Positions 1 to 34,746 of a DNA stretch of 34,746 nt are shown one piece after another. The notes beneath the pieces were generated by a model that searched no databases, was not told the origin of the DNA, and worked only from the letters and a program-made list of their open reading frames with translations. Made by a program: the position numbers and the translations under genes. Source of the stretch: Nitrospiraceae bacterium. Lineage in GTDB: Bacteria > Nitrospirota > Thermodesulfovibrionia > UBA6902. The stretch is from assembly GCA_003599505.1 (NCBI GenBank), contig QZKO01000082.1:1-34746 (forward strand), given 5' to 3'. Within the stretch, counting starts at the first letter, position 1. Each line of letters begins with the position of its first letter.

Positions 1-27
1 CGTTTTTCTGGCATAATAAAGACATAG

Positions 28-51
28 CAGGGTGGGTTTGAAACCCGCCTG
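28..51. repeat. Imperfect palindrome upstream of the first gene
   Basis: The two arms are built around GGGTTT-G-AAACCC with flanking CAGG/CCTG, so the element can fold into a hairpin of about 11 pairs. It resembles the other GC-rich palindromes scattered between genes in this window. It could be the terminator of a gene outside the window or a dispersed repeat copy. Confidence 0.55.
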
Positions 52-107
52 TACAAACCGGGGACGGGGCAAGGCCTCTCCCATTACAAATAAAGGAGTT
101 TAATATC

Positions 108-260
108 GTGGAAAAAACCATCTGCGCGGTATGCGCCTGGAGGGCCGCCTGTCAGAAAAAATTCTCCATGAGCGGCAGGGATGTGAAATGCGTTGATTAC
201 GTAAAAGACCTTTCCATCAAAGAAGAAAAAAAAGAAGACAGGAAACCGGAAAAAAAATAA
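108..260 (+). CDS. Small four-cysteine protein, 50 aa
   Basis: A GTG start at 108 is preceded by AAAGGAG with 9 bases of spacing, and the frame stays open for 50 codons to TAA at 258-260. The protein starts MEKTICAVCAWRAAC, has a fourth cysteine in VKCVDYVKD, and ends in a highly charged Lys/Glu tail. The four cysteines (C6, C9, C15, C28) suggest a small metal-binding or zinc-ribbon-like knuckle. I believe similar CxxCxWRxxC small proteins occur in Nitrospirota and deltaproteobacteria, but that is from memory. The function is unknown. It is co-directional with the YtxH gene 80 bases downstream, which has its own promoter-like sequence. Confidence 0.72.
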   Translation: MEKTICAVCAWRAACQKKFSMSGRDVKCVDYVKDLSIKEEKKEDRKPEKK

Positions 261-263
261 AGT

Positions 264-319
264 TGCCGGTATCTCCCTGTTGACAACTGCCGGTATATGT
301 GGTAGTTAAACTATATAAT
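264..319 (+). promoter_or_regulatory. Likely promoter/operator region of the YtxH gene
   Basis: A perfect 9-base direct repeat TGCCGGTAT occurs at 264-272 and 288-296, flanking the small palindrome GTTGACAAC (279-287) that contains TTGACA. A consensus -10 TATAAT lies at 314-319, 20 bases before the start codon, but it is 28 bases from that TTGACA, too far for a standard pair. A weaker alternative is TTGACA with TAGTTA at 303-308. The repeats may bind a regulator; no regulator is identified. Confidence 0.4.
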
Positions 320-339
320 ACCTGTCAAGGAGGAACCAG

Positions 340-672
340 ATGGACGACCATGCTAATGAAAAAAGGATAATAGGCTCATTTCTGATCGGCGGGCTCGTAG
401 GCGCGGGACTGGCTTTACTTTTTGCCCCACAGTCGGGGAAAAAGACCAGGAAAGATATATCAAGGTTCACGAAAAATGTCGCGGGCGACGCAAAAGACCT
501 GATAGAAGATGCGACTGAATCCGTTCAGGAGATGGTCGACAGGGTTTCCGATAAATTATCGGACCTGGCTTCATCCCGGAAGGAAATCACTGAAGACGCA
601 AGAAAAAGATTCATTAAAACCCTGGATAACGTGCAGAAGCTTCTCGAGAAGCAGAAAGAGAAATTGTTCTGA
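340..672 (+). CDS. YtxH domain-containing membrane-anchored protein
   Basis: This 110-residue protein has one N-terminal membrane segment with a small-residue-rich pattern (IGGLVGAGLALLFAPQSG) followed by KKTRKDI, the hallmark of the YtxH family. The remainder is a charged amphipathic helix, about residues 40-108, likely a coiled coil. YtxH proteins are small envelope or stress-associated proteins of poorly defined role. The start is supported by AAGGAGGA about 7 bases upstream. The gene converges with the PilZ-like gene, with only 4 bases between stop codons and no obvious terminator there. Confidence 0.82.
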   Translation: MDDHANEKRIIGSFLIGGLVGAGLALLFAPQSGKKTRKDISRFTKNVAGDAKDLIEDATESVQEMVDRVSDKLSDLASSRKEITEDARKRFIKTLDNVQKLLEKQKEKLF

Positions 673-676
673 TTTT

Positions 677-1075
677 TCATGCTTCCCTGTCTACAAGATG
701 CCGTTTCTCCTCAAGATATTCTTCGAGTTTCCGCAATCTCCTGCGCGTGATATCGCGTATCTTGATCAGGTTCCCCTTTGCCCCGGGGACCCCGCCGCGC
801 CGGGGGATTACCCTGCCTTTGAATTCCAAAAGCAATTTGGTTTCCGGCGGGATATAAAAATGAAGCATAACGTCAGACCCTTCGGGCAGGGGTGAATCCG
901 TTTCAACAAATACTCTTCCGCTGTCCGTGTTAAGAAAAAAGTCCGGGCACGATACCGGGACTTCTTCCCCGTATTTAATCGCAAGACAGAGGGGGAAATG
1001 GACCGGCCTTTTCTCCCCTGTATCCCGATAAATTTCCTCCGCCCTTCCCTTCCTGTCGATAAAGTATTTATCCAT
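677..1075 (-). CDS. PilZ-like domain protein
   Basis: A 132-residue protein. I take the ATG at 1075 because AGGGAG sits just upstream; the open frame extends 19 codons further without a better start. The core (FLNTDSGRVFVETDSPLPEG, then a beta strand ending in LLEFKGRVI) matches the PilZ-like pattern of a G-x-F/V-V-x-T-x-x-P-L-P-x-G turn followed by a barrel strand. No clear RxxxR c-di-GMP-binding motif precedes it, so nucleotide binding is uncertain. The C-terminus is a basic/acidic helix. Its role is probably signalling or a scaffold. It lies downstream of the YedE-type transporter on the same strand, 75 bases away. Confidence 0.6.
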   Translation of the reverse strand: MDKYFIDRKGRAEEIYRDTGEKRPVHFPLCLAIKYGEEVPVSCPDFFLNTDSGRVFVETDSPLPEGSDVMLHFYIPPETKLLLEFKGRVIPRRGGVPGAKGNLIKIRDITRRRLRKLEEYLEEKRHLVDREA

Positions 1076-1149
1076 CTGTACTCCCTTACTAAGAATTATA
1101 TCAAAGGAAATTTCAGGGTCAAGAGGGGGCAAGGGTTAACAGGGTTAAA

Positions 1150-2373
1150 TCAGTGGTGAATTTTTCTTCTGTAGTCCGTCCATCTGAGAAACGCGTAAAA
1201 GACGATCAGGATTGTCATTGTAGTTATAAAAGCAGTTTCCAGGCCGAACTGGTAAGGCAATACTTCAAACTTTCTGTAAACCCAGGAACCCTTCAGCATC
1301 AAGATAATGGCAGGCCTTAAAGCGATCACAAGCATTGCGCCAAGCAATGCGAACCAATGTCTTACATACCCCTCGGCGGACCGCCAGAGCATTCCGCTTA
1401 CTCAGCCGCCGGTGATGGTCATGCCAAAACCAAGAATCGCGCCACCAAGGAGGGGGCGCAAGCTTGTCTGGAAGACATATGAATTCAGCGGCTTAAGTCC
1501 TATCGCCATAATGACAGTAAATCCTGCAACTCCCACTGCCAGGCTGATAATCAGACTTCGCATCATGCGCGTAGTCCTGGTGACAAATATTTCCCTGAAG
1601 GCGGCGGCGAAACAGAATGCGGACCTCTGAAAAATTACCCCGAAGAGCATGCCGGAAAGAAACGCTGCGGCAGGAAATTCCGTTCCGATAACTACATCGA
1701 CAGAAACAACAGTTAATACAAGGACCGCCCCGACAACGGCAATTTTGGGTTGCATATGTCTATAATCTTTATTGACAACATCGGTTCCTGGTCCCGTCTT
1801 CAGGAGAGAATCCGTGCTGAATAATTTTTCAGCCTGCCTGTTTATCTGCCACATCACGAATTTCCCACCGATATAAGCGCCCGCTAACAACCCTGACATC
1901 ATTACAAAGCCGTCCAGGGATAAGCCCATAATGTCCGAATATACGCCGCCCAGGATGCACCAACCGGCTATAAAGCAGCCGATTCCCATCAAGGCCCCAC
2001 CGACAAAGCCCTGAATATAGCCGCCGACTTTTTCTCTTTTCAGACTGAACTGTTTTGCCAACAACGCAGATAAAAAAACCCCTGCCATCAGACCGATGTA
2101 CAGAATACTTTGCGCGAATAATCTTGAAGTACGCAAAAAGCTCACAGGTGACTGGAGATCCATTGAAGCTGTTTTATATACCCATCTTCCCCACTCGGCA
2201 ATAACTGCATTTGTTGCACCTATTGGACCTGAATACACAAACAACAGTATATTCAGTAACGCAAGGGTCACCCCGCCTACCTCCGAAGGCCATTTTTCTT
2301 CAAAAATTTTATTATAAAATCCGGAAGGCATTTTCTCTGTTAATTGTAACAAAGAATTCCACTTATTCTCCAT
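1150..2373 (-). CDS. YeeE/YedE-family transporter, probable selenoprotein (in-frame UGA read as Sec)
   Basis: Two adjacent open frames (1402-2373 and 1150-1392) are in the same frame, separated only by a single TGA at 1402-1404. Read through, they give one 407-residue polytopic membrane protein of normal YedE length. The first part has the family motifs MGIGCFIAGWCILGG and FQRSAFCFAAAFREIF. The TGA is residue 324 in the context GMTITGG-U-VSGMLWRSAEGY, where YeeE/YedE proteins normally have cysteine (GGC-x-SG-x-LWR-x-GEG). YeeE/YedE proteins move sulfur species such as thiosulfate through conserved cysteines, and a YedE subgroup is linked to selenium metabolism. A SECIS-like hairpin follows the UGA directly. 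The alternative is a nonsense mutation; intact reading on both sides and the hairpin argue against it. Confidence 0.82.
1372..1404 (-). promoter_or_regulatory. Putative bacterial SECIS element following the UGA codon
   Basis: Reading the minus strand, the UGA (1404-1402) is followed by 12 bases, then CUC, a single unpaired U, GGC, loop GGUCC, GCC, GAG. This is a stem-loop with a bulged U on the 5' side, three pairs above it, three below it and a GGUC-type loop. The E. coli fdhF SECIS has the same plan: GGU, bulged U, GCA, loop GGUC, UGC, ACC, starting 11 bases after its UGA. SelB recognises the bulged U and loop G-U. The match was made by eye, not by a covariance search. Confidence 0.75.
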
Positions 2374-2454
2374 ACCATGACACTTCCTGTACGCTCTGAG
2401 TTCTTTATTATTTCAATCATGAGGCGGGGTAAGGTCCTGAACGTGTTTGCCTTG

Positions 2455-2628
2455 CTACTTCGGTTCCCTGCAGTTATCGCCCCCGCAGGGATAATAAACA
2501 GAAAAAGCCTTTTTCATCTTTTCAAGGGCTTCCTGCTGTGTCCTGCCCTTTGCGGTAAAACCGGGGATGTCCATGCTCTTTACAATCCATTCGCCTGTTT
2601 CGTCTTCATACACTATCAGCTTTTTCAT
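2455..2628 (-). CDS. HicB-like (UPF0150) small protein, 57 aa
   Basis: ATG at 2628 opens a 57-codon frame that ends in TAG at 2455-2457. The protein begins MKKLIVYEDETGEWIVKSMD, continues IPGFTAKGRTQQEALEKMKKAF and ends YYPCGGDNCREPK. The beta-strand, P-G-F-x-A/T-x-G-x-T-x-x-E-A-L-x-x-M pattern is that of HicB-type antitoxin folds. There is no HicA-like toxin gene beside it and no DNA-binding tail, so this is an orphan HicB-fold protein, not a demonstrated toxin-antitoxin pair. It lies 22 bases after the DUF1059 gene on the same strand, so the two are probably cotranscribed. Confidence 0.72.
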   Translation of the reverse strand: MKKLIVYEDETGEWIVKSMDIPGFTAKGRTQQEALEKMKKAFSVYYPCGGDNCREPK

Positions 2629-2650
2629 TTTCCCGGCGTATGCTTCTCTC

Positions 2651-2830
2651 TTATTTCACGTCCCTGATCGTGGCTATTATTCTTGCTTTCATACTCTCCG
2701 ACATATCTTTCATGTTGTGTTTAATTACGCCGTGTTTGGCAATTTTTCTGAGAATTTCTTCACGTGTTTCGGCGTGGCATTTCCAGTTACATGCCCCCCC
2801 GAAGTCCCTGCATCTGAACACCTTTGCCAT
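2651..2830 (-). CDS. DUF1059 family small protein, 59 aa
   Basis: I choose the ATG at 2830, with AGGAAT/GAGGTG just upstream, over an earlier in-frame ATG that would add 16 unrelated residues. The protein begins MAKVFRCRDFGGACNWKCHA, then has a helix ETREEILRKIAKHGVIKHNM and ends in ARIIATIRDVK. Cysteines in RCRDxGxxCxWxxxA and the H-x-x-x-x-H spacing (KHGVIKHNM) are typical of DUF1059, whose function is unknown. The Cys/His set could bind a metal. It heads a likely two-gene unit with the HicB-like protein. Confidence 0.78.
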   Translation of the reverse strand: MAKVFRCRDFGGACNWKCHAETREEILRKIAKHGVIKHNMKDMSESMKARIIATIRDVK

Positions 2831-2920
2831 ATTCCTGCACCTCTTGAAGGTTCTGACAAAAAGTATACCAGAGAACAAACAAAAGTCAATAAAATGAACT
2901 GTACGGAAGGGGGTAACGCT

Positions 2921-3247
2921 TCACTCCAGTGATTTCACGAACTTCCTGTATCTTTCAGGCGGCTTGATGATTTCCATGCCCATACTGAATGACGTGCCGT
3001 GGGGGGAAGTCTTCGCCTGGAACCATCTTATCTCACAATCCATGTTCAATGCTTCTCCTGAAGGGAGCCTGCATTTCAGTTTTATTCCGGAATGGTTATC
3101 GATCTCCGCGAACTTGTCCGAAGTGGCGGTTACCATATACAGACCGTCTTCAGAAAAATTCATGACGATTCCGGAATACATTGTGTCGCCGGCGGTCAAC
3201 TCGGCGTCAAGGTTTTCGATTATCCTTCTGCCTCGTCTTTTTTCCAT
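2921..3247 (-). CDS. PilZ domain protein
   Basis: A 108-residue protein starting MEKRRGRRIIENLDAELT. The ATG at 3247 is preceded by GGAGG at good spacing, so I reject a 23-residue upstream extension. It has basic residues ahead of the barrel (R4-R5, R7-R8), the turn NFSEDGLYMVTA, and a closing strand with MGMEI. These match the PilZ barrel; the N-terminal arginines may be the c-di-GMP-binding RxxxR-like motif, and an S-x-D-G variant stands in for D/N-x-S-x-x-G. It is probably a stand-alone c-di-GMP receptor. It is divergent from marC, whose promoter lies about 100 bases upstream. Confidence 0.75.
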   Translation of the reverse strand: MEKRRGRRIIENLDAELTAGDTMYSGIVMNFSEDGLYMVTATSDKFAEIDNHSGIKLKCRLPSGEALNMDCEIRWFQAKTSPHGTSFSMGMEIIKPPERYRKFVKSLE

Positions 3248-3330
3248 GGTTGCCTCCACCTCTCCGATAATGAATCTTAGTATACCAGAATACGGCGGGG
3301 ATGGTAAAATTTCCACCCTCTTTCCGGTCT

Positions 3331-3359
3331 TTGACGAATCAGGAATTTACGTCTATAAT
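3331..3359 (+). promoter_or_regulatory. Sigma70-type promoter of marC, leaderless arrangement
   Basis: TTGACG at 3331-3336 and TATAAT at 3354-3359 are separated by 17 bases, a near-consensus pair. The expected transcription start, about 7 bases past the -10, falls on the A of the ATG at 3366. No Shine-Dalgarno sequence precedes the ATG. Confidence 0.78.
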
Positions 3360-3365
3360 CTATCT

Positions 3366-3953
3366 ATGCTCGAAATCCTGGAAAGTCTGCCGATGACATT
3401 CATACCCATCTTTGTCGCTATGGACGTGTTTGCCGTTCTCCCGATTTTCATATCGGTGACATGCGAAATTCCGGCAGACGGAAGAAAAGCCGTTATCAGA
3501 CAGTCGATCATTACGGCGCTGGCGGTAAGCCTTATCTTTGTTGCCGTCGGAGAGGTTGTTTTCAGAATCCTCAGTATATCCGTTGATGACTTTAAGATAG
3601 CCGGCGGTCTCGTTCTGCTTGTTATCGCGGTGCTTGATCTCGTGCGCTTCGGCGGGGAGCGGAGGCGGCCCGAAGACGCTGTCGGCGTTGTGCCCATCGG
3701 CGTGCCCCTGATAGTAGGGCCCGCGGTGCTTACCACACTCATTGTGCTCATTGACCACCACGGAATTTTTCCAACGGTCATATCGCTTATTCTGAACCTC
3801 GCCATTGTGTGGATTTCTTTTGTACGGGCTGAAGATATAACGAGGATGATAGGCAAAAACGGAATCGTGGCGCTTTCAAAGGTAATGGCGATCCTCCTTG
3901 CCTCCATCGCAGTAATGATGATAAGGCTCGGCGTCGAGAACTTAATAAAATAA
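3366..3953 (+). CDS. MarC family integral membrane protein
   Basis: 195 residues, the usual MarC length, with about six hydrophobic segments. The segment ISVDDFKIAGGLVLLVIAV corresponds to the MarC family's conserved I-x-x-F-x-I-A-G-G region, and PIGVPLIVGPAVLTTLIVL to its P-x-x-x-P-x-x-x-G-P-G-x-I-x-x-x-x region. The open frame extends upstream to 2964 but would overlap the PilZ gene and its promoter on the other strand. The ATG at 3366 places the start right where the promoter predicts transcription begins. The function of MarC proteins is not established; the old link to multiple antibiotic resistance in E. coli was withdrawn. The thioesterase gene follows after 7 bases. Confidence 0.88.
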   Translation: MLEILESLPMTFIPIFVAMDVFAVLPIFISVTCEIPADGRKAVIRQSIITALAVSLIFVAVGEVVFRILSISVDDFKIAGGLVLLVIAVLDLVRFGGERRRPEDAVGVVPIGVPLIVGPAVLTTLIVLIDHHGIFPTVISLILNLAIVWISFVRAEDITRMIGKNGIVALSKVMAILLASIAVMMIRLGVENLIK

Positions 3954-3960
3954 TATAATT

Positions 3961-4350
3961 ATGGAACTCATTGACGACGGTTACTGTTTTGTTTGCGGGA
4001 CTGAAAACCCCGCTGGACTGAAGCTGAAATTTATCTTTGACGGCAGGACCATAAGAACCGAATTTGTTCCGAAGAAAGAACATCAGGGGTATTACAACAT
4101 CGTCCACGGCGGCATCATTTCAACGCTGCTTGATGAGGCTATGGTCAAGCTCGCAATAGAATCGGGTATGCCCGCGGTCACCGCTCAAATGGATGTCCGG
4201 TTGAAAAAGGCGTTAAACATCGGTGAGAAGATAACTGTTCAGGCAGAGATAGTGAGGGATACGAAAAGGCTCCTAACGGCTTACGCAAAAGCAGTAACCA
4301 TAGACGGGGTGGTTGTCGCCGACGCAACCGGGAAACTGATGAAAGTATGA
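3961..4350 (+). CDS. Hotdog-fold PaaI-type thioesterase
   Basis: A 129-residue single hotdog domain. The motif HGGIISTLLDEAM (H49 to M61) is the PaaI/4HBT2-type thioesterase signature in which H-G-G and the following Asp position the thioester. A C-F-V-C-G-x-x-N-P-x-G-L N-terminal motif (residues 9-20) is typical of a subgroup annotated as PaaI family thioesterases. It hydrolyses acyl-CoA or another acyl thioester; the substrate is not predictable. It follows marC by 7 bases with no Shine-Dalgarno (upstream is AT-only), so translation probably depends on coupling with marC. Confidence 0.85.
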   Translation: MELIDDGYCFVCGTENPAGLKLKFIFDGRTIRTEFVPKKEHQGYYNIVHGGIISTLLDEAMVKLAIESGMPAVTAQMDVRLKKALNIGEKITVQAEIVRDTKRLLTAYAKAVTIDGVVVADATGKLMKV

Positions 4351-4410
4351 AAGTTTTCTTTCAGCCTGCTATTTGGGAAATGACAGATTTCGCACCCTTT
4401 ACAGCGAACT

Positions 4411-7400
4411 TTACCCACACAAATAATCAAAGCATAGTAAGTTTAAATCCTCACGCTTTAAGTTGAACCTTTCGGTTGAGGATATCTCAGTAGACAAACT
4501 TCCATATTTCTCCCTCATAGCGGTTACTTTCTCTACAAGAACCTTTGGTACAGCGTTTTCCTGAAACTCTTTATAAATTTTCCTGAGTTCCTTTACCTGC
4601 GTGCCCGGCATTGGCTGGTTCAGGTACTTGATGATTTCGAGAGCCTCTTTTCTATCGACATCCGGATGGTTCAGATAGTTCTGAATTGTTGTTGCGAGTG
4701 TCTGTTGTATAGGATCAATAACCTTTGGCACGGATTCAAGCGCAACTTTTTCATGATAGGTCTTAAGAATATGCTCGATGATCTTTTCTTGTATCTCAAA
4801 AACATCATAATCACCGATCACCCGTTCCGTTTCCGGTGAGCACGAAATAAGATTTGCTATGAGAAACCGGTTATCTACTATCCTGCCGGTATTGATATCA
4901 TAATAATTCCAGAAATTGTGCTTACCCTTTTCGCTTTCAGCTTGAAAATAAAAGAACATGCCTTTTGCGCCCCTCTTCATTAATCCTGAATGGATTCCAT
5001 TTGGAAGTGAATCTATCCATTTCTTGCCTTCACACGCTAATAATTCCTGAATCTGTCGTAACAGGAATTCACTGCTTGCCAACTCAATAAATTGTTCTTC
5101 CTCATCGACTACGCTCGAATCCTGATCTTCAATCCTCTTAAGGGTATTAAATGTCTTGGGATGTACAACTTCCCCAAGGATGCTTGCGTCAAGAAAACCA
5201 ACCCTGTCTATATTCGATATCTTTCTCTGCAAACTCTCGACAAGCCTCAACAGCCTTTCAAGCCCTTCATCAGGAAACATATTTCTTAACCATAAGGTAT
5301 CAAATTCCGTACCGATACGGTCTATTCTTCCGGCACGCTGCACCATTCTTGTCGGGTTCCAGTGAAGGTCATAATTTATAAGATTTGCACAGTCCTGCAG
5401 ATTTTGTCCTTCTGACAGAACATCCGTTGAGATGAGGATGTTTATTTCATACTCTGTTCCCACCCATTCTTCTTTCTTATTTGCCTTTGGCGCAAAAGCC
5501 TTTACGATATTTCTTCTGCTTTTGGGATCAGCCCCACTGTCCATGCGTTTTATTACAGGATTTCCTATGGCCTTCCTGAATGCCGCCCCTTTGTCCTCTC
5601 CAAGTTCGCTAAATAAATATCGCGCGGTATCCTTGTAATATGTAAAAATTAAAGTCTTTTCCCCTTTGAGCGGTCCTGAAAGTATTTCTTTCAACTTTTG
5701 GAGCTTGATATCTTTTTCAGCGCTTATGCCATTTACCTGGTGCCAGATATCCATGAGAATCTCGATATCATGCTGAACCGCCTCATGAAGCTTTCTCAGG
5801 TTATACTGTGTTGGATCAACCGTCTCCATTGCGCCTATTACAGCTTTTGCCTCATTACTTGAATCTATTTCTTCCGCCCTTGAGGTAGGGGTTGCGTCAT
5901 CCTCCTCCTCTTCTCTTTCGAGATATCTTAGCGCCTTATGAAAATCACTCGATTTGATCAACTTTCCGTCAAGGATATATGACTCAAAGGTCTTCTGGAA
6001 TTCAAGCGCCCTTTTAATGCTTATTCGGAATGCTGCGATACTTGATTCAAACCTCTTCAGGTATCTGCTCTTAAATATTCCGACAAGCGCCTCCTCCCTT
6101 CCAGCCTCAAATTCATCCCTTTTAATGCCTGCCTTCTTGTATGATTCGAGGTTATATGGAGGCAGTTTCAGTTTTTCTATTCCGGTGACAATTTGTTCAT
6201 ATATCCCGCTGTAAGTCTTTTCAAGGTCATAGTATTCTGTTTTCAACTTTCTTTCGGGGAAATGTATTTTTTTGCCCTCTATCATAGCGTCAGGATATGC
6301 CTTCTTAATAAATTGCCTTGTCCTCCTGATTACAACTTCCTCAAGAAGATTAAATAGTGATGTTATACCCTGGCTATCTCCTGATGCGCGTCTTGCAGCA
6401 AGGAAGTATTTATAAAGGTCTCCAATACCTGCTGATGTGAAATAGCCCCTATCTCCACGAGTAAATAAAACCATCTGATTGTAAAGGTCAAACAGGTCAT
6501 TATTGATAGGGGTTGCTGTAAGGAGTATTATCTTCTTTCTTTCTCCTGCCGCGCCTCTTCCTGCATTCAGGCTGATAATGCGCTCAAGGTTTTCGTACCG
6601 TTGGGCGTTCCTGTTTCTAAAATTATGAGATTCATCAACGAGGATAACGTCTGCGTTTCCGTATTCTTCGACAGGGAAATCTGCCTGTCCGATTTCTTCC
6701 TGCGAAAGGATCGTTACTGCAATCGTCGCCTTTTTCAACTCACTATCCCACATATCACGCAATGACGCCGGGCAAACGACAAGCGCTTTCTGTCTCATGT
6801 GATAGGCATAATCTTCAAGGAGCTTCTTCCCTATCCATGTCTTTCCGAGACCAACGGAATCAGCAATCATTACGCCGTCATAGCGCAATAATATCCTCCG
6901 TGCTTTTTTCACGGCGTCTTCCTGAAATTCCGAAAGCTCAACTGCGGAACGTCCGATCTGCTCGGGCACACTGTCAAGGTCATCCCTGAAATATTCATAA
7001 AGCGCCTTCATATAAACCTGATAGGGGGTATATTCTTTTGAGCCGAACTTTGATGCATCAAGCAATTCTATGAATCTTTCCTTATAATCTTCGGCATCCC
7101 CCCACTGTCTCTCAAACCACTGCTCAAGCTCTATAATTGCTCGCGCGCCAACTTCACTTTTTATGAGTTGCCTGTTCTGTGGCTTGATATGTTCGCTTGG
7201 CCTGTTTTCGCTGAGCCATGCTACTGCGGACTGTGCCTGCTTGTCTTCAGCTTCTTCAACATCGAGCAGTACTTTATGGGCAAGGTTTAATTCCCGATTG
7301 CTTGTAAGGCCGGGCAGAGTGAAATTACTTGAACCTACTATCGCCACTACTGGCTTGAACCTTTCAAAAAGCATCTGCTGTCCGGGTTTGTCGGAATAGA

Positions 7401-7782
7401 AGAGGAAACATTTTGCATGAAGAAATCCCTTCGAGTGAAGTTTTAATTCAACATTCTCTCTTCTGAGAAATCGTATGAGGTCTTCAACAAGCCTTAAGGT
7501 CTCTTCGTTAAAAGGTTCTTTTTCCAGATCAGCACGTATAGCTTGATTTAATTTTGAAGGGTCGGGTTTAAGTCCGATATTTTCTCCGGAAGACGGCTCC
7601 TCACCAAGCAAAAGCCTGAAACTTCCAAGTTCTGAAAGTCCATCCTTTATAAGTCTGTATCCCTGAATATTGAAATACGCTGTGACAACATCCATTGACT
7701 GGCCCTGATGATTTCTTAGAATAGCGTTCAGGATGTCAGCCAGCTTATAAGTTTGGTTGTCTATGACGTAGGGGATTATCAT
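4411..7782 (-). CDS. PLD-like nuclease/SNF2-type helicase fusion, defence-associated
   Basis: 1123 residues from the ATG at 7782, which overlaps the abiEii stop as ATGA; an upstream in-frame ATG at 7830 lies inside abiEii and is less likely. The N-terminal third has a phospholipase D-like domain: H122-A-K124 in LHAKCFLF and SSNFT around N153. A superfamily 2 helicase follows: Walker A DSVGLGKT with the lysine at about 314, motif II DESH at 383, motif III LLTATP, and C-terminal motifs STDVLSEGQNLQ and QRAGRIDR at about 815. Such PLD-helicases occur with methyltransferases and restriction systems and probably translocate on and attack foreign DNA. A second PLD HxK is not obvious, so the domain may dimerise. 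It is the last gene of the abiEi-abiEii-helicase unit. Confidence 0.85.
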   Translation of the reverse strand: MIIPYVIDNQTYKLADILNAILRNHQGQSMDVVTAYFNIQGYRLIKDGLSELGSFRLLLGEEPSSGENIGLKPDPSKLNQAIRADLEKEPFNEETLRLVEDLIRFLRRENVELKLHSKGFLHAKCFLFYSDKPGQQMLFERFKPVVAIVGSSNFTLPGLTSNRELNLAHKVLLDVEEAEDKQAQSAVAWLSENRPSEHIKPQNRQLIKSEVGARAIIELEQWFERQWGDAEDYKERFIELLDASKFGSKEYTPYQVYMKALYEYFRDDLDSVPEQIGRSAVELSEFQEDAVKKARRILLRYDGVMIADSVGLGKTWIGKKLLEDYAYHMRQKALVVCPASLRDMWDSELKKATIAVTILSQEEIGQADFPVEEYGNADVILVDESHNFRNRNAQRYENLERIISLNAGRGAAGERKKIILLTATPINNDLFDLYNQMVLFTRGDRGYFTSAGIGDLYKYFLAARRASGDSQGITSLFNLLEEVVIRRTRQFIKKAYPDAMIEGKKIHFPERKLKTEYYDLEKTYSGIYEQIVTGIEKLKLPPYNLESYKKAGIKRDEFEAGREEALVGIFKSRYLKRFESSIAAFRISIKRALEFQKTFESYILDGKLIKSSDFHKALRYLEREEEEDDATPTSRAEEIDSSNEAKAVIGAMETVDPTQYNLRKLHEAVQHDIEILMDIWHQVNGISAEKDIKLQKLKEILSGPLKGEKTLIFTYYKDTARYLFSELGEDKGAAFRKAIGNPVIKRMDSGADPKSRRNIVKAFAPKANKKEEWVGTEYEINILISTDVLSEGQNLQDCANLINYDLHWNPTRMVQRAGRIDRIGTEFDTLWLRNMFPDEGLERLLRLVESLQRKISNIDRVGFLDASILGEVVHPKTFNTLKRIEDQDSSVVDEEEQFIELASSEFLLRQIQELLACEGKKWIDSLPNGIHSGLMKRGAKGMFFYFQAESEKGKHNFWNYYDINTGRIVDNRFLIANLISCSPETERVIGDYDVFEIQEKIIEHILKTYHEKVALESVPKVIDPIQQTLATTIQNYLNHPDVDRKEALEIIKYLNQPMPGTQVKELRKIYKEFQENAVPKVLVEKVTAMREKYGSLSTEISSTERFNLKREDLNLLCFDYLCG

Positions 7783-8612
7783 CTCTTTTTTCCCGCAATT
7801 TTGTGAAACGTCGCTGTCCATTCCTTCCATGCAAGATCAAAATCCGGAAGCTCATTCAGCATAGGCCCAAGACGGTCTCGCCAGGCATTTTTATTCCATT
7901 CCTTGAGTTTAGCGGATGTCAGCCCGGCCGTATCAGGTTTGATTTCCCTGACACGGCATTTCTCCTGAAGCAGTGGTTGTAATTCTTTCCATGTAAAGTG
8001 TTCACCGTAGCGGCACAGCATATACCAGAGATCGTATAAATCTCTTGGACGAGGCCATTTCTTCTGCTGTTGAAGAAGGGACCGAAGCTTCTCCGCAACA
8101 ATTTCTTTTTTCGAATATGAGTATACCTTGAAATGAGAGAGATCAGAATATTGAGGCTTGATAGAACAGATAACCGGCTTTTCAAGAATAGGCTCGTCGA
8201 AAGTTAGATGTACTTTGACCTGAGGCAGTCCCCGCCTGCGAGATCCGCCACGGCTGTACTCGACAGGAATCTCTATCTGGAAGTCTCCGGGGATAGTTGC
8301 AGCCTCTCTTACAGTAAGCCTAATACCTGATTCGCTTTGTACACGGTCTGCGGCTTTTTGCAACAATTGCAATGATGTACTAAGATTATCGCCTCCGGGT
8401 TTGCAACTGAAATCAATATCTTCAGAAAACCTGTATCCTTTGTAATAACAGTGTCTAAGACAAGTCCCGCCCTTAAAGACCCATCCATGCTTTGTCATTC
8501 CTGAATGCACCAATCCTGACAGGAGCCACAGAATAACATAATCCTTCTCTGTCTGATCAAAACGGAGACCTTCTTCTTCAGACAAGCGATGCAGTTCTGC
8601 AGTCGTTATCAT
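7779..8612 (-). CDS. abiEii: AbiEii-type nucleotidyltransferase toxin
   Basis: 277 residues with the DNA polymerase beta-like nucleotidyltransferase signature of AbiEii/type IV toxins: WVFKGGTCLRHCYY (GGT at 48-50) followed by FSEDIDFSC (D65, D67). Downstream are the conserved KKEIVAEKLRSLLQQ and RPRDLYDLWYML motifs. AbiEii toxins transfer nucleotides to tRNA or related targets and stop growth during phage infection. The start overlaps the abiEi stop as ATGA, and its own stop overlaps the helicase start as ATGA, so the three genes are translationally coupled. All motif residues are present, so the toxin should be active. Confidence 0.9.
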   Translation of the reverse strand: MITTAELHRLSEEEGLRFDQTEKDYVILWLLSGLVHSGMTKHGWVFKGGTCLRHCYYKGYRFSEDIDFSCKPGGDNLSTSLQLLQKAADRVQSESGIRLTVREAATIPGDFQIEIPVEYSRGGSRRRGLPQVKVHLTFDEPILEKPVICSIKPQYSDLSHFKVYSYSKKEIVAEKLRSLLQQQKKWPRPRDLYDLWYMLCRYGEHFTWKELQPLLQEKCRVREIKPDTAGLTSAKLKEWNKNAWRDRLGPMLNELPDFDLAWKEWTATFHKIAGKKR

Positions 8613-9445
8613 ACCTTTATCTCCGTATTAACCAAGAGTCCCCAACGGCGATTGAATTTTCCGTGACGCGGTAGTGCAGGATCAAGTGAAGAAAAGCCCG
8701 GCGCAAGAGTGACTACCTTTCGGAGCTTTTCAACATCTCCTAATCCAAGAATTTCCATCAGAAACCCAAGACGCTTGGCAACTGCGCTGTTTCCGATCTT
8801 GACTGCGTATTTTCGCAGTTTGGATTCGTCGAGCTGCGTCCAGACAGATGAAAGCGCTTTAGCGATTTCATCCACCCCTCCAACGTATTGTGGAAGATCC
8901 AGTCCATCTATGATTGTCTTCTCCCTATCAGTAACCATAAAGGGCATCTCGTCAATCCAGTCTTTGACTACGCCAAAAAACTTTCCGGGCTTCAAAGAGA
9001 TTATCTTGTAATTTGTGCCGAGCACCTCACCGGGATGCCGGCGCACAGGATGGTCGGTGGCTACAAACACGGTTCGTGGAAGCTGTTCAGTCATGCCGTG
9101 ATGATTAAGCGCAGACCAGTATGCAATCGTTGCCGGTGATACCAGTTCCATGGCTACAATGAACTCATGCAGTTGCGGGGTCCGACTTTCTCCTGATGAG
9201 AGTGGGATGACGGCGAATCTTCCGCGCCTGATGCGTCTGATCCAGCCCTTGTGCTGAAGCCGTTCAAGGAATTTCTGGGTTGAGTCCTCACCCTTGTAAC
9301 CCAGTATATCTTGCGCCTCTCCGGTAGTGAACGCAGCCTTCCCGCTTACTCTGGCCAGAAATCTCGCTTCAGACCTGCCCAGCGAACCACGTGTTATATT
9401 TTGTGCGCCTTTTACGGGCTTTGTATGACCGGTTACGGCATGCAT
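8609..9445 (-). CDS. abiEi: AbiEi-type antitoxin/transcriptional repressor
   Basis: 278 residues. After a basic N-terminal extension of about 25 residues there is a winged-helix region (FTTGEAQDILGY and FLERLQHKGWIRRIRRGRFAV) and then the AbiEi C-terminal region, including ATIAYWSALNHHGMTEQ and TDREKTIIDGLDLPQYVGG. AbiEi neutralises AbiEii without binding it and represses its own operon through inverted repeats. Just such a repeat lies 7 bases upstream of the start. The ATG at 9445 has no Shine-Dalgarno (TTATATT precedes it) and sits where transcription should begin, suggesting leaderless translation. Confidence 0.9.
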   Translation of the reverse strand: MHAVTGHTKPVKGAQNITRGSLGRSEARFLARVSGKAAFTTGEAQDILGYKGEDSTQKFLERLQHKGWIRRIRRGRFAVIPLSSGESRTPQLHEFIVAMELVSPATIAYWSALNHHGMTEQLPRTVFVATDHPVRRHPGEVLGTNYKIISLKPGKFFGVVKDWIDEMPFMVTDREKTIIDGLDLPQYVGGVDEIAKALSSVWTQLDESKLRKYAVKIGNSAVAKRLGFLMEILGLGDVEKLRKVVTLAPGFSSLDPALPRHGKFNRRWGLLVNTEIKV

Positions 9446-9451
9446 AATATA

Positions 9452-9479
9452 ACTTATAGGAATAGCAGCTATAAGTCAA
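9452..9479 (-). promoter_or_regulatory. abiE operon promoter overlapping an inverted-repeat operator
   Basis: A perfect 8-base inverted repeat, ACTTATAG (9452-9459) and CTATAAGT (9469-9476), is separated by 9 bases. On the minus strand TTGACT (9479-9474) and TATAAG (9458-9453) form a -35/-10 pair with a short 15-base spacer, covered at both ends by the repeat. AbiEi is known to bind inverted repeats in its own promoter, so this is the likely autoregulatory operator. The rest of the 175-base gap 9446-9620 shows no other gene. Confidence 0.62.
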
Positions 9480-9620
9480 GGAATTATTTATTTTTGTATA
9501 AAATATGTTGCGCAAAGCGGAGGGAGAATAAAAACAGGTGGTTTAATGGGATTATATTTGCCCGAATTGTTTCAACTCACCAATAAACAACTAATGCCGG
9601 CTTTCTCTCGGGATAGTCAG

Positions 9621-9815
9621 TTAATTAGAAGATTCTTGAGAGACTGGTATGTCTTCGGGTTTAAGCCAGACGATTTCTCCGTCCTGCCAGACTACTATTG
9701 AATTACCGGTCTGTTTATGCCGGAGCAGGGCGGACTGCACACCACGTCGCAAGGCTTCGTCAACCAATGTCCCTTCTTCAAAAATCTCATCAATTGTCTT
9801 ACGATTGCTTCCCAT
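9621..9815 (-). CDS. Small protein paired with the zeta-toxin-like kinase
   Basis: 64 residues, starting inside the 3' end of the kinase gene (17-base overlap). The protein begins MGSNRKTIDEIFEEGTLVDE, has a helical middle (ALRRGVQSALLRHKQTGNSI) and ends VVWQDGEIVWLKPEDIPV. The strand-like end with D-G-E-I-V resembles small proteins commonly encoded next to zeta-like AAA/P-loop kinases. It may be the antitoxin, but that is inferred from position and size only. No DNA-binding motif is evident. Confidence 0.68.
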   Translation of the reverse strand: MGSNRKTIDEIFEEGTLVDEALRRGVQSALLRHKQTGNSIVVWQDGEIVWLKPEDIPVSQESSN

Positions 9816-10401
9816 GTATAAATTGTCTCATAATTGTATCCCAAGTTTCAACATCAATGACTTTATCGTATTCCTGTCCGCGTCCGGATGCGATCAATCT
9901 CGGACCGGTTGGTTTGGAATTATCATAAAATCTCCATGTATCCGACAATACCTGATAAAGCTTGAAAAAGTTTTCCAGTCCTGTGCGATAGCGGCGGCGA
10001 ATGGTAGCTTCAGGCACATCATGGCCTCCCGTCCGTACCCGTTCAGCAACTCTCGCAACGGCGAAGTCGTCATTGGGCAGATAAAGAAAAACAAGGTGAA
10101 AATCATATCCCGATGCTTTGAGTTCTGCAATCCACGGTGCAAAAGATCTGCTTGCCAATGTTGTCTCAAAGGCAAAATCAACTTGTTTGTGTGCCAGATA
10201 GTGAAGGCGCTCAAGCATGACACGCCCGGCATGAAAAGCCGTCATTTCGGGGTGAAAGGCAGACAGTCCCTGCGCAATTAAATCAGCGTTCACAAATTCA
10301 GTAACATCGAGAGTTCCTTTTAATAGAGAAGGCGCTGTTGTGGATTTTCCTGCTCCGTTTGCTCCTGCAATTACAATAAGATGTGGGTGCTTCGCAATCA
10401 T
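9799..10401 (-). CDS. Zeta-toxin-like P-loop kinase
   Basis: 200 residues. The N-terminus LIVIAGANGAGKSTTAPSL carries a Walker A with K19. It is followed by FVNADLIAQGL and DFAFETTLASRSF, the pattern of zeta toxin / COG4185 small P-loop kinases, then VARVAERVRTGGHDVPEATIRRRY with the R-x-R-x-x-x-G-G-H-x-V-P signature. Zeta toxins phosphorylate UDP-N-acetylglucosamine and block cell-wall synthesis; the COG4185 branch is less characterised. The ATG overlaps the TGA of an upstream methyltransferase-derived fragment as ATGA, suggesting it once followed a complete methyltransferase gene. Confidence 0.85.
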   Translation of the reverse strand: MIAKHPHLIVIAGANGAGKSTTAPSLLKGTLDVTEFVNADLIAQGLSAFHPEMTAFHAGRVMLERLHYLAHKQVDFAFETTLASRSFAPWIAELKASGYDFHLVFLYLPNDDFAVARVAERVRTGGHDVPEATIRRRYRTGLENFFKLYQVLSDTWRFYDNSKPTGPRLIASGRGQEYDKVIDVETWDTIMRQFIHGKQS

Positions 10402-10484
10402 GTTTTTCTCCCCTCCACGATCTTTATCTCTTCCTCGGTCAGGCCGTACAATTTATATACGATCTGGTCTATGAGCCAGTCGGT
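10398..10484 (-). pseudogene. Fossil 3' end of an Eco57I-like methyltransferase gene (copy A)
   Basis: The minus strand encodes TDWLIDQIVYKLYGLTEE followed by EIKIVEGRKT and a TGA that overlaps the ATG of the kinase gene. This pattern (IDxxVYxLYGLTEEEIxIVE) is what I recognise as the usual C-terminus of Eco57I-type methyltransferases. Upstream the frame is closed by a TAA one codon before. It is a close relative of copy B at 14049-14129: 16 of the 25 aligned codons are identical, seven differ synonymously and two differ in amino acid. Confidence 0.75.
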
Positions 10485-10537
10485 TTGTTATAAAGTTTTG
10501 ACAAAGTAATATCATATTTTATGGAGCTGGATTACAA

Positions 10538-13009
10538 TTATGTCTTTATTTTTGTTGGCACTTTGATCTTATTTGCAACTGTGGTATAAATATCCACCTC
10601 TGATTCAGGTGTTTTTATTGTTACTACGAGAGAATACCGGGCTTTCTTGTTCCATCTTCCTAACTGATGTCGTTCACGCCACCAGCCAATCACAGGGTAT
10701 ACGCCGATAAGTCCCCTTGATGCAAGGTCAGCCGCAGTACCTTCCCATCTATCAGAATGTATAGAGCCTCGCCCCCTCAGAGTGGGTCCTAAAAGCCAGT
10801 TTGATGCGTCACTCTCTGAAGTTTTACCTGCCTCTTCCTCTCTTGCAGCTTTATTGATTCGGCTTCTGAACTCATTATCCGATTCAGTAGCAGTTTTTAC
10901 ATCAAACCTTAATCCGTGAGAGGCATATCTATGGCGGCGTATCCAGCCTCGTCTTGCAGGATTGGGCTCAATAAAGTAGGACAATGTAACTTTCATTTCT
11001 ACAGGAGATTCTCCTAAATCTTGCAGTATTTCAACAGGCCAGGGGATCTCATGAAGATGCATATCATGAGTTTTATACTCACTGCCATCTTTATCAAATG
11101 GCTGGAGAGCATCCTGGACTATTAACGTTAGCGAATTTCTGGCACTCCAAATTGCGTCAGCCAAATTGGGGACTCCGAACCCGCAGTATCTCAATAGATT
11201 TTCTGTGTTGTTGCGTGGCGTCGAATTACTGAAATGTATTTTCATCGCCTCATTCCAGTCTGCTGAATGAACTATTAGAGCTCGTACTGTTTCAGGCCAG
11301 AAATCAGGATAATTCGCATAAATGATCGCAGACATTCGCGAAGCAATAGCGGTAGCAGCGCTCGTATCTCCTGTGGTGACAAATTGTTTTGATGCTGGAT
11401 GATAGTAGGTTGTTAACAATTGCAGACTATCAACGTAGTCTACTGTCCTTGTACCTGGATTATGCGCCATATTACCGCCTTCAAATACTACGTCAGGCTT
11501 TAGTGGCCATTGTCTCGCCCACGGTACAGAGGTACAGCTTGACGGGCTCAAATCCCCCGGAGGAGCTATGGGTGTCCACCCAGGATACATCCTCTGATCG
11601 ATTTGAATTTTTTCTGTATACGCTCCTACAGTTAAAGCATTCCAAGCCTGACCGGGATCATGAATTCCGTCCGTCATATTACAGTCAGGATATTGAATTC
11701 GGGAATCGAGATTAGTGTTCCCTGCCGCTACTATGATTAACCGTCGGTGTTCATCATCTGCTCCTGAACTCATATTATCAATTGCAGCAGACCAGGAAGA
11801 AGGCTGTCCCCGATCTCTGAAATCAGTCGTAGTGACGGCCATACATGCAACACGATTTCTGTTTGGCGCCGTAACTTCAGCGCGTGCAATTGATTCAATC
11901 GTTATGTGGCCGTATAGTTCAGGATCATTTTGTCCGTCAGGGGGAAGAATTTTAACCGATTCAAGTATATGCGTAAGTTTTATAGGATCACTTGAAAGCA
12001 ATATTTGAGTAAGATCATCGTATAATGCCAGTCCAGCCATCTCGGTGCCGTGTCCTTTATGATCTGCAACGTTCCATGCATGGTCATATGAGTGCATATC
12101 TGATAAATTTAGAGCCGGTGCGATCAACGGATGCCCGTTATTGACGCCACTGTCGAGGATACATACAGACGGAGCATTCTTTGCCGGACCTTTTAAACGC
12201 GATAATGCTTCTTTTACCCAGTCAGTTTGTTCTGTTGGGGTCATTTGCATAAAAGCTTCTGATGTTTCTTTTGCTTTTCTCAGTTCTGCTATACAGTTCA
12301 GCAAATCAATGGACTTACTCATTTGATCTTTATTGCCATAAGTCAAAACTATTGTACGGTCAGGAAATTTTATTTCCCCGTTCCTTATGCATAGTCCCAA
12401 TTTCTCTGAATGGTTTTTAAAGAATTCTAATATGGAATCCCTATCTTTTCCGGCTCTGAGCCAGACTTCCCACCAAATTTCTATTCCGTCTGCTGGGAAC
12501 TCGTTATCATCATCTGTCCATAAAGCTTTGACCGCAGCCTTATGGATATCTGAGATACTTTCAATCAAAGGCTGATTTTTGGGATTTCCTTTTTTGCTTT
12601 GCTCGGTCAAATATTTATCTATCTGTTTGACAAAATAAGATAATTTCCCCTCCGGGACAAAGACGGTCGCATATGTTTTTCTGTCAAGTTCTCTGACTGC
12701 GAGCAACTCAATCCCTTGGCGGAAGGATTCCAGACTTTCAAGTTTAAGAGAAAAATCGGGGTCGCTCTCGAACTGCAAACAAATGCCGTTCCCGACATCT
12801 ATACCATAAGCCGCCCTTTCCTGCTTGAGAGATTTATCCTCTTCCTGAATGCGCTCAAACTGTCGTTTCAAAAACGTCCCGTGGTCCTGCCGGATTCGAT
12901 CAGGAGTTCCTATTTTTTGTCCTCCACTCTTAGGGGATGTATAGCGCTCGGTCTTGGATGTGCCTTCTAATAAAAGATGAGGAAATTGGGGAGAGTTTTT
13001 ATCTTCCAT
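10538..13009 (-). CDS. ietS: Subtilisin-like S8 serine protease, IetS-like
   Basis: 823 residues. The N-terminal 270 residues have no clear domain. The S8 catalytic triad is present: D286 in VCILDSGVNNGHP, H320 in HKGHGTEMAG and S550 in TTGDTSAATA, with the oxyanion asparagine in IIVAAGNTN. There is no signal peptide, so it acts in the cytoplasm. A subtilisin protease encoded directly after a AAA ATPase is the layout of IetAS, first described for plasmid incompatibility and later reported as an anti-phage system. It begins 8 bases after the stop of ietA. The nucleophile context GDTSAA differs from the common GTSMA, as in many intracellular S8 members of defence loci. Confidence 0.85.
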   Translation of the reverse strand: MEDKNSPQFPHLLLEGTSKTERYTSPKSGGQKIGTPDRIRQDHGTFLKRQFERIQEEDKSLKQERAAYGIDVGNGICLQFESDPDFSLKLESLESFRQGIELLAVRELDRKTYATVFVPEGKLSYFVKQIDKYLTEQSKKGNPKNQPLIESISDIHKAAVKALWTDDDNEFPADGIEIWWEVWLRAGKDRDSILEFFKNHSEKLGLCIRNGEIKFPDRTIVLTYGNKDQMSKSIDLLNCIAELRKAKETSEAFMQMTPTEQTDWVKEALSRLKGPAKNAPSVCILDSGVNNGHPLIAPALNLSDMHSYDHAWNVADHKGHGTEMAGLALYDDLTQILLSSDPIKLTHILESVKILPPDGQNDPELYGHITIESIARAEVTAPNRNRVACMAVTTTDFRDRGQPSSWSAAIDNMSSGADDEHRRLIIVAAGNTNLDSRIQYPDCNMTDGIHDPGQAWNALTVGAYTEKIQIDQRMYPGWTPIAPPGDLSPSSCTSVPWARQWPLKPDVVFEGGNMAHNPGTRTVDYVDSLQLLTTYYHPASKQFVTTGDTSAATAIASRMSAIIYANYPDFWPETVRALIVHSADWNEAMKIHFSNSTPRNNTENLLRYCGFGVPNLADAIWSARNSLTLIVQDALQPFDKDGSEYKTHDMHLHEIPWPVEILQDLGESPVEMKVTLSYFIEPNPARRGWIRRHRYASHGLRFDVKTATESDNEFRSRINKAAREEEAGKTSESDASNWLLGPTLRGRGSIHSDRWEGTAADLASRGLIGVYPVIGWWRERHQLGRWNKKARYSLVVTIKTPESEVDIYTTVANKIKVPTKIKT

Positions 13010-13017
13010 GTATTACA

Positions 13018-13998
13018 TTACTTTTCTAATATTGCCTTACGTTCAGAAAGAGCCCTCATTATGTCTTCGGCGGTAAGATTATTTAGGTCACTAATAATCA
13101 TCTCTTTAACTGCTTCCTCACATGCACGCGTAATCTCTGCGTAATTAAGCCCGGCAGCCACCTCCGATATTTTATTCCAATTGATTTTCCCCCTAATATG
13201 GGGGACTAATCCGGCTTTAAGAGTATCAATTATTTGTTTGGGATTAGGTAGGGAATACTGGATAACATCATCAAATCTTCTATACAGGGCATAATCAAGC
13301 AAGTCAGGATGATTCGTGGCAGCCAGAATCAGGCTGTCGGATTCATCTTGTTCAATAAATTGCAGGAAGCTATTTAAGACTCTGCGAATTTCACCAACAT
13401 CATTTATCAAACCTCGCTGCGTTCCAATTGAGTCAAATTCATCAAACAAATACACCCCTCGTGTCTCTGCAATTGCATCAAATACAATCCTCAACTTGGA
13501 TGCGGTCTCTCCCATATATTTTGTAATCAACCCATCTAAACGAATTACAAACAGAGGAAGACCGAATTCTCCGGCCAGAGCAGATGCAGACATTGTTTTT
13601 CCAGTTCCGGGGGGACCTATTAAAAGCAGTTTACGCCGGGGGGAGAGGCCATGAGTCCGTATTTTATTAAGTTGGCGCTGTTCTCTTACGATGCGATTTA
13701 ATCTTGAAGCAATATTTTTGCTGAGTATCATGTCAGACAATCGTATTTTTGGGTAAGATACAGATAAAAGCGCAGAAAGATCACCTTTAGGTCTTGCAAT
13801 CGGAATCGGTTTTTGTGAAATCTGAGAAGCCTGTTTCGATTTGGCATCATCAATTAAAGCGCGCAATTCCTGGGCAAGTTTTCCGTGTCCCTGCTTCGCT
13901 TCATGGGCGGCAACTTGCATTGCTACCGCAAAAAAACGAGGGTCATCACCGTCAATGTAACTTTTTAAAAGTGCTTTAAGTTGCTCAGCGCTTGCCAT
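13018..13998 (-). CDS. ietA: AAA ATPase, IetA-like
   Basis: 326 residues with a single AAA module: Walker A LLIGPPGTGKT (K134), Walker B GVYLFDEFDS (D186), sensor 1 LILAATNHPD, and an arginine-finger region YRRFDDVIQYSLP. The N-terminal 95 residues are helical (KALLKSYIDGDDPRFFAVAM) and may bind the protease or trigger. Single-AAA ATPases of this CDC48/FtsH-like type paired with S8 proteases form the IetAS defence pair. A TATAAT lies just upstream, so the cassette probably has its own promoter. The start ATG at 13998 has only a weak CGGA upstream. Confidence 0.85.
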   Translation of the reverse strand: MASAEQLKALLKSYIDGDDPRFFAVAMQVAAHEAKQGHGKLAQELRALIDDAKSKQASQISQKPIPIARPKGDLSALLSVSYPKIRLSDMILSKNIASRLNRIVREQRQLNKIRTHGLSPRRKLLLIGPPGTGKTMSASALAGEFGLPLFVIRLDGLITKYMGETASKLRIVFDAIAETRGVYLFDEFDSIGTQRGLINDVGEIRRVLNSFLQFIEQDESDSLILAATNHPDLLDYALYRRFDDVIQYSLPNPKQIIDTLKAGLVPHIRGKINWNKISEVAAGLNYAEITRACEEAVKEMIISDLNNLTAEDIMRALSERKAILEK

Positions 13999-14015
13999 GG
14001 TATTCCGTTAGCTTA

Positions 14016-14021
14016 ATTATA
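14016..14021 (-). promoter_or_regulatory. -10 element of the ietAS promoter
   Basis: Reading the minus strand, TATAAT lies 17 bases before the ietA ATG and follows a TTTTG run. The only -35-like hexamer is a distant TTGTAT with a 20-base spacer, so the promoter is supported mainly by the -10. The leader would be about 10 bases. Confidence 0.45.
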
Positions 14022-14048
14022 CAAAAGTATTTTTCATTTTCATACAAC

Positions 14049-14129
14049 TTATTTTCCCTCCACGATCTTGATCTCTTCCTCAGTCAGCCAGTACAGTTTA
14101 TAAACAATCCGGTCTATAAGCCAGTCGGT
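14049..14129 (-). pseudogene. Fossil 3' end of an Eco57I-like methyltransferase gene (copy B)
   Basis: Directly after the TGA of the intact methyltransferase and in the same frame, the minus strand encodes TDWLIDRIVYKLYWLTEE then EIKIVEGK and TAA. It is homologous to copy A and also, more weakly, to the intact enzyme's own C-terminus (VIDKVLFKCYGLSEDEGEYI), so a second C-terminal end is stacked behind the first. This is best explained as the remnant of a different methyltransferase gene left after replacement. Confidence 0.75.
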
Positions 14130-17100
14130 TCACAGCATTTCCTTCAACCGTTTACTGATATATTCTCCTTCATCTTCCGAAAGCCCATAACACTTAAACA
14201 GCACCTTATCAATAACATCCTGTATCACCTGGCTGTCAGGCGCAAGGGATGAGCGTTCCTGTCTGTTTTTCAAAACTCTTTGACCTTCTATCTTTTGAAT
14301 TTCCCGGCATAGTTCAGACAACGCATCGGCCACGGGTTTCGGCATAACGCCCGGCTCCGTGCAACTTTCGCACAACGATGATGAAAGAGCATCCCACTGC
14401 TTGCCTTTAAGCAGTTCTTTCCATTTGACTCTTTGTCCGGTTTCAGAGAATGACGGGACAGGCAAGGCATTGAACTGGTATTCGTTTATCATCGCATTTG
14501 TGCTAACGAGCCTAAAATACCAATCAAGGATTTTGGAGTTTAATAAGGCTATCAACAAATCGAGATCGATTTTACTCCCTGATGCAGAAATGTATTTGAG
14601 TTTATCAAAGCAAAATACACCTTCAGGTAACATTGCAGCTATGAGTCTTCTAAAATTGTTTTGGGGTGCACTTCTCTGAATACCAATGCGTTTATGGAGA
14701 TGAGCAAATGCTCTGCTATTTTCTGATTTGCCCTTTAAATATGCTTTAACATTTAACCTCAATTCCTCGCCTTGAGAGGCTTCTCTTAGCGCATATAAGG
14801 TGACATTAGACCCACGGATAATAATCGGTCCCTTGTTGTCGGCGCTTATAAACTCTCGATGCGTAAGCGCATGTAATTCTCCCTCAAATAGCTTTGCGAT
14901 ATTGCCCATTGGTTGTATTGCGCCATGTCGGATTAAACCGACCAAATCCCAATCGCGTTGCGAACAAGAAGGGATTGTTAAATTTTCCTCATCAAATGCA
15001 AGAATATCGTCAGGTGTGACGGATAACACTTGAGCATTTTTCTCAATCAGCTTTCCTGGATGAGTACGTATCGTGAACTTTCTCCCTTTGCGTGCAATCC
15101 GCGTAACAAGAATAATCGTAGAAAGCTTAGCCTCTGCAAAAACTCGATTCTGGGGATCATCCTTTTGCGGGAAAGCTTCAATCGCAATCAACCCCGTTTT
15201 CTCTAAAATCATTTTGCGTAAACCGGTCGCCTGTTCATCACCGAGAAGCGACATTGGCACAACATAAGAAAATGTCCCATTTGCCTTTGTTATGCTGAGC
15301 CCGCGACAAATGAAAAACTTATTGAGATTACGCGCACCACAAATTGCTGGCTTGTATGCAGCGACCGACATGAAGTATTCATTCCCTCTTGTCATCTCAA
15401 ACCCAAGTTCCTCACTCGCAAGCACATCATACGGCGGATTGCCGACCACCGCATCGAATCCCGGATTTTCTTTCTCCTTCCCTTTCCCATAAAAAACCTC
15501 CGGATATTCCAGTTCCCAATGAAAGAACCGTTTTTCTTTGGCAGCATTTATTGCAGTCTGTGCAATCGTCCTGTCACTTACGGAAAGATTGCTCAATGAT
15601 TTGTTAAGGTCTTTGGTGTTTATAAACTTCTCTGCTTCTCCACTTTTCAAAAAATCCATTGCAGGTGATGAATCTTTTTTCTTCTTGCCTTTGCCGTCTC
15701 CGCTGTTTCCGAACCATTGGCTAACATACACATCGAGTATTCGCCTGAAAGGAGCGAGGCTGTCACTTGCCCTCCTATATTCGTTGCGAGATTCTTTGAC
15801 CTGTGAGGCAGTAACATCTGATAATTCCCCGACATGTCTCATTAAATCGGTTGCAAGCATGAGGCCGGCAAATCTGCCACCAAAAAGAGTAACCTGATGA
15901 TCGGTTGCCTCAACTTCTCTCCATTCTTTCCCAGAAACTGCTACTTTGGACTTACTGCTTATCCGCGTAACCGGCTCGACAGCTTCACGAACCTCTTGAA
16001 CACTGGCCCCTATCAGCGAATTCCCGCATTTAAGATGATGATCAAGGAAAGAAAGCGGCGCGCCGAGGGTGAAGCAATCCAGCCAGAGTGAGACCTTCGC
16101 AAGCTCAACCGCCATCGGATTTAAATCAACACCGTAAATGCATCTCTTGAGCACATGGCGTTTGAGGAGATTAAGGTCATTCAGGCGAGATTCATCTATA
16201 GTAATACCCTGCGTTTCCATCGCTTTCAATATGGTCTCTCTTGTCTCTCTGAGAGTCGTCATAACAGGATTCCAGGGAAAGCCGTTCAGGAAATCAATCA
16301 TCTTGTCCGTGATGAAATCAACCGCCTCGACAAGGAAATGTCCGCTTCCCATTGCCGGATCAAGGACCTTCATGTCAAACAAATCATCAACGAGACTGCT
16401 GTAAGTAAATGCCGTCTTATCAGGGTTATCGCCCTTCTGTCCTCTTTTTTCAAAAGCCTCTTTTCTTTTGACAGCTTCTCTGTATGTCTTCTGAGCTTCT
16501 CTGAATTTCGGAGTAAGTGCATTGAACTTTTCTCTGAGCACGGGACCGACAGTGTTTTCCACGATGTATTTGACAATGTAATCAGGTGTGTAATATGAGC
16601 CGGTGGCCTTTCTCTCATGCTTTGTATTTTCCAGATAGACCGCGCCATCCGGTAGAATCCGCTCCTCAGCGCTTTTACCCCTACCTGCCTTTAGTATCTT
16701 CCTCTTTTGTTTGATAGCCTCTGTATAGGGAATGATCTCCTCGGTCTTTTTCCCTTCGCATATAGCCATCTTCTCCGGTGCAATTCGGACATGGAATTCA
16801 AGAAGTCCTTCATAAATACTTCCAAGATGCCGCACGCCAAGAGATTTGTAATCTATAAATACACGTTTAAAGGTTTTATCATCTTCGTCTCTTGTAAGAA
16901 GATCTAATCCGATTGCAAGGAATTTATCAGGAAGCTTGTTCTCAAGCAGGAACCTGGCGTTTTCAGCCTCATGATTATCATCAGTATCAAGGTTTGTCAT
17001 GAAAAGGCCGCCATTGTAAGCAGGGGCATTTATGGTTGCATCACCTAAGTCAATTGCTTTAAAAAGTATCTGAAGCCTGTCGTACAGGGCTGTGGAATGT

Positions 17101-18710
17101 TCATCAAATGAGGATTTCCCCTCTACCAAGAGGGGATTAAGGGGTGTGTTTCCCCTCTTTGACAAAGAGGGGTCAGGGGAGATTTTTAGATCAATATCGC
17201 CGAGCTTGTCTGCAATTTCATTTTTCAGTGATGCAAGGCTTATTTTATGATATCCCCTAAATTCCTTGACTGGTAGGAGATTTCTTGATTCCGCATATAG
17301 AATAAAGAGCAGCCTGTAAAGAAAGGTTAGTGTGCCGTGAAATACCTTGTCGAGATCATCCTGTGAAAGATCGGAAATACCCTTTGTACTACGAGTATAA
17401 GATATAAATCCCTTTGCAAAGTGTGGGAAGATATCCTCGAATATCCTCTTCTTTAAGCGCTCGCCGAGTTTCTTTGCATATTCTTCACTGCCCTTAATGA
17501 GCCTCTCCAGAAAATTGACACCATCTGATATAAGGAATGCTTCTTTTCTGAAGAAGAGATAAAAGTACCTGAACGATTCTTCCGGGTCGAGCCTTGCAAG
17601 AACCTCTTCGAGGTCTATTTCATAGTAATTGGTAGCCCTTGAATGGGCTTTTGAAGAATAGAGTCTCCAGTGCTTGCCGTTAGTTACAATTACCCAGTCC
17701 GAGTCTCCCTTATCAAGCAGCGAAACAACTACCGCCCCGGGGTTTTCATCAGGAGTATCTTTGTCCCGTGTGTAATCCTTTCCATCAAGAGAACGTCCCC
17801 ATGGATAAGTGAGACAAAGGCAAAGGGGATACACACCCCTGGCCCCTCTTGATAGAGGGGAACTTAGTCCCCCTTTGGAAAAGGGGGATGAAGGGGGATT
17901 TTCATAGAATTCATAATCTGCTTTTCTGCTTTCATCATCAGCGGCCTTTTGCTCCCTGAATTGAAAACCGAGTGTTTTGAACACCGGCTCAAGAAAACCT
18001 TTTCGGAATTCCTTTTCTGATTTCCCCGACCAGACAGACTTTACATTCAGATACAACTCTTTAAAACGGCTGTATGGTGGTTTAATATTCTCTTTCCATT
18101 CAGTTTCATCCCGGAGCCTTTCGAGAAGAAAATAGTCACTAAAAAGCGCTTTATTGTTAAAAAATTCCTCTGACCAGTCAGCAACAATATATGCCGCCTG
18201 CAGTTTTTCATACTGTGCGATGGGATCTGATTCGGTATAGCTGAACCGTCTTAAGACTCTTAAATCAACTTTTGTCGGCTTAAGCCTGTCTATCGTCAAA
18301 ATCCTCGGCCTGATGGATGCCTGTTTGCTTCCTATCCCTTCTTCTTCCTCCCTCGGCAGAAGCCTCTCGATAAGGACAAAATCTATCCGGTTATAATCAT
18401 TTGTCAGAATTAGAAGGTAATTCCCAACGCGATTGCGGAAAACCCTCGCCAACGACTGCGTATTCGCCACGGTAACAGAGGAAAGTTCAAAGAGGTATAC
18501 TTGCAACAGACCGTCCTGATCGGCAAGCAGCTCAATGCTCTTTATTTCTTTGATAAGGCTTTCATTTGTGATGCCGAGATTGGCCGGGGACTGCTTTATC
18601 CGGCCTGATGTTTGATAACCGAGGATAGTAAAGAAAGCAATGACTTCGTCAGAATTAGAAATCGACTGAATGTTCTCTGATTTTAATTCCCTGTCGAACA
18701 TAAATTGCAT
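14130..18710 (-). CDS. Eco57I-like N6-adenine methyltransferase (type IIG-like), with two palindromic repeat insertions
   Basis: 1526 residues. The methyltransferase core has motif I DPAMGSGHFLVEA at about residue 784, GVDLNPMAVELAK at about 862 and the catalytic NPPY at 1091 (AVVGNPPYDVL), so it should methylate adenine. The C-terminal third, with a conserved NEYQFNALPVP segment, probably recognises the target. The N-terminal 450 residues resemble the nuclease-like region of type IIG enzymes (KADYEFYE, then IVTNGKHWRLYSSK). Where an E-x-K would be expected before WGRSLD, the text is CLCLTYPWGRSLD, so cleavage activity is doubtful. Residues about 270-292 and 508-533 are encoded by palindromic repeats inserted in frame. 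The start could also be the ATG at 18701; neither has a Shine-Dalgarno. It may be DISARM- or BREX-like in role, but no drmA/B or pgl partners are here. Confidence 0.85.
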   Translation of the reverse strand: MQFMFDRELKSENIQSISNSDEVIAFFTILGYQTSGRIKQSPANLGITNESLIKEIKSIELLADQDGLLQVYLFELSSVTVANTQSLARVFRNRVGNYLLILTNDYNRIDFVLIERLLPREEEEGIGSKQASIRPRILTIDRLKPTKVDLRVLRRFSYTESDPIAQYEKLQAAYIVADWSEEFFNNKALFSDYFLLERLRDETEWKENIKPPYSRFKELYLNVKSVWSGKSEKEFRKGFLEPVFKTLGFQFREQKAADDESRKADYEFYENPPSSPFSKGGLSSPLSRGARGVYPLCLCLTYPWGRSLDGKDYTRDKDTPDENPGAVVVSLLDKGDSDWVIVTNGKHWRLYSSKAHSRATNYYEIDLEEVLARLDPEESFRYFYLFFRKEAFLISDGVNFLERLIKGSEEYAKKLGERLKKRIFEDIFPHFAKGFISYTRSTKGISDLSQDDLDKVFHGTLTFLYRLLFILYAESRNLLPVKEFRGYHKISLASLKNEIADKLGDIDLKISPDPSLSKRGNTPLNPLLVEGKSSFDEHSTALYDRLQILFKAIDLGDATINAPAYNGGLFMTNLDTDDNHEAENARFLLENKLPDKFLAIGLDLLTRDEDDKTFKRVFIDYKSLGVRHLGSIYEGLLEFHVRIAPEKMAICEGKKTEEIIPYTEAIKQKRKILKAGRGKSAEERILPDGAVYLENTKHERKATGSYYTPDYIVKYIVENTVGPVLREKFNALTPKFREAQKTYREAVKRKEAFEKRGQKGDNPDKTAFTYSSLVDDLFDMKVLDPAMGSGHFLVEAVDFITDKMIDFLNGFPWNPVMTTLRETRETILKAMETQGITIDESRLNDLNLLKRHVLKRCIYGVDLNPMAVELAKVSLWLDCFTLGAPLSFLDHHLKCGNSLIGASVQEVREAVEPVTRISSKSKVAVSGKEWREVEATDHQVTLFGGRFAGLMLATDLMRHVGELSDVTASQVKESRNEYRRASDSLAPFRRILDVYVSQWFGNSGDGKGKKKKDSSPAMDFLKSGEAEKFINTKDLNKSLSNLSVSDRTIAQTAINAAKEKRFFHWELEYPEVFYGKGKEKENPGFDAVVGNPPYDVLASEELGFEMTRGNEYFMSVAAYKPAICGARNLNKFFICRGLSITKANGTFSYVVPMSLLGDEQATGLRKMILEKTGLIAIEAFPQKDDPQNRVFAEAKLSTIILVTRIARKGRKFTIRTHPGKLIEKNAQVLSVTPDDILAFDEENLTIPSCSQRDWDLVGLIRHGAIQPMGNIAKLFEGELHALTHREFISADNKGPIIIRGSNVTLYALREASQGEELRLNVKAYLKGKSENSRAFAHLHKRIGIQRSAPQNNFRRLIAAMLPEGVFCFDKLKYISASGSKIDLDLLIALLNSKILDWYFRLVSTNAMINEYQFNALPVPSFSETGQRVKWKELLKGKQWDALSSSLCESCTEPGVMPKPVADALSELCREIQKIEGQRVLKNRQERSSLAPDSQVIQDVIDKVLFKCYGLSEDEGEYISKRLKEML
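17114..17187. repeat. Palindromic repeat inside the methyltransferase gene (copy 2)
   Basis: Two perfect hairpins lie side by side: CCCCTCT-ACCA-AGAGGGG and CCCCTCTTT-GAC-AAAGAGGGG, followed by AGGGGAGATTT. The element is read in frame as about 26 residues including DPSLSKRGNTPLNPLLVEGK. It has the same two-hairpin plan, orientation and reading frame as the copy at 17836-17903. Confidence 0.85.
17836..17903. repeat. Palindromic repeat inside the methyltransferase gene (copy 1)
   Basis: Two hairpins, CCCCTCT-TGAT-AGAGGGG and CCCCCTTT-GGA-AAAGGGGG, are followed by GAAGGGGGATTTTC. The element is translated in frame as ENPPSSPFSKGGLSSPLSRG. It interrupts the nuclease-like N-terminal region between KADYEFY and the WGRSLD motif. 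Confidence 0.85.
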
Positions 18711-18745
18711 TAGTATATAACAAGTTTAATAATATTCCTCTACAA

Positions 18746-18763
18746 TTTATGTGCTTTATGTGC
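18746..18763. repeat. Tandem 9-base repeat upstream of the methyltransferase gene
   Basis: TTTATGTGC occurs twice head to tail (GCACATAAA on the coding strand of the methyltransferase), directly before a TTGTAG -35-like hexamer (18745-18740). A TTATAT/TATACT -10-like sequence at 18720-18712 lies next to the start codon. The tandem repeat could be an operator for the island's first gene; it may also be chance. Confidence 0.35.
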
Positions 18764-18779
18764 TCAAATCGCTTACAGC

Positions 18780-19172
18780 CTAATACTTCCCGCTGAAATA
18801 ATCTTCCAGTATCTGCCTGTGGTCAAAGGCGATTTCATCAGGGAGGTTGTCTTTCGTAAAAATCCCGGCCTCTTTCGCGTCGTCCGCGGCAACAGGCGTC
18901 CCGGAAGCCTCTGCTATGAAAATAGTAGATACTGTATGATGCCGGGGGTCCCTTTTGGGTTCTGAATACGTGTGGAACTGTCTTATAAGCCTTATATCAA
19001 GCCCTGTCTCTTCTTTTGCTTCGCGGATGACCGCGTCTTCAAGCGTCTCGCCGTAATCGACAAAGCCGCCGGGGATCGCCCAGCCGGGAGGGGGGTTCTT
19101 TCTATTGATTAAAACAATGCCGCCGCCGGTCTCAATAATCGCGTCAACCGTAAGGAAGGGATTTCTTTGCAA
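18780..19172 (-). CDS. NUDIX hydrolase
   Basis: 130 residues. The Nudix box is complete: G36-x5-E42-x7-REAKEETGL, ending at about residue 58, coordinating Mg2+ for hydrolysis of a nucleoside diphosphate linked to another moiety. The preceding [16 protein letters not shown] is typical of ADP-ribose pyrophosphatase-like members, so ADP-ribose or a nucleotide sugar is a possible substrate. The start is TTG at 19172, directly after the hfq TAA, with GGAG three bases upstream of the TTG; translation is probably coupled to hfq. Confidence 0.88.
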
Positions 19173-19409
19173 TTACTCCGCCTGCTCCTCAAATTTCAGA
19201 TGAATATCTTTTTCAGGGGAGATAGTGGAAACGGCGTGTTTATAAACAATCTGCTGGACCTCGTTTTTGAGCAATATGACAAACTTGTCAAAACCTTTTA
19301 TTACCCCTTTTAACCGCGCGCCGTTTACGAGGTATATGGTGACGGTTATCTTTTCTTTCCTGACGAGGTTGAGGAACGTGTCCTGAAGTTTGTGGTCTGT
19401 GTTGCTCAT
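19173..19409 (-). CDS. hfq: RNA chaperone Hfq
   Basis: 78 residues, normal length for a short-tailed Hfq. The Sm1 part reads [20 protein letters not shown] with [20 protein letters not shown], and the Sm2 motif is YKHAVSTI (residues 56-63), the Y-K-H-A-I/V-S-T signature that lines the proximal RNA-binding pore. Hfq forms hexamers that pair small RNAs with mRNAs. It has a strong Shine-Dalgarno, AAGGAGAGG. It belongs to the classic mutL-miaA-hfq order, with a palindromic repeat between it and miaA. Confidence 0.96.
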
Positions 19410-19434
19410 AAGGCCTCTCCTTTTTAAGATAATC

Positions 19435-19488
19435 AGAAAATCTCCCGTTGCCCTTCCTTCAGCAAAAGGAAGTCAGGAGGGATTTTCT
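19435..19488. repeat. Palindromic element between miaA and hfq
   Basis: Outer arms AGAAAATC (19435-19442) and GATTTTCT (19481-19488) enclose an inner hairpin CTTCCTT-CAGCAA-AAGGAAG (19453-19472). This nested layout resembles the elements inside the methyltransferase gene, with degenerate G/C runs. It fills nearly the whole miaA-hfq gap and may attenuate or process the transcript. Confidence 0.7.
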
Positions 19489-19496
19489 CAGAATTA

Positions 19497-20435
19497 TTAA
19501 GAGTAAATCAATTTTCCGAGAATTGCAACATCATTCAGCACCTTCTCAAATATCTTCCGGGGGTCCATTACGCCGGTTATGTCCACCCATTGCACATCGG
19601 GCTCTTTTTTAAACCACGTATACTGTCTCTTGGCGTACATCTTCGTGCGTTTCTTTATAAGACCCACTGCCTCTTCCAGCCCGATATCTCCACGCAGACA
19701 CATCCCCATCTCCTTATATCCGAGGGCCTGCATGGCCGTCCTGCCCGGGTTAGTTTCAAGGAGTCTTTCCGTCTCCTGGAGAAGGCCTCCTTCCACCATC
19801 CTGTCAACACGCCTTTCGATAAGACCGTAAAGCTCCTTTCTCTCTCTGAACAGCCCTGTCCTGATGAAGTGGTACGGTCCGGGTCTCGTTGACGCGGCAT
19901 GGAATTCGGAGATGGTCTTACCTCCCTGCACAGCCACTTCGAGCGCGCGTATTATCCTCCTTGAATCAGCAGGGTTGATTTTTGCCGCCGCTTCAGCGTC
20001 AATATTCTGAAGACGCCTGTAAAGATATTCCTTTCCGTAAATCCGTTCTTCTTCCTTCAGTTCCTTCCTTGTGGCCCAGTCTGCCGAAGGGCCCTCAAAG
20101 AGGCCTTGCGTCAGCGACCTGATATAAAGACCCGTGCCGCCGACAACGATGGGGACCTTATTCCCCGCGTGTAAGCCATTTATAATTTTCGTTGATTCCT
20201 CCCTGAACATCCCGGCGCTGAAAGTCTGATCCGGAGACAGGATGTTAATCAAATGATGGGGGACGTCTTTTAATTCGGCAGGGGAAGGCTTGGCAGTGCC
20301 TATGTCCATGTGGCGGTAAACCTGCATGGAGTCGGCGCTGATGATTTCAGTATTCAATGCCCTGGCAAGGAGGATCGAAACCCCTGTCTTGCCCACCGCG
20401 GTGGGGCCGAGGAGGATGATGACGGGTTTGTTCAT
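19497..20435 (-). CDS. miaA: tRNA dimethylallyltransferase MiaA
   Basis: 312 residues. P-loop ILLGPTAVGKT, the SADSMQVYRHMDIGTAKP segment and the GGTGLYIRSLTQGL segment are MiaA signatures, as are the C-terminal QALGYKEM and KRTKMYAKRQYTWFKKEPDVQW. It transfers a dimethylallyl group from DMAPP to A37 of tRNAs that read codons beginning with U. The ATG overlaps the mutL stop as ATGA, so it is translationally coupled to mutL. Confidence 0.96.
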   Translation of the reverse strand: MNKPVIILLGPTAVGKTGVSILLARALNTEIISADSMQVYRHMDIGTAKPSPAELKDVPHHLINILSPDQTFSAGMFREESTKIINGLHAGNKVPIVVGGTGLYIRSLTQGLFEGPSADWATRKELKEEERIYGKEYLYRRLQNIDAEAAAKINPADSRRIIRALEVAVQGGKTISEFHAASTRPGPYHFIRTGLFRERKELYGLIERRVDRMVEGGLLQETERLLETNPGRTAMQALGYKEMGMCLRGDIGLEEAVGLIKKRTKMYAKRQYTWFKKEPDVQWVDITGVMDPRKIFEKVLNDVAILGKLIYS

Positions 20436-22156
20436 TTTCTCTTAAACATCTTCTTCAAATCATCCAGCGACAGCAATATTCTTGTAGGTCGTCCGTGCGG
20501 GCATCTGTCCGGTTCCGCTGTCCTGTCGAGGTCGGACATCATCTTTGTCAGCTCCTCATTGGCAAGCTTCTCGCTTCCACGGACGGATTTGTGGCAGGCC
20601 AATCTGGATGCGATATTTTTCAGGAGGGACTCCCCGGGCGTATCTCCTTTTATGCCGCTCGTTTCCTCTTCAATAATCCCCGCTGCTATGTCCATTAAAA
20701 GCCCTTTTATATCAGCCTTTGTCAGTTCTCCCGGCAACGACCTCACGATTACATTGTTACCGCCGAATCCCTCCACATCAAGACCGAGTCCGCGGAGGAA
20801 GTCTTTATATCCGACGACAAGATGATATTCTCTGAGCGGAAGCTCAATCCTTAACGGAAGGAAAAGAGGGTCCGTCTCAAGGGATGTTTTACAGAGAAAC
20901 TTCTCATAAAGAATCCTTTCATGCGCGGCATGCTGATCGATGATGAGCAGTCCGTCACCCGTGACTGTCGCAAAAAACGACTCGCCTATATGGAAAAATG
21001 ACGTGACATCCGGCGTCATGCCTGAAGTAAAAAAATCGGTTTGCAGATTATGATACATTTCCGGAGCGGACTCAGCGACAGCGGGACTGTCCGGGATGTA
21101 ATAAAACCCGGCCGGCATTCCGGGCGCGGTCTTCTCCTGATATGGAATATGGTCCGGCTCTTTCCGTGTCGCGGGATTAAGCGCTTCATATACTGCCGCT
21201 TCGACCGCCCTGTGGATTTCGTCCGGCGCTTCAAACCTGACCTCCCGTTTGGCGGGATGGACATTAACATCCACCTTGCCGTGATCGATATCAAGAAAGA
21301 TAAAATACGCGGGGTGCCTGTCCCGTGGGATAATATTGCTGTAACCCCTGTAGACTGCGTGGTTGACGGTCGGGTTTTTTACGGGGCGGTTATTTACAAA
21401 TATATACTGATGGCCCTTGCCTGCCCTTGTAAAGTCGGCTTTGGAGAAAAATCCGTAAACTCTTATCCCCCTTGCCTCCTTTGTTGAGCTGAGAAATTGA
21501 TCTTTGAATTCCTCACCGTAAAGCTGGCTAAATCTCTCTTTCAGATCTGAAGCCGCGGAAACGTCCAGCAGTTCGCTGCTGTTATGAACGAGAGAAAACG
21601 ATATCCCGGGACATGCAAAAGCCTTTTGAACAACAGTTTCAATAATATGGGAAAGCTCTGTCGGGTTGCTCTTCAGGAATTTCCTCCTGGCCGGAGTGTT
21701 GTAAAAAATATCTCTCACCTCAACAGTCGTCCCCTGTGCGGGAGGCGCGTCGGAGATATCTTCTTTACGGTTTGCGCCGATCTCTATTCTTGTGCCGGCA
21801 TCAGAACCATCACTGCATGTGGTGAGCATTATCTTTGAAACCGCCGCTATGGCAGCCAGAGCTTCACCCCTGAAACCGAGAGATGTTATATCAAAGAGGT
21901 CCTCTTCCGACTTTATCTTGCTCGTTGCATGCCGTTTAAAGCAAAGTATCGCGTCGTCCCTGTCCATTCCGGAACCGTTGTCGGACACCTTGATGAGTTT
22001 CTTTCCGCCGTGCAGTATTTCGACGTCTATTTTTGTTGCGCCTGCGTCTATTGAATTATCGATAAGCTCCCTGACGATGGACGCGGGCCTCTCAATGACC
22101 TCGCCTGCGGCTATTTTGTTGATAAGAATATCGGGGAGGACAGTTATTTTCGACAT
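20432..22156 (-). CDS. mutL: DNA mismatch repair protein MutL
   Basis: 574 residues. The GHKL ATPase N-terminus shows IAAGEVIERPASIVRELIDN, DAGATKIDVEI, DNGSGM and GFRGEALAAI. The C-terminal half has DQHAAHERILYEK (D407), CHKSVRG and CPHGRPT, the conserved metal-binding motifs of the MutL endonuclease. So this is a nicking MutL of the type found in bacteria lacking MutH. The start ATG at 22156 follows the radical SAM gene by 25 bases, and the stop overlaps miaA. Confidence 0.96.
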   Translation of the reverse strand: MSKITVLPDILINKIAAGEVIERPASIVRELIDNSIDAGATKIDVEILHGGKKLIKVSDNGSGMDRDDAILCFKRHATSKIKSEEDLFDITSLGFRGEALAAIAAVSKIMLTTCSDGSDAGTRIEIGANRKEDISDAPPAQGTTVEVRDIFYNTPARRKFLKSNPTELSHIIETVVQKAFACPGISFSLVHNSSELLDVSAASDLKERFSQLYGEEFKDQFLSSTKEARGIRVYGFFSKADFTRAGKGHQYIFVNNRPVKNPTVNHAVYRGYSNIIPRDRHPAYFIFLDIDHGKVDVNVHPAKREVRFEAPDEIHRAVEAAVYEALNPATRKEPDHIPYQEKTAPGMPAGFYYIPDSPAVAESAPEMYHNLQTDFFTSGMTPDVTSFFHIGESFFATVTGDGLLIIDQHAAHERILYEKFLCKTSLETDPLFLPLRIELPLREYHLVVGYKDFLRGLGLDVEGFGGNNVIVRSLPGELTKADIKGLLMDIAAGIIEEETSGIKGDTPGESLLKNIASRLACHKSVRGSEKLANEELTKMMSDLDRTAEPDRCPHGRPTRILLSLDDLKKMFKRK

Positions 22157-22181
22157 GATTGATTATATTACAACAAGGCCC

Positions 22182-23645
22182 CTACTTAATCATCTTCTCG
22201 ATAAAGATGAAAAAACGTCCCAGCCGTTTATAGGTAAGGTAAAGATAGAGTTCTACAAAAAATTTATAGTTCCTGTTCCTCCACCTCCAGAGTGAAAGCG
22301 AATGCAGAGGGCCGAATACCAGGCGGCTCCAGAAGTTCCTGAGGAACCTGTCGTAACGGAACGCAAGAAAGGTGTTTATATAGATTGCGTTCAGGAGTTT
22401 CGGGTTTTTTATCCACGGATTTCTTATCTCGTCGTGACCAAAATTCTTCCAGCCCTCAAGGCTCGCGGGGGGGCTGAACCCGGCCTTCAGCGCCTCTTCA
22501 TAGAGGAGGGTGCCGGGCAATGGGACATACGGCTGAATGGGGACTTCGGAGCCGGGATGCCTCCTGCGGATCTCGTCCGCAAAATCCAGGGTCCTTGTAA
22601 GCTGTTCATCAGTCTGGTTGGGCAGGCCGATTATCAGTGAGTAGAGCGTCTTGATGTTGCCTTCGGACACGGTGGCAATACCCTCGTCGATCATCCTCCG
22701 GTTCTGCCCTTTTCTTATGTACTTCAAGACTTCGTCGTCCGGCGACTCCACGCCGAAGAACAGGTAAACGCACCCGCTGTCTTCAAACTTCTTCAGCAGC
22801 TCAGGAGTGAAGGTGTTTATCCTGACATTGGCTATCCATTTAAAATCAAGCTCACGCAGGAGATCGAGGATGTTGAGCATCATGTCCTTCCTGCCCGCAA
22901 GGAAGGTGTCGTCATAGAATGTTAATTTATGAACGCCTAAAGCCTTCAGTTTGAGAAGCTCGGCCCGCACCTTTTCAACGCTTTTGATGCGGCAGACATT
23001 TTTATGGAAATATACGTTGTAGCAGAAACCGCATTTGTGCGGGCATCCCCTTGATGATTCGTAACCGATGTTTTCAAGGGTGTCTCCCGACCTCCTGATG
23101 TACTCCAGCAATATGTCCTTACCCTTGCCTTCATACGGGAAAGGCAGGTTCTCTATGTCTAAAAAATCCCGGTCCCTGTTCAGGATGTTTTTCCCGCTGC
23201 TCTTCCAGCCCAATCCGTCAATATCGCTGAAATCCTTTTTCCCCTGCTGCAAGGCCTGCGCCAGTTCCAGTAATGTCTGCTCCCCTTCTCCCTTCACTAC
23301 AAAATCAACGAATTCCGATTCAAGTGTCTGCTCCGCCATCATAGAGGGGTGCGTCCCGCCCCAGACAAGAGGGATTCCGGGATCGATCTTGCGGACAAGC
23401 TTCGCGAGCCTGAGCGTATTCTTTATCTGGAAGCAGGTCATGGTAGAAAGACCTATCAGAAGGGGCCCTCTCCTCACCAGCTCCCTGAACCGTTCACCCT
23501 TATGGATCCTCTCATCAAAATACTCCACCTCAATGCCGCGCTGTTCCAGATAAGCGCCCAGGGAGAGGATCGCCAGCGGCGTCCACGCATGATAGGGGAA
23601 CGGACTTGCGTTTGCGTATGCCAGGACGACTAAATTTTTATTCAT
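22182..23645 (-). CDS. B12-binding-type radical SAM protein
   Basis: 487 residues from the ATG at 23645; a TTG at 23657 overlapping the upstream stop would add four residues. Residues 1-150 look like a cobalamin-binding-type Rossmann domain (PLAILSLGAYLEQRGIEVEY, GLSTMTCFQIKNTL), but a clear DxHxxG cobalamin ligand is missing. The radical SAM cluster motif is RGCPHKCGFC (C201, C205, C208), followed by FYDDTFLAG and VRINTFTPELLKKF. Proteins of this layout carry out methylations or rearrangements in lipid, cofactor or natural-product pathways; the substrate is unknown. It sits 8 bases after a glycosyltransferase gene, hinting at a surface glycan or lipid role. Confidence 0.85.
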   Translation of the reverse strand: MNKNLVVLAYANASPFPYHAWTPLAILSLGAYLEQRGIEVEYFDERIHKGERFRELVRRGPLLIGLSTMTCFQIKNTLRLAKLVRKIDPGIPLVWGGTHPSMMAEQTLESEFVDFVVKGEGEQTLLELAQALQQGKKDFSDIDGLGWKSSGKNILNRDRDFLDIENLPFPYEGKGKDILLEYIRRSGDTLENIGYESSRGCPHKCGFCYNVYFHKNVCRIKSVEKVRAELLKLKALGVHKLTFYDDTFLAGRKDMMLNILDLLRELDFKWIANVRINTFTPELLKKFEDSGCVYLFFGVESPDDEVLKYIRKGQNRRMIDEGIATVSEGNIKTLYSLIIGLPNQTDEQLTRTLDFADEIRRRHPGSEVPIQPYVPLPGTLLYEEALKAGFSPPASLEGWKNFGHDEIRNPWIKNPKLLNAIYINTFLAFRYDRFLRNFWSRLVFGPLHSLSLWRWRNRNYKFFVELYLYLTYKRLGRFFIFIEKMIK

Positions 23646-23653
23646 AGTTTCTC

Positions 23654-23697
23654 TCAACCCCTTGAACCCTCGAACCCTTGAACCCTCAAACCCCTTT
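23654..23697. repeat. CCCTTGAACC-type dispersed repeat at a gene junction
   Basis: Three head-to-tail degenerate copies of a CCCTTGAA/CCCTCGAA unit form this element, which overlaps the 3' end of the glycosyltransferase gene and its stop. The same unit recurs in both orientations at 26189-26268 downstream of dnaA. Confidence 0.75.
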
Positions 23698-24652
23698 TAA
23701 ACGGATAACTCACAACCGCGTACATTGCGGCAACCATAATCTCTATTCCAAGAAAATAGTTCAGCAGCAGCGCCCTTGCCGCGAACGCAAGGCCTTTTTC
23801 TTTCCGCATGAAATTCCACCACTTCAAATTTGAAACCAGATAAGCAGTCAGAAGAAATAAAAACAGGTATTTCGCAAGACCGGCAACCGGCATAAAAAAC
23901 ACCAGCAGGAAGCTGAGGAAGGCGCATATCGCCGCTATCCCGTTGCCCGGAGAAGTGGGTCCGGCGTTGTCAAGCTTTTTTGCCCTGAAAAACAGGTGGA
24001 CCCACATGACAGTGCGTCTGAAATATATCCTCAGGGCCTGTTTAAAATCCGCGAACTGGTGCCTTACAAGAATTTTCGGATCGAGGATAATGCAGTCTTC
24101 TTTATTGATCCTTCTGGCCAGCTCAAAATCCTCCACGTCGGCCCCCCTGTAATTTTCATTATAACCGCCGATCTTCAGGAAGAAGTCCTTCTTTATCGCG
24201 CCGCAGCGGGGCGCAAAAACGCTCACCCTGTCATACTGCCGGCTTATGAGATGTACATATTCAAACATCGCCATATACGCAGGGACAAAACCCCTGTTCA
24301 ACGGCTCGGTCGAGCAAACGCCGATAACGCATTTCGAGTCCGGATTTTTTTTAAAATATTCCTTGACTTCCCTGACAGAGCCGTCGAGGACAATTACGTC
24401 CGAATCAAGAAAAAAGATTATGTCCCCTTCCGCAGCTTTCACCCCGATGTTCCTTGCCCTGGCAGGCCCTCCGTTTTTTTTCAGCTCAACGACCCTTACA
24501 GGGTAGGTTCCGGCGATCTTCACTGTGTCGTCCTGAGAACAGTCGTCTATAATAATTACTTCCATATCTTCAATTTTGTTCCTGAAAATGGAGTCAAGGA
24601 GGGGCGTCATAAACCGTTCCGCGTTATATGTGGGGATGACGATTGAAACCAT
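23654..24652 (-). CDS. Family 2 glycosyltransferase with C-terminal membrane segments
   Basis: 332 residues. The GT-A fold starts at VSIVIPTYNAERFM, with nucleotide-sugar residues IIIDDCSQDDT, NIGVKAAEGD and the DxD motif FFLDSDV (D83-D85), and an acceptor-side ADVEDFELARRI. Two to three hydrophobic segments follow (about residues 235-310), so it is membrane-attached and likely glycosylates a lipid-linked acceptor. The last dozen residues (RVQGFEGSRG) are encoded by a dispersed CAAGGGTTC-type repeat that runs into the radical SAM start. The promoter upstream predicts an almost leaderless mRNA. Confidence 0.88.
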   Translation of the reverse strand: MVSIVIPTYNAERFMTPLLDSIFRNKIEDMEVIIIDDCSQDDTVKIAGTYPVRVVELKKNGGPARARNIGVKAAEGDIIFFLDSDVIVLDGSVREVKEYFKKNPDSKCVIGVCSTEPLNRGFVPAYMAMFEYVHLISRQYDRVSVFAPRCGAIKKDFFLKIGGYNENYRGADVEDFELARRINKEDCIILDPKILVRHQFADFKQALRIYFRRTVMWVHLFFRAKKLDNAGPTSPGNGIAAICAFLSFLLVFFMPVAGLAKYLFLFLLTAYLVSNLKWWNFMRKEKGLAFAARALLLNYFLGIEIMVAAMYAVVSYPFKRGLRVQGFEGSRG

Positions 24653-24661
24653 ATTTTTTAA

Positions 24662-24691
24662 AGTATAAAGTTAATATCACTATAAAATCAA
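24662..24691 (-). promoter_or_regulatory. Promoter of the glycosyltransferase operon
   Basis: On the minus strand TTGATT (24691-24686) and TATACT (24667-24662) are 18 bases apart. The -10 ends 9 bases before the ATG at 24652, so the leader would be only about 2-3 bases. The upstream sequence TTAAAAAAT has no Shine-Dalgarno. Confidence 0.6.
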
Positions 24692-24718
24692 ATAATCATT
24701 TTTGCGCATAAAAAAAGC

Positions 24719-24748
24719 TTGCCTCTGACAAAGTAGATGGGATATAAT
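24719..24748 (+). promoter_or_regulatory. dnaA promoter
   Basis: TTGCCT (24719-24724) and TATAAT (24743-24748) are separated by 18 bases. The predicted start near 24755 leaves a leader of about 96 bases that contains the DnaA-box-like cluster. Confidence 0.65.
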
Positions 24749-24772
24749 AGCTCACTCTCCAACCGAGGAAAG

Positions 24773-24803
24773 TAATCAACAACTTATAAACATATGTTAA
24801 TAA
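24773..24803 (+). promoter_or_regulatory. Cluster of three DnaA-box-like 9-mers, putative oriC/dnaA autoregulation site
   Basis: TAATCAACA (24773), TTATAAACA (24784) and, inverted, TGTTAATAA (24795, i.e. TTATTAACA) each differ from TTATCCACA at two positions. Their starts are exactly 11 bases apart, one helical turn. The last two form a 20-base near-palindrome, TTATAAACATATGTTAATAA. They lie in the AT-rich 198-base gap between divergent genes directly upstream of dnaA, where oriC is commonly found, and downstream of the predicted dnaA transcription start. Confidence 0.5.
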
Positions 24804-24850
24804 CTATAATTGTCATTTCAAAGGCCTTTTAACTCTAAGAGAAAGAAATA

Positions 24851-26188
24851 ATGACCATGGAAGAAGCCTGGACAAAAACCATTGAAGCAATAGGCGCAAA
24901 AGTCGGCAGCCAGACCTTTGATCTGTGGTTCAGACCTCTGAAATTTATTGAAGTCCAGGACCAGCAGATTATCGTTGAAGTCCCTAACAGGTTTTTCAAG
25001 GAATGGATTGAAGACCACTACCCCGGTCTTATTACCGAGACCGTTGAAAAATTTCTGAAAAAAGAGGTTTCCATAAGGTTCAGGGTCTTTGAGAAAAAAG
25101 AAGACCCGGCGCTCAAAAAGATCGAGACAAAGCAGGAAAACAGGAGGGCCAAGCTGGCCAACAGGGGTATCTTTCTCAATCCGAAGTTCACCTTTGATGC
25201 CTTTGTTGTAGGCGCCAGCAACCAGTTCGCCCATGCTGCCGCGAGGGCGGTCGCCGACGCACCCGGCAAATCGTATAACCCGTTTTTTATCTTCGGCGGC
25301 GTCGGGTTGGGAAAGACCCACCTCATGAACTCCATCGGCAACAGGATAGTCGACAAACAGCCGGGGGTAAAGATGATGTACGCCCCGGCAGAGCAGTTCA
25401 CCAACGAATTCGTCTATTCCATGAGAAACGACAGGATGGATGAGTTCAAGGCGAAATACAGGAGCCTCGACGTCCTTCTTATTGACGACATCCAGTTCAT
25501 TGCCGGCAAGAGCGGGACACAAGAGGAGATGTTCCATACATTTAACGCCCTTTACGATTCACATAAACAGATCGTATTCTCAAGCGACAGGCCTCCAAAA
25601 GACATTTCTCCGATTACCGAGCGTCTCAGGTCGCGTTTCGGCATGGGACTTATTGCCGATATCCAGATCCCGGATGTGGAGACAAAGATGGCGATCCTGG
25701 GAAAAAAGTCCGAAATGGAGGGAATACAGTTGCCTGAGGACGTCAGTTACTTTCTCGCGAGCAGGGTAAAGTCAAACATCAGGGACCTTGAGGCGTGCAT
25801 GATACGGCTTGGGGCCCACTCTTCACTCACCGGCAAAACAATATCCGTTGAGATGACAAAAGAAGTGCTCAGGGACCTTATTTTCGAAGAAGAAAAGGCC
25901 TTAACAGTTGAATACGTCCTGAAGAACGTGTGCGAATATTATGGACTGAAAATGCAGGACATCAAGGCCAGGAAGAGGACGAGAGATATTGCCTTCCCGC
26001 GCCAGATAGCCATGTATCTGAGCAAAGTCCTTACGGACTCCTCGCTGAGCGAGATCGGGAAAAACTTCGGGGGCAAGGACCATTCCACGGTCATCCATGC
26101 CTGTAAACTGATAGAGGAGCGCAGAAAAAAAGATGAAGAGTTTGACAGGAAGATCGATTTTCTTATAAAAAAGATCAAAGGAAGCTGA
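24851..26188 (+). CDS. dnaA: Chromosomal replication initiator DnaA
   Basis: 445 residues with all four DnaA domains: N-terminal WTKTIEAIGAKVG (domain I), a short linker, AAA+ domain III with Walker A FGGVGLGKTHLM (K155) and Walker B VLLIDDIQFI, and domain IV with the DnaA signature KDHSTVIHACKLIEE. It binds DnaA boxes and melts oriC. The ATG at 24851 has only a weak GAGAAAG upstream. It is divergent from the glycosyltransferase gene and is followed by dnaN. Confidence 0.97.
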   Translation: MTMEEAWTKTIEAIGAKVGSQTFDLWFRPLKFIEVQDQQIIVEVPNRFFKEWIEDHYPGLITETVEKFLKKEVSIRFRVFEKKEDPALKKIETKQENRRAKLANRGIFLNPKFTFDAFVVGASNQFAHAAARAVADAPGKSYNPFFIFGGVGLGKTHLMNSIGNRIVDKQPGVKMMYAPAEQFTNEFVYSMRNDRMDEFKAKYRSLDVLLIDDIQFIAGKSGTQEEMFHTFNALYDSHKQIVFSSDRPPKDISPITERLRSRFGMGLIADIQIPDVETKMAILGKKSEMEGIQLPEDVSYFLASRVKSNIRDLEACMIRLGAHSSLTGKTISVEMTKEVLRDLIFEEEKALTVEYVLKNVCEYYGLKMQDIKARKRTRDIAFPRQIAMYLSKVLTDSSLSEIGKNFGGKDHSTVIHACKLIEERRKKDEEFDRKIDFLIKKIKGS

Positions 26189-26268
26189 AGGGTTCAAGGG
26201 TTCAAGGGTTCGAGGGTAAGCAGCTTTTCTTGACCCCTTGAACCCTCGACCCCTTGGACCCTTGAAAT
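26189..26268. repeat. Long palindromic repeat between dnaA and dnaN
   Basis: The left arm repeats AGGGTTCAAGGGTTC and the right arm repeats CCCCTTGAACCCTCG, separated by about 15 bases, so the RNA could form a long hairpin. It uses the same unit as the 23654-23697 repeat. It could end dnaA transcription in part or merely be a dispersed element. Confidence 0.75.
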
Positions 26269-26278
26269 AGGATTAATC

Positions 26279-26308
26279 ATGAAAATTTTTTTGTGGAGGG
26301 TTGAATGA
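26279..26308 (+). other. Nine-codon open frame overlapping the dnaN start
   Basis: ATG at 26279 opens MKIFLWRVE and ends in TGA at 26306-26308, overlapping the dnaN ATG as ATGA. It has no convincing ribosome site of its own; the GGAGG inside it is the Shine-Dalgarno of dnaN. It might couple translation to dnaN, or be chance. Confidence 0.25.
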
Positions 26309-27411
26309 AGCTGAAGATACAGAAGGAAGAGATACAGAACGTATTACAGAACATCCAGGGGATTGCGGACAAAAAAACAACCATGCCGATACTCAGCCAT
26401 TTCCTGCTGAAGGTCGACAAGACTGCTTCTCTTATGGCAACCGATCTTGATATAGCGCTCAGGGGACCTCTCAAGGCCGAGATCATGGAGACCGGCAGTC
26501 TGTGTATCCCCGCGAGAAAACTGTTTGAGATCGCGAGGGAGGTTGAAGGGGAAATCCTGTTAGAGTCGCAGGAGAACAACTGGGTGCGGGTCACCTCCGG
26601 AAAAAGCACGTTTAAACTCATGGGGCTTCCGGAATCGGACTTTCCGGCGCTGCCCGATGTCAAGAAGTCGGAAGAGCTCACAATTTCAGCGGACAAACTC
26701 GGGGGCATGATCGAGAAGACCGTCTATGCAACCGGCGAGAGCGACACCAGATATACCCTGAACGGCCTGCTCCTGCATTTCACTCCGAAGAAAAAGAATG
26801 TGGAATTCAGGATGGTCGGCACCGACGGACACAGGCTTTCCCTGATCACGATAACAGTTGAAGGGAAGTTGTCCGAAGAGAAAAAAATAATCCTCCCCAA
26901 AAAGGCGGCGCTGGAGCTGAAGAAACTCATGGAAGGCAGCGCCGAAGACGTAACAGTTTACATCGACAAGAACCACGTATTCTTCAGCATCAACGGCGTC
27001 ATGCTTACCTCAAGGCTTATTGAGGGAACGTACCCCAACTATGACCAGGTAATTCCGAAAAACAATGAAAAAGAGGTCGCAATTGACAGGGCCGAGTTTC
27101 TGAAGGCCCTGAAAAGGACCTCGATCATGAGCAGGGAAAGGACGCACGCTGTCAGGTTCGATCTGGAAGCCGGAAAGATCACTTTGATATCCATGAACCC
27201 GGATATCGGCGAGGCCAGGGAGGAAATCGCGGCCAGGTACAAAGGGGACCAGATGACAATAGGCTATAATGCCCGCTACTTGATGGACATACTGCAGGTC
27301 ATGGGAAGCGAATCAGTGCTTATGGAGCTCCAGGAACCTCTGAGTCCGACCCTTGTGCTTGAAGAAAATAACAGGGACTACCTGTGCGTTGTTATGCCCA
27401 TGAGAACGTAA
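26305..27411 (+). CDS. dnaN: DNA polymerase III beta subunit (sliding clamp)
   Basis: 368 residues, normal length for the three-domain beta clamp. It starts MKLKIQKEEIQNVLQNIQGI, and includes the conserved TDLDIALRGPL, VGTDGHRLSLITI and NARYLMDIL segments, with the clamp end VVMPMR. It tethers polymerase III to DNA and is a docking site for repair proteins such as MutL, also in this window. A good GGAGG precedes the start. recF, usually next, is not present before gyrB. Confidence 0.97.
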   Translation: MKLKIQKEEIQNVLQNIQGIADKKTTMPILSHFLLKVDKTASLMATDLDIALRGPLKAEIMETGSLCIPARKLFEIAREVEGEILLESQENNWVRVTSGKSTFKLMGLPESDFPALPDVKKSEELTISADKLGGMIEKTVYATGESDTRYTLNGLLLHFTPKKKNVEFRMVGTDGHRLSLITITVEGKLSEEKKIILPKKAALELKKLMEGSAEDVTVYIDKNHVFFSINGVMLTSRLIEGTYPNYDQVIPKNNEKEVAIDRAEFLKALKRTSIMSRERTHAVRFDLEAGKITLISMNPDIGEAREEIAARYKGDQMTIGYNARYLMDILQVMGSESVLMELQEPLSPTLVLEENNRDYLCVVMPMRT

Positions 27412-27420
27412 TAGAAAAGA

Positions 27421-27496
27421 GACAAAGGGTCAAAGGCACTAAGGCACAGAGTGGTTTTCCCCCTTTGTGCCTCTGTCCCTTTGAACCTTTGTGCCT
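27421..27496. repeat. Imperfect long palindrome between dnaN and gyrB
   Basis: Left arm words CAAAGGGTCAAAGGCAC and AAGGCACAGAG pair with CCTTTGTGCC, CTCTGTCCCTTT and GAACCTTTGTGCC on the right, around a TTTTCC centre. The arms are about 33 bases. It takes up most of the 109-base gap and looks like another dispersed repeat family. Confidence 0.7.
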
Positions 27497-27520
27497 ATTT
27501 AATTAATAGAAAGGAAGTAA

Positions 27521-29908
<2,388 letters not shown>

Positions 29909-30670
29909 TTATACCCGCAATACTCCCGTCGCCGCATACCGGCTTGCCGTAAACAAAGGCAAACTCTCGCCTAAAACCTTGCGATGGGTTTTCAGCGCGG
30001 TACCGGGATCGTTATTATTGTTTGAAAGATGCGCGAGGCAGGCCCATTTCAACCGGCTGCCGGATTGAAGCAGCTCTGCCGATTCCACGTTTGAGAGATG
30101 GCCGCGCGGTCCGGCTATGCGTCTTTTCAGAAAAGCGGGATACGGGCCGCGAGCAAGCATTTCAGGGTCATAATTACTTTCAAGAAAAACGGCGTCAAGG
30201 GTCCCCATTATGGGAACAAGGTCTTTAAAGACATGCCCAAGGTCCGTCAAAATCCCCAGACGCTTTTCACGGGAAGAGACGACAAACGCCACGCCGTCAA
30301 CGCCGTCATGAGGGGAAGGGACGGTCTGAACGGACACCTTGCTGAAATGGAGTTCTTCGCCTGCCCTGAAGCAGTTGACATTATTCAAACGTCCCAGTCC
30401 GTGAGCGACCGAAGCGCTGTCAAGGGTTTTCGGGGTAATAAAGACGGGCAGACCGAACTTCCGCTGGAATACTCCCGCGTAACGAACGTGGTCGGCATGG
30501 TCATGAGATATTATCAGCGCGTCGACGTCCCTGATATCGCGTCCGCATAACGCAAGCCTGCGTAAGGCCTGGACGCCTGAAATGCCGGCGTCAAACAGAA
30601 GCCTCACCCCTTCTGTCTCTACGTACAAACAGTTGCCGTTGCTTCCGGACTGCAGCGAGATCGCGATCAC
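29909..30670 (-). CDS. WalJ/YycJ-like metallo-beta-lactamase-fold hydrolase
   Basis: 253 residues if the GTG at 30670 is the start; that makes the protein begin with the family-typical strand and SGSNGNCLYVE motif. An upstream frame to 30751 is open, but it runs through a dispersed repeat and encodes no conserved residues. The metal-binding motif is ISHDHADHVRYAG, with later SPHDGVDG, GILTDLGHVFK and FLESNYDPEML. Such proteins are predicted nucleases (WalJ/YycJ exonuclease-like) linked to DNA metabolism. A TATAAT lies only 3 bases before the GTG, so either transcription starts further upstream or the start is uncertain. Confidence 0.82.
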   Translation of the reverse strand: MIAISLQSGSNGNCLYVETEGVRLLFDAGISGVQALRRLALCGRDIRDVDALIISHDHADHVRYAGVFQRKFGLPVFITPKTLDSASVAHGLGRLNNVNCFRAGEELHFSKVSVQTVPSPHDGVDGVAFVVSSREKRLGILTDLGHVFKDLVPIMGTLDAVFLESNYDPEMLARGPYPAFLKRRIAGPRGHLSNVESAELLQSGSRLKWACLAHLSNNNNDPGTALKTHRKVLGESLPLFTASRYAATGVLRV

Positions 30671-30702
30671 GCTATTATATTGCACACAGAGGCGGCAGAT
30701 TA

Positions 30703-30774
30703 CAAGGAGCAGGGGCGAAGCGGCGCCTCGCCTGGATAAAAGGGCGACCAAACAGGCGACCCAACGGGTCGCCC
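30703..30774. repeat. GGGCGACC-type palindromic repeat between cytochrome and WalJ-like genes
   Basis: GGCGACCC-AAC-GGGTCGCC forms a perfect 8-pair hairpin, preceded by GGGCGACCAAACA and GGGGCGA...TCGCC arms. It belongs to the same GC-rich class as the hairpin after gyrA. It can act as a terminator for the cytochrome gene. Confidence 0.7.
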
Positions 30775-31119
30775 CTACTTGAATGTCTTCAGGATGTATT
30801 TCGCGAGCTCCTTCGCGTCCTTGTCCGGAATTGTGCTCTCGTCGAACTGCCTCATGCCCGGTCCGGGGTTTCTCATTATCCCTACAATATCTTCCGGCTT
30901 CTTTATCCCGTTCGCGTCAAGGTCTTTCCTGCGAAGGGTCTTCTCCGCATTAATTACATTGCCCCCGTCCGGATGACATACCGCGCAATTGTGCTTGAAC
31001 AACGTTTCTCCCAATCCGGATTCTGCTCCGGGTTTGCCAGGGCGCTCCCCGGAGCAGGCAATCATGACAAACAGGAAGACGCCTGTCGCGGAAGCAAGCG
31101 CCTGAAGGACCTTCTTCAT
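30775..31119 (-). CDS. Lipoprotein c-type cytochrome
   Basis: 114 residues. The N-terminus has a signal peptide ending in a lipobox (FVMIAC, C22 the lipid-bearing residue). The mature part has one haem motif, CAVCH (C45-C48-H49), and a Met in NPGPGMRQFDE (M89) as probable axial ligand. It resembles small class I cytochromes c (c553/c6-like) that carry electrons in the periplasm, membrane-anchored here. The tail PDKDAKELAKYILKTF is a typical terminal helix. Shine-Dalgarno GAGGAG; the gene is divergent from gyrA. Confidence 0.88.
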   Translation of the reverse strand: MKKVLQALASATGVFLFVMIACSGERPGKPGAESGLGETLFKHNCAVCHPDGGNVINAEKTLRRKDLDANGIKKPEDIVGIMRNPGPGMRQFDESTIPDKDAKELAKYILKTFK

Positions 31120-31255
31120 GTATTTTTCTCCTCTCAGGCTATTTATTCCAATTATATCAAAGCAATAATGAAAATCAAGGACGGACAGGCCTTTCGGAGG
31201 AGCAAAATGCTGAATGTTTTTCCGCTAAAATAGTCTGCGATTTCAGGCAAGAAAA

Positions 31256-31264
31256 TGTTATAAT
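31256..31264 (+). promoter_or_regulatory. Extended -10 promoter element of gyrA
   Basis: TG-T-TATAAT is a consensus extended -10. No good -35 is seen, as expected for extended -10 promoters. It gives a leader of about 80 bases before gyrA. Confidence 0.55.
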
Positions 31265-31349
31265 CTTTAGCTGATTCGGCATCAGCGGATCCGTTGATTC
31301 CTTGAAAGATACACCTGCACTCTTTCCGTGCATTTAAAAAGGAGAGCAC

Positions 31350-33797
31350 ATGACCCGAATGACGATAAACATTGAACAGGAGATGAAGACCTCCTACCTC
31401 GATTACGCGATGAGCGTAATAGTGGGAAGGGCCCTGCCTGAAGTAAGGGACGGTTTAAAGCCGGTCCAGCGAAGGATTCTCTACGCGATGCTCAGGGAAG
31501 GGCTTGTGCCCGGCAAGAAATATTCCAAATGCGCCGGCGTGGTCGGAGAGGTCCTGAAAAAATACCATCCGCATGGAGACTCGGCGGTATACGACGCGCT
31601 CGTGCGGCTCGCCCAGGATTTTAACATGCGGTATCCGCTCGTTGACGGACAGGGCAATTTCGGCTCTATCGACGGCGACCCCCCTGCCGCGTACCGTTAT
31701 ACGGAATCACGCCTTACAAGACTTGCGGAGGAGTTGCTTACCGACATCGATAAAGAGACCGTGGACTTTGTCCCGAACTTTGACGAAACCACGGAAGAAC
31801 CCGTAGTGCTGCCTTCCAAAATCCCCAATCTGATTATCAACGGCTCCTCCGGTATCGCGGTAGGAATGGCGACCAATATCCCCCCGCACAATCTCGGGGA
31901 GATTATCGACGGCCTCATGATGATGATAGACGACCCCCAGGTCACTATCAAGGGGCTTATGAAGAAAATAAAAGGTCCCGACTTCCCTACCGGCAGCATC
32001 ATTCACGGGAAAAAGGGCATCCTCGACGCCTTCAACACCGGCAGGGGACATTTAAAGGTCAGGGCAAGGGTCGAGATCGAGCAGATGAAGGGAGACAGGG
32101 AAAGCATCATAATCACAGAGCTCCCCTATCAGGTAAACAAGGCCCGGCTCATCGAAAAGATCGCGGAGCTTGTGCGCGATAAAAAAGTTGAGGGTATCTC
32201 GGACCTCAGAGACGAATCCGACAGGAAGGGGATACGCGTCGTTATGGAGGTCAAAAGGGGTGAAATCCCCCAGGTCATACTGAACCAGCTTTATAAACAC
32301 ACTGCCATGGAGTCCACGTTCGGCATCATCATGCTCGCTATAGTAAACGGCCAGCCGAAGGTGCTCAACCTCGCCCAGATGCTCTCATATTTCCTCCAGC
32401 ACAGGCGTGATGTAATCGTAAGGAAAACAAAGTTCGAGCTCAGGAAGGCCGAGGAAAAGGCCCATATTCTCGAAGGACTCAAAATCGCGCTCGATAACCT
32501 TGACGCGATTATTTCATTGATACGGAAATCGAAATCCCCTGAGGAAGCCCTTGAGGGACTGATGAATAAATTCCCCCTCTCGAAGATCCAGGCTCAGGCC
32601 ATCCTCGACATGAGGCTCCAGAGGCTCACCGGGCTGGAAAGGGACAAGATCATCCAGGATTACCTGGACACCATAAAGGAGATCGAAAGGCTCAAGGCGA
32701 TACTCGCAAGCCCCGCTCTCGTGGACAATATCATAAAAGAAGAGCTCCTCGACATAAGGAAAAAATACGCCGACAAAAGACGCACGGAAATCGCTGAGGA
32801 GGCCGAGGAGATTACAATTGAAGACCTGATCCAGGAAGAGGAAATGGTGGTGACCATTTCCCATCAGGGCTATATCAAGAGGAACCCCCTCACCCTTTAC
32901 AGGAGCCAGCGCAGGGGGGGGAAAGGGTCGCTCGGCATGGAGACGAGGGAAGAAGATTTTGTTGAGCGCCTTTTTACCGCCTCAACCCATGACCATGTGC
33001 TTTTCTTTACAAACTTCGGACGGCTCTACTGGCTGAGGGTATACCAGATACCCGAGATGGGCAGGGCGGCAAAGGGCAAGGCCATAGTCAACCTCCTGCA
33101 ACTGTCACAGTATGAAAAAATATCCGCGGTCTTTCCCATAAAGGAATTTGCGGAAGGGATGTTCCTTTTTATGGCAACCAAAAAAGGGGTCGTCAAGAAA
33201 ACCTCCCTTGCCGCATACAGTAATCCGAGGGCCAAAGGCATTAACGCCATTAAACTCGACGAGGGCGATGAGCTCATAGCCGTAAGACTCACTGATGCCA
33301 GTAAAGACATCAATCTCAGCACCAGGAACGGACTGTCGATCAGGTTTAATGAAAAAGACGTAAGGGAGATGGGCAGGGTCGCGCATGGTGTCAGAGGAAT
33401 CAGGCTCAAAGGCGATGATGAAGTGGTGTCAGTTGATGTCCTCGATGATGATACGACCCTTTTAACTGTTACTGAAAAAGGCTACGGTAAGCGGACAAAG
33501 GCTGGAGAATACCGGCTCCAGAGCAGGGGGGGGAAAGGTGTATTCACGATAAAGGTCACGCCGAAGAACGGCAAGGTCGTCGGGGTGCTCCAGGTAACCA
33601 GCGATGATGAAGTCATCCTCATCGCAAGCAGCGGCAAGCTTATCCGCATGAAGGCGTCGAATATTTCAACCATCGGGAGAGCGACCCAGGGAGTAAGGCT
33701 TATAGACCTTGCCGAAGACGACAAGGTGGTAAGCGTCGCGCGGGTGGCTGAAGGCGACGAGGAAGTGGAAGACGGAGAGAGTTTGTTTAAAGAATGA
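31350..33797 (+). CDS. gyrA: DNA gyrase subunit A
   Basis: 815 residues. Catalytic arginine and tyrosine are R116-Y117 in [10 protein letters not shown], and the quinolone-resistance region reads [10 protein letters not shown] with S78 and D82 in the drug-sensitive state (E. coli S83 and D87). The C-terminal domain has the GyrA box QRRGGKG and several beta-propeller blade repeats ending in a variant QSRGGKG, so it is gyrase rather than topoisomerase IV. Shine-Dalgarno AAAGGAG. It is separated from gyrB by two minus-strand genes. Confidence 0.97.
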
Positions 33798-33803
33798 TTG
33801 CGC

Positions 33804-33822
33804 GGGCGACGGCCCGTCGCCC
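33804..33822. terminator. GC-rich hairpin between gyrA and a convergent gene
   Basis: GGGCGACGGCCCGTCGCCC is a perfect palindrome of 9 pairs around one base. It lies 6 bases past the gyrA stop and before the 3' end of the convergent repeat protein, so it could serve both. There is no U-run, and the motif belongs to the dispersed GGGCGAC repeat class. Confidence 0.55.
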
Positions 33823-33828
33823 TACCCG

Positions 33829-34746
33829 TCAAGGGGCATGCGCGAAGATGTCCTGTACCCCGTTTGTATCGTCCGCCACAAGATTGGCGGCAACAGACGC
33901 AAAGGCGATATGTTGACCATCCAGACTGACAGCCGGGGCAGAGCTGCTGTTGTCGCCCTGAGAGCCTGCTGATGAAACAGACACCCGTGTTGTCGAAATA
34001 TTCCCTGTCTCATCAAAGACTCCGTTGCCGTCGGCGTCCCTGTCGTGAATAAATACATCGCGAAGGCCGTTCGTATCGTCTGCGACAAGGTTGGTTGCCG
34101 TTGACTCAAACGCCGCGGACCGGCCGTCAGCGCTGATTGAAGGAGCTGAGGCCTCCCCTCCGCTTGCCTCATTGCCGTTTGAATCAACCGATACCCGGAT
34201 GGTCGCCGTCTTACCATCGCCGGTTTCATCAAAGACGGCATTGCCGTCGGCGTCGCGGTCATGTATAAATATATCCTGCAGTCCTCTTGTGTCCCCCGCT
34301 GCAAGATTGGTTGCGAGGGACTCAAATGCAACATACCTGCCGTCCCGGCTCATCGAAGGAGCTGAACTGGCGCCGTCTACCGGATCACCGTTAAAAGAAA
34401 CAGATACACGTGCGGTTGTTCCTGCGTCAAGGTCACGAACAAAGATGTCTTTTACTAATCCGTTTGTATCATCTGCCACGAGGTTGGTCGCCGTTGACTC
34501 AAACGCCACGGACCCGCCGTCAGCGCTGATTGAAGGAGCAGAGCTCGCGTTATCTCCCTGTACCCCGCCTGAAGAAACCGATATGACGACCGTTGAAATC
34601 GCGCCAACCTCATCAAAAACCCCGTCGCCGTCGGAATCCCGGTCGTGGACAAATACGTCCCTGACAGCCCCATTCGTATCACTTACTATCAGATTGGTCG
34701 CGGTCGACTCAAACGCCACGAACCTGCCGTCAGAACTGATTGAAGG
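33829..34746 (-). CDS. PD40/TolB-like beta-propeller repeat protein, 5' part outside the window
   Basis: The minus-strand frame runs from the right edge to a TGA at 33829-33831, giving about 305 residues of the C-terminal part. It consists of about five degenerate repeats of 55-70 residues, each with A-P-S-I-S-x-D-G-R-x-V-A-F-E-S-x-A-T-N-L, then DTNGxxDIFVHDRD, and in most copies a Dx[DN]xDG-like loop (DADGNGVFDE). The S-x-D-G-x-x-V-A-F-x-S pattern is the PD40 beta-propeller; the acidic loops look like calcium-binding repeats. It is probably secreted or surface-exposed; the signal peptide would be outside the window. The function is unknown. Confidence 0.72.
   Translation of the reverse strand, partial: PSISSDGRFVAFESTATNLIVSDTNGAVRDVFVHDRDSDGDGVFDEVGAISTVVISVSSGGVQGDNASSAPSISADGGSVAFESTATNLVADDTNGLVKDIFVRDLDAGTTARVSVSFNGDPVDGASSAPSMSRDGRYVAFESLATNLAAGDTRGLQDIFIHDRDADGNAVFDETGDGKTATIRVSVDSNGNEASGGEASAPSISADGRSAAFESTATNLVADDTNGLRDVFIHDRDADGNGVFDETGNISTTRVSVSSAGSQGDNSSSAPAVSLDGQHIAFASVAANLVADDTNGVQDIFAHAP

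Follow-up and report, generated by a model that had tools for sequence, protein, structure and literature searches.

A YeeE/YedE-family transporter gene of a subsurface Nitrospirota bacterium with an in-frame UGA, probably read as selenocysteine, at the position of a relay cysteine

A known relative of the protein considered here is TsuA/YeeE of Spirochaeta thermophila (PDB 6leo, 8k1r). Its Cys293, Cys91, and Cys22 are the first, second, and third cysteines of a relay that runs at right angles to the membrane (PMC11073785), and the transporter cannot do without Cys91 or Cys293 (PMC11582611). A selenoprotein of the YeeE/YedE thiosulfate transporter family has also been listed (PF04143, motif GUxSG, WP_012471001.1; PMC13188914, PMC9312934), and the main texts of the 2008 and 2016 surveys cited for it do not name YeeE/YedE. 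DsrE-like UxxC selenoproteins were listed as well (PMC13188914, PMC1088965). YedE-type proteins are found together with sulfur-transfer proteins in the YTD, or yeeE-tusA-dsrEFH, type II cluster (PMC13293266, PMC9751629), and no word beginning with "selen" occurs in the main texts of these two reports. Since Sec-containing YeeE/YedE proteins with the GUxSG site are already in selenoprotein reviews, the discovery at the level of the family is not new, which limits the surprise. What is added here is a Nitrospirota clade with evidence for a putative SECIS element, a predicted structural position for Sec, and a paralogous operon that appears to join YedE(Sec) and DsrE(Sec).

The window, which is the whole 34,746-nt stretch of DNA that was analyzed, comes from a subsurface Nitrospirota bacterium and contains a complete YedE-type transporter gene on the minus strand (1150-2373). 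The start codon ATG lies at 2371-2373, and residue 15 offers a possible internal start. The sequence-only reading of this DNA had described two open frames parted solely by a TGA, and this was borne out: nothing but the TGA at 1402-1404 (minus strand) breaks the frame, and this TGA is codon 324 of a joined product of 407 aa, which a plain ORF caller splits into proteins of 323 and 80 aa, as had been predicted. The context of the codon is GMTITGG-U-VSGMLWRSAEGY, at the place of the GGC cysteine of the family. The two other conserved cysteines were also retained as had been claimed, namely C139 in GWCILGG (codon 1957-1959, minus strand; invariant in 21 sequences) and C254 in SAFCFAAAF (codon 1612-1614, minus strand; at least 90% conserved).

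The joined protein belongs to the Pfam family Sulf_transp (PF04143), with 155.8 bits against a gathering score of 27. Its top NCBIfam match was the YedE/FdhT family of selenium metabolism (NF033796), at 133.6 bits and below the cut-off of 350, with which it is collinear over nearly its whole length. The scores against TIGR04112 (YedE putative selenium transporter; 22.4 bits, cut-off 200) and the TsuA families NF052577 (93.5 bits, cut-off 400) and NF041049 (77.9 bits, cut-off 645) were lower still, and the TsuA matches fell into two stretches. NF033796 and TIGR04112 differ from the window protein in that they use Cys, and the window protein scores far under their cut-offs. With the previously listed selenoprotein it shares the Pfam family and the GUxSG site (here G-U-V-S-G), a likeness of family and motif only; that selenoprotein was listed on computational grounds, with no mechanism given. 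In place of GUxSG, the paralogues in the clade carry GUAAG, GUVVG, GUAVG, or GUVTG. Searches of plasmid DNA and proteins returned nothing or only remote YedE relatives.

The UGA was conserved throughout the clade, beyond what chance would give. The same column held TGA in 18 of 18 genes, comprising the window gene, five orthologue-type copies (50-70% identity to it), and 12 paralogues (about 40-45%), which were spread over the window genome and eight other genomes of the genus and family. These hosts are Nitrospirota MAGs (Nitrospirae, Nitrospiraceae, Thermodesulfovibrionia), and their sample names include groundwater and mines. Every homologue compared outside the clade carried Cys in column 324, including six of the same order or family with ~30% identity, eight from Chloroflexota, Thermodesulfobacteriota, Zixibacteria, and others with 34-36%, and more distant ones. 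The alignment to YeeE/YedE homologues and the comparison of related genomes at this codon, both suggested from the sequence alone, thereby confirmed a Cys/UGA column. When 32 proteins were placed in a tree, the Sec genes fell on one side of a branch with a support of 97/92; because the tree has long branches, with warnings for L035 and L132, a single origin of the Sec clade is likely rather than proven.

The part of the gene beyond the UGA was under purifying selection. For pairs of window orthologues, pN/pS was 0.32-0.42 after the UGA and 0.29-0.34 before it. It was also low on both sides in the other usable pairs, and the value for L041/L053 was discarded as an alignment artefact. These results indicate that the read-through region is being kept as a protein sequence. 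The window gene showed no frameshift and no extra stop, and the random stop with decay that had been named as a refuting outcome was not seen.

A candidate bSECIS hairpin was located at 1372-1389 (minus strand), shortly after the UGA, with the structure CUC-U-GGC-[GGUCC]-GCC-GAG. With the U of UGA counted as nt 1, it consists of the lower-stem strand CUC at 16-18, a bulged U at 19, the upper-stem strand GGC at 20-22, the loop GGUCC at 23-27, GCC at 28-30, and GAG at 31-33. GGUC at nt 23-26 with 5-8 bp was found in all 18 UGA genes and GGUC at this place in none of 61 Cys homologues. It was also lacking in each of the eight Cys relatives that retain the peptide RSAEG (Fisher p = 6e-7, uncorrected for relatedness). 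All UGA genes had G as the third base of the Arg codon (nt 24) and C as that of the Ala codon (nt 30), and the synonymous position nt 18 was nearly fixed among them; at all three positions the Cys genes varied. The third base of a Ser codon (nt 27), which is free in the loop, varied in both groups. The subgroup of L041, L042, and L053 builds the same hairpin from different codons, GGCAGGUCUGCC, plus a Trp-to-Gly change. For individual genes, 0.5-3.3% of synonymous-codon shuffles gave a hairpin as good as the observed one. The MFE of a 51-nt stretch of the window was unexceptional (z = 0.37), with a slightly different pairing preferred. A SECIS search on 1340-1404 had been suggested; the hairpin does lie inside this range, and Rfam at gathering and relaxed thresholds gave no SECIS match. 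The case for the putative bSECIS is carried by the comparative evidence and not by MFE or Rfam.

Next to this hairpin, the Cys/UGA column, the clade-wide UGA, and the purifying selection, the genome itself provides evidence for Sec decoding. It encodes SelB (365.1 bits) and SelD (321.2 bits), and selD has its own in-frame UGA at TAGG-U-AAKLG, the classic Sec/Cys site of SelD. Together, these observations upheld the proposal of Sec decoding, and the UGA at 1402-1404 is almost certainly read as Sec, as judged from comparative sequence data. The hairpin just 3' of the UGA would recruit SelB with Sec-tRNA, so that Sec would be inserted instead of a stop. The selD gene lies in L194 at about 4204-5230 (G000 contig C11), where the ORF caller starts downstream of its TGA.

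The search for the Sec genes had a mixed outcome, as selB and the UGA-containing selD were found but selA and selC were not, and this bears on the alternative that the genome recently lost Sec decoding. The UGA would then act as a stop in a gene becoming a pseudogene, with the real selenoprotein gene present in the congeners. Neither selA nor selC was detected in the 95%-complete, 87-contig draft by profile, congener protein, and covariance model searches, and a DNA search with congener tRNA and ARAGORN around selB gave no selC. In some Nitrospirae, selC lies inside or near selB (PMC13188914); ARAGORN found none there in the window genome. Moreover, selB follows proS in this genome, at a place where G005 and G009 have selA directly upstream of selB. 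Against a loss, selA and tRNA-Sec were present in nine of nine congeners, with tRNA-Sec(tca) confirmed by ARAGORN in the three tested, and in three of the nine no more than about 13 kb separates the two genes. Because the draft is 95% complete in 87 contigs and all nine congeners have both genes, an assembly gap is the likely cause of their absence. In addition, selB, the UGA-containing selD and dsrE, and two UGA-containing yedE genes are all intact in the window genome, the window gene is free of frameshifts and further stops, and its pN/pS roughly matches the low values seen between congeners. A recent loss of Sec decoding is thus quite improbable.

Two other readings of the TGA carry a negligible probability. 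The codon was seen in one draft assembly and could as such have arisen by faulty sequencing or assembly or by a simple nonsense mutation, but 17 further genes in this and eight other genomes have the identical TGA and the SECIS hairpin, and independent genomes rule out a read error at 1402-1404. An altered genetic code, with UGA read as Trp or Cys, was considered since an open frame by itself cannot distinguish Trp, Cys, and Sec. It was rejected because TGA terminates genes here and in the congeners, including the window gene; furthermore, UGA was confined to the Cys column and followed by the hairpin, selB is present, and the genus has tRNA-Sec.

The position of this residue was compared with the relay of S. 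thermophila TsuA. A profile of the clade aligned with 6leo in two blocks, the C-terminal half with TsuA 6-111 and the N-terminal half with 230-323, the best piece being the C-terminal half of the window protein against the N-terminal half of TsuA. The order of the blocks was swapped, and the halves are therefore permuted relative to TsuA. Residue matches counted along the alignment placed C254 at Cys22, U324 at Cys91, and C139 at Cys293. The earlier suggestion of Sec at a substrate-relay position thus held in this alignment, with U324 at the middle residue. An AlphaFold model of moderate confidence, with Cys in place of Sec (pLDDT 72.6, pTM 0.71), contained helix breaks at 137-139, 252-254, and 322-324, and its sole significant PDB matches were TsuA entries (TM about 0.5). 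The window protein resembles TsuA in fold and in the three relay positions, and differs in having Sec for the middle Cys and the opposite order of halves (circular permutation). As to half order in general, Chloroflexota YeeE (L142, L144-L149) have that of TsuA and YedE-type relatives (L132-L140) the swapped one, the proteins being otherwise similar. A third Sec-YedE subgroup (L060, L061, L062) has DG-U in place of GG-U and has lost the equivalent of TsuA Cys22 to Gly.

We infer that Sec probably acts as a relay residue. It would sit at a membrane helix break between C139 on the outer side and C254 on the cytosolic side, and a reduced chalcogen would move inward from C139 through U324 to C254, with the selenolate of U324 speeding the central exchange; the cargo would most likely be sulfane sulfur or thiosulfate. 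A Sec-containing YeeE/YedE transporter with such a chalcogen relay is a quite probable explanation of the locus as a whole. Sec in the middle of the path would allow a direct test of what a transporter, rather than an enzyme, gains from selenium: a solved structure exists for the Cys version, and a Sec/Cys swap concerns one residue.

The substrate could be a sulfur or a selenium species. No sulfur or selenium genes adjoin the window gene or its close orthologues: the neighbours of the window gene are DUF1059 and PilZ genes, and those of the orthologues in L120-L122 are chaperonin-like genes, named from sequence, and others. A YedE(Sec) that moves selenide, selenite, or a similar species for Sec synthesis would be a transporter for selenium that is itself a selenoprotein. 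It would agree with the top NCBIfam match to YedE/FdhT, below cut-off as noted, with the proposal of YedE as a selenium transporter or exporter from its co-occurrence with SelD (PMC5322559), and with the neighbourhoods of some Cys relatives of the clade, in which selD and yedF (L135 and L140, both genes above their NCBIfam cut-offs) or a yedF-like gene (L133, a near Cys relative) were found. On the other hand, the window gene has no selenium gene beside it, and in a paralogous subclade represented in the same genome the neighbours are ArsR, DsrE/F/H-like, SQR-like, and DsrE2-like genes, which points to sulfur transfer. Transport of selenium therefore seems rather unlikely, and a sulfur species is slightly favored as the substrate because members of the Sec clade itself sit in sulfur operons. 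A search of the window genome assembly for dsrA found none, which leaves a complete dissimilatory sulfite pathway unsupported here.

The second Sec-YedE gene of the window genome lies in L014 at 3892-5468 (G000 contig C5, about 51.9-53.5 kb). The order of its operon is ArsR, YedE(U), DsrE(U), DsrF-like, DsrH-like, SQR-like, and DsrE2-like. The dsrE gene directly follows the Sec-YedE gene and has its own in-frame TGA (VYL-U-GGC). This type of operon was wholly or mostly kept in L126-L128 and L131, where the YedE(Sec)-DsrE(Sec) pair recurs, and partly in L129 and L134. The dsrE TGA occurred at U-G-G-C in all seven copies checked, and in six of them a hairpin was predicted at a distance of about 18-37 nt from this codon. 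No UGA was found in the SQR-like genes of the operon. The paralogue operon resembles the yeeE-tusA-dsrEFH cluster in placing YedE with DsrE/F/H-, SQR-, and DsrE2-like proteins, and differs in the UGA of both YedE and DsrE and in that no TusA was seen. This comparison concerns the paralogue operon, and the window gene is outside it. Our literature search found no text that joins YedE(Sec) and DsrE(Sec) in one sulfur-relay operon, and a key neighbourhood survey lay outside that search.

We tentatively consider a selenium-armed relay for sulfur import, in which YedE(Sec) might hand sulfane sulfur to DsrE(Sec, U-G-G-C); the window gene would stand apart as a paralogue whose substrate is related but not the same. 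If true, two selenoproteins would together form a group-translocation pathway for chalcogens. Since gene callers split these YedE genes along with the dsrE genes that adjoin some of them, counts of both in surveys of Nitrospirota sulfur-transfer clusters may be wrong.

Further features of the window were noted. The DUF1059 gene (2651-2878, in the region 2400-2878, minus strand) shares the strand of the transporter gene and precedes it, with a small ORF possibly between them; reverse frames resembling this region were also noted near the orthologues in L120, L122, and L123. A defence-island-like stretch (4411-18710, minus strand) contains a PLD/SNF2 helicase (4411-7830), an AbiEii and AbiEi pair (7779-9445), an IetS/IetA-like subtilase and AAA ATPase (10538-13998), and an Eco57I-type methylase of the type IIG/DrmMI kind (14130-18710), all on this strand. 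The PilZ gene (2921-3316, minus strand) shares sequence with the 5' part of a MarC ORF as listed on the plus strand (2964-3953); the true start of MarC is probably further downstream.
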